DNA from: Bacillus sp. FJAT-28004
GTDB taxonomy: Bacteria; Bacillota; Bacilli; Paenibacillales; Paenibacillaceae
Assembly: GCF_001280845.1 (NCBI RefSeq)
Contig: NZ_LGHP01000002.1
Span: 899,439-963,438, forward strand
Length of the DNA stretch: 64,000 nucleotides
Direction: 5' to 3'
Shown here: positions 1-64,000 of the stretch, piece by piece
Position numbering within the stretch: the stretch's first letter is position 1
Layout: each line of letters begins with the position of its first letter
Translations under genes and position numbers: made by a program
Notes under the pieces: generated by a model
What the model was told of the DNA's origin: nothing
The model's input: the letters and a program-made list of their open reading frames with translations, nothing else
Database searches by the model: none

Positions 1-57
1 ATGATGCTCGGCTCCAATCTCATCGTGCGAAGGCTGCTGGCGAAGGTCGGTGAGTAA
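1..57 (+). CDS. C-terminal end of a truncated gene, probably a sugar ABC transporter permease
   Basis: Only the last 18 codons are visible, ending in TAA three bases before the next start. The tail is short and basic (RRLLAKVGE). That resembles the cytoplasmic tail of a CUT1 inner-membrane permease. The identity is inferred mainly from position: MalF-type permease genes normally sit directly in front of a MalG-type gene, which is what follows. The ATG at base 1 is probably internal rather than the true start. Confidence 0.4.
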   Translation: MMLGSNLIVRRLLAKVGE

Positions 58-59
58 CG

Positions 60-932
60 ATGATCACTATCCGTCTAAGAAAAAAAAGAATAAGCCGTTC
101 CTGGATGGGCGATATCTTTTTGTTCTTGCTCCTTGCAGCGGTAGGCTATTTTATGGCAATGCCACTCGTTTTTGTCATCAGCAATGCTTTCAAGCCGATT
201 AATGAAATTTTGAAATTTCCGCCGGACTTTTTGGTTAAACATCCAACGTTCACTAACTTCACGGACTTATATCATCTGTTATCCGGCTCGTGGGTGCCCT
301 TTACCCGGTACATTTTCAACACCTTTTTTATTGCGATAGTCGGTACGGTCGGTCACGTTCTCATAGCCTCGCTCGCGGCATATCCGCTAGCAAAACGGAA
401 ATTTCCAGGCAAGGGCTTTCTATTCTCGATCGTTGTCCTATCGCTAATGTTCTCGGCTACGGTTACACAAATAACGAATTACATGACGATGTCATGGCTT
501 GGCTTTCTGGATACTCACTGGGCGGTCATCATTCCGGCAATCGGCTCCTCACTCGGACTATACCTCATGAAGCAATTTATGGAGCAAATACCGGATGCGC
601 TTCTCGAGGCTGCACAAATTGATGGCTGCAGCGAATTTCGCATTTTCTGGAATGTTGTGATGCCCGTCGTGAAACCTGCATGGCTAACGCTTGTTATCTT
701 CTCCTTTCAAGGTTTATGGGGAGCAGGCGGTGCAGCGGGCTCCATGTACATTTACAGTGAGCAGCTCAAAACGATTGATTATGCGTTAAGTCAGATTCTG
801 GCGGGAGGTATCGCACGAACTGGCCCTTCGATGGCAGCGACATTGCTGCTGCTTACCGTTCCGATTCTCATCTTCGTGTTATCGCAGAGCAGCGTTATTC
901 AAACGATGTCAACCTCCGGCATGAAAGAATGA
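60..932 (+). CDS. Carbohydrate ABC transporter permease (MalG type)
   Basis: This is an integral membrane subunit of a CUT1-family sugar importer, 290 aa, which is normal for the family. A basic N-terminus is followed by a membrane segment at about residues 18-40 and five further hydrophobic segments. The EAA loop that contacts the ATPase is visible at about residues 183-205 (EAAQIDGCSEFRIFWNVVMP). The gene starts two bases after the preceding stop and its own stop overlaps the next reading region. It probably pairs with the truncated upstream permease. No ATP-binding subunit lies nearby, as is common in Bacillales, where MsmX-type ATPases are shared. The substrate is unknown; the surrounding cluster suggests a polysaccharide-derived oligosaccharide. 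Confidence 0.88.
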   Translation: MITIRLRKKRISRSWMGDIFLFLLLAAVGYFMAMPLVFVISNAFKPINEILKFPPDFLVKHPTFTNFTDLYHLLSGSWVPFTRYIFNTFFIAIVGTVGHVLIASLAAYPLAKRKFPGKGFLFSIVVLSLMFSATVTQITNYMTMSWLGFLDTHWAVIIPAIGSSLGLYLMKQFMEQIPDALLEAAQIDGCSEFRIFWNVVMPVVKPAWLTLVIFSFQGLWGAGGAAGSMYIYSEQLKTIDYALSQILAGGIARTGPSMAATLLLLTVPILIFVLSQSSVIQTMSTSGMKE

Positions 933-952
933 TGGGAAAGGGGAGGCTTACG

Positions 953-3016
953 TTGAATCGATTATGTAAATTTCTGCTGCTCTTCCCACTAATGCTGATC
1001 ATGGTTGGCATTTCGGTTCCAGTCTACGCTGCGCCATACGATGGCTACAATTATTCTTGGTGGGGAGATCCTGAGCCAGCGCCTGTACCGTACTTGCCGG
1101 TCAAGCAAATCGGCGGGGAACAGTTAAGCTCCGGACCATTCAAATCGCCGGAGGACTTGTTTATAACGGCAGACAAACAGATTTATGTGGCTGATACGGG
1201 GAACAACCGCATCGTTGTGCTTGATGAACAGGCAAACGTCACCCAGACGATCGATACGTTTACGAATGGCAATATAGCGGATAGCTTCTCAGCTCCGCAA
1301 GGCATCTTTGTACATTCAAATGGACATTTGTTTATTGCGGATACGGGCAACAAGCGGATTGTCGAATTAACGAAGGAAGGCGAGCTGGTTCGCGTCATCG
1401 GAGCGCCGGAGAGCGACGTGCTAGGCGGGAACTTTGTATATGAGCCGATAAAGCTAGTCGGAGATTCGGCGGGACGGTTATATGTCGTCGGCAAAGGTGT
1501 ATTCAACGGCATCATGCAGTTTGACTCCGGAGGCAAGTTTTCAGGTTTTATGGGAGTCAATAAAGTGCGATACAGTGCGGCAGATTTGTTCTGGAAGCGT
1601 GTTATGACGAAGGAACAACGCTCGAAAATGGTGCTCTTTATCCCGGTCGAATTCAACAATGTCGATATTGACAGTGAGGGCTTCATTTATGCGACGACAA
1701 GTGAGGAGTTCTCAAATGCGCCAGTCAAGCGTCTCAATCCTTCTGGAACGGACGTTCTGAAGAGAACGGGCTATCAGCCTCCAAAAGGCGACATTAGATT
1801 TCGTATGGGAGGCACACGGTCAGGGACGTCTGCCATCCAAAGTGTCGCTCTTGATCGAAACGGTATTTACAGCATTTTGGACAGCACGCGCGGAAGAATA
1901 TTTACGTACGACCGGGAAGGCAAGCTTATGTACATTTATGGCCTGCTTGGAGAACAGGTCGGCACGTTTAAGACGCCCTCTGATATCGACATGTTAGGCG
2001 ACAAGATGATTGTGCTTGATAAAGGCTTGAATCAGCTGGTCATGTTTGAGCCAACGCGCTATGGAAAGGTGATTCGGGAAGCCGTTATTAATAACGATAT
2101 TGGCGAGGAAGAAAAGTCGGTCGAGAAGTGGCGCGAGGCTTTGCGATTAAACAACAATCTCGAAATCGCTTATTTAGGAATTGGGAAAGCGGAGCTCAGG
2201 CAAGGACATAATTACGAAGCGATGAAGCATTTTGAGCTAGGCATGCACACGCAATATTATTCACGGGCATTTGAACGTTACCGCAAGGATTTTATGTGGG
2301 AACATTTTGGGGAAATTGCGGCAGGAGCTATAGCAGCCATTGTTCTGCTCATCGCTGCGAGAGTGTTCATCAAGCGAAGAACAACTGAACCTGGAGTAGT
2401 GGGGATGGGCTGGTATACGATCTTCCATCCATTCAATGGATTCTGGGAGCTGAAATTTGAGCGAAAAGGGAAGATCTGGTTTGCCTTGCTGCTGCTGCTT
2501 ATTCTCTCTCTTCTCTACGTACTTAAAAGGCAGTTTACCGGGTTTATCTTTAATCCGACCGTCAATGCAGTAAATGTGAACGTGATAGATGAGATCAAGT
2601 TTATTGTTCTCCCATTTTTCCTATGGTGCATCGCCAACTGGTCGATGACGACGCTAATGGATGGCGAGGGGAAATTCAAGGAGATCGTAATGGCTACTGC
2701 CTATGCGCTCATTCCAGTCGTGCTTATGCAAATTCCACTCATCTTATTATCCAATGTCATTACGGTTCAGGAAGGTTCTTTCTATCGATTGCTGGAATCA
2801 GTCGGCTTCCTCTGGTTTTTTGGATTGTTATTTGTCGGTATGCTTACCGTCCATCAATATACGATAGGAAAAACGATTATGACGATGCTGCTGACGATGC
2901 TCGTGATGGGCATCATCATCTTCTTGGGCTTGCTCTTCTTCAGCTTAGCGCAGCAGATGCTTTCCTTCGCGGCTACGGTATACAAAGAAGCGATGTTTAG
3001 ACTAGGGGAGGGATAA
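953..3016 (+). CDS. NHL-repeat and Yip1-domain membrane protein
   Basis: This is a secreted and membrane-anchored protein of about 687 aa. A signal peptide (LLLFPLMLIMVGISVPVYA) is followed by NHL/beta-propeller repeats at about residues 45-370, with the recurring motif ADTGNNRIV/ADTGNKRIV. A TPR-like helical pair follows (about 375-435, AYLGIGKAELRQGHNYEA), then a transmembrane helix and a C-terminal Yip1-like domain of about five membrane segments. I chose TTG 953 because AAAGGGGAGG lies 6-7 bases upstream; an ATG at 929 overlapping the previous stop is the alternative. In Paenibacillus, proteins of this architecture commonly sit between ABC permeases and a DUF5696 gene, as here. The biochemical function is unknown. 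The propeller outside the membrane suggests binding of an extracellular ligand or transporter partner. Confidence 0.75.
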   Translation: MNRLCKFLLLFPLMLIMVGISVPVYAAPYDGYNYSWWGDPEPAPVPYLPVKQIGGEQLSSGPFKSPEDLFITADKQIYVADTGNNRIVVLDEQANVTQTIDTFTNGNIADSFSAPQGIFVHSNGHLFIADTGNKRIVELTKEGELVRVIGAPESDVLGGNFVYEPIKLVGDSAGRLYVVGKGVFNGIMQFDSGGKFSGFMGVNKVRYSAADLFWKRVMTKEQRSKMVLFIPVEFNNVDIDSEGFIYATTSEEFSNAPVKRLNPSGTDVLKRTGYQPPKGDIRFRMGGTRSGTSAIQSVALDRNGIYSILDSTRGRIFTYDREGKLMYIYGLLGEQVGTFKTPSDIDMLGDKMIVLDKGLNQLVMFEPTRYGKVIREAVINNDIGEEEKSVEKWREALRLNNNLEIAYLGIGKAELRQGHNYEAMKHFELGMHTQYYSRAFERYRKDFMWEHFGEIAAGAIAAIVLLIAARVFIKRRTTEPGVVGMGWYTIFHPFNGFWELKFERKGKIWFALLLLLILSLLYVLKRQFTGFIFNPTVNAVNVNVIDEIKFIVLPFFLWCIANWSMTTLMDGEGKFKEIVMATAYALIPVVLMQIPLILLSNVITVQEGSFYRLLESVGFLWFFGLLFVGMLTVHQYTIGKTIMTMLLTMLVMGIIIFLGLLFFSLAQQMLSFAATVYKEAMFRLGEG

Positions 3017-3020
3017 TGCC

Positions 3021-5576
3021 ATGTGGATGCACAATGTACGTAAATGGGTGGTATTATCCCTGCTGCTTGGCATGCTGTCGCTATCAGCTTGCGCCTCGGG
3101 ATCGCTTAACAGCAACCTTACAGCTGGATCGCCAGAAAAGGTCGCTGAGACAACGGATGCTTCGCTCCGTACGCTGGACGCATCAGCCCAAGTGGAACCT
3201 CGAATTGAAGGTTTTGACCCGGTGCTTGAGAACGACGCGCTTCGACTTTACATTAGCAAGGCTACAGCGGAGATCGCGGTCGTGGATAAACAAAGCGGGA
3301 ATATTTGGCGTTCGAATCCAGACAGCTCGGAAGATAAACTTGCTTCACCTTACTTAAAGGGGAAATTATCCTCGCAAATTTCCTTCGTTTACCTAACAAA
3401 AAGCGGTCAAAACAAGGATTATGACAGTTACAACAACAGCGTAAAATTTAATCAATTTGAAATTAAGCAAGAGGGTAATGGTGTGGCGGTCACTTACATG
3501 TTCGGGGATCCTCAGAAAGGACTTGAATCCATACCACAGAAGGTGAGCAAGGAACGGTTCGAGGAGAGACTGCTGAAGCGATTGGAGGATCAGGCCGACC
3601 AAGACCAGCTGAAGGTTAGATACAAGTTAAATGAGGAGCTGGGCATATACGAGCGTCGCGAAATTCCGAAAGCTGTCGTGAAAAAGCTGCTCGCGATATT
3701 TGAGAAGGCGGAATATACGGATGAGGATCTTGCTATCGATAATGGAGAGGGAGAAGGTGGAGGAGCGGCTGAGGAGTCGGTTAAACCGAAATTTTCGGCA
3801 ACGCTTCAATACACGCTGGATGGCCGAGACCTGATCGCTTCGATTGATACTTCGACCATCACAGAAGATACGCCGCCTTATCGGATTCATTCAATCAGTC
3901 TTCTAGAAAACTTCGGAGCGGCAGGTCAAAAGGATGATGGCTACATCTTTCTTCCTGACGGTTCGGGTACGCTTATAAGGTTCAACACTGGAAATATTCA
4001 AGCGCAGCCAATCCTGATCCCAATATACGGTGAAGACAGCTCGATCTACGTGAGTGAGAAGTTCAATACGCTTGAGCTAAACCGATTGCCGGTATTTGGG
4101 ATGAAAAAGAACGATGCCGCTTTCCTTGCCATCATTGAGGAAGGGGATGCCCTCGCTAAGCTTTCCGCGGATATAAGCGGGCGATTGCACGAGTTTAATA
4201 CGATAGCCGCCCAATTTCTTATTTTGCCGAAGGACGAAGTGCGTTTGAGCAATAATGAGATTATGCATAAAACGCCAAAGGAGACGTATAAGGGAAACTT
4301 GAAAATCCGTTATTCCTTATTAAGCGGCGAAGAAGCTGATTACTCCGGTATGGCAGCAAGCTATCGGACTTATCTTGAGAAGGCGGATGGGCTGACAAAG
4401 CTGAAAGCAGAAGGAGATGCGCCATTTTATTTGGAGCTAGTTGGCAGCATTCCGAAAAAGAAAAACCTCTTGGGTTTTCCATATGAGGCTCTTGTGCCTT
4501 TAACGAATTTGAAGGAAGCCGAGCAGCTCGTTGATCAGCTTCATGACAAGCAAATACAAAATATTCGGCTGAATTACAAAGGTTGGTTTAACGAAGGTCT
4601 TAACCACACGATTGCTTCGGATATTGACATGGATAGCGTTATAGGGAGTAAAGGCGATTGGAAGCGATTAGCGGAAAAACTTCAGAAGAGCGGCGGCGGG
4701 TTTTATCCGGATGTAGCATTTCAGCAAGTATTTCAGAACTCCGGAAAATTTAGTCCGAGCCAAGACTCCGCCCAATACATTTCTCGAAAGTACGCGAAAA
4801 TATATGAGTTCGATCGAGCGGCTTATTTCCGGCATAACGAGCTGTTGTCTCACTATTTGTTGACACCTAGAAAGCTGAGCTCAACGATTAAAGGTTTTAT
4901 GTCCGACTTCGAGAAGCTGAACCCTGGATCAATTTCCTTGCGTGATCTCGGCTCCGAGCTGCACTCGGATTTCCGAAGAAATGCAGAGGTGACCAGGGAA
5001 GACGCGAAACGAATCGTTACGGATCAGCTGAAAGCCATTTCGGAGCAGTCTCCGGATATGATGGTGAATGGAGGCAATGCTTATGTGCTCCCTTATGCGT
5101 CGCATATTCTAAACTTACCGCAAACGAGCAATGAATATCAGCTTGCCGGTGAGTCGGTACCGTTTAACCAAATGGTGCTGCACGGCTATATCGAATATGC
5201 GGGAAAAGCTTTCAACATGGCGGATGAGCAGGAGATACGGGAAAGCGTGCTGCGATCACTGGAGACAGGTTCCAATGTCTACTTCAACTGGTTTTATGAG
5301 GAGCCATCTGTCCTCAAGGAAACGAGATTCAGTTATCTATATTCTAATCACTATGAACAATGGTTCGATGAAGCCATCGAGGCCTACGGCGAGGTGAATA
5401 AAGTGCTGAGGCAGGTTCGCGGTCAGAGCATGATCAAGCACGAAAAGCTGGCAGAACGCACCTACAGAACCGTATATGAGAACGGATTGACGGTTTATGT
5501 AAATTACGGCGATGCAGCGGTTATTGCGGATGGTGTGACCATTGAAGCCAATGATTACGTCGTTAAGGGGGGATAA
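3021..5576 (+). CDS. DUF5696 domain lipoprotein
   Basis: This is a large lipoprotein, 851 aa. The N-terminus has a signal sequence ending in a lipobox (LSLSACASG), so the mature protein should be lipid-anchored at Cys24 on the outer face of the membrane. An acidic, low-complexity linker (GEGEGGGAAEE, about residues 241-252) precedes a long C-terminal region that resembles the DUF5696 family, a glycosidase-like fold of unknown activity. A strong ribosome binding site (GGGGAGGG) lies nine bases before the ATG. The gene is packed between Yip1-domain and permease genes and is probably co-transcribed with them. It may process or present a carbohydrate to the adjacent permeases. I do not see catalytic residues that I can assign. 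Confidence 0.7.
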   Translation: MWMHNVRKWVVLSLLLGMLSLSACASGSLNSNLTAGSPEKVAETTDASLRTLDASAQVEPRIEGFDPVLENDALRLYISKATAEIAVVDKQSGNIWRSNPDSSEDKLASPYLKGKLSSQISFVYLTKSGQNKDYDSYNNSVKFNQFEIKQEGNGVAVTYMFGDPQKGLESIPQKVSKERFEERLLKRLEDQADQDQLKVRYKLNEELGIYERREIPKAVVKKLLAIFEKAEYTDEDLAIDNGEGEGGGAAEESVKPKFSATLQYTLDGRDLIASIDTSTITEDTPPYRIHSISLLENFGAAGQKDDGYIFLPDGSGTLIRFNTGNIQAQPILIPIYGEDSSIYVSEKFNTLELNRLPVFGMKKNDAAFLAIIEEGDALAKLSADISGRLHEFNTIAAQFLILPKDEVRLSNNEIMHKTPKETYKGNLKIRYSLLSGEEADYSGMAASYRTYLEKADGLTKLKAEGDAPFYLELVGSIPKKKNLLGFPYEALVPLTNLKEAEQLVDQLHDKQIQNIRLNYKGWFNEGLNHTIASDIDMDSVIGSKGDWKRLAEKLQKSGGGFYPDVAFQQVFQNSGKFSPSQDSAQYISRKYAKIYEFDRAAYFRHNELLSHYLLTPRKLSSTIKGFMSDFEKLNPGSISLRDLGSELHSDFRRNAEVTREDAKRIVTDQLKAISEQSPDMMVNGGNAYVLPYASHILNLPQTSNEYQLAGESVPFNQMVLHGYIEYAGKAFNMADEQEIRESVLRSLETGSNVYFNWFYEEPSVLKETRFSYLYSNHYEQWFDEAIEAYGEVNKVLRQVRGQSMIKHEKLAERTYRTVYENGLTVYVNYGDAAVIADGVTIEANDYVVKGG

Positions 5577-5578
5577 GG

Positions 5579-6481
5579 ATGTCGAAGAGACGAACACTCA
5601 GCTTGGAGCGCAAAAAGGAAATTTACGGCGTGTTGTTCGTAACCCCTTGGCTGCTTGGATTCGTGCTGCTAATGGTCATCCCATTTGTCCAGTCGCTTCA
5701 ATTCAGCTTCCATAAGCTGACGCTTAATGCGGAGGGCTATTCGCTTCAATACGTCGGCCTTGAAAACTATCGCAACATCTTTTTCGTTGACGCGTGGTAC
5801 GTTCGTACCTTAACGGAGGCCGTTACGGTGATGGCATTAAACGTGCCGCTCATAATTTTTTTCAGTTTATTTACAGCAACACTATTGGTGCAGAAATTCA
5901 GAGGGAGAATGCTTGCCAGGGCGATAATATTCCTTCCTGTCGTGTTAGCCTCAGGGGTTATAGCTAAGCTTGATAACGGTAATTTTCTAGCTCAAATGAT
6001 CGGTTCTGCTTCAAACGACATGGAGGGCAACTATTCGGGACTGCGAAGCATTGAGCTTAGGCCGCTGCTGTTCCAAGCAGGTCTTAGCAGGGACATTGTA
6101 GAGTATTTGACGAGTGCCGTGGACCGTATTTACCAAATCATCAGCTCGTCTGGCGTTCAGATTTTAATTTTTCTTGCTGGTTTGCAGTCGATCTCACCTT
6201 CTCTCTATGAAGCAGCGAAGATGGAAGGGGCTACGGGGTATGAAGCGTTCTGGAAAATAACGTTTCCGATGATATCACCGCTCATTTTGACGAATGTGGT
6301 GTATACCATTATTGATTCCTTCTATGACAATAATATGACGCAAATGATACAGGACGCGGCTTTCGGAAGATTGGATTTTGGCGTCAGCTCGGCGATGTCA
6401 TGGATATACTTTCTTGTCATATCAATCATTCTGGTCGTATCTACGTATCTGATTTCTAAACGCGTATTCTACTATGACTAA
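5579..6481 (+). CDS. Sugar ABC transporter permease (MalF type)
   Basis: CUT1-family permease, 300 aa, with a membrane segment near the N-terminus (about residues 16-40) and six in total. The EAA loop is clear at about residues 214-233 (EAAKMEGATGYEAFWKITFP). The start is ATG behind GGGGGGATAAGG. It follows the DUF5696 gene after two bases and is followed by a MalG-type permease 15 bases downstream, so the two form a heterodimer. An insertion between the predicted membrane segments (about residues 125-180, FLAQMIGSASNDMEGNYSG) lengthens an extracytoplasmic loop compared with typical MalF-type proteins. No ATPase or binding protein is encoded alongside in this window. Confidence 0.88.
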   Translation: MSKRRTLSLERKKEIYGVLFVTPWLLGFVLLMVIPFVQSLQFSFHKLTLNAEGYSLQYVGLENYRNIFFVDAWYVRTLTEAVTVMALNVPLIIFFSLFTATLLVQKFRGRMLARAIIFLPVVLASGVIAKLDNGNFLAQMIGSASNDMEGNYSGLRSIELRPLLFQAGLSRDIVEYLTSAVDRIYQIISSSGVQILIFLAGLQSISPSLYEAAKMEGATGYEAFWKITFPMISPLILTNVVYTIIDSFYDNNMTQMIQDAAFGRLDFGVSSAMSWIYFLVISIILVVSTYLISKRVFYYD

Positions 6482-6496
6482 CAAGGAGGAAGAGAT

Positions 6497-7492
6497 ATGG
6501 AAGCTGAGACGAAGGTAAAGAGGCGCATCTCTGACTCTGCCTTAGCGCGGGCAGTTACGAGCTGGTACGATCGCCATAGCCCTGTTGAGAAAGCGAAACA
6601 TTGGCTTTGGGTGTTCATCCGTACCGTACTCATCGTTGGGATTTGCTTTATCATTGTGTACCCTATCATTACGAAGCTGTCTATCGCTTTGCGCGACAAG
6701 CAGGATATGTTCGATGCAACCGTCGTGTGGCTGCCCCGGCATTTTACACTGGAAAACATCAAAACCGTCATGGGTTATCTTAAATATTCGGAGTCCGTCA
6801 CGAACACACTGCTGCTTAGCCTTGGGACATCGCTGCTTCAATTAGCCTCTTGCGCACTTGCCGGTTATGGCTTTGCAAGGCTTAAGTTCCGCGGCAGCGC
6901 AATTCTGTTCGGAGTCGTCATCTTCACAATCGTCGTTCCGCCCCAAACGATTATGGTTCCAACCTACTTGCATTACCGCTTTTTCGATGTTTTTGGACTA
7001 TACCAGCTGTTTACAGGAAAAGACGGCGTGAACCTGCTGGAGAGCTTTTGGCCCTTCTTTATTTCTTCGGGGCTTGCAATGGGCTTGAAAAACGGGCTGT
7101 ATATTTATATTTTCCGTCAATTTTTCCGCTCGCTGCCGAAGGACTTAGAGGAAGCCGCTTATGTGGACGGTGCGGGCATTCCAGGTACCTTTGTAAGGGT
7201 CATGCTGCCAAATGCGGTTCCCGCAATTGCTACGGTTATGCTATTTTCATTCATTTGGCAGTGGAATGACAGCTACTTTGTAAATCTCTTCGCGCCGAAT
7301 TACACGCTTCTCGCAAGAATGCTTGATTTGCTGCCAGGCGCTGTTCGTCCCGAATATGTCGGAGGTATTTCTCATACCTCTCTATATTTGAACACGGGAA
7401 CACTGCTCGGCATTTTACCGATCTTCATTCTTTATTTATTCGCACAAAGATACTTCGTTGAAAGCGTAGAGCGCACGGGATTGGTAGGCTAG
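6497..7492 (+). CDS. Carbohydrate ABC transporter permease (MalG type)
   Basis: Second half of the permease pair, 331 aa. It is longer than the usual 270-300 because of a hydrophilic N-terminal extension of about 35 residues before the first membrane segment. The EAA loop is at about residues 217-235 (EEAAYVDGAGIPGTFVRVML). The start is an ATG eight bases after CAAGGAGGAAG, an excellent ribosome binding site. With the preceding gene it completes the transport unit that begins with the DUF5696 and Yip1-type genes. The gene downstream codes for a ManNAc-6-P epimerase, which suggests that the imported sugar contains an amino sugar; that is inference from context. Confidence 0.87.
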   Translation: MEAETKVKRRISDSALARAVTSWYDRHSPVEKAKHWLWVFIRTVLIVGICFIIVYPIITKLSIALRDKQDMFDATVVWLPRHFTLENIKTVMGYLKYSESVTNTLLLSLGTSLLQLASCALAGYGFARLKFRGSAILFGVVIFTIVVPPQTIMVPTYLHYRFFDVFGLYQLFTGKDGVNLLESFWPFFISSGLAMGLKNGLYIYIFRQFFRSLPKDLEEAAYVDGAGIPGTFVRVMLPNAVPAIATVMLFSFIWQWNDSYFVNLFAPNYTLLARMLDLLPGAVRPEYVGGISHTSLYLNTGTLLGILPIFILYLFAQRYFVESVERTGLVG

Positions 7493-7534
7493 CGATTATT
7501 CGGGCAACCGTACTAACGATTGGGGGGTTCTGCA

Positions 7535-7594
7535 ATGAAAGATGCCATAGGAGTAGATTTCGAGGGGCTCATGGATAAGCAGGTGACCCTATGA
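7535..7594 (+). pseudogene. 19-codon ORF, possible deletion scar of a ROK-family sugar kinase
   Basis: A ribosome binding site (GGGGGG) precedes an ATG that opens a 19-residue frame beginning MKDAIGVDFEGL and ending in TGA, overlapping the nanE start as ATGA. The first eight residues match the usual beginning of ROK kinases (AIGVDIGGTK), where the phosphate-binding loop starts, and then the match stops. The 4-bp stop/start overlap is what one expects between real neighbouring genes. The simplest reading is an internal deletion that joined the first codons of a kinase gene to its last codons. A short leader peptide is the alternative. The match is short, so confidence is modest. Confidence 0.4.
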
Positions 7595-8295
7595 TCAAAC
7601 CATTAATTGCCGGACTTCAAAAAGGTTTTATCGTTTCCTGTCAGGCGCTTGAGCATGAACCCTTGTACGGCTCCGATATTATGGCTGCGATGGCTGCGGC
7701 GGCGGAATCGGGAGGGGCATCAGCCATACGTGCCAACACGCCGCAGGATATTTCCGCTATTAAATACAAATGCAAGATTCCGGTTATCGGTCTGTATAAA
7801 AAACATTACCCCGATAGCGACGTATACATTACCCCAACCTTGCGAGAGGTTGGGGAAGTGATTCGGGCAGGTGCAGATATCGTGGCAATAGACAGCACCT
7901 CCATGATGAGGCCGGGAAACGAGAAGCTGGATCATGTCATTGCCGAAATCCGCAATAACTTCCCTAATACGCCTATCATGGCGGATATTTCTAACTTCGA
8001 GGAAGGCGTGTCAGCTATGAAGCTCGGGGTAGATGTCGTCTCTACGACGATGTCGGGATACACGCCCCAAAGTCCGAAGCTGCAAACCCCCGATTTTGAG
8101 TTGATCGGTAAATTAGCTGCGCTTGGTCAGACACCGGTTTTCGCAGAAGGAAGAGTATGGACGATCGAGGATTGCCTGCGCTGCTTCGAAGCTGGCGCAC
8201 ATGCTGTCGTGATCGGAACAGCTATCACAAGGCCGCAAGAGGTTGTCAGACGTTTTGTATCGAGCATCAAAACAAAAAAGCAGGGTTTGTATTAG
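7591..8295 (+). CDS. nanE: N-acetylmannosamine-6-phosphate 2-epimerase, copy 1
   Basis: NanE converts N-acetylmannosamine 6-phosphate to N-acetylglucosamine 6-phosphate in sialic acid and ManNAc catabolism. The 234-aa length is normal for this single-domain TIM barrel. Family motifs are present: SCQALEHEPLYGS near the N-terminus, GLYKKHY at residues 67-73 carrying the catalytic lysine region, the phosphate-binding region with IVAIDST, and AEGRVW at 185-190 carrying the catalytic glutamate. The ATG overlaps the stop of the preceding mini-ORF. A paralogue lies 7 kb downstream. No sialate lyase, ManNAc kinase or NagA/NagB is present in the window, so the true substrate route is open. Confidence 0.92.
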   Translation: MIKPLIAGLQKGFIVSCQALEHEPLYGSDIMAAMAAAAESGGASAIRANTPQDISAIKYKCKIPVIGLYKKHYPDSDVYITPTLREVGEVIRAGADIVAIDSTSMMRPGNEKLDHVIAEIRNNFPNTPIMADISNFEEGVSAMKLGVDVVSTTMSGYTPQSPKLQTPDFELIGKLAALGQTPVFAEGRVWTIEDCLRCFEAGAHAVVIGTAITRPQEVVRRFVSSIKTKKQGLY

Positions 8296-8306
8296 GAGGA
8301 AGCGAT

Positions 8307-9365
8307 ATGGAGCAATCGGATAGCGGATCATTTCTCCGTTCGGGGGAACAAACTGCGGGAATAAACAATCTGATGTTGTTTTATAACGGTCATTATGAAA
8401 GCCATGCGGGCATCTGGAGGAAAGAGCATTTTATTCCGTATATCAGTTACGTCGATGCTGAAGGCAAGCCGCTCGAATGGCTGTTTGACGGGGCATTGTT
8501 TCTGGCCAAGTGGTCACATTCCTTGAACGGATATGAGGAATCGGAGGAGCATCCAAACGATCAAGAGGATTGGCAGTGGTATTTGGATAAGACCTTTGCT
8601 GAAACGGGCGATTTGTCGGCGTTAAATGAAGCAATGGAGGAGGTTGCCCTTGAGCTAGGAGATCCGGAGCATAAAATGAAGGTTGTACTTATGATTCCAT
8701 ATCCGGCTCCAAACCAGCAGAACTTTGGAACTTTGGGCGATGACAACAAGCCGCTTTGCTTCGATCATACGATTGTTTCAGCAGTGGAAGCAACTCGAAA
8801 TAAACAATTAGCGCTTGCGTGGTATATTGGGCAATTGCTAGAACGCTGGGAGAAAGCTGAATTGCCATTTCTAGAGCTGAAGGCGCTATATTGGATGAAT
8901 GAAGCGGTGAATACGAGTGTTCCCTACGAGGAAGGGCTGATTGGCTGGACAGGAGATCAGGTTCGCGCGAGAGGTCTTAAGTTTTTCTGGATTCCATACT
9001 ACAGGGCCAGCTTGTATTGGAAATGGAAGGAGCTAGGATTTGATGCGGCGGCGATGCAGCCTAATCACTTTTTTTCGAAAACGGGCGAGTCAAGAGTCGG
9101 AATAGCAGCCAATATGGCCAAACAAGCCGGCATGGGCGTAGAGATCGAGGTCGATTATAAGGTTTTTGAGAGCAGCGGTGATTTCCGCGCCAAATATGCG
9201 AATTATTTGGAAGGTGGAGCGAGATATGGTTATAGCGAGGATGTATTTAAAGGTTTTTATCAAGACGTCAGACTTCTCTTTGATGCAGCATACGCGACCG
9301 AACCAGAGAAAAGGGACATTTACGATTGCACTTATCAATTTATAAAGGGGCGTTATAAACGATGA
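8307..9365 (+). CDS. DUF4855 domain-containing protein
   Basis: This is a 352-aa protein without a signal peptide. Start ATG 8307 is chosen because TAGGAGGAAG lies just upstream; longer in-frame versions would run back into nanE. It shows the hallmarks of DUF4855: LMLFYNGHY near residue 22, HFIPYISYVD, WLFDGALFLAKWSHS, and KVVLMIPYPAPNQQNFG. The family is often found in secreted carbohydrate-active multidomain proteins of Firmicutes and Bacteroidetes. Its fold is thought to be barrel-like but its activity is unknown. Here it is a stand-alone cytoplasmic form between nanE and an oxidoreductase, with a 4-bp overlap to the latter, so it belongs to the same operon. Confidence 0.75.
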   Translation: MEQSDSGSFLRSGEQTAGINNLMLFYNGHYESHAGIWRKEHFIPYISYVDAEGKPLEWLFDGALFLAKWSHSLNGYEESEEHPNDQEDWQWYLDKTFAETGDLSALNEAMEEVALELGDPEHKMKVVLMIPYPAPNQQNFGTLGDDNKPLCFDHTIVSAVEATRNKQLALAWYIGQLLERWEKAELPFLELKALYWMNEAVNTSVPYEEGLIGWTGDQVRARGLKFFWIPYYRASLYWKWKELGFDAAAMQPNHFFSKTGESRVGIAANMAKQAGMGVEIEVDYKVFESSGDFRAKYANYLEGGARYGYSEDVFKGFYQDVRLLFDAAYATEPEKRDIYDCTYQFIKGRYKR

Positions 9366-10423
9366 CAAAAGTAAATATTGGCGTGATCGGGGCAGGTTCA
9401 ATCTCGGAGGTCCATCTTAATGCGTATGCAGGCAATCCGGAAGTCAACCTGTATGCCATTTGCGATTTAAATGAGGAGCGGGCCCAAATTAAAGCGAGTA
9501 GATTCGGAGCACAAAAGGTGTTCACTGATTACCGCGAGCTGCTTGCTGATCCAGCAATCGATGCAGTAAGCATCTGCACCTGGAACAATTCGCATGCTGA
9601 AATTAGCATTGCCGCCGTAGAGTCCGGCAAACATGTACTTGTGGAGAAGCCGCTGTGCAAAACCGTTGCAGAAGCAGAACGTGTAGAGCAGGCGGTGAAA
9701 AAAAGCGGCAAGGTATTACAGGTCGGCTTCGTGAGGCGTTACGGCTCGAATACGGACGTTTTGCAGCGTTTCATTAGCGCCGGTGAGCTCGGCAACATTT
9801 ATTATGCGAAAGCGACTTGTTTGCGAAGGTTAGGAAACCCGGGTGGTTGGTTCTCCGACAAGGAACGTTCTGGCGGCGGACCGCTAATCGATCTCGGTGT
9901 ACACATCATTGATTTATGCTGGTATTTGATGGGCAAGCCAAAGGTGAAGTCGATCAGCGGCAATACCTATCATCAGCTTGGAAATAGGGCGAATATCCAG
10001 AATCTATCTTTTTACAAAGCCTCCGACTATGATTCTAGCAAAAACACAGTAGAGGATCTGGCGAACGCGCTTATCCGTTTCGAGAACGGGGCATCGCTTC
10101 TGGTCGACGTAAGCTTTACGCTGCATGCAAAGCAGGATGAGATTACCGTCAAAATTTATGGTGACAAGGGCGGAGCGGAAATAGAGCCGGAGTTATTCAT
10201 CGTTGCGGAGAAACATGATACGATTCTGAACATTACGCCGCAGGTCGACCAGCTGGGCTTTGATTTCGCAAGCGGATTCCAAAATGAAATTAACCATTTC
10301 ATCGATAGCTGCCTCGGTAGAAAAGAGACGCTTAGTCCTGTCCAGGATGGTCTCGAGGTGATGAAAATGCTGTGTGGAATTTACGAATCAGCTGAGAAGG
10401 GGAAGGAAATTCAGTTCAGCTGA
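9362..10423 (+). CDS. Gfo/Idh/MocA family oxidoreductase
   Basis: NAD(P)-dependent sugar dehydrogenase family, 353 aa. The N-terminal Rossmann fold begins IGVIGAGSISEVHLNAY. The EKP motif, with its cofactor and substrate-binding lysine, is at residues 97-99 (HVLVEKPLCKT). The conserved substrate-site region GGGPLIDLGVHIIDLCWYL lies near residue 175; its Asp and His are the usual catalytic pair. The start overlaps the DUF4855 stop (ATGA). The substrate cannot be told from sequence; members act on inositols, amino-sugar nucleotides and 1,5-anhydro sugars. A strong hairpin terminator follows, so this is the last gene of the first operon. Confidence 0.88.
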   Translation: MTKVNIGVIGAGSISEVHLNAYAGNPEVNLYAICDLNEERAQIKASRFGAQKVFTDYRELLADPAIDAVSICTWNNSHAEISIAAVESGKHVLVEKPLCKTVAEAERVEQAVKKSGKVLQVGFVRRYGSNTDVLQRFISAGELGNIYYAKATCLRRLGNPGGWFSDKERSGGGPLIDLGVHIIDLCWYLMGKPKVKSISGNTYHQLGNRANIQNLSFYKASDYDSSKNTVEDLANALIRFENGASLLVDVSFTLHAKQDEITVKIYGDKGGAEIEPELFIVAEKHDTILNITPQVDQLGFDFASGFQNEINHFIDSCLGRKETLSPVQDGLEVMKMLCGIYESAEKGKEIQFS

Positions 10424-10435
10424 GCTTCTTAATTA

Positions 10436-10478
10436 AAAATGCTGTTCCGTCGGGTGGATGCCCAGGAACAGCATTTTT
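10436..10478. terminator. Bidirectional intrinsic terminator
   Basis: The sequence AAAATGCTGTTCC is followed after about 16 bases by GGAACAGCATTTTT. This gives a long perfect stem with an A-run on one side and a T-run on the other. It lies between convergent genes (ends at 10423 and 10511) and can serve both. Confidence 0.9.
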
Positions 10479-10510
10479 ACTTCTTATGTTAATCGCAAGG
10501 GAGTGGTTTG

Positions 10511-12049
10511 TTATAAGGTCAAATCGACCTCAAACATCCTGTTCCAAGGAAGATCGGCTTTTAATTCGTTAATGTTGCCCTCAGTCAGTTCTGCTAAATA
10601 ATCATTGCAGAAGCGCTGCAGCTTCTGGGTGATGAGCTGAGAAACATGCTCCCTTACATGGCTTACATCGAAATAGTTTGCTCCTAGCTCTGGCAAGTGA
10701 CTAGCTACTTCCTGTCTTACGATTGTCTGATAGCCCCAATCTTCAATTAATCGATAGAGCATGAAATACGCGCTCATTTGCTTGCTCAACTCTAGGTTAT
10801 TATTTTCTTTGCGATAGTAGGAAGCAATAATGGCATGCGATATGACTGTTCCGAGTGTATTGCCAGACGTATTCCAGCCGGCGAACGCAGAGAGGCGTGA
10901 AATCAGGTTCTTTTTGGATAGAAGCTTTAAAAGACTATTATCGGCACCGTTGCATGAAGCGACATCCGCTAACGCGACCATTTGACCCTTGCTCGCAATC
11001 GCTTCAATTGCTGTAACAAATTCAGCTATATGTACCTCAGAGAAATAAGAACGGTGACGATCACGATATAAATTTGGCGATTCGGCCACATCATGCGAAG
11101 ACACAGGAGGGGAGTGAACCATGAGTACAAAATCGGCTGCCATAGAGGAATCTCCCATGAAGGCGCCTCCAGAGGTTAAGTGAGATTTTATGCTTTCATT
11201 CAGAGAGCGATCCTCGTATTTTGGAATGATGGTTGGTCCGAGTGTAGAGGAATAACGGACGAAAACTTCCGGTTGGTATTTTTTGATCGTGCAAAACACC
11301 TTGGCGAATAAAATGCTTCCTATTTCGTCAGCCCCAGGGTAGATGAGCACGTTGTCCATGAGATTGTACTGCTCTACCGTGATGAGAAGCTTGCGCTGCT
11401 CCATCGGACTGAAGCCGTATTTCGAATTATCGTCCAGAGGAATGACAAGATGATCGATGATGCCGGATTGTACCAACTTGACTATATGCTCATTTATTAG
11501 AGAGTTGGTTTCTCTGCGCTGAAGAAAATCTTCTAGAACGGCGCTTGGTATATTTGTTTGAAGCTGATGCCATTCGTTTTGTTCTTCATCGTTTAGCAGC
11601 TCAGAAGTCTGTTTGTCTTTTAACCAGCCATACCGATAGATAGAGTGTCCATAATGTGCGTAGTAATCAGGTTCCTCATCGCTGCTGTTGTAAGCTGGGG
11701 CTCTCATAATTAAATTGAAAGCATAGATGCGGAGAGTAGGGTTATTTTGCTTCAACTTCTCAAGCAGACGGAGTCGTTCAGCGCATACTTGAAGTGACAA
11801 TTGATGCAGACGGGAAGGAACAATTCCGCCGTAAACGAGCATATCGACCGAAAGAATCAAGTAATCGGCATTTGCAGATTGCTGCAGCAGCCAATCGTGG
11901 ATCACTTCAAAACGGGCGGGTTGTTTTTTTCTCCCTAGCCATTCTTGTGGTGGAGCAACGAGCGAGAGATCGCTGATAGCGGCTATCATTTGTGGAAATT
12001 TCGCATTGCAAGGACGTTCGTCTAGCGGAAGGTAAACGACTTTACTCAT
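10511..12049 (-). CDS. DUF4127 family protein
   Basis: This is a 512-aa protein of the DUF4127 family. It is recognised by its N-terminus (VVYLPLDERPCNAKFPQ), the LSVDMLVYGGIVPSR segment, and the DDNSKYGFSPMEQ and YPGADEIG motifs in the middle. No signal peptide or membrane segment is seen. Members are 480-550 aa long and widespread in Paenibacillus, commonly beside glycan-degradation genes; the activity is not known to me. The ATG has GGAGGTCATTGT upstream. It is transcribed away from the operon at 12302 and shares its upstream region. DUF4127 genes often accompany ADP-ribosylglycohydrolase and NanE-type genes; here all three are in one neighbourhood. Confidence 0.8.
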   Translation of the reverse strand: MSKVVYLPLDERPCNAKFPQMIAAISDLSLVAPPQEWLGRKKQPARFEVIHDWLLQQSANADYLILSVDMLVYGGIVPSRLHQLSLQVCAERLRLLEKLKQNNPTLRIYAFNLIMRAPAYNSSDEEPDYYAHYGHSIYRYGWLKDKQTSELLNDEEQNEWHQLQTNIPSAVLEDFLQRRETNSLINEHIVKLVQSGIIDHLVIPLDDNSKYGFSPMEQRKLLITVEQYNLMDNVLIYPGADEIGSILFAKVFCTIKKYQPEVFVRYSSTLGPTIIPKYEDRSLNESIKSHLTSGGAFMGDSSMAADFVLMVHSPPVSSHDVAESPNLYRDRHRSYFSEVHIAEFVTAIEAIASKGQMVALADVASCNGADNSLLKLLSKKNLISRLSAFAGWNTSGNTLGTVISHAIIASYYRKENNNLELSKQMSAYFMLYRLIEDWGYQTIVRQEVASHLPELGANYFDVSHVREHVSQLITQKLQRFCNDYLAELTEGNINELKADLPWNRMFEVDLTL

Positions 12050-12301
12050 ACAATGACCTCCATTTATGGATAGATGATGAATTATATCTATTATACAACA
12101 AGCTGATCTAATGGAATATTTTTTTATAAAAAATATCTAAAAAGGATATTTGCTCTAAATGATTCATAAAAATCGGATAGCGCCAATCTTTCATAGATAG
12201 GAGTAAATATTCTAAATATTCATAATAAATAAATAATAATTCCGTTATGACTAAAATGGTGGTACACTACAAGTGAAATTGGAAAAAGGAGGTATAAATG
12301 G
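12050..12301. promoter_or_regulatory. AT-rich divergent promoter region
   Basis: These 252 bases lie between two divergently read genes. The stretch is very AT-rich (12110-12240) with no ORF and contains several near-repeats such as AAAATATCTAAAAAGGATATTT. It must hold promoters for both directions, but I cannot assign -35/-10 boxes with confidence. The ribosome binding site AAAGGAGGT at 12285-12293 serves the downstream gene. Confidence 0.5.
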
Positions 12302-13669
12302 TTGTCTACGTTGTTTAAGGACTCATTTCGGAACAAAGCAATTTTTGGTCCTAGCATCCAGATCGATCCCTCATTTCCCTATTATCAGCAAAGGTCACCA
12401 GAGAGCATTGTTGAAGAAATTATGCTTGCTGGGTATCAAAGCGTCCATTATTTTGTCGTAAATGAACACGTCATACAGAAAGATTTGCTGCAGGCGTTCC
12501 GTCAAAAAGGGATTCCGGTGTGGGCAATGGTGATCGGAAACGGCACATTCTCTACCGAAAGATTTCCTGAGGAATGGCCCTCTTGGCAGATGAAGCTGCT
12601 TAAGGAACCGAGTGACGGCTTCTGGCGGCTCTCCCCATTTAGCGAAGGCTACGTGCAATGGAAGAAATCAGCGATGGCTAAGCTGGTGACGGATTATCCC
12701 TTTGATGGGATTGAAATAGCCGAGCCGTATTTTCCGGAGTGGGGCGGGATTCAAAGAGGTATTTACGGTGATGTTGGACCGCTTGCTGAGTCCGCATTTC
12801 GTTCGCGTTACGGCATGGATATGCCTGAATTTACAAACACTGCTGCTCCTAACTATTACCTTCGGGACCTTCAAACGTACAACAAATGGATTGATTTCCG
12901 CGTAGAAGCAGTCAACGGATTTATAAATGAAATGATCAATGGGAAAGGGGGCGTTCGTGAGGTCAGGCCGGATATTGCTGTCGCAACTTGGTCGCTTGCA
13001 ATCCATGCAGGACAGGACAGCCTTGAGCGTCTCCGTGAGGACCAAGGTCTTCATGCTCCATCGATGATTGAGAGCGCTCAGCCGGATATACATTTTTTGC
13101 AAACGCATTGGCCCGATTGGCTTCGGGGAGACCTTTCAGCTGATTATGTTAAAAACTACCAGCCTTTTGTCGAGCAGATCAGGGAACGGTTTCCCGATCT
13201 ACCATTAGCCGTTCAGGCCGATATCGGTTCGGCGCAACACATGATTAAAGGCGGAGAATGGCTGAAGACTTTCAGCCAAACAGCTTTTTCACTTGGATAT
13301 GCATCATGGACAGCTTATGAATATCATACAGGCGGATATATATATGAAGAAAAGCCGTTTCCCATGCTTGCGGAACGAATAAGCAGCAGTGAGATCGTTA
13401 TTTCATTCAACAAACGTATCGACGAATATTCGGCCATGAATGATTCCTGCTACAAGATTTGGAACAATGGCGCTTCTATGCTCATGGCGTGGGATCTCAT
13501 TGCAGTTGACGGAAACAGGGTTATGCTTCGATCGGAACAGCTTCCTGAAGCTCCTTTTGTGCTCGAGCTAAGTGATATTCGTGATACACCTGAACGATGG
13601 TTATTTAAAGACAAACCAGCAAATGTGATTCCATATGGGACGAGAATGTCCATTCCAGGAGCGTATTGA
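12302..13669 (+). CDS. Uncharacterised TIM-barrel, glycosidase-like protein
   Basis: I do not recognise a named family with certainty. The 455-aa protein has no signal peptide. It looks like a TIM barrel of the glycoside-hydrolase type: AMVIGNGTFSTE, then DYPFDGIEIAEPYFPEWGG at about residues 131-149, where Asp, Glu and Glu cluster at a strand end, then IAVATWSLAIHAGQD and HFLQTHWPDWL. The start is TTG 12302, placed nine bases after AAAGGAGG. An ATG at 12298 lies closer to the same site but opens only a six-codon frame. It is the first gene of an operon running to 18694. A cytosolic hydrolase for an imported oligosaccharide is a reasonable guess. Confidence 0.55.
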   Translation: MSTLFKDSFRNKAIFGPSIQIDPSFPYYQQRSPESIVEEIMLAGYQSVHYFVVNEHVIQKDLLQAFRQKGIPVWAMVIGNGTFSTERFPEEWPSWQMKLLKEPSDGFWRLSPFSEGYVQWKKSAMAKLVTDYPFDGIEIAEPYFPEWGGIQRGIYGDVGPLAESAFRSRYGMDMPEFTNTAAPNYYLRDLQTYNKWIDFRVEAVNGFINEMINGKGGVREVRPDIAVATWSLAIHAGQDSLERLREDQGLHAPSMIESAQPDIHFLQTHWPDWLRGDLSADYVKNYQPFVEQIRERFPDLPLAVQADIGSAQHMIKGGEWLKTFSQTAFSLGYASWTAYEYHTGGYIYEEKPFPMLAERISSSEIVISFNKRIDEYSAMNDSCYKIWNNGASMLMAWDLIAVDGNRVMLRSEQLPEAPFVLELSDIRDTPERWLFKDKPANVIPYGTRMSIPGAY

Positions 13670-13671
13670 TC

Positions 13672-13752
13672 ATGAAATGGGATGGGCACACCAAGTCATT
13701 ATTGTCGATATGGAGCGATATCGTTTTGAAATATGATTTGGAGATTCGTTGA
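13672..13752 (+). pseudogene. 26-codon ORF, possible gene scar (PHP-domain-like start)
   Basis: The ORF begins MKWDGHT immediately after the stop of the previous gene (TGATCATG) and runs 26 residues. The opening resembles PHP-domain phosphoesterases of the HisJ type (DGHTHTEFC), which would then be broken after DGHT. The rest (KSLLSIWSDIVLKYDLEIR) could be a joined C-terminal end. No good ribosome binding site is seen. The evidence is thin. It is listed because a similar scar exists at 7535 in the same region. Confidence 0.22.
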
Positions 13753-13798
13753 GATCAGTACGCAGCTATCATTACTCATGGGGAGTGAAAATGATTAT

Positions 13799-14758
13799 AT
13801 GCAAACGATTAATATTGGTTTTATAGGTACTGGCGGTATCGCACATCTTCATGCAGGTCAGATGCAAGCGCTTGAGGGTGTGAATATCGTCGCAGTTGCG
13901 GAACCGAACGAGCAGTCTGCTTTGCAATTTCTAACCTCGTTTAACTTGACCAATGTCCGCCGATACTCAGGCCATAAAGAAATGCTAGAAGAAGGCGGCT
14001 TGGATGCCGTCATTATATGCTCACCGCATACACTCCATTTTACCCAAGCATTTGATGTATTGAACGCAGGCTGCCATGTATTGATTGAGAAGCCGATGAC
14101 CTGCTCTTCCCAAGAAGCAGAACAATTAATAAACGCTGCAGAGGCAAATTCGAGGTTGCTTCAGGTTTCCTATCAAAGACATTTTCAACCGGAGTTCATC
14201 TATATTCGCCAAGCGATCGCAGATGGCGTAATTGGCAAGCTAAGCTCTATTAATGCGACGCTCTATCAGGATTGGAAGAGAAGTCAAACAGGCACATGGA
14301 GACAAAATGCCGCTCTTTCCGGAGGCGGTATGCTAATGGATTCAGGCAGTCATATCATTGACGTTCTGCTATGGACGACTGGGCTTACGCCGCTTGAAGT
14401 GAAGTCGACGCTCAGCACCCATGGAGCACCGGTTGAAATCGATTCTTTTACGAGCATTCGTTTTGAAGAGGGAGCAGTTGCTGCACTGAACATCGTTGGT
14501 TTTGTACCAGGTTTTAAGGAGTTTTATTCTTTCTGTGGTGATTTAGGCGTCATCTATCTCGAGAACGGCAGGATCGAAGTTTCAACGTATAAGGATGGTG
14601 TTCTGCAGGTTAAGCTGCCAGCTCAAACAACGAATCAGGATAAAAGCTTTATTGATGCGATCAGGGGCGAACATGAGATATTGGTTTCGGGAGATTATGC
14701 CAGGAAGGTTATCCAATTGACAGAGGCGATCTACCGATCAGCTGATTATCAAGTTTGA
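13799..14758 (+). CDS. Gfo/Idh/MocA family oxidoreductase
   Basis: NAD(P)-dependent dehydrogenase family, 319 aa. The Rossmann motif IGFIGTGGIAHLHAG follows five residues after the chosen ATG; in-frame ATGs at 13778 and 13733 would add residues unlike the family. The EKP motif lies in HVLIEKPMTCS. The catalytic-region motif GGGMLMDSGSHIIDVLLW is near residue 178. GGGGAGTG precedes the start by about 12 bases. The gene sits between the TIM-barrel gene and the second nanE. It is only distantly related to the dehydrogenase at 9362, so the two probably act on different sugars. The substrate is unknown. Confidence 0.87.
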   Translation: MQTINIGFIGTGGIAHLHAGQMQALEGVNIVAVAEPNEQSALQFLTSFNLTNVRRYSGHKEMLEEGGLDAVIICSPHTLHFTQAFDVLNAGCHVLIEKPMTCSSQEAEQLINAAEANSRLLQVSYQRHFQPEFIYIRQAIADGVIGKLSSINATLYQDWKRSQTGTWRQNAALSGGGMLMDSGSHIIDVLLWTTGLTPLEVKSTLSTHGAPVEIDSFTSIRFEEGAVAALNIVGFVPGFKEFYSFCGDLGVIYLENGRIEVSTYKDGVLQVKLPAQTTNQDKSFIDAIRGEHEILVSGDYARKVIQLTEAIYRSADYQV

Positions 14759-14794
14759 CCCGGTACATTCCATAACGATAAAGCAGGTGGATCA

Positions 14795-15499
14795 ATGAAG
14801 CAGAAACTGATCTCAGACCTGAAGGATGGATTCATTTTATCCTGTCAGGCACTCCCGAATGAGCCTTTATACGGTTCTCGCAACATGGCGGCTATGGCTG
14901 TGGCGGCCGAAGAAGGGGGAGCTGCGGCGATTCGGGCAAATACACCAGAGGATATTCGTGAAATGAAACGAAAATGCTCACTGCCTATCATCGGTTTATT
15001 TAAAAAGCATTACGAAGATTCGGCTATATACATTACACCTACGATGGATGAGGTTACGGAAATAGTAGAAGCTGGCGCTAATTTCGTCGCTGTGGACTGC
15101 ACGCGATTGCCGAGGCCGGGAAATCAAAGCTTGGATGATCTCATCAGTCAAATTCGCACCACGTTCCCACAAATTCCAATTGTCGCTGATGTATCGATCT
15201 ATGAAGAAGGGGTTAATGCGATTTCTCTAGGTGTGGATCTTGTATCTACAACGATGTCCGGTTATACACCACACAGTCCGCAGCAGGATGCGCCTGATAT
15301 TGAGCTAGTTCGAAAGCTGGCTCGGTTAGGAAAGGTCCCCGTGCTCGCTGAAGGCAGGCTGTGGAACATTGAGCAATGCTTAAACAGCTTTGACGTTGGC
15401 GCTTATGCTGTAGTCGTAGGTACGGCCATTACGAGACCGCAGGAAATCGTCAAACGATACGTACAAAATATTCGTAGAGTGGCAGTCACAAAATACTGA
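14795..15499 (+). CDS. nanE: N-acetylmannosamine-6-phosphate 2-epimerase, copy 2
   Basis: This is a second NanE, also 234 aa, colinear with the copy at 7591 and sharing most motifs: SCQALPNEPLYGS, GLFKKHYEDS, STTMSGYTPHSPQ and LAEGRLWN, with the lysine and glutamate regions of the active site intact. The two copies differ throughout, so this is an old duplication or separate acquisition rather than a recent copy. GCAGGTGG precedes the ATG. It lies between a Gfo/Idh/MocA oxidoreductase and a sugar isomerase-like gene. Two epimerases in one region suggest two related substrates or two differently regulated operons. Confidence 0.92.
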   Translation: MKQKLISDLKDGFILSCQALPNEPLYGSRNMAAMAVAAEEGGAAAIRANTPEDIREMKRKCSLPIIGLFKKHYEDSAIYITPTMDEVTEIVEAGANFVAVDCTRLPRPGNQSLDDLISQIRTTFPQIPIVADVSIYEEGVNAISLGVDLVSTTMSGYTPHSPQQDAPDIELVRKLARLGKVPVLAEGRLWNIEQCLNSFDVGAYAVVVGTAITRPQEIVKRYVQNIRRVAVTKY

Positions 15500-15536
15500 C
15501 GCGGACATCTAATTTCCCATGAGGAGCGTGATTGTT

Positions 15537-16379
15537 TTGAACGTAAGTTTGAGTATGTGGAGCGTGCATAAATATTGGTATGAGGGAAAATGGGATACCG
15601 TTGATTTTCTTGCATTTGCTTCCGAGACAGGCGTAAAGGGAGTGGAACTGCTCAGTTGTTTTTGGAAGGAAAAGGAGAGGGATATCCCGTTAATAGATAA
15701 AGCGCTGCAAAAATATGACTTGAAGGTTGCTTGCTTCAGCGCATGCAATAATTTTGTTGTAGCAGATGATTCGGAGAGGCAAGCACAGGTAAAAGAAGTA
15801 ACGGATGCTGTCGACGCGGCTGTTCATTTTGGAGCCAAGGTAGTCCGTGTATTCTCAGGGGATTTGCCGAATGACTCGATATCGTTTGAGCAGGGGATGC
15901 AATTCGTTATTGATGGATTAAGTGCTGCGGCTCAATATGCCGAACAGAAGGGTGTAACACTTTGTTTGGAAAACCACGGCTTATTCGCCGGACGCAGCGA
16001 TCAGGTTATGGCTATCATTCAAAAGGTTAATTCACATGCGCTGCGAAGTACGTTCGACACCGGCAATTTCCTGCTCGTTGGCCAAAGCTCAAGTGATGCG
16101 ATTGATGAGCTGAAAGATTATGTTGGGCATGTGCATGTGAAGGATTTTTTACCGGTGCCGGAAGGCACGCCTGGAGGTGTAACTCGCGCCTTAACGGGAG
16201 AGCTGTTTCTAGGGAAGATTGCCGGAGAAGGCGCGGTCGATTTGCAATATATTTTTGGTGAATTGAATAAATCAGGCTTCGACGGGTGGCTCACCGTAGA
16301 GTTCGAAGGTGAAGAAGAACCTAAACTTGGTTCTATAGAAGCGGTTAATTATGTAACGGATATCGTGGCTGCCCTTTAG
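15537..16379 (+). CDS. Sugar phosphate isomerase/epimerase family protein (xylose isomerase-like TIM barrel)
   Basis: AP-endonuclease-2/xylose-isomerase-like TIM barrel, about 280 aa. I place the start at TTG 15537, ten bases after GAGGAG; the ATG at 15519 overlaps that site and has no ribosome binding site of its own. Metal-site motifs are visible: CLENHG (Glu), STFDTGNFLLVG (Asp), GHVHVKDF (two His) and LTVEFEGEE (Glu). These correspond to the usual Glu/Asp/His/Glu divalent-metal ligands. Members isomerise or epimerise keto sugars and inosose. With the adjacent dehydrogenase this resembles an oxidation/isomerisation pair for a modified sugar. Confidence 0.82.
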   Translation: MNVSLSMWSVHKYWYEGKWDTVDFLAFASETGVKGVELLSCFWKEKERDIPLIDKALQKYDLKVACFSACNNFVVADDSERQAQVKEVTDAVDAAVHFGAKVVRVFSGDLPNDSISFEQGMQFVIDGLSAAAQYAEQKGVTLCLENHGLFAGRSDQVMAIIQKVNSHALRSTFDTGNFLLVGQSSSDAIDELKDYVGHVHVKDFLPVPEGTPGGVTRALTGELFLGKIAGEGAVDLQYIFGELNKSGFDGWLTVEFEGEEEPKLGSIEAVNYVTDIVAAL

Positions 16380-16456
16380 GCATACAAGAAATCGTAAGGA
16401 TAGTTAGTTGGTTCGGACGATGACCAAACTCGAGAACATGTGAAAGGAGATACAAC

Positions 16457-17269
16457 GTGAACGTGCATTTTCTGGGGACAGCTGCTGCGGAAGGTTTTCC
16501 CGCAATGTTTTGCCGCTGCGTCCATTGTTTGAAGGCAAGAGCGCTTGGCGGCAAGAACGTGAGAACGAGAAGCTCAGTCCTTATTGATGGCGTACTGAAG
16601 GTTGATTTTCCGCCAGATACGCTTCATCATGTGCTGCGTGACGGCATCGATTTGGGTTTGGTGAAGGATTTGTTCATTACCCACACGCATCTGGACCATC
16701 TTCGTGCAGAAGATTTGGAGATGCGGATGCCTGTTTATGCCCATGGATTGGATGTTCCTCTGCATGTTTATGGACACGATGCCGTTATTCGCAAGTGCCG
16801 AGATGCTGTTGGAAGACCTGATGCGGAGCGAATGGTGCTGCGAAAGATCGTACCGTTCGAAACCGTCGATACCGGAAATGCAAAGGTAACGGCGCTGCCG
16901 GCTTACCATGACCCGGATGAAACTTGTCTGCTCTTTCTGATCGAAAAGGATGGGAAGCGTATTTTTTATGGGCACGATACCGGCCTTCTTCCTGAAGAAA
17001 CATGGCGATGGCTGGAACAGACGAGCGTGGACCTCGCCATCTTGGATTGTACGAACGGTCATTTGCCATTTACAGGCGGGCATCTTAATATTGAGGCGGT
17101 TCTGGAGATTAGGAATCGGTTACGCAGCAATGGAATTCTCAGCCAGGATGGTAAGGTTGTGGTTACACATTTCTCTCACAATATTGGACTGCTGCACGAC
17201 GATCTTACGCAGTTTTTTGATCAAGAAGACATCATCGTTGCTTTTGATGGGATGATTTTGCAGCTATAA
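16457..17269 (+). CDS. Metallo-beta-lactamase fold hydrolase, PhnP-like
   Basis: MBL-fold hydrolase, 270 aa, starting at GTG behind AAAGGAG (eight bases). The N-terminal motif FLGTAAAEGFPAMFCRCVHC, with its CxCxxC-like cluster, is typical of the PhnP group of phosphodiesterases. The metal-binding motif THTHLDH lies near residue 75, followed by the GHDTG metal ligand region and a late VVTHFSHN. PhnP acts on cyclic ribosyl phosphates. Here the partner gene is an ADP-ribosylglycohydrolase, so a cyclic or ribosyl-type substrate is conceivable, but this is only contextual. Confidence 0.82.
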   Translation: MNVHFLGTAAAEGFPAMFCRCVHCLKARALGGKNVRTRSSVLIDGVLKVDFPPDTLHHVLRDGIDLGLVKDLFITHTHLDHLRAEDLEMRMPVYAHGLDVPLHVYGHDAVIRKCRDAVGRPDAERMVLRKIVPFETVDTGNAKVTALPAYHDPDETCLLFLIEKDGKRIFYGHDTGLLPEETWRWLEQTSVDLAILDCTNGHLPFTGGHLNIEAVLEIRNRLRSNGILSQDGKVVVTHFSHNIGLLHDDLTQFFDQEDIIVAFDGMILQL

Positions 17270-17314
17270 TACGGGTCCCTGGATGCAGCGGCCTGAATGG
17301 AGTGATTGCAGTTC

Positions 17315-18694
17315 ATGAAAGCTTCCGAACAGTATTACTTACAATACAGCCATCATGTTGAAATTGAGAGACAGCAGGCGATTGACGAGGGGAAAAACAT
17401 CAGTGCAGAATTGGCTGCTAAGTATGAGAAGCTGGTCTTGATGCAGTGGAATGATCCCCAGCGTGAAGAAATGGCAGCGACTTATATAGACGAAATGGGG
17501 AAGCAGCCCTTAAGAGCTGACTTCTCGTTTGTTGAGCCTTCGAACCTGCCGGAAATTTTAATGGAACGATCGGCAGCAGAACTTTCGGCAGTTCAGTCTA
17601 TTCCATATGAAGATTTAGCGGATAAAATGTATGGTGCATGGCTTGGTCGTTCCGCAGGCTGTTTACTTGGTCAGCCAATAGAAGGCTGGAGTAAGGAACG
17701 AATTATGGGTTTGTTAAGGGAGACAGGCAATCTTCCCGTTCATTATTATATTTCATCCGAAATTGACCCTGAGATTGCCAAAAAGTACGGCGTCATTAAT
17801 GAGGGAGGGTCGTATGGCAACGAGTGCGTAAGCTGGATTAATAATGTGAAGCATATGGTTGAGGACGATGATATGAACTACACAATTATTGGCCTTGCTG
17901 TCGTGGAAAAATACGGCTATGATTTCTCTCCTGACGATGTAGCGGAGTCTTGGCTAAACCTCTTGCCGCTGCTGCGCACCTGCACAGCTGAACGAATTGC
18001 CTACCGGAATCTAGCTAATCGGTTGGATCCACCACTTTCAGCTACATATCGCAATGTCTATCGGGAGTGGATTGGTGCTCAAATCCGAGTTGACTTGTAT
18101 GGCTACATTAATCCAGGAAACCCAGCGAAAGCAGCTGAAATGGCTTGGAGAGACGCTTCAATCTCACATGTGAAAAATGGCATCTACGGTGCTATGTGGA
18201 CGGCGGCTATGCTGGCAATGGCTGCGGTGACGGATAATAGGCAGGATGTTATTAAAGCCGGGCTCGGTCAAATTCCTGCGAATTGTAGACTTGCTGAGGA
18301 TATTCGGTCGGTATTGAACTGGTACGAAGAGAATGTGAACTTCGATACTGTAGTAGAGCGTATCCACCAGAAATATGACGAAAGTAATCCCCATCACTGG
18401 TGTCATACCCTCTCAAATGCGATGATCGTGGCCGCTTCGCTGCTGTATGGTGAAGGAGAGCTGGAAGCAACGATAGGTTTGGCAATCATTTCGGGCTTTG
18501 ACACGGATTGCAATGCGGCTACCGCAGGATCTATTGTAGGTATGCAAAAAGGAGCGCGTAGTCTGCCGGAGAAATGGGTGAAGCCGCTAAACGATAAAAT
18601 CCGTTCAGGAGTAGACGGGTTCGGAATCGTGTCTCTTTCCCATTTGGCAGAGCGAACGATGAAGCTGATTGAAAATAATCCTTATTTGAAGTGA
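17315..18694 (+). CDS. ADP-ribosylglycohydrolase family protein
   Basis: Family of (ADP-ribosyl) N- or O-glycosidases with a binuclear Mg site, 459 aa from the chosen ATG 17315. GGAGTG lies ten bases upstream; TTG 17306 is too close to it. A helical N-terminal extension of about 95 residues precedes the domain that opens MYGAWLGRSAGCLLGQPIEG. Metal ligands are visible in DDDMNYT and in SGFDTDCNAATAGSIVG. The extension and the catabolic neighbours argue for a carbohydrate or nucleoside-like substrate rather than a modified protein. It is the last gene of the operon that begins at 12302. Downstream lies a broken hairpin and IS debris. Confidence 0.85.
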   Translation: MKASEQYYLQYSHHVEIERQQAIDEGKNISAELAAKYEKLVLMQWNDPQREEMAATYIDEMGKQPLRADFSFVEPSNLPEILMERSAAELSAVQSIPYEDLADKMYGAWLGRSAGCLLGQPIEGWSKERIMGLLRETGNLPVHYYISSEIDPEIAKKYGVINEGGSYGNECVSWINNVKHMVEDDDMNYTIIGLAVVEKYGYDFSPDDVAESWLNLLPLLRTCTAERIAYRNLANRLDPPLSATYRNVYREWIGAQIRVDLYGYINPGNPAKAAEMAWRDASISHVKNGIYGAMWTAAMLAMAAVTDNRQDVIKAGLGQIPANCRLAEDIRSVLNWYEENVNFDTVVERIHQKYDESNPHHWCHTLSNAMIVAASLLYGEGELEATIGLAIISGFDTDCNAATAGSIVGMQKGARSLPEKWVKPLNDKIRSGVDGFGIVSLSHLAERTMKLIENNPYLK

Positions 18695-18727
18695 TGGAGT
18701 AGGTACTCATTGAAAGATTCTGATCAT

Positions 18728-18743
18728 ACAAACCCAATACCGT
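18728..18743 (+). repeat. 16-bp direct repeat, copy 1
   Basis: ACAAACCCAATACCGT occurs here just after the ADP-ribosylglycohydrolase gene and again, identical, at 19543. In the second copy it forms the left arm of a hairpin; here the right arm is missing and an IS remnant begins three bases later. Confidence 0.85.
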
Positions 18744-18745
18744 TT

Positions 18746-19012
18746 TGAACTGCACCCCAATTGTTAGACACCATCTAACAATTGGAGGTGCAGTTTTTCT
18801 ATGACCAGGTTCAGTACAGATGGAAAAATACATGCTGTTATACGTTATCAAAAGGGATCAGACAGCTTGAAAACCATTAAGAATTTCTTTGGGATTATGA
18901 AATCTGAATTTCTGTACTTAAAGGAATTTGAAAGTATTGAGCATTTTAAACAAGAGCTCTCTACATATATCGACTATTACGATAATCTGTCTAACTTTAA
19001 GGGGTCACTTCA
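18746..19012 (+). mobile_element. Internally deleted IS3-family (IS150-like) element, 267 bp
   Basis: The left end TGAACTGCACCCCAATTG and the right end, read in reverse complement as TGAAGTGACCCCTTAAAG, match imperfectly and both continue into GTTAGACA. This is the usual form of IS3-family terminal repeats. Between them lies a single frame that joins an OrfA-like beginning to an OrfB-like end. About 0.9-1 kb of transposase, including the DDE catalytic core, has been lost. No clear target duplication is visible, so the insertion is probably old. Confidence 0.72.
18748..18798 (+). terminator. Palindromic hairpin inside the IS left end
   Basis: AACTGCACC and CAATTGTTAGA are mirrored by TCTAACAATTG and GGTGCAGTT, followed by a T-run. 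The loop is five bases. This is a strong rho-independent terminator shape. Similar hairpins at IS3-family left ends are thought to block transcription from outside; here it could end the upstream operon. Confidence 0.75.
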
Positions 19013-19058
19013 CTCGAGAGAGTGGCTTTTTTTATGTCTAAAGAGGTTGAACGGGTGA
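18801..19058 (+). pseudogene. Fused remnant of IS3-family transposase OrfA and OrfB
   Basis: The 85-residue frame begins like OrfA (MTRFSTDGKIHAVIRYQKGS, an HTH-type start) and switches at about residue 26 to the C-terminal signature of OrfB (FFGIMKSEFLYLKEFESIEH and FKQELSTYIDYY). It then runs out through the right terminal repeat. The integrase core with the DDE residues is absent, so no active transposase can be made. The last residues after position 71 are not coding in the parent element. Confidence 0.8.
19011..19032 (+). terminator. Small hairpin with T-run at the IS right end
   Basis: CACTC, loop GAGA, GAGTG, then C and seven T. The shape is that of a short intrinsic terminator overlapping the right end of the IS remnant. 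Confidence 0.55.
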
Positions 19059-19224
19059 GTATTACCTAGTTTTATAAGAGATAAGGTTATAGAGTGTATC
19101 ACTAAAAGATTCATTTAGAATTACAAATCCGAGACAAATTACCTATTCCATCGTATAATTGTTTGAAGTGAAATAAATGTCTGATTTTATTCTCTAAAAA
19201 AGTAACAACTAAGGGGCGTACATC

Positions 19225-19317
19225 ATGGATTCGATATTATTTATTGCAGCGTGGGCAATTGTTGGAATTTTTATTGGTGGAGTAATAGTACTGATTAAAG
19301 CTAAATTCAAGAAATAA
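19225..19317 (+). CDS. Small single-span membrane peptide, 30 aa
   Basis: ATG follows AAGGGG by about eight bases and encodes 30 residues. These form one hydrophobic helix (about residues 4-23, ILFIAAWAIVGIFIGGVIVL) and a basic tail KAKFKK. The size, single span and lysine tail are like those of type I toxin or holin-like peptides, but many harmless small membrane proteins look the same. It stands alone in AT-rich debris with no recognised partner. I see no antisense RNA promoter that I could defend. A real small gene is plausible because of the ribosome binding site. Confidence 0.42.
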   Translation: MDSILFIAAWAIVGIFIGGVIVLIKAKFKK

Positions 19318-19541
19318 ATTTACAAAAAAACACGGATTTCATCATGAAAGAGCTGTATAATTTGTCATTCGGTGAAAGAATTGCATTCGAATTATTCGAT
19401 TGAAGTTCCATCAGTGAGTAAACCAAAAATAAAGACGAGTGTAAAAATAGATGGCGAATTAATAATAAGGCAATGAATTCAACATCATAGTTTATGTACT
19501 CCAAATGGCTATGAGATTGAAACCATTTAGAATAGCTGAGT

Positions 19542-19576
19542 AACAAACCCAATACCGTGTAGGTGTTGGGTTTGTT
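19542..19576 (+). terminator. Hairpin, possible terminator, containing repeat copy 2
   Basis: AACAAACCCAA pairs with TTGGGTTTGTT across about 13 bases. There is no clear T-run after it, so termination would be weak. Confidence 0.45.
19543..19558 (+). repeat. 16-bp direct repeat, copy 2
   Basis: Identical to ACAAACCCAATACCGT at 18728. The two copies bracket about 800 bases that hold the IS remnant and the small membrane peptide gene. Confidence 0.85.
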
Positions 19577-19771
19577 GTATATTAGAAGAAAAGGGACTTG
19601 TGGAATTGTTAGACTGATATTCTAGGATATAGTATAGGTTTGCTGATCTCTTGTAGATGAGTGTAGTCGTAATCGCAATGAAGAGGTAGTTGCACATTTA
19701 ATTAAAAAAGAGGAATTCGAAAGAGTTTTTGATAGATGTATGGATTGAGACAATTAATAGGAGGGATATAT

Positions 19772-20101
19772 TTGACACTACTTAGAAAAGGCTCTAGGAA
19801 AATCGTTGTTGGAAATGAAGAATATAGGTTTATTATTTCGGCAACAGCAAAAGGTACTATTCTGTTAGTGGTAGAAAATGGGGATGTATCAGGAAAAAGA
19901 ATTGAAGTGAAGATCGAATCAGACATTAATGATTTTTGGGTCGAATTTCCTTACGTTGAAGGTTTGAACTTAAAACTATTAAAACCAAAAGAAGTAGCTG
20001 GAATCATTCAGGAAGCAGTTAAGCTTAATTGGAATTCAAGAGAAAAAGGTTCACCTTTGTTATTTGATTGGGCTGACAATAAGTTGATTAGAAGTCAATG
20101 A
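19772..20101 (+). CDS. Conserved-looking hypothetical protein, about 109 aa
   Basis: I do not recognise the family. TTG 19772 is preferred because GGAGG lies seven bases upstream; an ATG at 19736 has no such site. The protein is soluble. It has a beta-rich first half (KIVVGNEEYRFIISATAKGT, ILLVVENGDVSGKRIEVKIE) and a C-terminal helix with EVAGIIQEAVKLNW followed by a DW motif. The pattern of alternating strands suggests a small immunity-like or unknown-function fold of the kind common near chromosomal debris in Bacillales. The neighbours give no functional hint. Confidence 0.6.
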   Translation: MTLLRKGSRKIVVGNEEYRFIISATAKGTILLVVENGDVSGKRIEVKIESDINDFWVEFPYVEGLNLKLLKPKEVAGIIQEAVKLNWNSREKGSPLLFDWADNKLIRSQ

Positions 20102-20170
20102 TGGAACTGTTTATCGCGATTTTCGAATGAAGGTTGAACAAAGAACATCAGCTAGCGAGCTTCTGAGAAT

Positions 20171-20779
20171 TTAAAGTCTGGTTGGCAATCCAGTAAGATA
20201 CATATGTTTAGCGTTTGTATGTTGTTTAAGTGCTTCGATCGTTTTGGAGTTAGGTTGCTTATATATTTCTAAATAGTCTATTTCGTTATATTCATGACGT
20301 ACAGGAAAAGCCAATTTTTCTTCGGTTAAAGAAAACTCCGCAGTAATACCAGCTTTATTTCCACGAGCATCAAAGCGTATCCATCTTCCAATACTTTTGA
20401 TATAAGCGGCATTAAGAGCATGGATGCAATACCCTGTACCTTGTGTATCACCGATTGTCAGTCGTTGATAACAAAATCCAGTTGGAATCCCTTTGCTTCT
20501 TAATAGAGCAGATAGTAAATTAGATTTGGCGTAACAAATACCTTCTTTGTAAAATAGCACATCCGAAGCGGTACATGTAATTCGGCTGCTTTGAATATCC
20601 CAAGAGTGAGATATATGGTCTCGAACAAATTCATAAGCATTCTTTATAAAATCGACTTCATTTAATGATTCGGAAAATAACTCCGCCGATTTCTCGTTGA
20701 TTGTCGGGTGACTGAAATCAATGAGTTCTGTTTCCTCCAAATAATCTTCTAAACAATCCGATTCACATGATAAATTCAT
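20171..20779 (-). CDS. Transglutaminase-like domain protein
   Basis: A 202-aa cytosolic protein with the transglutaminase/papain-like catalytic triad. Cys is in EGICYAKSNLLSALLRSKGI, His in GYCIHALNAAYI and Asp in WIRFDARGNK. The domain covers most of the protein, with a short acidic N-terminal helix. Stand-alone bacterial proteins of this kind are usually proteases or amidases of unknown target rather than true cross-linking enzymes. GGAGGGTAC precedes the ATG. It is a single-gene unit read against the flanking genes. Confidence 0.85.
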   Translation of the reverse strand: MNLSCESDCLEDYLEETELIDFSHPTINEKSAELFSESLNEVDFIKNAYEFVRDHISHSWDIQSSRITCTASDVLFYKEGICYAKSNLLSALLRSKGIPTGFCYQRLTIGDTQGTGYCIHALNAAYIKSIGRWIRFDARGNKAGITAEFSLTEEKLAFPVRHEYNEIDYLEIYKQPNSKTIEALKQHTNAKHMYLTGLPTRL

Positions 20780-21102
20780 TGTAAAGTACCCTCCAGCATC
20801 GATTTAAACCATTTGAATTATTATGCATCAAGATGGATTAATATACAATAAGTAAAATCTAAATTCGTTTAACCATAGTTAACCATAGGAGTATTAATGA
20901 CTGAATAATGAAATGTAATATGGTACAATAGACGGAGATTTCTTAAGAAGATTACGATATGTTTCATTTGTGTTCTTACAACAAAAAACCACTTCCTGAG
21001 TCAGCACATTCGTACTGAAAGAAAGTGGTCTAAGTAAACAAAAATGAGTTCTGGTCAGCTTGCCTGCGCAATGGCTTCCCAAAACCCTTGAAAGTGTATA
21101 GT
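20780..21102. other. Intergenic region between a transglutaminase-like gene and tRNA-Leu
   Basis: About 320 bases with no gene I can support. There is a short direct repeat (TTAACCATAG twice at 20870-20889). ACCACTT at 20989 and AAGTGGT at 21024 could pair as a loose stem-loop downstream of the tRNA, which is read leftward. A 62-codon frame on the minus strand has no start signal or family match. Confidence 0.4.
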
Positions 21103-21189
21103 TGGTGCGGTCGAGAGGACTCGAACCTCCACGGCTGTTACACCACTAGAACCTGAATCTAGCGCGTCTGCCAATTCCGCCACGACCGC
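21103..21189 (-). tRNA. tRNA-Leu (anticodon CAG)
   Basis: Read on the minus strand, the acceptor stem GCGGTCG pairs with CGACCGC, followed by A and an encoded CCA. The anticodon stem CTAGA/TCTAG encloses the loop TTCAGGT, giving anticodon CAG. A long variable arm and the T-loop GGTTCGAGTCC are present, as expected for a class II leucine tRNA. Length is 87 nt including CCA. Confidence 0.96.
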
Positions 21190-21223
21190 AAAACATGTTT
21201 TAACACAAAATATCGTACCATGA

Positions 21224-21862
<639 letters not shown>

Positions 21863-21955
21863 GCAAAGCATTGACAATACAAGTTGTATGTAACTATAAT
21901 GCTTACAGGATAATGAAGCTATAATAGCTATCGAATTTGACAGGTGGTGATTGCG

Positions 21956-22378
21956 TTGACTAGCAATAGGTTTGCAGTAGCCGTTCATATTATGACGTTA
22001 TTGGAGACAAATAAGGCAGCACGACTGACATCAGACTATATCGCTGGCAGCGTAAATACGAACCCTGTTGTCATCAGGCGTATTCTTGGATTATTAAATA
22101 AAGCGGGTCTTGTTACTACAAACCCAGGAGTTGCAGGTGCTGTGATTACAAGGCCAGCAAGCGATATTACTCTTTATGATATTTACAATGCCGTGCATAA
22201 CAACGGACAAGACGAGCTGTTTGCTATTCATGAGCAGCCCAATCCAGAATGCCCAGTTGGCCGTAATATTCAGTCCTCGCTAGAAACGGCGTTTCATGAA
22301 GCGCAGAAGGCGATGGAAAACAAGCTGGCTAACATTACACTTGAGCAAATTATTCAGGATGTTGTAAGCAAGTTTTAA
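21956..22378 (+). CDS. Rrf2 family transcriptional regulator (YwnA-like)
   Basis: A 140-aa winged-helix DNA-binding protein of the Rrf2 family. The start TTG 21956 follows AGGTGGTG by about six bases. The HTH region is FAVAVHIMTLLETNK through NTNPVVIRRILGLLNKAGLV (about residues 5-55), followed by the wing. The cysteine triad that binds Fe-S clusters in IscR and NsrR is not present; only one Cys lies in the C-terminal half (PNPECPVGR), as in YwnA/CymR-type members. Its targets are unknown and no partner gene is adjacent. A terminator follows. Confidence 0.88.
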   Translation: MTSNRFAVAVHIMTLLETNKAARLTSDYIAGSVNTNPVVIRRILGLLNKAGLVTTNPGVAGAVITRPASDITLYDIYNAVHNNGQDELFAIHEQPNPECPVGRNIQSSLETAFHEAQKAMENKLANITLEQIIQDVVSKF

Positions 22379-22400
22379 AAATGGAGTGGATTAATCACAA

Positions 22401-22428
22401 GAGAGGCCTAAATGGGTCTCTTTTTTTT
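22401..22428 (+). terminator. Intrinsic terminator after the Rrf2 gene
   Basis: GAGAGGCCT and GGGTCTC form an imperfect stem directly followed by eight T residues. Confidence 0.7.
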
Positions 22429-22534
22429 CTACATACTGAAGTTATAAAGTTTTTTCTGAGAAGCTGCAGCCTTCGCATATTTTCCAGCATTTTCACAAAC
22501 AATGATAGTAAACAGTGAAGAGGTGCGTGCAGCA

Positions 22535-23434
22535 ATGAGGAGACAGCATAATGCTTTTGAGGAAAGAGAAATGTGGAAATTTCGTAATAAGAAAAGACTT
22601 TATTTAGCTAGAACAGCTGCGGCTGCCCTACTACTTTGTACACTTGCAGCTGTTGGAAGTCCGCTCAGCTACGATAATGTATCCGCTCAGAGTTCAAAGA
22701 TAAGTGCGGCTGCGCAGGTGGATGAACGTAAGCCAGTGGCAATCGTAATCGATGATTTTGGAAATAATATGAGCGGAACAGAGGAAATGATGAAGCTTCC
22801 GATCAAAATTACAGCGGCAATTATGCCGTTTATGCCAACGACTAAGAAGGATGCAGAGGAAGCGTATAGACTTGGCCACGATGTCATTGTTCATATGCCG
22901 ATGGAGCCGAATAAGGGGCTTAAAAGCTGGTTGGGCCCTGGGGCGCTTACGACTGATCTGAGCGATGCTGAGGTTCGTAAACGGGTAGAGGAAGCTATTG
23001 ACGATGTGCCTCATGCAATCGGGATGAACAATCATATGGGCTCCAAAGTAACAGCAGATGAGCGGATGATGCGAATTGTACTCAGCGTATGCAAGGAACG
23101 GGGTCTCTTTTTTCTCGATAGCCGGACTACCTTCAAAACGGTTGTTCCCAAAATAGCCAAAGAGCTGGGTGTGCCGACAGTTTCCAATGATGTATTTCTT
23201 GATGACATTTATACCGTTCAGCATATATCCAAGCAAATCGGTGTACTTCGAAAACATTTGGAGTCACATGTTAGCTGCATCACAATCGGACATGTAGGAG
23301 CACCTGGGAAGTATACAGCCTCGGTTCTCCATCAATCCATACCTGCAATGCAGCCTAGCGTGAGATTTGTGAAGCTGACTGCACTTATTGGCGGAGACTC
23401 AATGAACGATCCACTTATACTGCCGAATTCCTGA
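22535..23434 (+). CDS. Divergent polysaccharide deacetylase family protein (YibQ-like)
   Basis: A secreted protein of about 299 aa. A basic N-terminus and hydrophobic segment (AAAALLLCTLAAVG) form a signal or anchor. The domain begins VAIVIDDFGNN, with the Asp pair of the divergent deacetylase (COG2861) family, and continues with HDVIVHMPMEP, GMNNHMGSKVT and LFFLDSRTT. The metal-ligand Asp and His residues of NodB-type deacetylases are thus largely present. ATG 22535 is favoured because GAAGAGGTG lies nine bases before it; ATG 22502 lacks one. Its 3' end overlaps the end of the convergent amidase gene by 36 bases. Both neighbours suggest a role in the cell wall or spore envelope. Confidence 0.85.
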   Translation: MRRQHNAFEEREMWKFRNKKRLYLARTAAAALLLCTLAAVGSPLSYDNVSAQSSKISAAAQVDERKPVAIVIDDFGNNMSGTEEMMKLPIKITAAIMPFMPTTKKDAEEAYRLGHDVIVHMPMEPNKGLKSWLGPGALTTDLSDAEVRKRVEEAIDDVPHAIGMNNHMGSKVTADERMMRIVLSVCKERGLFFLDSRTTFKTVVPKIAKELGVPTVSNDVFLDDIYTVQHISKQIGVLRKHLESHVSCITIGHVGAPGKYTASVLHQSIPAMQPSVRFVKLTALIGGDSMNDPLILPNS

Positions 23435-24100
23435 GGCAATGGCTTCAGCAACTTCTTGCTGACGCTGTGGATCTGTCAACATCGTACGATCATGATCGCT
23501 GCTAATAAAGCCCATTTCTACGATAACAGCAGGATCTTGAACTTTTCTAAGTAAATAAAACGGTTTTCCTTCCCTTGGAAGGAATGCCGTATTTTGCTGT
23601 CGATTGAGCGCATCTTGTATGCAAAATGCAAGTAATGAGCTTTCACCGCTACTCTGATGCAGCACTAGAGGGCCTTTCTGCATCCTTTTCTTAGACCAAT
23701 TTACATGCAAACTAATGAGCAACTCACTTTCAATTTCATCGGTTAATTGGCGGCGCTGTGATAAATCCTTACGATGTCTTGAACGCGTATTATGCCAACG
23801 ATTATCGTCGCTGAGAGCATAATCGCCGGTTCGATTAAGTACAGCTGGAATGTTATGGCTTCGTAAAATGAAATACAGCTTACGAGCAACAGCTAAATTA
23901 ATGTCCTTCTCTAGAATATCAGCCGCTGAAGCTCCCCCGTCAATGCCGCCATGTCCAGCATCAATGATGACAACGGTTGACGGCAGCGCCCAATCCTGAT
24001 TATAGCCTACCGGCAGAAGAGGCCATGCAAAAGCGCTGGATGAGCTGCTGGAAGCAGCCAGCCATATTGCAACAAAGATTAATGCCATTTTACGAAACAT
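23399..24100 (-). CDS. N-acetylmuramoyl-L-alanine amidase (Amidase_3, CwlD-like)
   Basis: Zinc amidase that cleaves the MurNAc-L-Ala bond, 233 aa. Start ATG 24100 follows TGGAGGAAC and begins a signal peptide (MFRKMALIFVAIWLAA). The Amidase_3 motifs are VVIIDAGHGGIDGGA (zinc His), EKDINLAVARKL (zinc Glu), SLHVNW (zinc His) and VIVEMGFISS (catalytic Glu). A single-domain secreted amidase of this size without wall-binding repeats is typical of CwlD, which makes muramic delta-lactam in spore cortex with a deacetylase. The convergent neighbour is a deacetylase-fold protein, though of a different family from PdaA. Confidence 0.88.
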   Translation of the reverse strand: MFRKMALIFVAIWLAASSSSSSAFAWPLLPVGYNQDWALPSTVVIIDAGHGGIDGGASAADILEKDINLAVARKLYFILRSHNIPAVLNRTGDYALSDDNRWHNTRSRHRKDLSQRRQLTDEIESELLISLHVNWSKKRMQKGPLVLHQSSGESSLLAFCIQDALNRQQNTAFLPREGKPFYLLRKVQDPAVIVEMGFISSDHDRTMLTDPQRQQEVAEAIASGIRQYKWIVH

Positions 24101-24236
24101 GCTGATTGTTCCTCCAGATTTCTTTGACATAAGGTTAGCGTGGCTGTTTAGAGGGAAACTCATGCATGTTTAGTTTGGATGGTTAAGGGGCAAACTTAAA
24201 TTATTAATTCATACGGTATTGAAGGGAATGAGTCAT

Positions 24237-24431
24237 ATGGCAAAAGGCGATGAATACGTTAAATTTATGGCCGAAAAATTAATTGCTTATATAGAGACGC
24301 CAAGGGAAGAACGGAAACAAACCAATGTGTTAGCCAAATCTCGGAGAGAGCATTGGCTAACGCGTTGGTTTGGATGGGGACCTATGAGTATCATGTTATG
24401 GTGGCGAGGACGCGCTGAGCGTCATCGGTAA
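24237..24431 (+). CDS. yqzE: YqzE family protein
   Basis: A small protein of 64 aa, of the YqzE family found next to the comG competence operon in Bacillus. The family opening is clear (KGDEYVKFMAEKLIAYIETP), as is the tryptophan-rich membrane-like end (WFGWGPMSIMLWWRGR). ATG 24237 is nine bases after GAAGGGA. The comG genes are not here. The yqhG/yqhH pair 1 kb away does match the Bacillus neighbourhood, so part of the ancestral order is retained. Function is unknown. Its last ten bases overlap the end of the convergent gene. Confidence 0.85.
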   Translation: MAKGDEYVKFMAEKLIAYIETPREERKQTNVLAKSRREHWLTRWFGWGPMSIMLWWRGRAERHR

Positions 24432-25315
24432 AAGTGGCCAAGTTCGATAAGAAGTTGAAGCGGAATATAACGGCGATCGGATTCATCTTCACCTGCTTCA
24501 AGAGCGACATAAATTTGTTCGTTGTCCCATTTGTTATATCCGACTACAGACCAGACATACAACATTTGACCATCAAACAGCTCTGCGGTATAGCGGAGCT
24601 GTTCTTTGTTGTTTATTTTGGCAAAAAGAGATGAGTAAGAGCTTGAGCTTAAAGTGAGAGGTTTATTCGTTAGCCAAGGAAGCTTATCAAATGGATTAAA
24701 TGACGGCAGAGAGACTTGTTTGAGAAGTGCTGCTTTCTGCGTGCTTAACAAGGGGACGGCCTTATCAAGCTTTGTTGAAGCAGCATTCATCCAATCTTCC
24801 TTGTTGGCAGGAAGCGATTCACCACTAGCGGCATCGGCATAATAAGTTTCTTCCGCCGTCGTTATTCTCCATGCGGCAAGGAGAGGATGAACGTATAACC
24901 TTTCAATCTGGTTTGCAGGTTTCAAAAGCTCCAGCTGCTTAATCGCTCGCGTGAGAGTGCTCTCGTCGAATAAGGGTTGGCTGTTTGTTCCGTACTCACC
25001 CAGTTGATATCCACCGGTCTCCACCGCATTAACGACGAGATAACCAACTGTATTTTTATTTTGCATGACAAGTACAAGCCAGCTATGCGTTCCTGGTCCG
25101 ATTGGAGAAACAACGATCGTCGACTTCTTCCATGCGGCAAAAGATGGCTGTACGGCTAGTTCTTCAACCCAGCGCTGCGCTTGCTGCTGAACAGGCTCAT
25201 AAACGGTTGTAGGATTAGAAACGGCCGTAGCAGCTTGTGGCTGCAATCCGCCTGCATACAATACAATAGCGGTTAAGACGCATGCCGCAGTAAACTTAAT
25301 GAATTTTTTTGGCAT
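24422..25315 (-). CDS. Secreted hypothetical protein, 297 aa
   Basis: I do not recognise a family. The N-terminus is a signal peptide (FIKFTAACVLTAIVLYAGG, cleavage probably near QAATA). The mature part is mixed alpha/beta with PepSY-like or cystatin-like strands (HSWLVLVMQNKNTVGYLVVN, YVHPLLAAWRITTAEETYYA) and a Ser-rich stretch (LTLSSSSYSSLF). It ends with LYVWSVVGYNKWDNEQIYV. GGAGGTGATTAATT precedes the ATG. It sits in the place where Bacillus has yqzG, next to yqzE and yqhG, but I see no convincing similarity to it. Likely exported and soluble. Confidence 0.65.
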   Translation of the reverse strand: MPKKFIKFTAACVLTAIVLYAGGLQPQAATAVSNPTTVYEPVQQQAQRWVEELAVQPSFAAWKKSTIVVSPIGPGTHSWLVLVMQNKNTVGYLVVNAVETGGYQLGEYGTNSQPLFDESTLTRAIKQLELLKPANQIERLYVHPLLAAWRITTAEETYYADAASGESLPANKEDWMNAASTKLDKAVPLLSTQKAALLKQVSLPSFNPFDKLPWLTNKPLTLSSSSYSSLFAKINNKEQLRYTAELFDGQMLYVWSVVGYNKWDNEQIYVALEAGEDESDRRYIPLQLLIELGHFYR

Positions 25316-25382
25316 AATTAATCACCTCCATGTTATTGTATAGGACAAGCTTTAAGAAGGCTGTTACAACCTGTCGTGTAAG

Positions 25383-25407
25383 GGCGGCCTAGTGACCGCC
25401 TTTTTTT
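25383..25407 (+). terminator. Intrinsic terminator oriented rightward
   Basis: GGCGG, eight bases, CCGCC, then seven T. It points rightward although the nearest rightward gene is yqzE, about 950 bases to the left. Transcripts from yqzE that reach it would run antisense to the whole secreted-protein gene. Confidence 0.75.
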
Positions 25408-25439
25408 GACGTATTGCTGCGGATAACGTCTAATCTATG

Positions 25440-26399
25440 TCAATCGATACCCTCGAGATGAAAGATGCCGCAGTTAATGGCGGACGCAGTCACTCTAGGT
25501 TCGTATTGCCACCTTATTTCGGATTGACGTTGTGCGAATTGCTCTTCGATTGCCGGCTTGTTATCTTCGAGAGCATTCTTAACGAGCGGCTCATAATAGC
25601 CGATTATTCGGTCAAGCTCTTCCTTTAGCCTAGCCGAGGCACCCTCAGCCCAGCTATAGTCGTAGCTGCGAAGCTTGCGCTCAAGCGTTTGCTCCACGAT
25701 GTTAAGTGCTTTATTAAAGGAAAGGCCGTTTTTGGTGATGTGAATATTAGCTGGCAGACGTGGTGTAAGCTTATGCGTGAGCAACCGATCGTAGAAATGC
25801 TCTATACATTGGCCAGTCGCTAGCGAGACGCCGTAGCTATGAATTTCTTCACGCTTGCGATCGCAAGCAAATTCCACTCGCATATTAACCGATAGCCATG
25901 CAGTGTAAGGTGTAGAAGCAAAGGGATTACTGGAACGTTTATCAGGCTCCTGAAATAAATGAACGAAACTGCCCTTCGCCTTCGCAGCATCAAATATTTG
26001 CTCCAGCTTGCGTGCGCCAAAAAACAGGTCTTCGCGCGGAACGCGAACAGGTGCTGTCAGACTTCCGTGAACGAATCCAAGAGACCGTCCAAGAGCAGCA
26101 TTCGCAGCTATATCCTGAGCGTTTAAAACAGCATCCTGCTCCGTAATCACAGCTTCATTTTTTTTTAGCTCTTCGGCAGCATCATATTTGTTTTTGTCGG
26201 TAACGAACAGGAAAGTCATCGTCTCCGGTTCTGCGTCAACACGATCGACGAAGCTCCAGTAGTAGGGGCGATTCGTAAGCTCACGGTCGGCGTGAGGAGA
26301 GAGCTTGACCGTAAAATGGCTTGGTGATTTTTCTAGAATCGAGCATTCTGTAGCTTCTAAATAGCGGTTTACGAATTTGTGCACCTGTTTTTCGTTCAA
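25440..26399 (-). CDS. yqhG: YqhG family protein
   Basis: A 319-aa protein of the Bacillales YqhG family. It lies directly downstream of the SNF2 helicase gene yqhH as in Bacillus subtilis. The start is TTG, overlapping the helicase stop (TTGA) with AGGTG upstream, so translation is coupled. Features are a conserved N-terminal region (VHKFVNRYLEATECSI), a central segment rich in charged residues and a long C-terminal helix. No catalytic motif is apparent. The fixed pairing suggests that it acts with the helicase, perhaps as an accessory or loading factor, but this has not been shown to my knowledge. Confidence 0.85.
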   Translation of the reverse strand: MNEKQVHKFVNRYLEATECSILEKSPSHFTVKLSPHADRELTNRPYYWSFVDRVDAEPETMTFLFVTDKNKYDAAEELKKNEAVITEQDAVLNAQDIAANAALGRSLGFVHGSLTAPVRVPREDLFFGARKLEQIFDAAKAKGSFVHLFQEPDKRSSNPFASTPYTAWLSVNMRVEFACDRKREEIHSYGVSLATGQCIEHFYDRLLTHKLTPRLPANIHITKNGLSFNKALNIVEQTLERKLRSYDYSWAEGASARLKEELDRIIGYYEPLVKNALEDNKPAIEEQFAQRQSEIRWQYEPRVTASAINCGIFHLEGID

Positions 26400-28219
26400 G
26401 GCTGCACCTCCACAGTTTGTCCAAGCGTATCCAAATTCACTAGTAGATCAGGACTTGTTGGCAGCGGATTTTCTCCGGTCAACACCTCTTCACGAATCCG
26501 GCTTAGGGAAGAGCCCAAATGATTGATTTTCTGTTTTAAATCCGTATCGTTGCCCGATTCGAGCAGCATTCGAGCAAGTCGCTGCTCAAGCGAGCCATCC
26601 CCTTTTTCGAAACGCTCCAATATATGATCCAGCTCACCGATAACAAGCTCGAACAGATTGATTTTTTCATGCAATAGGTTGACGATATGCTCTTCAATCG
26701 TCCCGATTGTGCATAGGTTATAGATCTTCACGTCTTCCTTTTGTCCAAGGCGATGCACGCGGCCAATGCGTTGTTCGACTCTCATCGGATTCCATGGCAG
26801 GTCGAAATTAATCATATGGTGGCAAAATTGTAGATTGATCCCTTCGCCGCCAGCTTCCGTTGCGATTAAGATTTGTGCGCGACCACGGAATAAATCCATC
26901 ATCCAATCCTTCTTGCCTCGGTTCATACCGCCACGATAAGGTACGGCAATCATGTTTTGCGCACGGAAAAACTGCAGCAAATATTCCTGAGTAGCCCGGT
27001 ATTCGGTAAAGATGATGACCTTGTCATCCATTTCTTTGACAAGCTCCATCGCTTTTTCTGCTTTTGTATTTGCCTTGATATTACGAATCTTCTCGACGAG
27101 CTCCCATATTTTTGGACGCATAGGAGAGTCTTCTGACGTTTTCTTAAATAGATTCACAAGAGTTAGAAATACGGCATCGCGGCTGCTGCATACTTCACGC
27201 TGAAGGGTAACGAGAGAGAGCATGCTCGATAAATCACCGCCGCTTTCCTCATAACGCTCTTTGACGAACCCGGTTACCGCATCGTACAGCGCTTGCTCTT
27301 CTTCTGAAAGGTTAAGCGGTATATTTTTGACAAATCGTTTCGTGAAATGAATGCCGCCGTCCCCGCGCCGATTACGAATCATGACGCCGGACAGAGCTTC
27401 CTGCAGCTGATCTTCATTTTTCGGTAGACGCTTGTCGACAACAAAGTTTGCAGCAAATTCACTTTGACCGCCTAGTTGACCTGGCTTGAGCAGTGTAATG
27501 AGATTGAACAGCTCATCCATATCGTTTTGGATAGGAGTGGCCGTAAGTAGCAAACAATATTTTTTACGCAAAAGATTAGCGAACTGATAGTTAGTCGTTT
27601 TCTTGTTTTTCAGCTTATGCGCTTCATCGATAATGATGATGTCATAATCTGTACCTAGCACAATCTCGCGATGCGGATCACGCTTCGCGGTATCGATAGA
27701 GGCGACAACTACATCATATCCCCATGTATGCTCCTTCTTCTGAGCTACAGCGGAGATGCCGAATTTCTGATTCAGCTCACGCACCCATTGGAGCACAAGT
27801 GAAGCGGGGACAAGAATGAGGATACGCTTTGCTAATCCGCGCACGATGTATTCCTTGAGAACGAGTCCTGCTTCTATCGTTTTCCCTAGACCTACCTCAT
27901 CGGCTAAAATCGCGCGGCCTCCCATTTCATGCACGACTTTGCGGGCTGTGCTGATTTGATGTGCCATCGGCTCGAAGGCCGGAAGGGATCGCAAACATAA
28001 CAATTCTTCAAAGCTTTCTATTCGCTTCGCTTGCTCGGCCTCCATGGCGAGCTGATATAACGTCCAATCATCCCATGGACCGCCTTTTGACAAACGGTTT
28101 TGCAGTTCTTCAAACCAAGAGCGGTCATGCTGCAGTTCGACTAAAGGATGAAGCTTGCGAGAAGTTAAAGCCGAGCCTGCTTCACCTGAGGCAGCCTGCG
28201 GTGTCGTCTGAAATGTCAT
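26396..28219 (-). CDS. yqhH: SNF2-family DEAD/DEAH-box helicase (YqhH)
   Basis: SNF2-type ATP-dependent DNA translocase, 607 aa, RapA/HepA-like in its core. Helicase motifs in order: Walker A ILADEVGLGKTIEAG (about residue 100-114), motif Ia LVPASLVLQW, DEAH box IIIDEAHKLKN, motif III LLLTATPIQND, motif V ATEAGGEGINLQ, and motif VI RIGRVHRLGQKEDV. The extra N- and C-terminal domains of full RapA are missing. AAGGAG precedes the ATG by nine bases. It is co-transcribed with yqhG. Confidence 0.92.
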   Translation of the reverse strand: MTFQTTPQAASGEAGSALTSRKLHPLVELQHDRSWFEELQNRLSKGGPWDDWTLYQLAMEAEQAKRIESFEELLCLRSLPAFEPMAHQISTARKVVHEMGGRAILADEVGLGKTIEAGLVLKEYIVRGLAKRILILVPASLVLQWVRELNQKFGISAVAQKKEHTWGYDVVVASIDTAKRDPHREIVLGTDYDIIIIDEAHKLKNKKTTNYQFANLLRKKYCLLLTATPIQNDMDELFNLITLLKPGQLGGQSEFAANFVVDKRLPKNEDQLQEALSGVMIRNRRGDGGIHFTKRFVKNIPLNLSEEEQALYDAVTGFVKERYEESGGDLSSMLSLVTLQREVCSSRDAVFLTLVNLFKKTSEDSPMRPKIWELVEKIRNIKANTKAEKAMELVKEMDDKVIIFTEYRATQEYLLQFFRAQNMIAVPYRGGMNRGKKDWMMDLFRGRAQILIATEAGGEGINLQFCHHMINFDLPWNPMRVEQRIGRVHRLGQKEDVKIYNLCTIGTIEEHIVNLLHEKINLFELVIGELDHILERFEKGDGSLEQRLARMLLESGNDTDLKQKINHLGSSLSRIREEVLTGENPLPTSPDLLVNLDTLGQTVEVQP

Positions 28220-28387
28220 CTAGTACAGCTCCTTCCGCAGTAAAAGGATAAGTTGTTATTAGTATTGCCTTCTCATCTAATATTAATAAGATACTGCTAA
28301 AAAAAGAGCATGGACTAGAAATATAATGAGAGTGGGCATATTAGTGGTCAGGTTTGCTAAATTTCGCCACAAACAAGCATGTTAATC

Positions 28388-28432
28388 AACATATAGTATA
28401 GTATAATGGTTTAATGACACAATATATTGTGC
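28388..28432 (+). promoter_or_regulatory. NrdR-box pair and promoter upstream of nrdJ
   Basis: ACACAATATATTGTGC at 28417-28432 is an almost perfect palindrome matching the NrdR box. A weaker partner (AACATATAGTATA, near 28388-28400) lies about 31 bases upstream, three helical turns, as expected for paired NrdR sites. TATAAT at 28402-28407 sits between them, so bound NrdR would cover the promoter. The -35 box is poor. Confidence 0.7.
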
Positions 28433-28495
28433 TAAAAGCATATAGTATCTTACCTATGCCTTCAGCACGTTAGTTTGAGGGAGGAAGCATTCGCG

Positions 28496-31036
28496 ATGGA
28501 GATGTCTGGTGAAAAGCGACTTGAGGGACTAAGTGAGAAAATATTTTTGGATCGATATGCTTGGAAAAATGCAGATACGAGTAATACGGTGGTCGGCGAT
28601 ATCGCGCTTGTTCTAACGAAAGATGATCCGAAATTTCCTGTAAAGGAAGTCGGAGAGGTGATCTCGCGTGAAGGTAATAATGTCACGGTTAAGCTTAGAA
28701 ATGGTGAGCTTGTGGAGTCTAGTATCGATAAGCTCACCCTTACAATAGAGAAGACGCCGGAGGAAATGTGGGATCGTCTTGCTGGTGCGATGTCATCCGT
28801 TGAAGCAGGTCTAGATAAGCAAAAGGAATGGCGTGAAAAATTCAGATATTTATTGGATGATTGGAAGCTGGTTCCAGGGGGGCGAATTGCTGCGGGTGCC
28901 GGCGCCAGTGAGGAACTGACGCTGTTTAATTGTTATGTGATTCCTTCACCAAAAGATAGCCGCGGCGGCATCATGACAACGCTCACTGAGATGACTGAAA
29001 TTATGGCACGAGGTGGCGGTGTTGGGATGAATCTATCGTCGCTTCGACCGAAGCGAGCAATTGTTGCCGGCGTCAACGGATCATCCAGCGGTGCTGTCTC
29101 GTGGGGCGGTCTATTCAGTTATGCGACGGGCTTGATTGAGCAGGGCGGAAGCCGCAGAGGCGCTTTGATGCTTATGATCAATGATTGGCATCCGGACGTG
29201 TTGGATTTCATTACGGTTAAACAAACGATGGGTCAAGTGACCAATGCGAATTTGTCTGTCTGCATAAGCAACGCATTTATGAGAGCAGTGAAGGAAGATT
29301 TGGATTGGGAGCTTGTCTTCCCAGATACAAAGGAAATTGATTATAACGAGCTTTGGACTGGGGATCTGGAAGAATGGCGTAAGCTTGGCAAAAGGGTCAT
29401 TTCTTACAAAACCGTGCGTGCTCGTGAAATTTGGCAAGCGATTATTGAATCGGCTTGGAAATCAGCTGAGCCAGGCGTCGTCTTTATGGAGTATTACAAC
29501 CAAATGTCGAACAGCTGGTATTTCAATCCGATCATTAGTACAAATCCTTGTGGAGAACAAGGGCTGCCAGGCTGGGGCGTTTGTAATTTGTCTGCTGTGA
29601 ATCTATCCAAGTTTTATGATGAAGAGAAGCATGACGTTGCTTGGGATGAACTTGCTAAGGTGACAAGGTGGTCGGTAAGGTTCCTGGATAACGTTATTGA
29701 TAAGACACCTTATCATTTTGAAGAAAATGAACGTAATCAAAAGCTGGAGCGCCGAATTGGACTTGGTACGATGGGGCTCGCAGAGCTTATGATTAAGCTT
29801 GGTGTCCGATATGGCAGCGCGGAATCATTGGTTTTTTTAGATAAGCTGTACGGATTTATGGCGCGCGAGTCTTATTTGGCATCATCTGAAATAGCTGCTG
29901 AGAAAGGTTCATTTCAAGCGTTCGAAGCAGATAAATATGTTCAGAGCGGATTTATGAAACAATTAATAGCCGAGTTTCCGGAGATCGGAAAGTCAGTAGC
30001 TGAGAGAGGCATGCGAAATGTGACGGTTATTACACAAGCGCCAACCGGCAGCACAGGTACGATGGTTGGAACCTCTACAGGCATTGAGCCTTATTTTGCA
30101 TTCGAATACTATCGTCAGAGTCGGCTTGGCTTTGACAAGCAGGATGTGCCGATCGCTGCATCTTGGAAAGAGTCTCATCCAGGTGAGGAGCTCCCCGATT
30201 ATTTTGTTACCTCGATGAGTTTGTCTGCTGAGGATCATATTAGAGTACAAGCGGCTATTCAGCGCTGGGTAGATAGCTCAATATCCAAAACGGCGAATTG
30301 TCCGGCTGATTTTACGGTGGAAGAGACGGGCCGGTTATATGAGCTTGCATTTGAGCTTGGCTGCAAAGGCGTAACGATTTACCGGGATGGCAGCCGAGAT
30401 GTGCAAGTGCTCTCTACGGCGAAAGAGGAGAAGGCTGAGGTCGCTTTTGACGCAGCTTTGGTGGAAGCAGTTGTCCCTGCGGTTCAACCGGAGCAGGAGC
30501 TTGATAAGCAGTATAAACGCAGGCCGCATGTGCTGCGGGGCGCAACTTATAAGGTAAACACACCATTTGGCATGGCTTATATTACGATAAATGACCTGAA
30601 TGGCATACCGGCAGAAATATTCTTGAATGTTGGCAAGGCAGGCTCTGATGTATTTGCGATGGCTGAGGCCTTGGGTCGAGTATGCTCATTATTTCTACGG
30701 TATGGCGATCATGGAAACAAGGTGAAATTGCTCGTCAAACACTTAAAAGGCATCGGCGGATCTGGAGCGATTGGATTCGGAGTCAATCGAGTGGAGTCTA
30801 TAGCTGATGCCGTTGCAAAATCACTGGAGATTCATATGGAGAATGGGATGGAGCAAGAGTCCGCTACACAAATAGTGCAAAGAGAAGAAACAGCAGCGTC
30901 TGCGGATTATACGTTCTCGAAAGCTAATGAAGACACTTCTTCCGTTGATTTGTGTCCGTCATGCGGCTCTGCAGCTCTCATTAATATTGAAGGTTGTAAG
31001 CAATGTACGCAATGTGGGTTTAGCAAGTGTAATTGA
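28496..31036 (+). CDS. nrdJ: Adenosylcobalamin-dependent ribonucleotide reductase (class II)
   Basis: Makes deoxyribonucleotides using adenosylcobalamin, 846 aa. ATG 28496 follows GAGGGAGGAAG; a TTG 21 bases earlier overlaps that site. An N-terminal extension with KOW/SH3-like strands precedes the barrel. Active-site segments are FNCYVIPSP, MARGGGVGMNLSSLRPKR, ISTNPCGEQGLPGWGVCNLS (radical Cys region) and TQAPTGSTGTMVGTSTGIEP. The C-terminal TSCPD domain (RRPHVLRGATYKV) ends in a zinc-ribbon-like CPSCGSAALINIEGCKQCTQ with final Cys residues likely used for re-reduction. It works without oxygen dependence. A terminator follows. Confidence 0.95.
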   Translation: MEMSGEKRLEGLSEKIFLDRYAWKNADTSNTVVGDIALVLTKDDPKFPVKEVGEVISREGNNVTVKLRNGELVESSIDKLTLTIEKTPEEMWDRLAGAMSSVEAGLDKQKEWREKFRYLLDDWKLVPGGRIAAGAGASEELTLFNCYVIPSPKDSRGGIMTTLTEMTEIMARGGGVGMNLSSLRPKRAIVAGVNGSSSGAVSWGGLFSYATGLIEQGGSRRGALMLMINDWHPDVLDFITVKQTMGQVTNANLSVCISNAFMRAVKEDLDWELVFPDTKEIDYNELWTGDLEEWRKLGKRVISYKTVRAREIWQAIIESAWKSAEPGVVFMEYYNQMSNSWYFNPIISTNPCGEQGLPGWGVCNLSAVNLSKFYDEEKHDVAWDELAKVTRWSVRFLDNVIDKTPYHFEENERNQKLERRIGLGTMGLAELMIKLGVRYGSAESLVFLDKLYGFMARESYLASSEIAAEKGSFQAFEADKYVQSGFMKQLIAEFPEIGKSVAERGMRNVTVITQAPTGSTGTMVGTSTGIEPYFAFEYYRQSRLGFDKQDVPIAASWKESHPGEELPDYFVTSMSLSAEDHIRVQAAIQRWVDSSISKTANCPADFTVEETGRLYELAFELGCKGVTIYRDGSRDVQVLSTAKEEKAEVAFDAALVEAVVPAVQPEQELDKQYKRRPHVLRGATYKVNTPFGMAYITINDLNGIPAEIFLNVGKAGSDVFAMAEALGRVCSLFLRYGDHGNKVKLLVKHLKGIGGSGAIGFGVNRVESIADAVAKSLEIHMENGMEQESATQIVQREETAASADYTFSKANEDTSSVDLCPSCGSAALINIEGCKQCTQCGFSKCN

Positions 31037-31050
31037 TTGTTCATTTAGTG

Positions 31051-31092
31051 AAAAAGTCATCGTTACCGGGAAGCCGATAACGATGACTTTTT
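31051..31092 (+). terminator. Intrinsic terminator after nrdJ
   Basis: GTCATCGTTA and TAACGATGAC form a perfect ten-pair stem with a 12-base loop, flanked by AAAAA and TTTTT. Confidence 0.92.
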
Positions 31093-31268
31093 ATTTGCAG
31101 CTGAAGATCAAAAAAATAACTAAAGAACTTAAAAAGCAATCTCAGTCAAATCTCGGGGCATTTTGAGCAACTCTGTCGAAAGCTATTTGCCACCAAATAT
31201 ATTATTATAAAAGCAGTTTCAAATGGCATACTCGTTTGACGGCTTTTATTTGTAAAGGTGTGAGAGTA

Positions 31269-32192
31269 ATGGATGACTGGAAAATTCCTTTATGCCAAGC
31301 AAAAGTACTGGATGAATGGATTACAGCCTTTTACCGCGTGCAAGGAATGGAGATTCCTATCGTTAATTTTCACTCCCATCATGAATATGAGATTTATTAT
31401 TTTTATGGAGGGGAGTGCAAGTATTTAATTAATAATCAGATATATGATTTGCAGCCTGGCGATATCATCTTATTGGACGGCTTGACCTTGCATAAGCCCA
31501 ATCCGCGTTCCATTCCTACGTATACGAGGAGTATGCTTCATTTTTCGCCTGCTTGGTTGCAGGAACTGTTGACTGTTCTTGGAGCTTTGAAGTTGTTGGA
31601 ACCCTTTCATAACCTTAACAATTGTTTGCTTCGAACGGGGAATGATGAATCGGGGCAGTTTGTCGAGGGAAGCATCAAGCGGATCGCTGGCTTCTTAGTT
31701 CAGATAAACGAAGAGATGAAGCGAACAGGCCAAAAAAACGAGCTGCTTGAAGCGGAATTGAAAATGGATGTTGTACAATTGCTGCTGGGCATTTACAAAA
31801 TGGCACAAAAAAAATTCACCCATGTGCGGAAAAAAATGACGGGAAAGGAACAGCATGCCGAAGCGATTTCGACTTGGCTTAAGGCGCACTATACCGAAAA
31901 AATAAGTTTGGATCAATTGGCTGCGGAGTTAAATCTGAGTAAGTATTATGCATCGCATATTTTCAAAGAAACGACCGGTTTTACGGTGATGGATTACGTA
32001 ATGGGCTGCCGACTGAATCAGGTTAAATATTTGCTGGAAATAGAGCCTGATCGGTCTCTGACAGAGGTATCCCGTGCAGCGGGTTTTGAGAGCGTGTCGC
32101 ATTTTAGCCGCTATTTTAAAGAAAAGATGGGTATCACGCCATCCGGTTACCGTGAAAAAAAACGCATGCGAATGAGGGACGACGAGCCTTGA
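31269..32192 (+). CDS. AraC family transcriptional regulator with cupin sensor domain
   Basis: A 307-aa activator. The N-terminal cupin (about residues 25-110) contains HSHHEYEIYYFYGGECKYLI and LQPGDIILLDGLTLHKPN, the sugar-binding double-stranded beta-helix. The C-terminal AraC HTH (about residues 205-300) contains ISLDQLAAELNLSKYYASHI and SLTEVSRAAGFESVSHFSRY. ATG 31269 follows AAAGGTG; the frame extends further back but without a start signal. It lies just upstream of a dehydrogenase and isomerase gene pair in the same orientation, which are its likely targets. Confidence 0.88.
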   Translation: MDDWKIPLCQAKVLDEWITAFYRVQGMEIPIVNFHSHHEYEIYYFYGGECKYLINNQIYDLQPGDIILLDGLTLHKPNPRSIPTYTRSMLHFSPAWLQELLTVLGALKLLEPFHNLNNCLLRTGNDESGQFVEGSIKRIAGFLVQINEEMKRTGQKNELLEAELKMDVVQLLLGIYKMAQKKFTHVRKKMTGKEQHAEAISTWLKAHYTEKISLDQLAAELNLSKYYASHIFKETTGFTVMDYVMGCRLNQVKYLLEIEPDRSLTEVSRAAGFESVSHFSRYFKEKMGITPSGYREKKRMRMRDDEP

Positions 32193-32308
32193 ATAACCAT
32201 CAAGGGTTAAGTCTCAAGATTAAGCACGGTTAATTGAAAGCGGATACAAAAATGCCTATCAGCTGCAAATCGATATTTTCGGAAAAATTTACGTGAGGAG
32301 AATTCATA

Positions 32309-33469
32309 ATGAAAAAAGTAAGAATGGGAATTATCGGCATAGGTGCGCAAGGCGGGCTTTACGCCGGATTTATAGCAGATGGAAAAGTCAATAACATGGT
32401 TATCGGGGCGATATGTGACATTGACCCAGAAAAAAAGGCAATGTGCGTGGATAAGTATCCTGGCATTCCTTTTTATGAAAATTACGTGGACATGCTCGAA
32501 AGCGGTAATGTTGACGCGATTGTAACCTGTGTTCCGCATTATCTTCACCCCGAAATGGGCATCGAGGCTTTAAAGAGAGACATCCACCCTTTGGTCGAAA
32601 AACCGGCTGGTGTCTATACCAAACAGGTACAAGAATTAAACGATTTTGCAGCATCCAAACCTGCATTAACCTTTGGCATTGTGTTTAACCAGAGGAGCAA
32701 TCCGCTTTATCAAAAAGTCAAAGAGATGATTGATCAGGGTGAAATCGGTGAGATACGCCGCACTAACTGGATGATTACAACCTGGTGGAGACCGCAGGGT
32801 TACTACGAGCAAAGCGCGTGGAGAGCAACTTGGGGCGGTGAAGGCGGCGGTGTACTCGTAAATCAAGCACCGCATCAATTAGATTTGCTCCAATGGATTT
32901 GCGGTATGCCAAAAAAGGTTTATTCCAATGTTAAGTACGGATACCAAAGAAATATCGCTGTCGAAGATGAAGTAACCGCAATGCTCGACTACGGGAATGG
33001 CGCTACGGGTGTATTTATTACGTGCACACATGATGTTATTGGCACGGACCGCTTTGAAATATTGGGAGATAAAGGGAAGATTGTCGTTGATGACAGCAAA
33101 AAAATTACGATCAAACGACTGAATAAATTAGAGTCCGAAATGAGTTCAACGATGAAATGGGATGATGTCGTGAAAATATTTATGGGCCAAGGCCTCTCCG
33201 AAATATATGAGGAAGAAGTGCTGGAATTTGAAAGTGTTTGGGGAGCTCAGCATATCGCTGTCCTGGAAAATTTTGCTGCGAATATCGTTGACGGCACACC
33301 TTTGCTTGCGCCTGGCACCGATGGAATCCATGGTGTGAGGCTGGCGAACGCGATCCATCTGTCTAGCTGGTTAGGCAAAGAAGTAGATATTCCATTTGAT
33401 GAAGAGTTATTTGCAGCTGAATTAAACAAGAAGGTGGAAGAAGAAAGAAAAACACCGATTCATAAATAA
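32309..33469 (+). CDS. Gfo/Idh/MocA family oxidoreductase
   Basis: NAD(P)-dependent dehydrogenase, 386 aa, start ATG behind GTGAGGAG. The Rossmann motif is MGIIGIGAQGGLYAGFI; the EKP motif is in HPLVEKPAGVYTKQ. The catalytic-site segment is EGGGVLVNQAPHQLDLLQWI, in which the usual Asp is replaced by Asn-Gln ahead of the His, an alternative seen in some subfamilies. The following gene codes for a TIM-barrel isomerase. Together they resemble the inosose or keto-sugar oxidation pairs found in many Paenibacillus sugar operons. The nearby beta-glucuronidase suggests a uronic-acid or glycoside context. Confidence 0.88.
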   Translation: MKKVRMGIIGIGAQGGLYAGFIADGKVNNMVIGAICDIDPEKKAMCVDKYPGIPFYENYVDMLESGNVDAIVTCVPHYLHPEMGIEALKRDIHPLVEKPAGVYTKQVQELNDFAASKPALTFGIVFNQRSNPLYQKVKEMIDQGEIGEIRRTNWMITTWWRPQGYYEQSAWRATWGGEGGGVLVNQAPHQLDLLQWICGMPKKVYSNVKYGYQRNIAVEDEVTAMLDYGNGATGVFITCTHDVIGTDRFEILGDKGKIVVDDSKKITIKRLNKLESEMSSTMKWDDVVKIFMGQGLSEIYEEEVLEFESVWGAQHIAVLENFAANIVDGTPLLAPGTDGIHGVRLANAIHLSSWLGKEVDIPFDEELFAAELNKKVEEERKTPIHK

Positions 33470-33496
33470 TGCAGCATAAAAGGAGGTCGTGACCAC

Positions 33497-34357
33497 ATGG
33501 GAAAAGGTAAGATTGGCGTACAAATGATGATGCTTAAAGGAAAAGTCGAAGAGTTAGGCGTTTATGAGACAATGAGAACGTTACATGAATTGGGGTACCG
33601 GAGTGTTGAAGTATCTCAAATTCCGATGACGGAAGATAACGTAGCTGCGTTTAAACGGGCATCTGAAGATTTCGATATCAAAATTGCCTCACTTTCGGCT
33701 GCCCTGGAGCCGATGCTGCCGGGCATGCCTGGCGAAACATTAACCAATGATTTTGAGAAAATGGTGAATGATTGCAAAATCTTGAATTGCAGCTTCTTAC
33801 GCATCGGTATGCTGCCGTTCCATATCATGGGCGATAAAGAAAAAATAATGGCGTTTATAGGGAAAGCTGAAATGATGGCGGAGAGATTAGCCAAGCATGG
33901 CATCGAATTATATTATCATAATCACCATATTGAATTTGCGAAATATGATGGCGAATATTTATTGGATCTAATGAAGAACAATACCTCTAAACTAGGTTTT
34001 GAGTTAGATGTCCATTGGATTCAAAGAGCGGGCTTAGATCCGATCACATTGATCAAACAATACGCGGGCCGTATCTCTTTGCTGCATTTAAAAGATTATC
34101 GGGTAGGGCAGATGAATGTGGATGAGGAAGACTTCAAGGATATGCCAAAGTTTTTCCAGCGGTTCACCAATGTGATTGAATTTGCGGAAGTCGGCGAAGG
34201 AAACTTGGATATGAAAGGAATTATTGAAGCGGGCCTTGCGAGCGGGGCAAAGTATTTTTTAGTGGAGCAGGATGAGCTTTACGGGCGCGATCCCTTTGAT
34301 TGCTTGAAAATATCGGGCGACAATTTAAGAGCAATGGGCTATTCCGATTGGTTCTAA
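33497..34357 (+). CDS. Sugar phosphate isomerase/epimerase family protein
   Basis: Xylose-isomerase-like TIM barrel, 286 aa, start ATG behind AAAAGGAGG. Metal ligands can be matched in ELYYHNHHIEF (Glu/His region), LGFELDVHWIQRAG (Glu, Asp), LLHLKDYRVG (His, Asp) and FLVEQDEL (Glu). It is 28 bases downstream of the Gfo/Idh gene and is followed by a terminator, so the two form a short operon. Its substrate is probably a keto-sugar made by the neighbouring dehydrogenase. Confidence 0.86.
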   Translation: MGKGKIGVQMMMLKGKVEELGVYETMRTLHELGYRSVEVSQIPMTEDNVAAFKRASEDFDIKIASLSAALEPMLPGMPGETLTNDFEKMVNDCKILNCSFLRIGMLPFHIMGDKEKIMAFIGKAEMMAERLAKHGIELYYHNHHIEFAKYDGEYLLDLMKNNTSKLGFELDVHWIQRAGLDPITLIKQYAGRISLLHLKDYRVGQMNVDEEDFKDMPKFFQRFTNVIEFAEVGEGNLDMKGIIEAGLASGAKYFLVEQDELYGRDPFDCLKISGDNLRAMGYSDWF

Positions 34358-34385
34358 AAAATCGATGCGATCTTATAGTTAACTG

Positions 34386-34425
34386 AACAGACCAGATGCT
34401 GCCCAGCGGCTTCAGGTCTGTTTTT
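34386..34425 (+). terminator. Intrinsic terminator
   Basis: AACAGACC and GGTCTGTTTTT form an eight-pair stem over a 21-base loop with a T-run. It lies between convergent genes. Confidence 0.85.
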
Positions 34426-34439
34426 GCATGAATAATGTT

Positions 34440-35648
34440 CTATTGTAAGCTGCGGTATTCCGTTGGCGTTATGCCTTCAATTTTTTTGAAAATACGTGTG
34501 AAGTATCCGGAGTCATTAAAGCCGACGGCTCCAGCGATATTGGCAATCGTATCTTGAACGTTTTTCAATAACCGTTTTGCTTCTTTAATTCGGATTAAGT
34601 TTTGGTAGTCAGTAAGGGTCATTCCTGTTTCTTTTTTGAATTGTCTCGATAAATGAACGGGATGAACAAAACAATGTTGAGACAAGCTATCCAAATTCAG
34701 AGGTTTGCCCATGTAAGTGTTTAAGTGTTCCATGGCTTTCTTGATCAAAGGGGAATAGCCTGAGATCGCATTATGATTCACTAATTCGCAATATTCATTG
34801 CTCATGAGTGCCATTAAAGTATCGTAGGATTCAATTTTATCGGTACGCTCGATTTGCTTGGAAAATTTTTCGGAAATTTTGTGAAGGAAAAATGGCTGTA
34901 CTTTTCCCTTTTCTGCGGCTATACGTAATAACGTATTAAAAATAATTAAACCGTTTTTCATGGCTCTAACCGGTTGGTTCGGGAACCTGTCGGAGAGATC
35001 GTACATGTTATTCATTTTTATCATCAAATCGTTTATAAGCTCAGTGTCGCCAAGTTCTACAGCATGCATGATTTCTTTCTCAAAACGATATTTGTGTTCG
35101 ATTAATTCGACATCCTGTTCATCAGGTTGATAATAGTTAGAATCAGTGATTGATTTTTGATGCTGCTCTACATGTTTTTGTCTTGCGGGGATAACCTTCA
35201 TCGGAACATGATAAAGCGTCTCTGCTTTATCGAGAATGTTGGTAATACTTTGTACTTTGGAGATCCCGAGAAGCGTCAGGCCTCTAAAAAATTCTTCTAA
35301 CGCAAATCGACTGTTTTGTTGAATGTTTAGTTTACTCGTATCCGGGATTTGCAATAAGAAAGGGCCGTTTACCAAAACGAGAGTGCCGTTGTTGCTGGTT
35401 TGAAAATTACGAGCTAAGTAGGAAAGTCCCCAGTCGTTCGTATATAAGCAGCATTGATCATGTCGCACTGCTTCCTTGCAAAGGTGTTGAAGAGTTTCTC
35501 TCTGCTCTTCAAAAAGAAAATCCAACAGTTGGTCATGCTCATGAGCGAATAAGGTAGAACCGTCTTCGTCTAACACTAAAGTATTAATACCCGTCAAATG
35601 AAAAATGGTCGTACTGATCGGAGTGATTTGGAGAAAATCATGTCCCAT
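34440..35648 (-). CDS. AraC family transcriptional regulator (long form)
   Basis: A 402-aa regulator. The C-terminal AraC HTH (about residues 300-400) contains LNLDSLSQHCFVHPVHLSRQ and TIANIAGAVGFNDSGYFTRI. The long N-terminal part lacks a clear cupin. It has a PAS/GAF-like start (GINTLVLDEDGSTLFAHEHD) and a helical middle, as in YesS/YtdP-related cytosolic regulators. It is divergent from uidA, with 127 bases between the starts, and is the best candidate for its activator. AAGGAG lies 12 bases before the ATG. Confidence 0.84.
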   Translation of the reverse strand: MGHDFLQITPISTTIFHLTGINTLVLDEDGSTLFAHEHDQLLDFLFEEQRETLQHLCKEAVRHDQCCLYTNDWGLSYLARNFQTSNNGTLVLVNGPFLLQIPDTSKLNIQQNSRFALEEFFRGLTLLGISKVQSITNILDKAETLYHVPMKVIPARQKHVEQHQKSITDSNYYQPDEQDVELIEHKYRFEKEIMHAVELGDTELINDLMIKMNNMYDLSDRFPNQPVRAMKNGLIIFNTLLRIAAEKGKVQPFFLHKISEKFSKQIERTDKIESYDTLMALMSNEYCELVNHNAISGYSPLIKKAMEHLNTYMGKPLNLDSLSQHCFVHPVHLSRQFKKETGMTLTDYQNLIRIKEAKRLLKNVQDTIANIAGAVGFNDSGYFTRIFKKIEGITPTEYRSLQ

Positions 35649-35709
35649 GTTGAGCCGTGTCTCCTTGACGTTAATTTAGTCCTGAATGTGCTAATACAGT
35701 ACTTATTCT

Positions 35710-35723
35710 TGTAAGCGCTTTTA
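35710..35723 (+). promoter_or_regulatory. cre-like site upstream of uidA
   Basis: TGTAAGCGCTTTTA matches the CcpA consensus TGWAANCGNTNWCA with one mismatch (position 13). It lies 53 bases before the uidA start and about 60 bases before the divergent regulator start, so catabolite repression of either is plausible. Confidence 0.65.
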
Positions 35724-35775
35724 GTATAAGCTTTATCTTACAGAAACACAATAAGGTACACAAAGGAGTAGAGAG

Positions 35776-37575
35776 ATGTTATATCCCATAGTAAGTGATT
35801 CCCGTGCAATTATTGATTTAAACGGTATTTGGAAATTCAAGCTGGATACCGGAAAAGGTTTTGAAGAGAAATGGTTTCAATCTTCGCTTAACGAAACGAT
35901 GAATATGGCAGTTCCTTCGTCTTTCAATGATGTAGGTGTAACCGCCGATATTCGTAATCACGTAGGCTGGGTATGGTATGAGAAAGAATTTACGGTACCG
36001 AGTATCTTCCGTTCCCAGCGAATCGTGCTGCGGTTTGGTTCGGCAACGCATACGGCTAAGGTTTATGTGAATGGAGAGCTCACGATGGAGCATAAAGGCG
36101 GTTTCACCCCTTTTGAAGCCGAGCTTAGCTCAAATCTGGTCGGAGGTTCAAACCGTGTAACGGTTGCCGTAAATAGTATCGTGGACGAAACAACGCTCCC
36201 GATTGGGATCTACACGGAGAAAGATATTCCCGGCGTAGGCAAGGTTGCTCGGAATCAGCCGAACTTCGATTTCTTTAATTACGCAGGAATTCATAGACCA
36301 GTCAAGATTTATTCGACTCCCCAAACGTATGTCAAAGACATTACGATCGTTCCTTCAATAAATGAGAAGTCAGGGATTGTGAACTATTCTTTGGATGTTG
36401 TGGGAGAGGCTGACGTTAGAGTAAGCGTATTAAATGCAGACGGTGCAATAGTCGGAGAAGCGGGCGAAGCGCAAGGCGAAATCAGAATCGCCGATGTGAA
36501 GCTGTGGGAGCCGCTTAACGCTTATTTGTACAATCTTAAAGTAGAGCTATTAAACGGCGATCAAATCGTTGATGTATATTTCCAGCCTTTCGGAGTCAGA
36601 ACAGTTGAGGTCATTGACGGAAAATTCCTGATTAATAATAAGCCGTTTTATTTCAAGGGATTCGGCAAGCATGAAGATACCCCTATTCACGGAAGAGGCT
36701 TTAATGAATCGGCCAATGTTATGGACTTCCGATTAATGAAATGGATCGGAGCCAATTCATTCCGTACGGCACACTATCCTTATTCGGAAGAGCTAATGAG
36801 ATTAGCCGATCAAGAAGGCTTAGTCGTTATCGATGAGACTCCTGCTGTAGGACTTCATTTGAATTTTATGGCCGCGATGTTTGGCGGAGGTGCAAAAAGG
36901 AATACTTGGGCTGAACTAAAAACGCAAGAACATCATCAAGAAATAATTAAAGAGTTGATAGCTAGGGACAAAAACCATGCTTGCGTGGTCATGTGGTCGA
37001 TTGCGAATGAACCGGCTTCTGAGGAAGAAGGGGCATACGAGTATTTTAAACCGCTTGTTGAACTGACTAAAGCCATTGACCCGCAAAAAAGACCGGTAAC
37101 TATCGTCACGCATTTAATGTCAACACCCGATACATGCAAAGTAGCAGAGCTTGTCGATGTACTCGCATTAAATCGGTATTACGGTTGGTATGTGGATGGC
37201 GGGGATTTGGAAAATGCGAAAGTGAATCTCCGTAAGGAGCTGAACGGATGGCGCGAGCGCTGTCCAAACAAACCGATTGTGATGACCGAATACGGCGCCG
37301 ATACGGTTGCAGGATTACATGATATCGATGCCGTCATGTTTACGGAAGAATATCAAGTCGAGTACCTGCGTGCGAATCATGAAGTTTTTGATGAATTCGA
37401 TAATTTCGTCGGCGAGCAGGTGTGGAACTTTGCCGATTTTAATACAAGCCAAGGATTTATCCGTGTGCAAGGGAACAAGAAGGGTATTTTCACAAGGGAC
37501 AGAAAACCCAAATACGCAGCCCACGCACTGCGCGAAAGATGGTCTGCCATTCCGGATTTCGGTTATAAGCAATAA
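35776..37575 (+). CDS. uidA: Beta-glucuronidase
   Basis: Glycoside hydrolase family 2 enzyme that releases D-glucuronate from beta-glucuronides, 599 aa against 603 in E. coli. Domain order: sugar-binding jelly roll (about 10-180), immunoglobulin-like domain (about 182-275) and TIM barrel (about 277-590). The acid/base Glu412 is in WSIANEPAS and the nucleophile Glu505 in MTEYGADT, almost the same numbering as E. coli (413 and 504). The motif [12 protein letters not shown] is also diagnostic. No signal peptide, so it acts in the cytosol. AAAGGAGTAGAGAG precedes the ATG. It is followed by a GPH symporter and is probably controlled by the divergent AraC protein. Confidence 0.95.
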
Positions 37576-37616
37576 TTGCGATTGGCCTTGCACCATGTAA
37601 TGAACGTAAATGTAAA

Positions 37617-37669
37617 CTCGGGAATTCGGATAGATGAAGGCCGCTGGCTAACGTCTATCCCGTCCCGAG
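37617..37669 (+). promoter_or_regulatory. Nested hairpin between uidA and the symporter gene
   Basis: CTCGGGA and TCCCGAG enclose GGATAGA and TCTATCC, giving two stacked stems around a GGCC-GGCT core. A short ATTTT follows rather than a full T-run. It could be a partial terminator or RNA-stability element setting the ratio of the two proteins. Confidence 0.55.
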
Positions 37670-37696
37670 ATTTTGTACCTACTCGGGGGATAAGAC

Positions 37697-39091
37697 ATGG
37701 AACAAACTGCAAAGCTGTTGGAAAAGACGGAGGCTCCGGCCAGTCAAGGCGTTAGAAAATTCGGGATCAGAGATAAAGTCGGCTATATGTTCGGAGACGT
37801 TGGGAACGATTTGTTTTTTACATTAATTAGCGGTTATTTAATGTTGTTCTATACGGATATTTATGGAATATCCGCTGCGACTGCCGGCATGATTTTGCTA
37901 GTAGCTAGAGTACTGGACGCATTATTTGATGTGGCATGGGGAGCTTATGTCGATTCTAGGCCTGTCGGTGCGAGAGGTAAATTCAGACCTTACCTGTTAT
38001 ATAGTGCTATTCCTGTAACCGCTTTCGGTATTCTGACATTTACTTATTTTCCGGTCGCCGCAGGCTGGCAGGTTTTTCTGGCAACGGCTACCTACATTAT
38101 ATGGGGCTTGGCTTACTCTACAATAAACATACCTTATGGTTCATTAGCATCCGTTATCACATCGGATCCCGTGGAAAGAACATCGCTTTCTACATTCAGG
38201 ACGATGGGTGCTATTCTAGCTAATGTTTTTATTATGACGGTAGCGCCGATTATTATATTTGGCAGCGGAAAAACGCCTACAGCAAACGGATTTGTAACGA
38301 TAGCCATCATTTGCGCCGTGTTGGCGATTATATGTTACTTAAGCTCCTACCGAATGACGGTAGAAAGAATAAAAACAGTTAAGCCTGCCTCTGAGAAAAT
38401 AAATTTATTGATAACCGTAAAAGGCTTATTTAAAAACAAAGCACTACTAGGCATCATGCTCGCTTCCTTCGGAATGATGGTCTCATTGATGGTGGTATCC
38501 GCAATAACGCCTTATTTGTTCAAAGATTATTTCAAAACACCGGGACTAATCTCGATTGCTGGTTTAATTGGATTGGGTTCCGCGCTCCTTGCCATGCCGC
38601 TCGTCTCTCCTCTAGTAAAGAAATACGGAAAAAAAGAGAGCGCTGTCATCGGCTTGATTATTGCGGTTGTCATTAATTTCATTATGTTCGTTCTACCGAT
38701 CACAAGCCCTTATGTATATATTGGTTTTTACTTTGTATCAAGCTTTGGCATGGCTTTCTTAAATATATTGGTTTGGGCCATGGTCTCGGATTGCATCGAT
38801 TATCAGCAGTTCATTACAGGCAAACGTGAAGAGGGAACCGTATATTCCGTCTACTCCTTAGTTCGTAAAATTGGTCAAGGGGTTGCGGGAGGACTCGGCG
38901 GTTTTGCGCTCGTTGCCGTTGGGTATAATTCCGGATTGCAGATTCAAACGGAAGAAGCTGCGAGAGGAATAAAGAATTTGATCACACTGATTCCCGCGCT
39001 TGGCTCGCTGATCGCGTTAGTTGCTATTGTGTGGATTTACAATTTATCGAAGCAGCGTTTGGTCTGGTTAAATGAGCAGTTAAAAAATTAA
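37697..39091 (+). CDS. Glycoside-pentoside-hexuronide:cation symporter (MFS)
   Basis: A 464-aa membrane protein with twelve hydrophobic segments, of the GPH family that includes UidB, MelB and XynB. The start region FGIRDKVGYMFGDVGNDLFFT and the early DALFDVAWGAYVDSR motif are characteristic, as is WAMVSDCIDYQQFITGKREEG late in the protein. It probably imports glucuronides or glucuronate with H+ or Na+. Position 121 bases after uidA, in the same direction, supports this. GGGGGATAAGAC precedes the ATG. Confidence 0.88.
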   Translation: MEQTAKLLEKTEAPASQGVRKFGIRDKVGYMFGDVGNDLFFTLISGYLMLFYTDIYGISAATAGMILLVARVLDALFDVAWGAYVDSRPVGARGKFRPYLLYSAIPVTAFGILTFTYFPVAAGWQVFLATATYIIWGLAYSTINIPYGSLASVITSDPVERTSLSTFRTMGAILANVFIMTVAPIIIFGSGKTPTANGFVTIAIICAVLAIICYLSSYRMTVERIKTVKPASEKINLLITVKGLFKNKALLGIMLASFGMMVSLMVVSAITPYLFKDYFKTPGLISIAGLIGLGSALLAMPLVSPLVKKYGKKESAVIGLIIAVVINFIMFVLPITSPYVYIGFYFVSSFGMAFLNILVWAMVSDCIDYQQFITGKREEGTVYSVYSLVRKIGQGVAGGLGGFALVAVGYNSGLQIQTEEAARGIKNLITLIPALGSLIALVAIVWIYNLSKQRLVWLNEQLKN

Positions 39092-39128
39092 TCAGCTGTA
39101 GAGATTATTCGATGACGTAATCCATTGT

Positions 39129-39157
39129 CCGGGGCATAGCCTCGGGCTTATTTGTTT
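39129..39157 (+). terminator. Probable intrinsic terminator after the symporter gene
   Basis: CCGGGGC, loop ATA, GCCTCGG, followed by GCTTATTTGTTTT. The T-run is interrupted. Confidence 0.55.
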
Positions 39158-39248
39158 TGGTTTGGGATACGGATCGGGGGTTTATCCATGCATGAAAAAG
39201 AGTCAAATGGGAATTTTAAGCAAAGAAAGTATAGAAGGCGGTGTTTTG

Positions 39249-40769
39249 ATGGATAGTGATCTCAAGCAAACCAATGAACCGTTGGTTGCTGACCTACAAG
39301 AGAATATCCATAAAATGAAACAACGAATGGGTAATAGCACAGATGTTATTGTCCGTGAAATCAAACTAGGGATGATGGATGTAAAAGCTTGCCTCATCTT
39401 TATTGACGGGCTGATCGATTCAAATGCAGTAAACGATTTTGTTCTGGAATCACTGATGATAAAAAACGATTATTTATCATCCGAAAAATTAAAATCCGAA
39501 GGAAACGTTTTGCAATACTTGAAAGATTATATTTTAACAACAACGGCAGTTAAACATGATGTAGATGATTTTAACGGCATGTTTCATTCGCTGCTGTCTG
39601 GAAGCGTTATTTTGCTGATGGATGGTCATTTATCCGGATTTTCAATCAGCCTGAGCGGCTGGAAAGAGCGCGCGATTACAGAGCCTACCTCAGAAACGGT
39701 TATTCGAGGGCCTAAGGAAGGTTTTACGGAAAATTTGAGGGCGAATACGGCCATGATCCGAAGGAAGATAAAATCCCCGGATTTGTGGTTGGAAACCATT
39801 CAAATCGGGAGTTTGACACAAACAGATGTAGCGATTCTCTATATCTACGGAATTGCTAACGAGAAGGTAGTAAAAGAAGTGCTCACGCGTCTAAAGCGAA
39901 TCGACATAGACGGCATCCTAGAAAGCAATTACATAGAAGAGCTGATTCAGGACGAGGCGAAGACCCCATTCCCGACTGTATTTAACTCGGAGAGACCGGA
40001 TGTGATAGCGGCTTCGCTGCTTGAGGGCAAAGTGGCTATATTAGTTGACGGCACTCCTTATGTACTTGTCGTACCTGCCTTATTTGCTTCCTTTATACAT
40101 TCTGCGGAAGATTATTATCATCGTGCGGATATCGGTTCACTTATACGGTTATTACGTTATTTGGGGATATTTATCGCCCTATTTGCACCGTCTATTTACG
40201 TTGCCGTTACCACTTTTCATATTGAAATGATTCCGCGCACACTTCTCGGTAGTTTGACTGCTCAACGTGAAGGCGTACCTTTTCCCGCTTTTATCGAAGC
40301 CATGATCATGGAAATTACTTTTGAGATCTTACGTGAAGCTGGCATTCGAATGCCTAGGAATATTGGACAAGCGATGTCCATTGTCGGTTCGATCGTTCTT
40401 GGGACTGCAGCAGTTGAAGCGGGACTTATTTCTCCGGCAATGGTTATCGTCGTCTCTATAACTGCAGTTGCCAACTTCGTTATTCCATCGAATGATATGG
40501 CCATATCGATCCGCTTAATGCGGTTTCCTTTTATTTTCTTGGGCGCTTCATTTGGACTATATGGCATTAGCTTAGGATTCATTACCATGGTCCTTCATTT
40601 AAGCAGCTTACGTTCGTTTGGCGTTCCCTATTTAAGTCCGTTTGCACCATTTGACTTTCAAGGTCAGAAAGATGGCTTATTGAGGGCACCTATCAGGTCC
40701 ATGATTTTCCGGCCGAAATTAATAGCACGGCATAATCTAATGCGGCAGCGCGTGCGTCGACCAAAATAA
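39249..40769 (+). CDS. gerKA: Spore germination protein, GerA/GerKA family
   Basis: A-subunit of a nutrient germinant receptor in the spore inner membrane, 506 aa from ATG 39249 (AAGGCGG seven bases upstream; an ATG at 39192 is possible). The N-terminal soluble domain (to about residue 240) carries VIVREIKLGMMDVKACLIFIDGL. The membrane domain follows with the family signature EDYYHRADIGSLIRLLRY and PRTLLGSLTAQREGVPFPAF, and ends GVPYLSPFAPF. The gene order A-C-B below makes a complete receptor. It is read with uidA and the symporter but separated by a probable terminator. Confidence 0.92.
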   Translation: MDSDLKQTNEPLVADLQENIHKMKQRMGNSTDVIVREIKLGMMDVKACLIFIDGLIDSNAVNDFVLESLMIKNDYLSSEKLKSEGNVLQYLKDYILTTTAVKHDVDDFNGMFHSLLSGSVILLMDGHLSGFSISLSGWKERAITEPTSETVIRGPKEGFTENLRANTAMIRRKIKSPDLWLETIQIGSLTQTDVAILYIYGIANEKVVKEVLTRLKRIDIDGILESNYIEELIQDEAKTPFPTVFNSERPDVIAASLLEGKVAILVDGTPYVLVVPALFASFIHSAEDYYHRADIGSLIRLLRYLGIFIALFAPSIYVAVTTFHIEMIPRTLLGSLTAQREGVPFPAFIEAMIMEITFEILREAGIRMPRNIGQAMSIVGSIVLGTAAVEAGLISPAMVIVVSITAVANFVIPSNDMAISIRLMRFPFIFLGASFGLYGISLGFITMVLHLSSLRSFGVPYLSPFAPFDFQGQKDGLLRAPIRSMIFRPKLIARHNLMRQRVRRPK

Positions 40770-40809
40770 AAGCTGATCAGGCCAAGCGACGTATTCGGAA
40801 GGGAATAGG

Positions 40810-42018
40810 ATGAAAAGAAAATTAGCTGTCCTTTTATTGTCTGTTTTCTTATTAGCATTTGTAACAGGCTGTTGGAGCCGTAGCGAATTGAATGAATTTT
40901 CGATAGCTGCCGGGATGTCCGTCGATAAACCAGGGGATATGTATGAGGTAGCCGTACAAGTTTTAGAACCGAAACAATATGCATCTAATAAAAAAGGGGG
41001 AGGAGGGCAATCTCCCGTCATCCTTTTTAAAGCAAAAGGTTATTCCATTTCAGAGGCACTGCGGAAGATGACAAAGACGAGTCCAAGAAGGATACACTTA
41101 GGGCATTTACGCATACTCGCAATCGGTGAAAAAACAGCAAGAGAGGGTCTAAATGAAATTATAGATTTTTTTAGAAGGAATAGGTACTCTCGAGCAGACT
41201 TTGACATCGTCATAGCAAAAGGCTCAGCTGCTGAAAATATATTAACGGTGATGAGCCCAATTGATAATGTCCCGGCGGCGAAGGTATATCAATCGATTGA
41301 AGCCTCAGAAGATTATTTGTCGTCAGCGGGGGGAGTGAAATTGGATGCCCTCATTACCACCTTGTCGAGCACGGGGAAAAGTGCGGTATTACCTGGTCTC
41401 AAAGTGACCGGAAACTTGAAAAAAGGCAACTCTGCGGATAATTTAAAGACGATAGAGCCCTCTAGCGATATTGAACTACTGGGGCTATCCGTATTTAAGG
41501 ATGACAAACTCATTGGCTGGCTAAGTCAGCAGGAGAGCCTAGGCTTCAACTACATCACTGATAATGTAACCCATTCGGGCTTAGTCACCGACTGCCCGAG
41601 CGGAAAGCAAAAAATTTCATATGAGGTCATGCGCTCTAAAACGAAGGTCAAAGGAAAAATTCAACAAGGCGTACCCCGGGTTGAACTATTCGTTCGAACA
41701 GAAATGAACATTGACGAGATCGCCTGCCATATGGATCTAGCAAATCCGGCCACCATTGTCGCACTTCAGGAGGATGCATCGAAGTATCTTGAGCAATTTT
41801 TGACCAATACGATCAAAACAGTGAGAACCAAATATAAAACCGATATCTTTGGTTTCGGCGAAGTTCTGCATCGAGCAGATCCAAGAGCATGGAGAGCGTT
41901 AAACGGTAATTGGGATAAGCAGTTTGCCGACCTCCAAGTTGCGGTTAAAGCTGAAGTGAAAATACGGAATATGGGCACAGTCATTCATTCGATGTCAAAA
42001 GTAGCTGGAAAGGAATGA
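40810..42018 (+). CDS. gerKC: Ger(x)C family spore germination lipoprotein
   Basis: C-subunit of the germinant receptor, 402 aa. The signal peptide ends in lipobox FVTGCWSR, so the protein is anchored by Cys21. Family motifs are CWSRSELNEFSIAAGMSVDK, ISEALRKMTKTSPRRIHLGH and RNRYSRADFDIVIAKG. The C-terminal half contains the GerAC domain with its elongated beta sheet. It begins 40 bases after gerKA, with GGAAGGGAATAGG upstream of the ATG. Confidence 0.92.
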   Translation: MKRKLAVLLLSVFLLAFVTGCWSRSELNEFSIAAGMSVDKPGDMYEVAVQVLEPKQYASNKKGGGGQSPVILFKAKGYSISEALRKMTKTSPRRIHLGHLRILAIGEKTAREGLNEIIDFFRRNRYSRADFDIVIAKGSAAENILTVMSPIDNVPAAKVYQSIEASEDYLSSAGGVKLDALITTLSSTGKSAVLPGLKVTGNLKKGNSADNLKTIEPSSDIELLGLSVFKDDKLIGWLSQQESLGFNYITDNVTHSGLVTDCPSGKQKISYEVMRSKTKVKGKIQQGVPRVELFVRTEMNIDEIACHMDLANPATIVALQEDASKYLEQFLTNTIKTVRTKYKTDIFGFGEVLHRADPRAWRALNGNWDKQFADLQVAVKAEVKIRNMGTVIHSMSKVAGKE

Positions 42019-42161
42019 TAAGACATCTTTTAAGCATAGCCCAAGGACTGCATGCGAAGCTGCCCAATCCATTACAATGGCTTACTATCTTATATAGACC
42101 TTTGAGTGAAGCGGTATTTCATCTATTAAGTTAACTATAACTGAGGGGGGCGGATGAAGGT

Positions 42162-43262
42162 ATGGAGCATCGAAGCGCGATTTCGACCAGGCAGCTTTCA
42201 ATATTGGTCATCATGAATGTAACAGGTACTTCGATACTTACGATACCTTCAATTCTTGCAATGGAAGCCAAACAAGATGCTTGGTTAGCTGCAATTCTGG
42301 CGCTATTACTAACGCTGCCCATACTTTTTTTATACTTGGCCTTACATAAAAAGCATCCTATGAAAAATTTAACCGAGATTTTTGAAGCGGTGTTGGGAAA
42401 ATGGGTTGGAAAGATAATTTCCTTGCTATTTATTATGATTTATCCTGTCTTATTAAGTGCTCTTACCTTAAGGGGGATGGGAGGATTTGTTCAGGTACAA
42501 ACGATGCCAGAAACGCCAATCGGAGCGATATACATCATTTTTATTTTAGTTGTCATATACGCAGTGAAATTAGGGATAGAATCCATTTCCCGAACTGCTG
42601 AAATTCTGGTGGCGATTAGTCTTTTCATGCTTGCCTTTATGTCTATCTCTCTTATACCCCAAGTCCATATTGAACATCTATTACCCATCCTTGAAGGTGG
42701 ATTTAAACCAGTCATAAGAGGCGCTGTTCCTTTGATGAGTTTTCCGTTTTTAGAGCTCGTTCTCTTTTTGATGATCTTCCCTCATGCAAACGAGCAAGCA
42801 AAGGTTAGAAAAGCTCTTTTATCAGGTGTTTTTATCGGATGGTCGCTCTTGTTCTTGATTACGATTCTTTCGATTCTTGTATTAGGCTTAGAGATTACAT
42901 CGAGCGAAACCTATCCAAGTTATGCTTTGGCAAAAAAAATTAGTATTGGAAAATTTTTCGAAAGGGTAGAGTCAACGATTGCGTTCGCATGGTTTTTCAC
43001 CTGTTTTATTAAAATGAGTACTTATGTTTATCTGATCGTTTATGGTTTAGCACAAACCTTAAATTTAAAAGACAGCAAATTTTTAACGATTCCGCTTGGT
43101 ATGCTGATTGTGAATGTTGCTTTGCTTTTTGTACCGAATTCGAGTTACATGATTAACTTCAGCAGAACAATTTTACCGTTTTTTAATCTAACGTTTGGAT
43201 TAGCCTTGCCGTTATTTTTATTGGCAGCAACCCTTGTTAGGGGCTATGTGAGAAAGGGATAA
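42162..43262 (+). CDS. gerKB: Spore germination permease, GerKB family
   Basis: B-subunit of the germinant receptor, 366 aa, an APC-superfamily transporter-like protein with ten membrane segments. It begins AISTRQLSILVIMNVTGTSI and has the unwound-helix region GTSILTIPSILAMEAKQDAW expected at the ligand site. A 143-base gap separates it from gerKC. GAGGGGGGCGG precedes the ATG. The gene ends 20 bases before the convergent LacI gene with no clear terminator between. Confidence 0.92.
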   Translation: MEHRSAISTRQLSILVIMNVTGTSILTIPSILAMEAKQDAWLAAILALLLTLPILFLYLALHKKHPMKNLTEIFEAVLGKWVGKIISLLFIMIYPVLLSALTLRGMGGFVQVQTMPETPIGAIYIIFILVVIYAVKLGIESISRTAEILVAISLFMLAFMSISLIPQVHIEHLLPILEGGFKPVIRGAVPLMSFPFLELVLFLMIFPHANEQAKVRKALLSGVFIGWSLLFLITILSILVLGLEITSSETYPSYALAKKISIGKFFERVESTIAFAWFFTCFIKMSTYVYLIVYGLAQTLNLKDSKFLTIPLGMLIVNVALLFVPNSSYMINFSRTILPFFNLTFGLALPLFLLAATLVRGYVRKG

Positions 43263-43282
43263 TCGTTTTTCTGCTTCGTCAT

Positions 43283-44266
43283 TCACCTTTGGGAGGTAGA
43301 GTCGCGGATCACGAGTTCAGGCTCTAAGTATACGGTTTTTAGTGATTCCGGGTCGTCAATAAGATCGAGAATGGTTGTTGAAATGACGGATGTTATCGTA
43401 TCTATGGCTACGCCGACAACGGTCATCGGAGTTTCAAGGTCTTCCATTTGAGGCAGGTTGTCATAACTGACTACGGAAATATCCTGCGGAACGCGAAGTC
43501 CATGCTCTCCGATAGCCCGAATGATGCCGCGTGTCAAATCGATGCCGCCACTGATGACGGCTGTAGGACATGCCGTTTGCTCCAGCATCGTACGTGCGGC
43601 CATGTATCCGTCGTGAAATTCTAAGCCATTCATGTGAAGCACGGCGTCGTTCCTGACCTGTAAGCCCAGACGGATCATTTCGTCGCGAAAAGCTTCGATC
43701 TTTACGGTCTGCAGCGGATCTTGCGTGTTAGGTTCGCCAATATAGGCGATATCTTTATGACCGAGTTCAACCAAGTGACGTACGGCAAGACGAACGGCTT
43801 GGCCTCTGTTTACGTCAACGGCAGAGTACGGTGTGTAGCCTGCAGCGCCATAAGTCAGAATGGGGATCTGCAGCGGAATTAACTTGTTGAAGCTGGAAAT
43901 ACTATCCCTGTCCCCAAAGACGAGTATGGCGTCTACTTGGTAACGACGGAAGATTTCGATCGCTGATTCCAAATGGCTTATGGAGAGCAAAGTAACGTAA
44001 CCCTTCTTTTCGAGTTGTTCATTAATCTTTGTAATCAGGGAGGAAAGGGCGGCGCGTTCAATGGATGGCCATACGACGCCAATCGCTCCGCTTCTTCGGG
44101 AGACGAGGCTTCGGGCTGCGATATTGGGTTGGTACCCCATTTCCTTTGCGATAGAAAGTATATGCTGTTTTGTTTTGTTCTGTACGAGCGGGCTGTCTCT
44201 CAATGCCTTGGAGACAGTGGAGAAACTGACGCCCGCTCGGTCTGCGATGTCTTTAATGGTTACCAT
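43283..44266 (-). CDS. LacI family transcriptional regulator
   Basis: A 327-aa repressor. The N-terminal HTH is VTIKDIADRAGVSFSTVSKA, followed by the hinge helix region NIAARSLVSRRSGAIGVVWP. The periplasmic-binding-protein-like ligand domain (about 60-325) has GGIDLTRGIIRAIGEHGLRV. It is divergent from the mannonate/gluconate operon. Two identical 14-bp palindromes TAACAACGTTGTTA, one before that operon and one before gnd, are the likely operators. The inducer is probably a pathway sugar acid such as gluconate, mannonate or fructuronate. In Bacillus, LacI-type regulators control uronate genes (ExuR), but orthology is not certain. Confidence 0.9.
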   Translation of the reverse strand: MVTIKDIADRAGVSFSTVSKALRDSPLVQNKTKQHILSIAKEMGYQPNIAARSLVSRRSGAIGVVWPSIERAALSSLITKINEQLEKKGYVTLLSISHLESAIEIFRRYQVDAILVFGDRDSISSFNKLIPLQIPILTYGAAGYTPYSAVDVNRGQAVRLAVRHLVELGHKDIAYIGEPNTQDPLQTVKIEAFRDEMIRLGLQVRNDAVLHMNGLEFHDGYMAARTMLEQTACPTAVISGGIDLTRGIIRAIGEHGLRVPQDISVVSYDNLPQMEDLETPMTVVGVAIDTITSVISTTILDLIDDPESLKTVYLEPELVIRDSTSQR

Positions 44267-44364
44267 GGATTCCCTCCGAAAGGCACTAGTCCGAGTTCTG
44301 ATTTATGTCGTTCACTTTATCATAGAATACATTTTTTGCAAATGAAAGCGGCATATTTTTCGTA

Positions 44365-44412
44365 TAGACAGCAATGGGATATTCGGATATCATAAAAATA
44401 ACAACGTTGTTA
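44365..44412 (+). promoter_or_regulatory. Promoter and LacI-type operator of the nickel/gluconate operon
   Basis: TAGACA (44365-44370), 17 bases, and TATCAT (44388-44393) form a good sigma-A promoter. The perfect palindrome TAACAACGTTGTTA lies at 44399-44412, across the expected transcription start. Bound repressor would block initiation. The same palindrome recurs at 51582. Confidence 0.8.
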
Positions 44413-44438
44413 ATTTGGGATTAAAGGTGGTTTTATAG

Positions 44439-45200
44439 ATGTTTGAATTACAAAATACCGTTTCAGTCGTAATCGGAGGCAATGGCGTGTTAGGCAGTGC
44501 CATGTCTGCCGCGCTTGCGGAAGCAGGATCAAAAGTGGCGGTCGTCGGCAGGGACATGGAAAAAGCTCGGCTCGTTTGTGAGCAGATCGAACGGAATGGC
44601 GGAATAGCGATTCCTTTGAAGGCGGACGCGACTAAAAAAGAGGAACTGCAGTCGGTTTTGAATGAAGTGCTTGAATGGGGCGGCCGTGTGGATACGCTTG
44701 TTAATGCCTCGGGGACAAATAGCGCGACACCGTTTTTTGATCTCGAAATGGAGGAATGGGACCGGATTATGGATGTTAACCTCAAAAGCGTAGTTTTGGC
44801 CAGCCAGGTTTTTGGTAAAAGGATGATCGAGCAGGGGGATGGCGGCTCCATAATCAATATTTCTTCCGTATCCTCTTCACCGCCGCTGTCTCGGGTATTT
44901 ACTTACTCGGTATCGAAAGCTGGGGTAAATAGCGTAACTCAATATTTGGCCAGGGAGTTCGCTCCGAGCAAGGTAAGGGTTAACGCGATCATTCCCGGAT
45001 TCTTCCCGGCAGAACAAAACAAAAAAATCTTATCACCGGACAGAGTGGAATCGATTATGAAGCATACGCCAATGAACCGCTTCGGAGATCCGGAGGAACT
45101 TAAGGGAACCATTGTTTACTTGGCCTCATCAAAAGCATCATCATTTGTCACCGGAGCGATGATCCGGGTTGACGGAGGATTTGGAGCGATGACAATATGA
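44439..45200 (+). CDS. SDR family oxidoreductase, probable D-mannonate oxidoreductase
   Basis: Classical short-chain dehydrogenase, 253 aa. The cofactor loop is VVIGGNGVLGSAMS, the NAG-type motif NASGTN, the catalytic Ser in ISSVSSSPPLS, Tyr and Lys in YSVSKAG. The segment IIPGFFPAEQNKKILSPDR and the end SSFVTGAMIRVDGGF resemble the Bacillus YjmF/UxuB type, which interconverts D-fructuronate and D-mannonate, rather than generic SDRs. Gluconate 5-dehydrogenase is the main alternative. It is the first gene of the operon and overlaps the next gene by four bases. Confidence 0.78.
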   Translation: MFELQNTVSVVIGGNGVLGSAMSAALAEAGSKVAVVGRDMEKARLVCEQIERNGGIAIPLKADATKKEELQSVLNEVLEWGGRVDTLVNASGTNSATPFFDLEMEEWDRIMDVNLKSVVLASQVFGKRMIEQGDGGSIINISSVSSSPPLSRVFTYSVSKAGVNSVTQYLAREFAPSKVRVNAIIPGFFPAEQNKKILSPDRVESIMKHTPMNRFGDPEELKGTIVYLASSKASSFVTGAMIRVDGGFGAMTI

Positions 45201-46474
45201 GTGATTTACTTCGAAGTTTAGTTGAAAATACACCTATTCCGAAGCTGGTAAAAATTCGTCAGTCGTTTGATGACACCATACTTGAAGATCCCATAGGAGA
45301 ACTGATTGGGCGGTTGCGTACTGCCGATTCGATGACTGGGATTACTGCAGGACAAAGGGTTGCGGTTGCCGTAGGCAGCCGGGGAATTTCGCGAATCGAT
45401 GAGCTCACAAAGACCGTTATTGACGAATTAAAGAGAATCGGCGCCGAGCCTTTCATTGTGCCATGTATGGGAAGTCATGGGGGAGCGACAGCAGAAGGGC
45501 AAACGGAGGTGCTTGCCCATCTCGGCATCGATGAGACGCGTATGGGTTGTCCGGTCCGTTCATCGATGGAGGTCGTAGAGCTTGATCGCCTGCCGAACGG
45601 CTTGCCGATTTACTGTGACAAAATCGCCGCTACGGAGTCGGATGCCATCATCGTCATTAACCGCATAAAACCGCATACGGCTTTTCGAGGGGCGATTGAA
45701 AGCGGCATGTTTAAAATGATCTCGATCGGACTGGGGAAGCAAAAAGGAGCAGAGGCTTGCCATCAGTTGGGCTTCAAGTATATGGCTGAGAATGTACCGG
45801 CAATGGCTCGTGTGATGATCGAGAAGCTTCCGATCCGGTTTGGGGTAGCGGTCGTGGAAAACGCGTATGACCAAATCTGCCGGATTGAGGTTCTCGGAAC
45901 GGATACGATGGAGGAACGTGAGAAGGAGCTGCTAATCGAAGCGAAGAGCCGACTCCCGCAAATCCTTTTCAATGATCTGGACGTTCTTGTTATTGATTAC
46001 ATCGGAAAAAATATTAGCGGTGACGGAGCGGATCCGAATATCACGGGCAGGTATCCGACGCCTTATGCGCACGGGGGACCTGAGGTGAACAAGATGGTTG
46101 TTCTCGACCTGACGCCAGAGTCCCAGGGCAATGCAAACGGAGTGGGCACAGCCGATTTCACGACAAGCAGACTAGTTAGCAAGACGGATTGGCCAGCGAC
46201 TTATGCCAATGGACTAACCTCTACGGTCTGTGCGCCGACGAAACAAGCGACAACGCTTGAGAATGATCGCGATGCCATTAAGGCAGCGATCAAAACCTGC
46301 AACATTTTGGATTACACACAGTGCAAGCTGGTTCGTATTCGGGATACGCTGCATCTTGGAACGATTGAAATTTCCGAATCACTGCTTGAGGAAGCCAAAA
46401 GAAATCCGCGCATCGAGATTTTGGAAGGGCCTTACGAGTGGAAGTTCGACGAGGAAGGATTTTTGCCAAAATGA
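45197..46474 (+). CDS. LarA-superfamily nickel-pincer enzyme, probable D-gluconate/D-mannonate 2-epimerase
   Basis: A 425-aa lactate racemase homologue (DUF2088). Members use the nickel-pincer nucleotide to racemise or epimerise 2-hydroxyacids by hydride transfer; some characterised members are D-gluconate 2-epimerases. Candidate active-site residues are His94 (PCMGSHGG), His160 (NRIKPHTAFRG), Lys173 (SGMFKM) and His189 (EACHQLG). The 16-residue spacing of Lys173 and His189 equals that of the cofactor lysine and nickel-ligand histidine in LarA (184 and 200). Context points to gluconate/mannonate as substrate: mannonate dehydrogenase before it, gluconokinase after it, both with 4-bp overlaps, and the cofactor genes in the same operon. 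The substrate is inferred. Confidence 0.83.
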   Translation: MSDLLRSLVENTPIPKLVKIRQSFDDTILEDPIGELIGRLRTADSMTGITAGQRVAVAVGSRGISRIDELTKTVIDELKRIGAEPFIVPCMGSHGGATAEGQTEVLAHLGIDETRMGCPVRSSMEVVELDRLPNGLPIYCDKIAATESDAIIVINRIKPHTAFRGAIESGMFKMISIGLGKQKGAEACHQLGFKYMAENVPAMARVMIEKLPIRFGVAVVENAYDQICRIEVLGTDTMEEREKELLIEAKSRLPQILFNDLDVLVIDYIGKNISGDGADPNITGRYPTPYAHGGPEVNKMVVLDLTPESQGNANGVGTADFTTSRLVSKTDWPATYANGLTSTVCAPTKQATTLENDRDAIKAAIKTCNILDYTQCKLVRIRDTLHLGTIEISESLLEEAKRNPRIEILEGPYEWKFDEEGFLPK

Positions 46475-47985
46475 GTGCGGATGCCAAAATAGTCATAGCC
46501 ATTGATATCGGAACGACGAGCACGAAGACGTTGGCCGTCGACCTGACAGGACAGATCCTTGGAAGCCACTCGATTGAGTATCCGCTGCACACGCCGAAGC
46601 AAGGGTATGCCGAACAGGATCCCGATGTCATCTGCGAGGCTGTAATTGATAGCGTTGGTCATGTTATGAAGAAAGGCAGTTTTCAGACTGGGGAAATACG
46701 GTGTGTTGCCTTTAGCTCGGCCAATCACAGCTTGATACTGCTTGATGCGAACGGACTTCCGCTCACACCCAGCATCACCTGGGCGGATTTGCGCAGCGCA
46801 GCCCAGGCCGAGCGGTTGCTGAATGACGGAACGGGATTATCGGTCTATTCGCGGACGGGCACGCCGATCCACCCGATGTCACCGCTCGTCAAGCTGATCT
46901 GGATGAGGGAGGAAAGGCCGGATCTATTTCATTCCGCGCATCATTTCGTCGGAATAAAGGAATATATTTTGAATAAGTTATTTGGAATTATGATGATGGA
47001 CCATTCGATAGCAAGCGCTACCGGTTTATTTAATCTCGAGACGTTAACATGGGATAAGGAAGCATTAATTCTGGCAGGCATTCGTGAGGATCAATTGCCC
47101 AAGCTTGTTCCTTCGACGGAGCGAATCGATGGGCTGAACAGGGAAGCGGCAGAACGGATGGGACTTGGTACGGACACGCCATTCATTCTCGGGGCGCAGG
47201 ACGGAGTATTAGCCAATCTTGGAATTGGTGCGGTGGAGGAAGGTGTGCTGGCAGTGACGATTGGCACAAGCGGGGCTGTACGGACGACCGTAAAACGGCC
47301 TACCTTCGATGCGGATGGGAAACTGTTCTGCTACGCTTTGACGAAAGATCATTGGTTTGTCGGCGGACCTTCCAACAACGGTGCTATCGTAGCCAGGTGG
47401 ATCTCGGATCGCCTCTACCCTGGGAAATCGATTGATGAGGTGCTCCCTTTAGCCGCTGCTGTGCCTCCGGGATCCAACGGCCTGCTTTTTCTACCTCTCT
47501 TATCGGGAGAAAGGGCTCCTTTCTGGGATGCCCAGGCCAAAGGTGTCATGTTCGGATTGACGCTTGCGCATAGGGAGACGGATATGCTTCGCGCTGCAAT
47601 GGAAGGCGTTCTGTTTCAGATTACCGCAATCGTTTCCTTAATGAAGCAGGCAGGTGAAAAGCCTAAAGAGGTCAGGGCATCCGGAGGTTTTGCACGTTCT
47701 GCCTTATGGTGCCAAATGATGGCCGACATGCTGGGCGTGCCCGTACGGGTACCCGAGTCAGTAGAAAGCTCAGGACTCGGAGCCGCTCAGCTTGGATTAT
47801 ACGCTATGGATGGCTGCCGCGGCCCGCTGCTGAGGTGGAAGGAGCAGAAAGGCAGCTTCTTTGAACCCGATATGAGCAATCATAAGCATTATCAAAAAAT
47901 ACTTCCACTATATTTAAGCATATACGATCGATTGAAAGAGCCTATGAGGGAAATATCGAAACTGCAGCATATGTCGGTTGGATGA
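46471..47985 (+). CDS. gntK: Gluconokinase (FGGY family)
   Basis: Phosphorylates D-gluconate to 6-phosphogluconate, 504 aa. ATG 46471 overlaps the upstream stop (ATGA); GAGGAAGGA lies about 11 bases before it. Domain I starts VIAIDIGTTSTKTLAVDLTG; HTPKQGYAEQDPDVICEAV and SSANHSLILLD, then SITWADLRS, are close to Bacillus GntK and unlike glycerol or xylulose kinases. Domain II has ASGGFARSALWCQMMADMLG (FGGY signature and adenosine site). The stop overlaps the next reading region. Its product is the substrate of Gnd, encoded 3.7 kb downstream behind the same operator. Confidence 0.88.
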   Translation: MSADAKIVIAIDIGTTSTKTLAVDLTGQILGSHSIEYPLHTPKQGYAEQDPDVICEAVIDSVGHVMKKGSFQTGEIRCVAFSSANHSLILLDANGLPLTPSITWADLRSAAQAERLLNDGTGLSVYSRTGTPIHPMSPLVKLIWMREERPDLFHSAHHFVGIKEYILNKLFGIMMMDHSIASATGLFNLETLTWDKEALILAGIREDQLPKLVPSTERIDGLNREAAERMGLGTDTPFILGAQDGVLANLGIGAVEEGVLAVTIGTSGAVRTTVKRPTFDADGKLFCYALTKDHWFVGGPSNNGAIVARWISDRLYPGKSIDEVLPLAAAVPPGSNGLLFLPLLSGERAPFWDAQAKGVMFGLTLAHRETDMLRAAMEGVLFQITAIVSLMKQAGEKPKEVRASGGFARSALWCQMMADMLGVPVRVPESVESSGLGAAQLGLYAMDGCRGPLLRWKEQKGSFFEPDMSNHKHYQKILPLYLSIYDRLKEPMREISKLQHMSVG

Positions 47986-48011
47986 ATTTAACGGAAGGCG
48001 GTGTCAATAGT

Positions 48012-48827
48012 ATGCATGATAAATACAGCAAGCTGCAGGCGATTCTAACGGAAATGGAATCGGTTGTGGTGGCGTTCTCCGGAGGCGTTGACAGTACCTT
48101 TCTTCTGGATGCCGCAATAAAAACACTGGGAAGCGAGCGGGTCTTGGCGGTTACGGCCGACTCAGAAACCTATCCGACGGAAGAGCTTGAGGAAGCGATC
48201 CGGCTGGCGAAGAGCATTGGCGCGACTCATAAGGTAATCGAAACGTCTGAATTAAGTATTCCTGGCTACAAAGAGAATAATGCAAACCGTTGTTATTTTT
48301 GCAAAAAGAGTTTATTCGAGCATATCGAGCCGTTCATCGAGGACGGAGCTTACCGCCATATTGTCTACGGGCTCATTGCGGATGACATGAATGAGCATAG
48401 GCCTGGGGTTCAAGCGGCGAAAGAACGAGGTGTGCGGGGACCTTTGCAGGAAGCCGGACTTTATAAGGAAGAGATCCGTGATCTCTCCCGTGAGCACGGA
48501 CTGCCCACTTGGGATAAGCCGTCATTCGCTTGTCTTTCCTCTCGGATTGCCTACGGCGAGACGATTACGATCGAGAAGCTTGGACGTGTCGGAGAAGCTG
48601 AACGCTATATTCGTTCACTAGGTTTTGGGCAAGTAAGGGTCAGGAGTCATGGCGATATCGCACGAATCGAAGTGGAACCGAGGGCAATGGAGCTGCTCAT
48701 TAGCCACGCCTCCATCATTTCAGAGCGATTGAAAGAGCTTGGATTTATCTACGTTGCGATGGATCTTTCCGGTTACCGCAGCGGAAGTATGAATAAAGTG
48801 CTTGAACTTGGGGGCTCGGCGATATGA
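48012..48827 (+). CDS. larE: Nickel-pincer cofactor sulfur transferase LarE, three-cysteine type
   Basis: ATP-dependent enzyme of the PP-loop family that converts the two carboxylates of the LarB product to thiocarboxylates, 271 aa. The PP-loop is SGGVDS (residues 23-28). Three cysteines stand out: Cys94 and Cys97 in NRCYFCKKS and Cys174 in SFACLSSRIAYG. Lactobacillus LarE has only the last, which it sacrifices; a three-Cys set is the form expected to hold a [4Fe-4S] cluster and to turn over catalytically. ATG 48012 is preferred (AAGGCGGTG upstream); ATG 47982 overlaps the kinase stop. It overlaps larB by four bases. Confidence 0.9.
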   Translation: MHDKYSKLQAILTEMESVVVAFSGGVDSTFLLDAAIKTLGSERVLAVTADSETYPTEELEEAIRLAKSIGATHKVIETSELSIPGYKENNANRCYFCKKSLFEHIEPFIEDGAYRHIVYGLIADDMNEHRPGVQAAKERGVRGPLQEAGLYKEEIRDLSREHGLPTWDKPSFACLSSRIAYGETITIEKLGRVGEAERYIRSLGFGQVRVRSHGDIARIEVEPRAMELLISHASIISERLKELGFIYVAMDLSGYRSGSMNKVLELGGSAI

Positions 48828-49498
48828 ATGAGTTTGAGGATCTTGGATTTTGTAAGCTGGATGTGGGTCGCAACGAGCGGACGGGACATCCGGAAGTCGT
48901 TTTTGGACAGGGAAAGACCGTGGATCAGGTTGAAACCATTTTCTCAAGGCTTGTGGAAAATCATGGAAGGGCACTTGTCACCCGGGCAACGGCCGAGATG
49001 GCGGATCGAGTGATCGCAAGGCACCCTGAGGCTCGTTATGATAGTGGATCTCGACTTATCTCGCTGGGTCAATCCGCGCGCAAGCTCCCTGGAAAAGTGG
49101 CGGTTCTGACCGGAGGGACTTCGGATATACCGGTGGCGGAGGAAGCGGCAGGGACAGCGGAATGGATGGGCTGCGAGGTTGATCGTATCTTTGACGTCGG
49201 AGTAGCGGGAATCGATCGGCTTCTTAGCCAAAAGGAACGCATCCGGGAAGCGTCTGTTGTGATTGGGGTTGCCGGTATGGAGGGCGCCTTAGTCAGCGTT
49301 GTCGGAGGACTCGTCCGCAGGCCGGTTATAGCGGTACCTACTTCTATCGGTTATGGCGCTAATCTTCAAGGGATTACAACGCTTCTTGCCATGATGACCT
49401 CCTGCGCAGCCGGCGTGACCGTCGTCAATATCGATAATGGCTTCGGGGCAGGGTTTCAAGCAGCAATGATCTTACAATTGGTAGCGGAGGGCACTTAG
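48824..49498 (+). CDS. larB: Nickel-pincer cofactor biosynthesis protein LarB
   Basis: Carboxylates and hydrolyses nicotinic acid adenine dinucleotide to pyridinium-3,5-biscarboxylate mononucleotide, the first step of the cofactor pathway. The protein is 224 aa. The N-terminal part is LDVGRNERTGHPEVVFGQGK. The C-terminal PurE-like domain has VAVLTGGTSDIPVAEEAAGT and GMEGALVSVVGGLV, with IAVPTSIGYGANLQGITTLL near the end. Start ATG overlaps the larE stop and the gene ends one base before larC, so the three are translationally coupled. Confidence 0.94.
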   Translation: MNEFEDLGFCKLDVGRNERTGHPEVVFGQGKTVDQVETIFSRLVENHGRALVTRATAEMADRVIARHPEARYDSGSRLISLGQSARKLPGKVAVLTGGTSDIPVAEEAAGTAEWMGCEVDRIFDVGVAGIDRLLSQKERIREASVVIGVAGMEGALVSVVGGLVRRPVIAVPTSIGYGANLQGITTLLAMMTSCAAGVTVVNIDNGFGAGFQAAMILQLVAEGT

Positions 49499-49499
49499 A

Positions 49500-50894
49500 A
49501 TGAGAACTGTCTATTTGGATTGTATTTCAGGCATCGCAGGGGATATGACACTTTCCGCACTCGTGGACCTGGGCGCAGACGAGGAGTATATTGTCAGCCA
49601 TTTATCGAAACTTCCGATCGATCCTTTCACGATGGAATTCGTAAAGGTGGACCGAAGAGGCATAACCGCGAAATGGTTGAAGCTAAGCTTCGATCACAGT
49701 GAGCATAACGGCGGACACGATCATCACCATCATTCGCATGATCACGCACATGCTCACACACATGACCATCATCATGAGCATTCGCATGATCATTCACACG
49801 ATCACCATCATGAGCATTCGCATGCACACGCACATGATCACCATCATGAGCATTCACATGATCACGCACATGACCATCATCATGAGCATTCGCACGATCA
49901 TTCACACGACCATCACCATCATGAGCATTCACATGAGCACAGAAAAGCATCTGACATCATAAGAATGATCGAGATTTCAACGCTGCCGGATCGAGTGAAA
50001 GAGAGAAGTCTGTCCATCTTTCGCTTAATCGCTGAAGCGGAAGGCAAGATCCATGGCATGGACCCAGCCGATGTTCACTTTCACGAAGTGGGAGCGATGG
50101 ACTCCATTTTGGACGTTATTGGCGTTTGCCTTGCACTGGAGAGCTTGGATGCTGGCAAAATTATTGTCTCTCCTGTACCAACGGGAACGGGCAGGCTGCG
50201 TATGGCCCACGGCTTATATCCGATCCCTGCTCCCGCTACGGCAGAGCTGCTGCGAGGCGTACCATTATCTGAGTTCACGGCTAAAGGGGAATTGACAACG
50301 CCGACAGGTGCTGGGATCGTCAAAGCGCTGGCCTCAGGTTTTGGTCCATTGCCCGCAGGAACGATTGACCGAATCGGATATGGCGCAGGTACAAAAAATT
50401 TCGACCATCCGAACGTTGTCAGAGCTGTTTTATATCAACAGGAGCAAGAGAAAAATTTCAACGAGACGATTGTCGTACTCGAAGCGCAGGTAGATGATTC
50501 AACGGGGGAGACACTTGGTTTTGCCATGGAAAGGCTGTTCGAAGCCGGAGCTCTCGATGTTTACCATACTCCTGTCTATATGAAAAAAAATCGTCCAGGC
50601 GTCCTTGTCACTGTTCTATGCCATCCGGCAAACAGCTCGCGGTGCGAGGAGACGATGCTTGCAGAAACATCGACTTTCGGCGTACGCAGGAGCGAATGGC
50701 AGCGTAGGGCGCTTGCTCGCCAGTGGATTCAGGTGGAAACTCCTTTCGGATCGGTGAGAGTGAAGCAGGCTCTAGATGGAGAAAAAATCATTCGCCAATC
50801 GCCGGAATATGAGGATGCGGCCCAAGCCGCTAGAACGTACGGCATTCCTCTCGAAACCGTCTACAGCGAAGTCTATAAACTGCTCAGAGAATAG
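49500..50894 (+). CDS. larC: Nickel-pincer cofactor nickel insertase LarC, with long His-rich insert
   Basis: CTP-dependent cyclometallase that inserts nickel into the pincer ligand, 464 aa. It opens with the family motif YLDCISGIAGDMTLSALVDL. Residues 66-147 are a His-rich tract with about 47 histidines in 82 residues, built from repeats like HDHHHEHSHDH, followed by the conserved ADVHFHEVGAMDSILDVIG, ELTTPTGAGIVKAL and YGAGTKNFDHPN. The C-terminal half (EAQVDDSTGETLGFAMERLF) is in the same frame, so this is one continuous protein. In Lactobacillus plantarum larC is split and needs a programmed frameshift. The His tract probably stores or delivers nickel. GGAGGG precedes the ATG. Confidence 0.94.
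   Translation: MRTVYLDCISGIAGDMTLSALVDLGADEEYIVSHLSKLPIDPFTMEFVKVDRRGITAKWLKLSFDHSEHNGGHDHHHHSHDHAHAHTHDHHHEHSHDHSHDHHHEHSHAHAHDHHHEHSHDHAHDHHHEHSHDHSHDHHHHEHSHEHRKASDIIRMIEISTLPDRVKERSLSIFRLIAEAEGKIHGMDPADVHFHEVGAMDSILDVIGVCLALESLDAGKIIVSPVPTGTGRLRMAHGLYPIPAPATAELLRGVPLSEFTAKGELTTPTGAGIVKALASGFGPLPAGTIDRIGYGAGTKNFDHPNVVRAVLYQQEQEKNFNETIVVLEAQVDDSTGETLGFAMERLFEAGALDVYHTPVYMKKNRPGVLVTVLCHPANSSRCEETMLAETSTFGVRRSEWQRRALARQWIQVETPFGSVRVKQALDGEKIIRQSPEYEDAAQAARTYGIPLETVYSEVYKLLRE
49695..49940 (+). repeat. Tandem DNA repeat encoding the LarC histidine tract
   Basis: Variants of a unit built from CATGATCACCATCATGAGCA recur at about 24-60-base spacing. Third-position differences (CAT or CAC, GAT or GAC) show that units have drifted while the His/Asp/Glu/Ser pattern is kept. 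The tract can be expected to vary in length between strains. Confidence 0.85.
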
Positions 50895-50908
50895 GAGTAG
50901 GGAAACTA

Positions 50909-51568
50909 GTGGAGTTAATAGGTTTGTTAGCATTGTCTATATTGCTGGGTCTGCGCCATGGCATAGATTTGGACCATGTGGCAGCTTTAGCTGATATAAC
51001 GGGAGGCAGCTCGGGCTCGAAAAAAGAGAGGATGAAGCTGTCTCTGTGGTACGCGGGCGGGCATGAAGCGGTCGTTTTCGTTCTTGGCTGCAGTATACTT
51101 GTATTTGCTTGGAGTGTACCGATTTGGGCCGATCAATGGATGGGCAAGGCAGTAGGCATAACCTTGATCTTTATGGCCATCCTTATTTTGATTGGAAGAA
51201 GAAATGGGAACGGTGCCTATTGGAGCCGCGGCATCGCTATATTTCAGAAGCTTAGGCGGAGAAACGGCGAGCCGTTTACTTTTACGCGTCGGAATGTATT
51301 TACAGTCGGAGTCATCCATGGTATCGGTGCGGAAACGCCGACACAGCTTCTTTTGTTCACCACGGTCGCCGGAGTAGCCGCAACGAACCACGGTATGCTT
51401 GCGGTAGCCGCGTTTAGCATTGGATTACTACTCTCTCACGCAATCATAGCGATTGTCAGCATTTGGTTTCATGATCTTGCCAAAAAAGTTCGTCCGCTGC
51501 TTCCAGTTACGATGTATGCCGCTTGTTTATTCAGTTTTGTTCTTGGAGTAAGCTATTTGCTGGAGTAA
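50909..51568 (+). CDS. High-affinity nickel permease-like membrane protein
   Basis: A 219-aa membrane protein with about six hydrophobic segments. Near the N-terminus it has RHGIDLDHVAALADITGG; His17 and Asp22-His23 form the HX4DH signature of NiCoT/HupE-UreH-type nickel and cobalt transporters. A second histidine-bearing motif is YAGGHEAVVFVLG, and VIHGIGAETPTQLLLF is a third conserved polar segment. The start is GTG, about six bases after GGAGTAGGG. It is the last gene of the larE-B-C operon, which fits supply of nickel for the LarC reaction. Cobalt cannot be excluded from sequence. Confidence 0.87.
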   Translation: MELIGLLALSILLGLRHGIDLDHVAALADITGGSSGSKKERMKLSLWYAGGHEAVVFVLGCSILVFAWSVPIWADQWMGKAVGITLIFMAILILIGRRNGNGAYWSRGIAIFQKLRRRNGEPFTFTRRNVFTVGVIHGIGAETPTQLLLFTTVAGVAATNHGMLAVAAFSIGLLLSHAIIAIVSIWFHDLAKKVRPLLPVTMYAACLFSFVLGVSYLLE

Positions 51569-51581
51569 TTGCGGTCTTTTT

Positions 51582-51595
51582 TAACAACGTTGTTA
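51582..51595 (+). promoter_or_regulatory. Second LacI-type operator, upstream of gnd
   Basis: TAACAACGTTGTTA, identical to the palindrome at 44399-44412, lies 14 bases after the permease stop and about 80 bases before gnd. A small stem GGATG-CCTGG-CATCC follows at 51602-51616. A promoter is probable (TTGCGG at 51569 as a weak -35) but not clear. Confidence 0.78.
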
Positions 51596-51674
51596 TTGAT
51601 AGGATGCCTGGCATCCTTCTCTATATAAGCAATAAAGAGATTGAAGCATATTTGAATAAAGGGAGAGAAAGTAT

Positions 51675-53084
51675 GTGAATAGAAAACAGATTGGTGTCAT
51701 TGGCCTTGCTGTCATGGGGAAAAATTTAGCATTAAATTTGGAGAGCCGTGGATTTGAGGTTGCCGTCTTTAATCGATCTTATGAAAAAACAAAAGAGTTA
51801 CTTGCAGAAGCTGACGGCCGAAAGCTATACGGATATGAATCTTTAGGGGACTTTGTCGCTTCGCTTGCGCTGCCAAGGAAAATTCTGTTGATGGTTAAAG
51901 CCGGGAATGCGACTGACGATACGATTAAACAGCTCCTTCCATTCCTGGGTAAAGAAGATATTATTATTGACGGCGGCAATTCGTACTTTGTTGATACACA
52001 GCGGAGAACGAAGGAGCTGGAGGCGCTAGGCATTCGTTTTATCGGTTCAGGCGTATCCGGCGGGGAGCAGGGCGCGTTGGAGGGACCCGCGATTATGCCG
52101 GGCGGAACCAAGGAGGCTTATGCACATGTTGAGCCATATTTGACCGCTATTTCTGCCAAAGTCGAGGGCGTGCCTTGCTGTACGTATATCGGGCCGGACG
52201 GAGCGGGTCATTATGTCAAGATGGTACACAATGGTATCGAATATGGAGACATGCAGCTGATTTGCGAATCTTATCATCTGCTAAAAGAAGTCATCGGTGC
52301 GGAGCCGGAGGAACTCCATCAAATTTTCAAGAAATGGAACGAAGGGGAACTGAACAGCTACCTGATTGAGATCACGCAGGATATATTCACCAAGATCGAT
52401 CCGGAAACGGGTAAAAGAGTGGTTGATATTATCAAGGATTCTGCCGGGCAGAAGGGCACAGGAAAATGGACCTCGCAAAATGCCCTTGATCTCGGCGTTC
52501 CATTGCCTGTCATCACGGAATCTGTTTTCATGCGTTATTTATCATCTCTGGGAGAAGAGCGTAAGAGAGCCTCGGCGATGTTTGACAAGCCTGTTGTATC
52601 GAAATATAGCGGAAACCGGGATGATTTCATTGAGCTGGTGCGGAAAGCGCTGTATGCAAGCAAAATATGCTCCTATGCACAAGGTTTTGCTCAAATGAAA
52701 ATGGCTTCCGATACTTATCAATGGGACCTGAATTGCGGTAGCATTGCCATGATATTCCGTGGAGGTTGTATTATCCGTGCGCAATTCCTTCAAAACATCA
52801 AGGATGCCTTTGATAACGATGCGAATCTTCCTAATCTGCTCGTAGACAGCTATTTTAAAAATATTGTGAATGATTATCAGCAAGCATGGCGGGAAGTGGT
52901 TGCAGCTGCAGCGCTGAATGGCATCCCTGTACCGGCATTCGCTTCGGCATTATCTTACTTTGACGCGTACCGTACTGAGCATCTCCCGGCAAATCTGCTT
53001 CAAGCTCAGCGCGATTATTTCGGAGCACATACGTTTGAGCGTATTGATAAAGACGGCAGTTATCACTATCAATGGAATAACTAA
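51675..53084 (+). CDS. gnd: 6-Phosphogluconate dehydrogenase, decarboxylating
   Basis: Oxidises 6-phosphogluconate to ribulose 5-phosphate and CO2, 469 aa, full length. The start is GTG (ATG two bases earlier reads straight into TGA), with GGGAGAG upstream. Rossmann motif [20 protein letters not shown]; family signature [19 protein letters not shown]; catalytic Lys in [21 protein letters not shown]-terminal [16 protein letters not shown]. It is preceded by the same operator as the gluconokinase operon. This links it to gluconate use rather than to the oxidative pentose phosphate pathway alone. Bacilli often carry a second gnd-type gene (gntZ) for this purpose. Confidence 0.94.
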
Positions 53085-53101
53085 GAAAAGGGGAAATGAA
53101 A

Positions 53102-54364
53102 ATGAGTACACAAATGGATATGAGTTTGGTTGATCTTCGGCAGACGGTTGAGCGCTTGGCACTTAGCACGCCAGTCACCGATATGCATACGCATTTATAT
53201 GCGCCTGAATTCGGAAGTTTGCTTTTATGGGGCATTGATGAATTACTAACCTATCATTATTTGATTTCGGAGAGTTTCAGGTGGTCGGAGGAAGAGTACG
53301 ACCACTTCTGGTCTATGACTAAGCGGGAGCAAGCGGATTGGATATGGAAATTGCTTTTCCTTGACCATTCGCCGGTAAGCGAGGCAGCTACAGGATTTAT
53401 AACGATTCTCAAACGGCTTGGACTGGACGTATCCTCTCGTAACCTTGACGATTACCGCCTAGCGCTTGAAAAACGTACGGTGCATGAACAGGTCGATACG
53501 GTCATGCAAATCGCGGGAATCGAGAAAATCGTGATGACTAACGACCCGTTCGATCCCGTAGAACGTCCTGTCTGGCAATCAGGGAAAGGTAAAACGGATC
53601 CACGGTTTTATGCAGCGCTTCGCGTGGATGCACTGCTCAATGATTGGCCTCATGCTGTGAGCGAGCTTCAAGGTCTAGGTTATGATGTACAGGCGGAGTG
53701 GACGGAACGGACGAAAGAGGAGACCCGCCGTTTTCTATCCGAATGGATCACTCGCATGGATGCGCTCTACCTTGCCGTGTCCATGCCGGGCGATTTCACA
53801 TATCCAGCCGATGATCATCGGAGCAAAATGATTGATGAGGTTATGATTCCGGTATGCCAAGAGCAAGACATTCCGTTTGCGCTGATGATTGGCGTTCGGA
53901 GAAAAGTAAATCCTTCGCTCGGATTGGCAGGAGATATGAGTATGCAGTCCGACGTGTCGGCCGTGGAAGCGTTGTGCCGCCGATACCCGGAGCAGAAGTT
54001 TCTTATTACGATGCTGGCAAGAGAAAACCAGCATGAGCTGACGGTGCTTGCCCGCAAGTTCCGTAATCTGATGATTTTCGGCTGCTGGTGGTTTCTTCAC
54101 ATCGAGTCGATGGTCGAAGAAATGACGCGGTTCCGCTTAGAGCTTCTTGGGACATCGATGATTCCGCAGCACTCTGACTGCCGCGTCTTCGAGCAGCTGA
54201 TCTATAAATGGGAGCATTCCAGAAGAATTATCGGGAACGTGCTGGCGGACAAATACGAGAAGCTGCATCACAGCGGCTGGACCGTTACGGAAGAAGAAAT
54301 ACAGAGAGATTTAGATGATATGTTGAACCGGAATTTTTGGCGCTTTCTTGGCAAGGAGCAATAA
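53102..54364 (+). CDS. Uronate isomerase-like protein (amidohydrolase fold)
   Basis: A 420-aa metal-dependent TIM-barrel protein that resembles glucuronate isomerase-like members of the amidohydrolase superfamily. The N-terminal metal motif is VTDMHTHLYAPEFG (His-X-His). Then come DELLTYHYLISESFRW and DPFDPVERPVW, with a second His/Asp-bearing region late (TSMIPQHSDCRVFEQLIYKW). It is shorter than classical UxaC (about 470 aa), so it is a divergent branch. ATG 53102 is eight bases after AAAGGGG. Translation follows gnd in the same operon. Conversion of D-glucuronate to D-fructuronate would complete the pathway encoded around it; that role is inferred. Confidence 0.65.
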   Translation: MSTQMDMSLVDLRQTVERLALSTPVTDMHTHLYAPEFGSLLLWGIDELLTYHYLISESFRWSEEEYDHFWSMTKREQADWIWKLLFLDHSPVSEAATGFITILKRLGLDVSSRNLDDYRLALEKRTVHEQVDTVMQIAGIEKIVMTNDPFDPVERPVWQSGKGKTDPRFYAALRVDALLNDWPHAVSELQGLGYDVQAEWTERTKEETRRFLSEWITRMDALYLAVSMPGDFTYPADDHRSKMIDEVMIPVCQEQDIPFALMIGVRRKVNPSLGLAGDMSMQSDVSAVEALCRRYPEQKFLITMLARENQHELTVLARKFRNLMIFGCWWFLHIESMVEEMTRFRLELLGTSMIPQHSDCRVFEQLIYKWEHSRRIIGNVLADKYEKLHHSGWTVTEEEIQRDLDDMLNRNFWRFLGKEQ

Positions 54365-54393
54365 CTGTAAAAGGTTGGATTGATATTCGAACG

Positions 54394-54414
54394 GGCGCAG
54401 CCGATGGCTGCGCC
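54394..54414 (+). terminator. Hairpin after the uronate isomerase-like gene
   Basis: GGCGCAGCC, loop GAT, GGCTGCGCC, then TTCTAT. The stem is perfect and GC-rich; the T-run is short. Confidence 0.75.
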
Positions 54415-54473
54415 TTCTATATGTATAGCTGTTCAGAGTTGAACAGAATCATAACCGACCAAAAAGACGTTTA

Positions 54474-54555
54474 TTGCGCAAATTTTTTTCAAAATAGAAA
54501 AAATATTGCCCTGTGTTTGAACTTCGTGCTCCCTATAATCAAATCATAGACGAAC
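54474..54555 (+). promoter_or_regulatory. Promoter region of binding protein 1, copy A of a duplicated element
   Basis: TTGCGCAAATT, TCAAAATAGAAAAA, TATTGCCCTGT, then CTCCCTATAATCAAA and CATAGACGAAC. TATAAT at 54533-54538 is a consensus -10, but no -35 box lies 16-18 bases upstream, as in activator-dependent promoters. The same order of blocks occurs at 56191-56274. Confidence 0.72.
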
Positions 54556-54582
54556 CGCAATCAGACAGCTGCCCATTTTGTT

Positions 54583-54596
54583 TGAAAGCGCTTTAA
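54583..54596 (+). promoter_or_regulatory. cre-like site before binding protein 1
   Basis: TGAAAGCGCTTTAA, with the palindromic core AAAGCGCTTT, matches the CcpA consensus TGWAANCGNTNWCA with one mismatch. It lies about 45 bases after the -10 box, a typical roadblock position. Confidence 0.65.
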
Positions 54597-54718
54597 AGGT
54601 TTTGTGTCTATAATCCTACCTCTGTTGATCATCTTCATCATGGCCAAAAACAAGTGAATGCCAGCAAGGTCATGGGAAGTGTCAAAAAATAGATCAATTC
54701 AATTAAGGGGGAAGTTGA

Positions 54719-56068
54719 ATGATTAAGAAATGGATGAAGGGCTCTGCAATTGTTTTCACGACTGCGGCAATGCTTCTGACAGGCTGTTCCTCATCAACTG
54801 GAACAAAAGACACAAACGCCGTAAGCAATGAGGGGAGCAAAACGGACCCCGTCACGATTAAGGTTCGTACGTGGTACAACCTTGAAAACGAGAAATTCGA
54901 TGTAGTGAAGAGGGAATTCGAGAAACAGTATCCAAACATCAAAGTTGATTTCATATCCGCGGGGGATAACAATTCTAACGAACACGTGAAAAAAGTGGAT
55001 TTGGCCGCAGCTTCAGACGAGGACATGGACGTCATCATGTTCTCCTCACCCGCTCATTATGTACAGCGGATCGAAGTTGGGATGTTAGAGCCGCTTGATG
55101 ATTATTTGAACAAAGAGGAGATCGAATTTGACGACGAATATGCCGTCAATACGCAAGTGAATGACAAGTATTATGGTCTGCCAGGAAAATCAGTGAATTT
55201 CTTCGTAGCTATCAACGAAGACCATTTGAAGGAAGCTGGGCTGCCGCTTCCGACGGATTGGACTTGGGACGAATATCTGGAATATGCCAAGAAAATGACC
55301 AAACAGGATGGCGAGAAAAAACACTATGGCACCTACTTCCATACCTGGACTAATCCGTTTGCGATGCTCGGATTAGTTAGCAATACAGAAAACGGCTACT
55401 TGGTCACAGATGATAACAAATCTGCGAACATTATGAATCCGGCTATGCGTAAGTCGCTGGAAATTCGCTTGCAAGCAGAGAAGGATAAATCGGCGACGCC
55501 TTACGCCGAGGTGCTTAGCCAAAAGATGAACTATCGTCCGCAATATTTCACGCAAGCTGCAAGTATGATAGCGACAGGCACGTTCTTTATTCCCGAAGTA
55601 GGTGGAACGGAAAAAGTGCCTGCTACGTTCAAAACGGTTTTCGCACCGTATCCGAAAGTAAATAAAGAAGACCCTATGAATGCAACGATCTCATCTGATT
55701 ATGTCACCATGTACAGCAAGTCGAAGCATAAAGAGGAAGCCTATACGTTCATCCGCTGGTTTACCACGGAAGGGCTTATGGTTCAGGGGCGAAATATTCC
55801 ATCCTGGAAAAAGGCTAATATGGAAGAAGTGCTGGATAAGATCATTGCTGCGACAGCTAACCCTGAAATGATTGACAAGGAATCCGTGTTGAACTTTTTG
55901 AAAAATAGCGTGATGATCCCAGCGAAAAACCCGCCAGCTTATTCGGCGGAAGTTGAAAAAGTGATGCAAGAAGAGTTTGATCGCATGATGCTTCAAGGAC
56001 AGGATATCGATAAGACAATGAATGCAGCACAAGAAAGAATTCAAAAGGTGATTGATTCCAACCAATAA
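54719..56068 (+). CDS. Extracellular solute-binding lipoprotein, copy 1 (sugar ABC transporter)
   Basis: Family 1 solute-binding protein, 449 aa. The signal peptide ends in lipobox LLTGCSSS, anchoring the protein at the membrane face. The mature part shows the usual two-lobed fold: VTIKVRTWYNLENEKFDVVK, EDMDVIMFSSPAHYVQRIEV, YGLPGKSVNFFVAINEDHLK and PTDWTWDEYLEYAKKMTKQD. A second, very similar gene of exactly the same length follows at 58096. AAGGGGGAAG precedes the ATG. It delivers sugar to the two permeases that follow. A duplicated promoter element lies both before it and after it. Confidence 0.92.
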   Translation: MIKKWMKGSAIVFTTAAMLLTGCSSSTGTKDTNAVSNEGSKTDPVTIKVRTWYNLENEKFDVVKREFEKQYPNIKVDFISAGDNNSNEHVKKVDLAAASDEDMDVIMFSSPAHYVQRIEVGMLEPLDDYLNKEEIEFDDEYAVNTQVNDKYYGLPGKSVNFFVAINEDHLKEAGLPLPTDWTWDEYLEYAKKMTKQDGEKKHYGTYFHTWTNPFAMLGLVSNTENGYLVTDDNKSANIMNPAMRKSLEIRLQAEKDKSATPYAEVLSQKMNYRPQYFTQAASMIATGTFFIPEVGGTEKVPATFKTVFAPYPKVNKEDPMNATISSDYVTMYSKSKHKEEAYTFIRWFTTEGLMVQGRNIPSWKKANMEEVLDKIIAATANPEMIDKESVLNFLKNSVMIPAKNPPAYSAEVEKVMQEEFDRMMLQGQDIDKTMNAAQERIQKVIDSNQ

Positions 56069-56109
56069 CCGATTGATTTCATCTAGTCGAATATAGAAGA
56101 TGCCAGGGG

Positions 56110-56161
56110 CGAAAAGGTGATTCTTACCGCGTGATGCAGGGAATGGCCTTTTCGTTCTTTT
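56110..56161 (+). terminator. Intrinsic terminator between binding protein 1 and the permeases
   Basis: CGAAAAGG and CCTTTTCG pair across a 29-base loop, followed by TTCTTTT. It separates binding protein 1 from the permease genes, which have their own promoter copy. Confidence 0.65.
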
Positions 56162-56190
56162 AGAAATGACTTATCGACAAGCTGTCGAAT

Positions 56191-56274
56191 TTTGCGCAAA
56201 TTATTTCTCAAAGAGAAAAATTATTGCCCTGTATTCGAATGTAGTCCTCCCTATAATGAAACCATAGACGAACA
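56191..56274 (+). promoter_or_regulatory. Promoter region of the permease genes, copy B of the duplicated element
   Basis: TTTGCGCAAATT, TCTCAAAGAGAAAAA, TTATTGCCCTGTATTCGAA, CTCCCTATAATGAAA and CATAGACGAAC match copy A at 54474 block for block. TATAAT is at 56251-56256. The cre-like site found after copy A is missing here. The conserved blocks upstream of -10 are the likely binding site of the YesN-type regulator at 61345. Confidence 0.72.
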
Positions 56275-56290
56275 ACATGAGGTGATCAAA

Positions 56291-57229
56291 TTGGAACAAG
56301 TGCTGCATGAAACCGGAACCGCGAGAAACAAGGTTCCACTAAAAAAACGAAAGAAATTTTTGCAGGACACGTTAGCCGGGTATTTGTTTATCGCGCCAAT
56401 GCTAATTACGGCCACTGTGCTCACGATCATTCCGATTATACTATCCGGGATAATCAGTTTTACCGATTGGAACTTTATTGCGGGCTTAAGCAATATCAAA
56501 TTTATTGGATTAGATAACTATACAAAAATGGCTTCGGATGAAAATTTTATCCGGTCATTAACCAACAATTTTGTTTTGATTCTAGTGATACCCGTCTCCT
56601 TATTCATCTCATTAGCTCTGGCGGTGCTCATCAATAAAGCAACTTACTTTAAAAGTGTTTTTAAAGTCATTTATTTCATGCCTTTTATATCTAGCTTTGT
56701 TGCCGTAGCCGTTCTGTGGCGGGTTTTATTCCATCCAAGCAGCGGACCCATAAACGGATTCCTGATGTCGCTTGGAATTGATCATCCGCCGGCTTGGCTG
56801 GCAGATCCGAACTTTGCTCTTATATCCGTCATGATTATTATGGTGTGGGCGGGGATAGGTTTTGAAATGATTATCTTCATGGCCGGACTGCAAAACATTC
56901 CGGTAGACCTGTATGAAGCAGCTGACATCGATGGGGCTACGAAAATTCGGCAATTTTTCACAGTTACGATACCTCTTTTATCGCCAACGACATTCTTCCT
57001 GCTCATTACCGGCATTGTCGGTTCCTTTAAAGTGTTTGATCTGATTATGATCTTAACGAATGGCGGGCCTGCGGGATCGACGTCCGTTATCGTGTTCTAC
57101 TTATATGAAGTCGCTTTCATTCAATTGAAATCCGGCTATGCGTCGGCGATTGGCATCGCACTTCTTCTCTTAATTCTGGCAATCACCGTCGTGCAATGGA
57201 TCGGCCAGAAGAAATGGGTAAATTACTAG
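56291..57229 (+). CDS. Sugar ABC transporter permease (MalF type)
   Basis: CUT1 permease, 312 aa from TTG 56291, which follows GAGGTGATC. A longer frame reaches back to 56192, but it reads through the promoter element and its -10 box, so it is not coding there. Six hydrophobic segments begin at LAGYLFIAPMLITATVLTII. The EAA loop is DLYEAADIDGATKIRQFFTV, followed by TIPLLSP. It pairs with the MalG-type gene ten bases downstream. Confidence 0.9.
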   Translation: MEQVLHETGTARNKVPLKKRKKFLQDTLAGYLFIAPMLITATVLTIIPIILSGIISFTDWNFIAGLSNIKFIGLDNYTKMASDENFIRSLTNNFVLILVIPVSLFISLALAVLINKATYFKSVFKVIYFMPFISSFVAVAVLWRVLFHPSSGPINGFLMSLGIDHPPAWLADPNFALISVMIIMVWAGIGFEMIIFMAGLQNIPVDLYEAADIDGATKIRQFFTVTIPLLSPTTFFLLITGIVGSFKVFDLIMILTNGGPAGSTSVIVFYLYEVAFIQLKSGYASAIGIALLLLILAITVVQWIGQKKWVNY

Positions 57230-57239
57230 GGGGATTCCT

Positions 57240-58070
57240 ATGAGCTCGTTACGTGTTAGCCGTATAATCATTACTTTATTAATGAGTGCCGGAGGAATCA
57301 TGTTCGTCATGCCATTCCTGTGGATGCTCTCCGCTTCCTTCAAGCCGGAGCTTGATGTGCTATCGTATCCTATTCAATGGATTCCGAAAAATTGGAATAT
57401 TGTTGAAAATTACCGGGAAGTTTGGTTTGGTGCGCTGCCTTTTAGTTTGTACTATTGGAACACGATCAAGATTACCCTACTGACAACCGTATTTTCTCTA
57501 ACCATATCAGCAATGGCTGCTTACGGATTTTCAAAAATTTCATTCAAGGGGCGCGATTTGCTGTTCATCGTTATTCTCGCGACATTCATGATTCCGAGTC
57601 AAGCGATCTTAGTGCCACAATTTATTATGTACCGTTGGTTAGGCCTATTTGACAGTCATACCGGCTTAGTATTATTAAGTGGTTCCTCCGTGATCGGGAC
57701 TTTCCTGCTTAGACAATTTTATATGAGTATTCATAACGAAATTATCGAGTCGGCGCGCATAGACGGTGCCAACCATTGGACCATCTTTGTTCGAATTACG
57801 CTACCGTTAGTAAAATCTGCTTTGGCTACCGTAATGATTCTGCGTTTTATATGGACATGGAACGATTATCAGAATCCGTTGATTTTCCTGCGGTCAGATC
57901 ATTTGTTTACGCTTCAGTTAGGGATGACGAAGTTTTCCGACGTGAATGGAGAGTTTTATTCGCTCATGATGGCAGGTGCCGTATCTGCAATCCTACCATT
58001 GCTGATCATCTTCATCTTCGGTCAAAAACATGTTATAGAGGGTGTGGCTTCAGGCAGCGTCAAAGGATAG
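57240..58070 (+). CDS. Carbohydrate ABC transporter permease (MalG type)
   Basis: CUT1 permease, 276 aa, normal length, six membrane segments. It begins IIITLLMSAGGIMFVMPFLW and the EAA-loop equivalent is EIIESARIDGANHWTIFVRI, followed by TLPLVKSA. AGGGGGATTCCT precedes the ATG. It lies 25 bases before binding protein copy 2. No ATPase is encoded in the cluster; an MsmX-like ATPase elsewhere is expected. Confidence 0.92.
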   Translation: MSSLRVSRIIITLLMSAGGIMFVMPFLWMLSASFKPELDVLSYPIQWIPKNWNIVENYREVWFGALPFSLYYWNTIKITLLTTVFSLTISAMAAYGFSKISFKGRDLLFIVILATFMIPSQAILVPQFIMYRWLGLFDSHTGLVLLSGSSVIGTFLLRQFYMSIHNEIIESARIDGANHWTIFVRITLPLVKSALATVMILRFIWTWNDYQNPLIFLRSDHLFTLQLGMTKFSDVNGEFYSLMMAGAVSAILPLLIIFIFGQKHVIEGVASGSVKG

Positions 58071-58095
58071 AAAAGAGAAACCAGGGGGAAACGAC

Positions 58096-59445
58096 ATGAT
58101 TAAGAAATGGATGACGAGTTCGACCATCGTATTTATCGCTGCGGTATTATTTTTGGCAGGCTGTTCCTCATCAACGGGAACGAAAGAAACAAATGCCGGG
58201 ACCGATAAAGACAAGAATGCAAAACAGGTCACGATTAAGGTTCACACCTGGTACAATCTAAAAGCTGAAAAATTCGATATCGTGAAGCAGGCGTTCGAGA
58301 AACAGTACCCGAACATCAAAGTCGAATTCGTATCGGCAGGAGATAACAATGCCACCGAACAAGTGAAAAAAGTCGATTTGGCCGCAGCTTCGGGTGAAGA
58401 CATGGACGTCATCATGTTCTCACAACCTTCTTTTTACGTGCAGCGGGTCGAGCTCGGCATGATCGAGCCGCTTGATGATTATTTGAACAAAGAGGGAATC
58501 AAATTTGAGGATGAATACAGTGTCAATACGCAAGAGAACGGCAGAATCTACGGTCTGCCAGGAAAATCGGTAAATTTGCTCGTTGCGATTAACGAAGACC
58601 ATCTTAAGGAAGCTGGGCTGCCGATTCCGACAGATTGGACGTGGGACGAGTATCTCGACTATGCCAAGAAAATGACAAAACTCGGCGACGGGAAAAAAAG
58701 GTATGGAACGTATTTCCATAGCTGGACTAATCCGTATGCCATGATTGGACTCGTGAACCAACCCCAAAACGCCTACCTTGTCACGGACGATGGCAAATCG
58801 GCCAATATTATGAATCCGAATATGCTTAAATCGCTGGAAGTGCGTTTGCAAGCAGAGAAGGACAAATCGGCAACCCCTTACACCGAGGTGGTTAGCCAAA
58901 AGCTGAACTATCGTCCGCAGTATTTCAATGAAGACGCGAGTATGATCATGACAGGAACGTTCTTCCTTCCCGAGACTGGGGGCACAGAAAAAGTGCCGGC
59001 TACGTTCAAAACGGTATTTGCGCCATATCCAAAAGTAAATAAAGAAGATCCGATCACGACTTCCGTATCAGCAGATATATTGACGATGTACAGTAAGTCC
59101 AAGCATAAAGAGGAAGCGTATACGTTCATCCGTTGGTTTACAACAAATGGGCTCGTGGAGCAGGGCAGAAATATTCCATCCTGGAAAAAAGCCAATATGG
59201 AAGATGTTTTAGATAAAATTATCGCTGCAACGTCTAGCCCTGAAATGATTGACAAGGAATCGGCGTTGAACTTTTTGAAAAACAGCGTGATGGTACCCGT
59301 CGTAAATCCACCAGCCTACTCAGCTGAAGTAGAGAAAATGATGCAGGAAGAATTCGATAAAATGATGCTTCAAGGCCAAGACATCGAAAAAACGATGAAT
59401 TCGGCGCAGGGGAGAATTCAAAAACTGATTGATTCGAATCAATAA
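58096..59445 (+). CDS. Extracellular solute-binding lipoprotein, copy 2
   Basis: Second family 1 binding protein, also 449 aa and colinear with the copy at 54719. The N-terminus MIKKWM, the mature start GCSSSTGTK and long internal stretches are the same. Differences cluster in surface positions and in parts of the binding cleft region (FYVQRVELGMIEPL, QENGRIYGLPGKSVNLLV). ATG 58096 lies after CCAGGGGGAAACGAC; an earlier frame start lies inside the permease gene. Retention of both copies with separate promoters suggests slightly different ligands or dose adjustment. Confidence 0.92.
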   Translation: MIKKWMTSSTIVFIAAVLFLAGCSSSTGTKETNAGTDKDKNAKQVTIKVHTWYNLKAEKFDIVKQAFEKQYPNIKVEFVSAGDNNATEQVKKVDLAAASGEDMDVIMFSQPSFYVQRVELGMIEPLDDYLNKEGIKFEDEYSVNTQENGRIYGLPGKSVNLLVAINEDHLKEAGLPIPTDWTWDEYLDYAKKMTKLGDGKKRYGTYFHSWTNPYAMIGLVNQPQNAYLVTDDGKSANIMNPNMLKSLEVRLQAEKDKSATPYTEVVSQKLNYRPQYFNEDASMIMTGTFFLPETGGTEKVPATFKTVFAPYPKVNKEDPITTSVSADILTMYSKSKHKEEAYTFIRWFTTNGLVEQGRNIPSWKKANMEDVLDKIIAATSSPEMIDKESALNFLKNSVMVPVVNPPAYSAEVEKMMQEEFDKMMLQGQDIEKTMNSAQGRIQKLIDSNQ

Positions 59446-59510
59446 TCGCTCCCATGTAAATATACAACCTAGAGGACATTTTATTGAAAGATAAAAGTGA
59501 ATAGTTAACT

Positions 59511-59545
59511 AAGCTGGAGCAGCCTTTACGGTGCTCTAGCTTTCG
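59511..59545 (+). terminator. Hairpin after binding protein 2
   Basis: AAGCTGGAGCA and TGCTCTAGCTT pair with one mismatch over a ten-base loop, followed by TCGTCAGTTT. It reduces read-through from the transporter genes into the kinase gene. Confidence 0.65.
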
Positions 59546-59573
59546 TCAGTTTATAGGGAAAGGAGAACGTGGA

Positions 59574-61352
59574 ATGAAAATCAACTTCTTGAGAAAGCTG
59601 TCGCTAAGACAAAAACTGATCGCGACATCCATGGCTTGTTTGATGGTTCCTACGCTTATTATGCTGTATAACACGAGCTTGTTTTCTCAACAAATCATTC
59701 GCGAACAAGCATTGAACAGCGCGAATCAGTCGTTAACAATTATTCAATACCAAATTCACGGCATTATCGAAGAAATGGTTGAAGTATCGAATAGAGTTCA
59801 ATTCAATGATGAGCTAAAGATGTTACTTCGAAGTCCGGAAGAACCGTTAAACACCATGTCAATTACAGCTCTGCTTGAACAGATGGCGAACGCCCGGCCA
59901 GATATCCGCCTCACTTTGCTCACAAAGGATGGACGTTATTACTCCAACTATTCGTATTACGAGTTTGATCCTGCCTCTTTCCGCAAGCTGCCATGGTTCG
60001 AGAGCTTATCTGGATTATCGCCGTTCGAAACGATGTATATGGGCGTACAACCCAATTATTTGAAATTTCAGGCCGAGGAAGATCCGTATGTGATCATGAC
60101 AGCACGCGCATTGACAGACTATTCCGCAGAGCCGTTCGCCTATTTAATTGTTAGCCGCTCGGAAAATACGGTTAGCGATATGATCGATAACCTGTCTGAA
60201 GACATCTATTTATTGGATCAGAATCAACGGATTCTGTCCTTCCGCGACGATCGTTATATCGGCAAAAATTTCAGCAGCCTGGTGTCGACAAGGACAGGCG
60301 CTTCACCTGAAATGATGAACATAGCAGGAGAAAATCAAATTTATGTATCGATGCCCGTACAATACGCCGATTGGTCATTGGTTAGCTTGGTCCCCTACGA
60401 GCAATTAACAGACAAAGTAAACCGGATATACCGATCAGGACTGCTGCTGCAAATCTTGTTTGCAACGGGTTTTCTGCTTTTCCTCACCTATTTACTCCGG
60501 AAATTTACCAAACCAATCAAAATTTTAGGTGATGTAGCGCTCAAGGTAGAGTCGGGTGATATGCAAATCCGATCTAATGTGAGGGCAGGGGATGAAGTAG
60601 GCCGACTTGGCAAATCTTTTGATCATATGCTTGACCGCATCTCGGAGATGATTGAACAAATAAAGTTGGAGCAAGAGCTTAAGAGACAAGCGGAGCTTGC
60701 GATGCTGCAGGTACAGATAAATCCGCATTTCTTATTTAATGTACTAAGTTCGATTCGATTAAAGCTGCTTCTCAAGGGTGATGATGAGAATGCCGAGCTG
60801 GTCGGATCGTTATCTTCGTTGCTGCGGGTTACTCTCTCCTCCCAGCAGGAGTTTGTTCCTTTACTGACCGAAATCGAAATAACCCAGCAGTATATGGAGT
60901 TGATGAACTTTTCTTTGCGGCATCAGATCGAGTCCACGATCGAAATCAATGCGGAGCTGCATATGGAAACCATTCCAAGATTTATTCTCCAGCCTATTAT
61001 CGAGAATTGCTATAAGCACGGTTTTTCAAGGCGAGGCGGTATCATTTCTATCCGTGTGGAAAAGATCGAAGAAGCCTTATACATCACGATTAAAGATAAT
61101 GGCGCCGGTATGAGCGTTGACACATTGGAACGCATAAATGTGGGGTTAAAGCGCAGTAAGCTGCAAATCATGGAGAGAAATGATCGAAACGAAGGAACCC
61201 TGGCGGGGATCGGGCTGACGAATGTGTATGATCGGCTAAAATTAATATATGGCGACTATTTTCAGATGATAATGGAAAGCGAATATCAAAAAGGGACGAC
61301 GGTTCTATTCATTTTCCCCGCTACCATAATGGAGGAAAACCAAAATGTATAA
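59574..61352 (+). CDS. Sensor histidine kinase, YesM type
   Basis: Membrane kinase, 592 aa. Transmembrane segments are at about residues 15-38 and 292-312, enclosing an extracellular dCache-like sensor domain of about 250 residues. A HAMP domain follows (KFTKPIKILGDVALKVESGD). The His_kinase domain holds the phosphorylated His in QINPHFLFNVLSSIRLK, and the ATPase domain has PIIENCYKHGF and IKDNGAGMS. This is the class paired with AraC-type response regulators next to CUT1 transporters. AAAGGAGAACGTGG precedes the ATG. It overlaps the regulator gene by eight bases. Confidence 0.92.
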   Translation: MKINFLRKLSLRQKLIATSMACLMVPTLIMLYNTSLFSQQIIREQALNSANQSLTIIQYQIHGIIEEMVEVSNRVQFNDELKMLLRSPEEPLNTMSITALLEQMANARPDIRLTLLTKDGRYYSNYSYYEFDPASFRKLPWFESLSGLSPFETMYMGVQPNYLKFQAEEDPYVIMTARALTDYSAEPFAYLIVSRSENTVSDMIDNLSEDIYLLDQNQRILSFRDDRYIGKNFSSLVSTRTGASPEMMNIAGENQIYVSMPVQYADWSLVSLVPYEQLTDKVNRIYRSGLLLQILFATGFLLFLTYLLRKFTKPIKILGDVALKVESGDMQIRSNVRAGDEVGRLGKSFDHMLDRISEMIEQIKLEQELKRQAELAMLQVQINPHFLFNVLSSIRLKLLLKGDDENAELVGSLSSLLRVTLSSQQEFVPLLTEIEITQQYMELMNFSLRHQIESTIEINAELHMETIPRFILQPIIENCYKHGFSRRGGIISIRVEKIEEALYITIKDNGAGMSVDTLERINVGLKRSKLQIMERNDRNEGTLAGIGLTNVYDRLKLIYGDYFQMIMESEYQKGTTVLFIFPATIMEENQNV

Positions 61353-62949
61353 AGTAATCATTGCAGATGATCACATGCCGGTTCTTGAATATTTGAGAGC
61401 CAAGCTCCCATGGGAAGAGCTGGGATTAGAACTATTAGCAGCTTGTTCGGATGGGGAAGAAGCACTCCAAGCATGCAAGAGCCAACCGCCTGATATCTTA
61501 ATCACGGATATCGGGATGCCAATCATGAATGGTTTAGAGTTAATTGAAGAAGCGCGCAAACTAAATCCCGGTCTCAAGACGGTCATTTTGTCCTGCCATG
61601 AAGAATTTCATTTTGCGCAGCAAGCTGTAAAACTGAATGTAAATGATTATATTTTGAAAGAAACGATGCGCATTGAACAGTTATCGGACATTGTAAACCA
61701 GCTCATTGTGCAGCTTGAAAAAGAAAAAGCGATACAAAACGATCATCAGAAGCTGCAAGCCATCGTCTCGCATGGTCTCTCATCGCTAAAAACAACATTT
61801 TTGCAATCGCTGATCGACCAGCCTTTATGGGATGAGAAGGAGTGGGAGCAGAGAGCCAAGAGTTTGGGCATTCATCTAACGGCTGGCGGCCGCTATTTGC
61901 CTGTGCTTTGCAAACTTGAGCGTTTCCCGGATTTAGAGGATCGTTTTGGAGGAGCGCATCAGATCCGTTTTGTTGCGGAAAACGCTTTGATCGAATCTGT
62001 TCAAATGGCTGATCCTATCGTATTGACCCTGAATGAAAGGACTTTTTACATTCTATATCCTTTCCCGAAGTCAATTAAAGTAAATTCAAAGGGTATGATA
62101 ATCGACGATTTGCTGATGGTCCAAAAAAAGTTCCTTCGCAGCTTGAAAATCGGGGTCTCTTTTTATTTGGGCGAAGCCTTTGATTCAATGACAACGTTGA
62201 AGAAGCAGATTAGATTACTGTTAAATACCAAGACGTTCCGCTTCTATTCGGGGGAGCACCGTATTCTAAATGTACAGCCGATGGAGTCGACGGAGGAAGA
62301 ACTATTTGTACACTATATCGATGCAGTAAATGATATCAGAAAGGGTTTACAATCGGACGATGCTGAGCTTCTGAAGAGCATGGTCGGAAAATGGTTGAAG
62401 CATATTGAATCGAAGAGGTATCCCGTAGATTCTGTGCGCGGTTGGTTGCTGAAAATCGTGTCTGACATGGAGTTGAAGTACTCTGTCATGCATCATTTTT
62501 TGACTAATTACAGTGCTGAATTGCTGCAGCAAAAAATTTATGCCATGGATACGTTGGACCATCTTGGAGATTGGTTATATCACTTTCTGGTTGATAAGAT
62601 GGACTCGGTCAGCGTGAGCAAGGATCAATCCATTCGTAAAGAAATCGCGGAAGCGCAAAGATATGTGCGCATGCATTTAAACGAGAAAATCGGTATGGAT
62701 GAAATGGCCAGAAGATTAAATCTAAATCCTACACACTTTAGCCGTATTTTCAAAAAAGAAACCGGTGAAACCTTTGTCGAATTCGTTACCAAAAGAAAAA
62801 TGGAGAAGGCTCAAGAGCTGCTGGATAAATCCAATCAAACGATTGAGCAAATCTCGCAAGAGCTTGCATATGACAATTCCAGTTACTTCAATAAGTTATT
62901 TCGTGCATTCTCCGGCATGTCACCAAATGAATACCGTAAAAATATTTAG
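61345..62949 (+). CDS. Response regulator with AraC-type DNA-binding domain, YesN type
   Basis: A 534-aa regulator. The receiver domain (residues 1-120) has acidic residues DDH near position 10, phospho-acceptor Asp in DILITDIGMPIMNG, and Lys in YILKETMR. A long helical linker follows. The C-terminal AraC HTH (about 435-530) has IGMDEMARRLNLNPTHFSRI and TIEQISQELAYDNSSYFNKL. With the YesM-type kinase it should activate the adjacent transporter promoters. The duplicated blocks before TATAAT at 54533 and 56251 are the obvious target candidates. Confidence 0.93.
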   Translation: MYKVIIADDHMPVLEYLRAKLPWEELGLELLAACSDGEEALQACKSQPPDILITDIGMPIMNGLELIEEARKLNPGLKTVILSCHEEFHFAQQAVKLNVNDYILKETMRIEQLSDIVNQLIVQLEKEKAIQNDHQKLQAIVSHGLSSLKTTFLQSLIDQPLWDEKEWEQRAKSLGIHLTAGGRYLPVLCKLERFPDLEDRFGGAHQIRFVAENALIESVQMADPIVLTLNERTFYILYPFPKSIKVNSKGMIIDDLLMVQKKFLRSLKIGVSFYLGEAFDSMTTLKKQIRLLLNTKTFRFYSGEHRILNVQPMESTEEELFVHYIDAVNDIRKGLQSDDAELLKSMVGKWLKHIESKRYPVDSVRGWLLKIVSDMELKYSVMHHFLTNYSAELLQQKIYAMDTLDHLGDWLYHFLVDKMDSVSVSKDQSIRKEIAEAQRYVRMHLNEKIGMDEMARRLNLNPTHFSRIFKKETGETFVEFVTKRKMEKAQELLDKSNQTIEQISQELAYDNSSYFNKLFRAFSGMSPNEYRKNI

Positions 62950-63037
62950 AATGGGATTCCTTTATCGATTGCCTGCGTTAACTTCAGCTGCTTAGCCACA
63001 ATAGATGAATAAACGTCGTCAATGGCAGGGGGATTTA

Positions 63038-63754
63038 TCACTCCCGTTCTTTTCTTTTCGAATAATTGTGTATGGCTTCGATCAACAACGAGTAATTGAA
63101 ATCCGGCCAACTCTTCTCCGTAAACCATAATTCAGCGTACGCGGCCTGCCACAAAAGGAAGTTGCTAAGCCGCTTTTCACCGCTTGTCCGAATGATTAAA
63201 TCGACAGGTGGATAATCGGAGGTAGCGATCATTTTCTCAAATTGTTCGTCAAATGTATGCGGATCTGCGCCGCTTGCGATGAGCTGTTTTGCAGCTTGAA
63301 GGATTTCTGTTCGGCCTCCGTAATTTAGAGCCATATTCAGAAGCATACCTGTGTTATTCTTCGTTATTTCACAAGTTCTCTTAATTACATCCACCGTATG
63401 AGCAGGGAACGAGCTGATGTCACCTATATAAGTTACTTTTACATTTTTTTGATTCAGCTCGTCAATGGTATGATTCTGAAAATATTTGATAGGCAGCTGC
63501 AATAAATAGTCAACCTCGGCTTTTGGCCTTCTCCAGTTCTCCGTAGAAAACGCATATAAGGTTAAGCAGCTAAGCTTTAGCGAAATGGATTTTTTTATTA
63601 TTTTCTGCATCGTTTTCATCCCATAAAAGTGTCCAACGTTTCTTGGAAGTCCTTTACGTGTCGCCCATCTTCCATTTCCGTCCATAATGATAGCGATATG
63701 CTTTGGAAAATACTTATAACGATCCTGCTTGAAAAATAGATGTGACCACAGCAT
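63038..63754 (-). CDS. uppS: Isoprenyl transferase (undecaprenyl diphosphate synthase)
   Basis: Cis-prenyltransferase, 238 aa from ATG 63754, which follows GAGGAGGAAAG; the frame extends five residues further without a start signal. Conserved regions: HIAIIMDGNGRWATRKGLPR with catalytic Asp, LTLYAFSTENWRRP, LNMALNYGGRTEI and LIIRTSGEKRLSNFLLWQAA, ending YAELWFTEKSWPDF. It makes the C55 carrier lipid for peptidoglycan and other wall polymers. It is not next to cdsA, dxr or rpsB, where the main uppS normally lies, so it is probably a second copy. The Amj-like gene upstream reads the same way. Confidence 0.92.
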   Translation of the reverse strand: MLWSHLFFKQDRYKYFPKHIAIIMDGNGRWATRKGLPRNVGHFYGMKTMQKIIKKSISLKLSCLTLYAFSTENWRRPKAEVDYLLQLPIKYFQNHTIDELNQKNVKVTYIGDISSFPAHTVDVIKRTCEITKNNTGMLLNMALNYGGRTEILQAAKQLIASGADPHTFDEQFEKMIATSDYPPVDLIIRTSGEKRLSNFLLWQAAYAELWFTEKSWPDFNYSLLIEAIHNYSKRKERE

Positions 63755-63784
63755 GACTTTCCTCCTCAAGCAAGTTAATAATCT

Positions 63785-64000
63785 TTATAATCGAGACACG
63801 ACCCATAATATCAAGTATGCTGCTGGGACGAGTAATAATTGTGCTAGCAATGTACCCATCACACGAGACAACATGAGTAGTCCAAATACTTTGGTTAAGG
63901 CAGCGCTCTTTTTCTCTCCCTTTAGCACTTTATCTGTCAATAAACCGACTTCAGGATCAATGAGGAGTGCAAGCAATATCGTTGCTATCCCATTGATTAG
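63785..64000 (-). CDS. C-terminal part of an Amj-like lipid II flippase gene (truncated by window end)
   Basis: The last 71 codons of a membrane protein are visible; the gene begins beyond the window. The sequence (GIATILLALLIDPEVGLLTD, then LMLSRVMGTLLAQLLLVPAA) has two membrane helices and resembles the end of Amj (YdaH), the alternate lipid II flippase of Bacillus. The stop is 31 bases from the uppS start, so the two are probably co-transcribed, a sensible pairing since both serve the undecaprenyl lipid cycle. The assignment rests on the C-terminal part only. Confidence 0.6.
   Translation of the reverse strand, partial: LINGIATILLALLIDPEVGLLTDKVLKGEKKSAALTKVFGLLMLSRVMGTLLAQLLLVPAAYLILWVVSRL

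Follow-up and report, generated by a model that had tools for sequence, protein, structure and literature searches.

The pair of operons that carries a group-22 LarA homologue probably encodes a nickel-dependent route from D-glucuronate to D-ribulose 5-phosphate, a prediction made from sequence. The operons lie in the window, by which we mean the whole 64-kb stretch of DNA that was analysed, from a Paenibacillus-like bacterium, and they encode homologues of every enzyme required for this conversion. In the predicted route, the BH0493-type isomerase would convert glucuronate to D-fructuronate and the SDR would reduce the latter to D-mannonate. By inversion at C2, through the hydride-transfer mechanism of LarA, the group-22 LarA homologue would turn mannonate into D-gluconate, which would then be phosphorylated by the FGGY kinase, and 6-phosphogluconate dehydrogenase would decarboxylate the phosphorylated product to D-ribulose 5-phosphate. 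LarB, LarE and LarC would make the nickel-pincer nucleotide loaded into the LarA homologue, the NicO permease would import nickel, and the LacI protein may keep both operons repressed until it binds a pathway intermediate. The original prediction had proposed this route from glucuronate to ribulose 5-phosphate in place of the classical one. The route remains the best reading and is strengthened by the comparative evidence given below, but it does not replace the classical route in this genome.

An ORF check and family profile searches recovered all ten ORFs at 43283-54364, and profile or PDB matches agree with the families it had assigned (SDR, LarA, kinase, larE, larB, larC, permease, 6-phosphogluconate dehydrogenase and isomerase). 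The LacI-family regulator gene (43283..44266, minus strand; Pfam LacI 58.3 and Peripla_BP_3 93.5 bits) is divergent from the first operon; all other genes given coordinates in the window here are on the plus strand. The first operon starts with the SDR (44439..45200), a predicted fructuronate reductase of the D-mannonate oxidoreductase type, for which PRK08277 is the best family though its score of 272.9 bits is below the curated cut-off of 281. It continues with the LarA homologue (45197..46474), a predicted D-mannonate/D-gluconate 2-epimerase, and with the FGGY kinase (46438..47985), a predicted gluconokinase for which TIGR01314 (gluconokinase) is the best of 12 families though, at 538.4 bits, it is under the curated cut-off of 648.55. 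The likely start of the kinase is the ATG at 46471, which overlaps the LarA stop in an ATGA junction. Then come larE (47982..48827; TIGR00268 360.8, cut-off 150), larB (48824..49498; NF033503 281.7, cut-off 175) and larC (49500..50894; TIGR00299 and NF052512 above cut-off, with LarC1 at 219.8 against 90 and LarC2 at 156.4 against 50), whose product has a histidine-rich insert at residues 73-147. Last is the NicO-type permease (50909..51568), predicted to take up nickel, which is barely above the Pfam cut-off (PF03824 28.4, cut-off 27.7) and far under the NCBIfam NicT cut-off. Stop and start codons overlap at four junctions from the SDR through LarB. The second operon consists of gnd, encoding 6-phosphogluconate dehydrogenase (51675..53084; TIGR00873 724.5, cut-off 426.7), and the gene of the BH0493-type uronate isomerase (53096..54364). 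The isomerase ORF has no Pfam match, and its identity comes from near full-length similarity to the solved BH0493 (PDB 2q08 and others, E 2.3e-156, residues 15-420 of 422).

Identical operators had been proposed ahead of both gene sets, and the exact 14-base operator-like palindrome TAACAACGTTGTTA is present at 44399..44412, with the SDR start 27 bases on, and at 51582..51595, 13 bases past the permease stop and ahead of gnd. These are the only 2 exact copies in the whole genome (7,478,722 bases; 7.48 Mb). At one mismatch the palindrome is found at two further genomic places and a reversed control pattern reaches 3. With three mismatches allowed, the window holds no more copies than chance would give (21 of 100 shuffles). 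Since the mismatch levels were no better than controls or chance, we counted only exact copies in this genome. In related loci L013-L033 the palindrome precedes the SDR in 21 of 21 cases with 0-2 mismatches; none of 10 shuffled palindromes matched for half-site composition had a copy at one mismatch or fewer in these loci. Of 80 related loci, 23 have an orthologue of the LacI regulator (at least 45% identity), in one case a fragment.

The original prediction also had a beta-glucuronidase and a GPH symporter supply the substrate. Both genes are real: the beta-glucuronidase, a possible source of glucuronate, is at 35776..37575 (PRK10150 896.6, cut-off 544), and the GPH-family symporter, possibly for glucuronide uptake, is at 37697..39091 (TIGR00792 350.5, cut-off 231.35; with the glucuronide transporter model PRK09848 it scores 271.9, below the cut-off of 528). 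Their link to the cluster, however, is one of neighbourhood only, and they adjoin it in 4 of 80 relatives. Neither gene is behind the operator, and genome and window scans gave no exact copy nearby, on which ground we reject that they belong to the same regulon. The three genes separating them from the cluster look like a spore-germination operon.

For the LarA homologue, group 22 (NCBIfam NF052515, 544.5 bits, cut-off 400) is the best and only NCBIfam model above cut-off, and its predicted structure (pLDDT 94.6) has the LarA fold in a fold search of the model. A PDB sequence search with the single LarA homologue and with a 67-row profile matched zero LarA entries; residues were therefore mapped via six other LarA homologues. 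At the level of the amino acid sequence, the two catalytic histidines are retained, as are the nickel and phosphate residues and the cofactor lysine: H94 and H160 (LarA H108 and H174) as well as R62, K173 and H189 (LarA R75, K184 and H200) are invariant in 67 sequences. The profile alignment stops at residue 270, and the invariant K271 is a candidate for the equivalent of LarA K298. The conserved aspartate of LarA, which contacts the cofactor ribose (PMC12611868), is D72; it is absent in group 22, where the profile alignment has a two-residue gap. Likewise, the GntE loop signature of Glu-Val after the second catalytic histidine (PMC11770544) is not found in the sequence, which has T161 and A162 instead. 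GntE1, GntE2 and LarAH15 (PMC7583248, PMC11770544) are assayed D-gluconate 2-epimerases of another group than the predicted window enzyme, which differs from them in having Thr-Ala for Glu-Val and in lacking the cofactor-ribose aspartate. That the homologue is a known GntE was ruled out by its group (22, not 19 or 20), the missing aspartate and the Thr-Ala loop. No assayed member of group 22 was found in the literature looked at. Group 22 is large: at least 7,998 of 7,999 scored candidates match the window LarA homologue at E ≤0.001, a set that may include other groups.

The route itself is not new. According to PMC6978723 and PMC3750489, a mannonate-gluconate route was already predicted for Thermotoga in 2012 (Rodionova et al.), with a LarA homologue of another branch; the Thermotoga GntE2 epimerase was assayed in 2020. 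The gnd-uxaE-uxaD-gntE-gntK genes of Thermotoga maritima would likewise lead from fructuronate to mannonate and, by a LarA homologue, to gluconate, with gluconokinase and 6-phosphogluconate dehydrogenase, in one regulon. The window differs in having a LarA homologue of group 22 where Thermotoga maritima has one of group 20, a BH0493-type isomerase where it has UxaE, and a LacI-type regulator as opposed to the GntR-type UxaR, and in including the nickel-cofactor genes and NicO permease in the operon. What is new here is the group 22 branch of LarA, in a predicted regulon with its own nickel-cofactor genes. The classical UxaC-UxuB-UxuA-KdgK-KdgA route has the first two steps in common, up to mannonate, and then uses dehydration and aldol cleavage with no nickel cofactor, unlike the predicted LarA route.

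The galacturonate route of Lactobacillus suebicus (PMC6978723) also leads from mannonate to 6-phosphogluconate and into pentose phosphate metabolism, but phosphorylates mannonate first, unlike the order predicted for the window. We consider it improbable that our operons follow the same order, with the FGGY protein as a mannonate kinase and the LarA homologue inverting C2 of 6-phosphomannonate to give 6-phosphogluconate. According to PMC6978723, Lactobacillus suebicus extracts do so, with the epimerase gene not identified; the window kinase is 110 bits short of the gluconokinase cut-off, and group 22 has distinct active-site residues. However, gluconokinase is still the best family for the kinase, and GntE1, GntE2, LarAH10 and LarAH15 use unphosphorylated mannonate (PMC7583248, PMC11770544).

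Gene counts in relatives were taken from tblastn. The SDR and kinase are within 10 kb of LarA in 67 of 71 full-length relatives, and gnd as well in 52; within the flanks of the 71 loci the kinase is missing in 4 and gnd in 19. NicO is found in just 4 of these 71 loci and in 5 of all 80 related loci. Six of 80 relatives have UxaE (tagaturonate epimerase) next to LarA or behind the same operator. The window regulon unites a fructuronate supply with the reductase, LarA homologue, kinase and gnd, and so do L072 and L084, in which UxaE is beside LarA, kinase, SDR and gnd; one genome of the same phylum combines UxaC, Gnd, LarA, SDR and kinase. Among individual loci, P. macquariensis (L018) is not a clean case, with an internal break in its gnd copy; gnd is split in L086, and the kinase of L087 is reduced to pieces.

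UxuA gave no match in 10 of the 49 relatives searched. Of 11 relatives without an above-cut-off UxuA, 6 (G420, G426, G439, G440, G444 and G446) have no canonical UxaC; the PF02614 model misses BH0493-type isomerases, including the window's own copy, and a BH0493-type gene near LarA was also not found in these six. In some relatives the substrate may therefore be something other than glucuronate. Elsewhere in the phylum, the SDR is absent within about 1.5 kb in 23 of 29 group-22 loci read, and at L136, also of this phylum, a 66%-identical LarA is accompanied by an altronate/galactarate-type dehydratase, a PfkB kinase, a KDPG aldolase and an ILVD/EDD dehydratase. Both L136 and the six relatives, together with the below-cut-off SDR and kinase scores, would fit a LarA homologue that inverts C2 of, e.g., altronate or a pentonate, in a gene set serving another or mixed sugar-acid diet. 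This is unlikely for our operons, in which the product is fixed by the 6-phosphogluconate dehydrogenase of the regulon; the supply is fixed by a BH0493-type isomerase, UxaC or UxaE, in the loci with one of these.

The glucuronate route has also to be set against the classical genes of this genome. The original prediction stated that mannonate dehydratase, KDG kinase and KDPG aldolase are unseen in the window, which is correct: the UxuA, KDPG-aldolase and PfkB matches of the genome all fall outside the 64 kb. The genome-wide search for uxuA, kdgK and kdgA nevertheless returned a uxuA-uxuB pair (C1:431188-433130), three KDPG-aldolase-family genes and, for kdgK, a weak candidate with a score below cut-off (C12:438595-439479); canonical UxaC is at C12:243415-244812. 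Since all of these are retained, nothing is replaced here, and the proposal that the gene set supplants the classical route in this genome is ruled out; the LarA route would coexist with UxaC-UxuB-UxuA-KdgA. For the same reason, the proposed nickel dependence of uronate use fails for this genome and can hold only in relatives without UxuA. Although UxuA and the KDPG aldolases would allow the epimerase to run from gluconate to mannonate and feed the classical route, this is very unlikely, as a gluconokinase-like kinase and 6-phosphogluconate dehydrogenase share the regulon, and genomes with no UxuA match still carry gene sets that include the kinase.

Beyond this genome, we give roughly even chances to a broader form of the glucuronate route, in which SDR-linked group 22 proteins would be a further, separately derived line of D-mannonate/D-gluconate 2-epimerases with an altered cofactor pocket, and glucuronate use would be nickel-dependent in Paenibacillaceae without mannonate dehydratase. 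The clearest such case is P. antarcticus, in which the pathway genes are present, neither UxuA nor ManD was matched, and NicO is absent. This also identifies natural strains, with no mannonate dehydratase detected, that are suited to asking whether growth on uronates depends on nickel, and for one branch of group 22 the substrate can be predicted directly from the operon. If true, this would be a second nickel-cofactor solution connecting the breakdown of uronates with the pentose phosphate pathway, one whose cofactor genes sit in the regulon itself.

All ten genes of the original prediction were recovered at 43283-54364 by open reading frames and family searches, running from a LacI gene on the minus strand through genes for SDR, LarA homologue, FGGY kinase, LarE, LarB, LarC, NicO permease and 6-phosphogluconate dehydrogenase (gnd) to the uronate isomerase-like last gene. 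The latter, unmatched in Pfam, is assigned to the BH0493 type because it resembles solved structures over almost its whole length. The operators are indeed identical: the palindrome TAACAACGTTGTTA precedes the SDR gene (44399) and separates the permease gene from gnd (51582), with no third exact copy in the 7.48 Mb of the strain's own genome. From SDR to LarB, consecutive genes overlap by ATGA four times, as an operon would show. LarC (49500-50894) carries a long histidine-rich insert at residues 73-147 (47 histidines within residues 64-150), and each of the 22 related loci in which LarC was matched has a similar stretch (27-52 histidines per 80 residues) in the corresponding position; the insert possibly serves nickel storage. 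Downstream, at 54719-59445, ABC transporter genes include two permease genes flanked by a pair of solute-binding proteins that share 78% identity; the first of the pair also comes after the isomerase gene in loci L013 and L016. A Gfo/Idh dehydrogenase and a xylose-isomerase-like TIM-barrel gene (32309-34357) are also found near the cluster in Paenibacillus antarcticus (L017) and P. macquariensis (L018).

The structure model of the LarA homologue, which belongs to group 22 of the superfamily (NCBIfam NF052515), is confident (pLDDT 94.6, pTM 0.90), and every high-Z structure in a fold search with it was of the LarA family, GntE2 included. A profile alignment against six other LarA homologues (probability 97.9, E 5.8e-13, to residue 270) recovered the two catalytic histidines and the nickel histidine, together with the lysine for the cofactor and the arginine for the phosphate, and left a two-residue gap where the conserved aspartate should stand, a residue that touches the cofactor ribose in solved relatives (PMC12611868). 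Group 22 retains the second histidine, whereas groups 14, 15 and 17 are described as missing it (PMC12611868). After this histidine it has Thr-Ala, in contrast to the Glu-Val usual in gluconate 2-epimerases (GntEs; PMC11770544). LarAH10 epimerises gluconate outside the GntE branch, possibly by convergence (PMC11770544), and so far provides a precedent.

Protein families and gene company suggest, with fair probability, a chain from glucuronate through fructuronate, mannonate (SDR), gluconate (LarA homologue) and 6-phosphogluconate (kinase) to ribulose 5-phosphate (gnd). If the LarA homologue stands between SDR and kinase, mannonate would be its substrate, since it is gluconate's sole C2 epimer. 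Our confidence goes no higher because we infer the intermediates, the position of the LarA homologue before the kinase is only predicted, and the SDR and kinase score under curated cut-offs. Alternatively, though less probably, the LarA homologue may act after the kinase, an order found in L. suebicus. The order preferred here, mannonate to gluconate and then kinase and Gnd, is a proposal credited to Rodionova et al. 2012 (PMC6978723); GntE2 activity has been shown, and its reaction probably admits mannonate to the pentose phosphate pathway (PMC7583248). The tagaturonate epimerase UxaE belongs to the Thermotoga locus (PMC3750489), and loci L072 and L084 carry the same enzyme set as Thermotoga (UxaE, LarA, kinase, SDR, gnd) but with a LarA from another group. 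Literature searches on group 22, on Paenibacillus LarA or nickel pincer and on related terms, which reached neither supplements nor the greater part of the subscription journals, brought up no publication about this system.

The route had been put forward as a replacement for UxuA, KdgK and KdgA. In the genome, uxuA and KDPG-aldolase genes proved to be present, and kdgK has a candidate only below cut-off (a PfkB kinase with KDG kinase as best family, 195 bits against 400). A full-length UxuA adjoins a strong UxuB-type SDR (446.3 over a cut-off of 281), with a second, weaker UxuA-like frame at C1:2470949-2471881 (C1, a contig of this genome); canonical UxaC scores 737 bits and the KDPG-aldolase family has three genes. 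Apart from the window gnd, the genome encodes two further full-length 6-phosphogluconate dehydrogenases and gives a single short match.

In order to compare neighbourhoods, we took the best 80 of at least 559 named loci with flanks up to 10 kb (Paenibacillus and near kin, one Tumebacillus) and counted gene content in the 71 full-length ones, leaving out 9 shorter (identity thresholds: SDR 60%, kinase 45%, gnd 60%). The SDR is found in 70 of the 71, SDR and kinase in 67, and both with gnd in 52. LarE occurs in 21, LarB and LarC in 20 each. The BH0493-type isomerase was detected in 17 loci, NicO and UxaE in 4 apiece (UxaE in 6 of all 80). Elsewhere in the phylum, in L135, UxaC and Gnd are followed after two other genes by LarA, SDR and kinase; its set contains a Gfo/Idh and TIM-barrel pair of the same families as the window's. 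In L051 (6567-8869) genes for a BadF-type ATPase and for a family 4 glycoside hydrolase, each family present in 12 loci, lie upstream of the LarA set. L133 (3333-11713) has LarA and SDR near pectinesterase and oxaloacetate-decarboxylase beta-subunit genes, with a DAHP synthase gene upstream.

Among the same best 80 of at least 559 loci, a LacI orthologue (at least 45% identity) is found in L013-L033, L044 (a fragment) and L091. The palindrome precedes the SDR gene in all 21 of L013-L033 with 0-2 mismatches, and a second one precedes gnd, the uronate isomerase gene or uxaE in 11; in 7 of the remaining 10 the isomerase gene comes after larC. At no more than one mismatch, only L091 among the other 59 loci has a copy, an exact one directly before uxaE. 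No copy was found in L044 (a short contig that retains 20% of the LacI gene) or in L034 and L035, both without LacI, and ten shuffled palindromes gave none in L013-L033 at up to one mismatch.

UxuA was searched in 49 genomes, for 50 of these 80 loci, and was matched at E of 0.001 or less in 39. Of these, 38 exceeded the cut-off, 32 of them by a long match of more than 480 bits. The remaining 10 gave no match. ManD was over cut-off in none of the 11 genomes comprising these 10 and the one below the UxuA cut-off. P. antarcticus, P. athensensis and Tumebacillus avium had no ManD match at all, and the others had lower-scoring enolase-superfamily matches of up to 412 bits. Ten of the 11 have KDPG aldolase, and one has canonical UxaC. 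Judged by gene content, P. antarcticus is the clean case of pathway genes without a mannonate dehydratase match: in L017, SDR, LarA and kinase are accompanied by LarE, LarB and LarC, gnd is intact and the isomerase is of BH0493 type. A beta-glucuronidase (76% identity) and a GPH symporter (46%) lie nearby; NicO is absent from the locus, and UxuA, ManD and canonical UxaC are without match in the genome searches. P. macquariensis is similar, but has low-scoring enolase-superfamily matches and an internally broken gnd (L018:15896-17196) that lacks part of the N-terminal region behind an intact operator. Gnd is also split in L086, and in L087 the kinase is reduced to pieces. In P. athensensis (L028), SDR, LarA and isomerase are present, but kinase, gnd and lar genes are absent within the flanks; in T. 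avium (L036) LarA is there and SDR and kinase are absent. Six others of the 11 have neither canonical UxaC nor a BH0493-type gene near LarA, which counts against glucuronate as the substrate in all relatives.

Across the phylum, a group-22 protein is over cut-off in 85 of 398 sampled genomes, FJAT-28004 included, and in none of the six other same-family genomes in that sample. Seven of 29 phylum loci have a LarA at least 60% identical to the window's, and in six the SDR lies within about 1.5 kb; none of the 22 with LarA at 41-53% identity has it there. In the seventh (L098, the same as L136), LarA adjoins dehydratases, a PfkB kinase and KDPG aldolase. The L136 set (8909-17707) comprises an enolase-superfamily gene, an ILVD/EDD dehydratase, the PfkB kinase, the KDPG aldolase, an altronate/galactarate-type dehydratase and a DctM transporter, and perhaps reflects epimerisation ahead of dehydration. 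On these sequence comparisons, the predicted route is that of one branch and not of group 22 as a whole.
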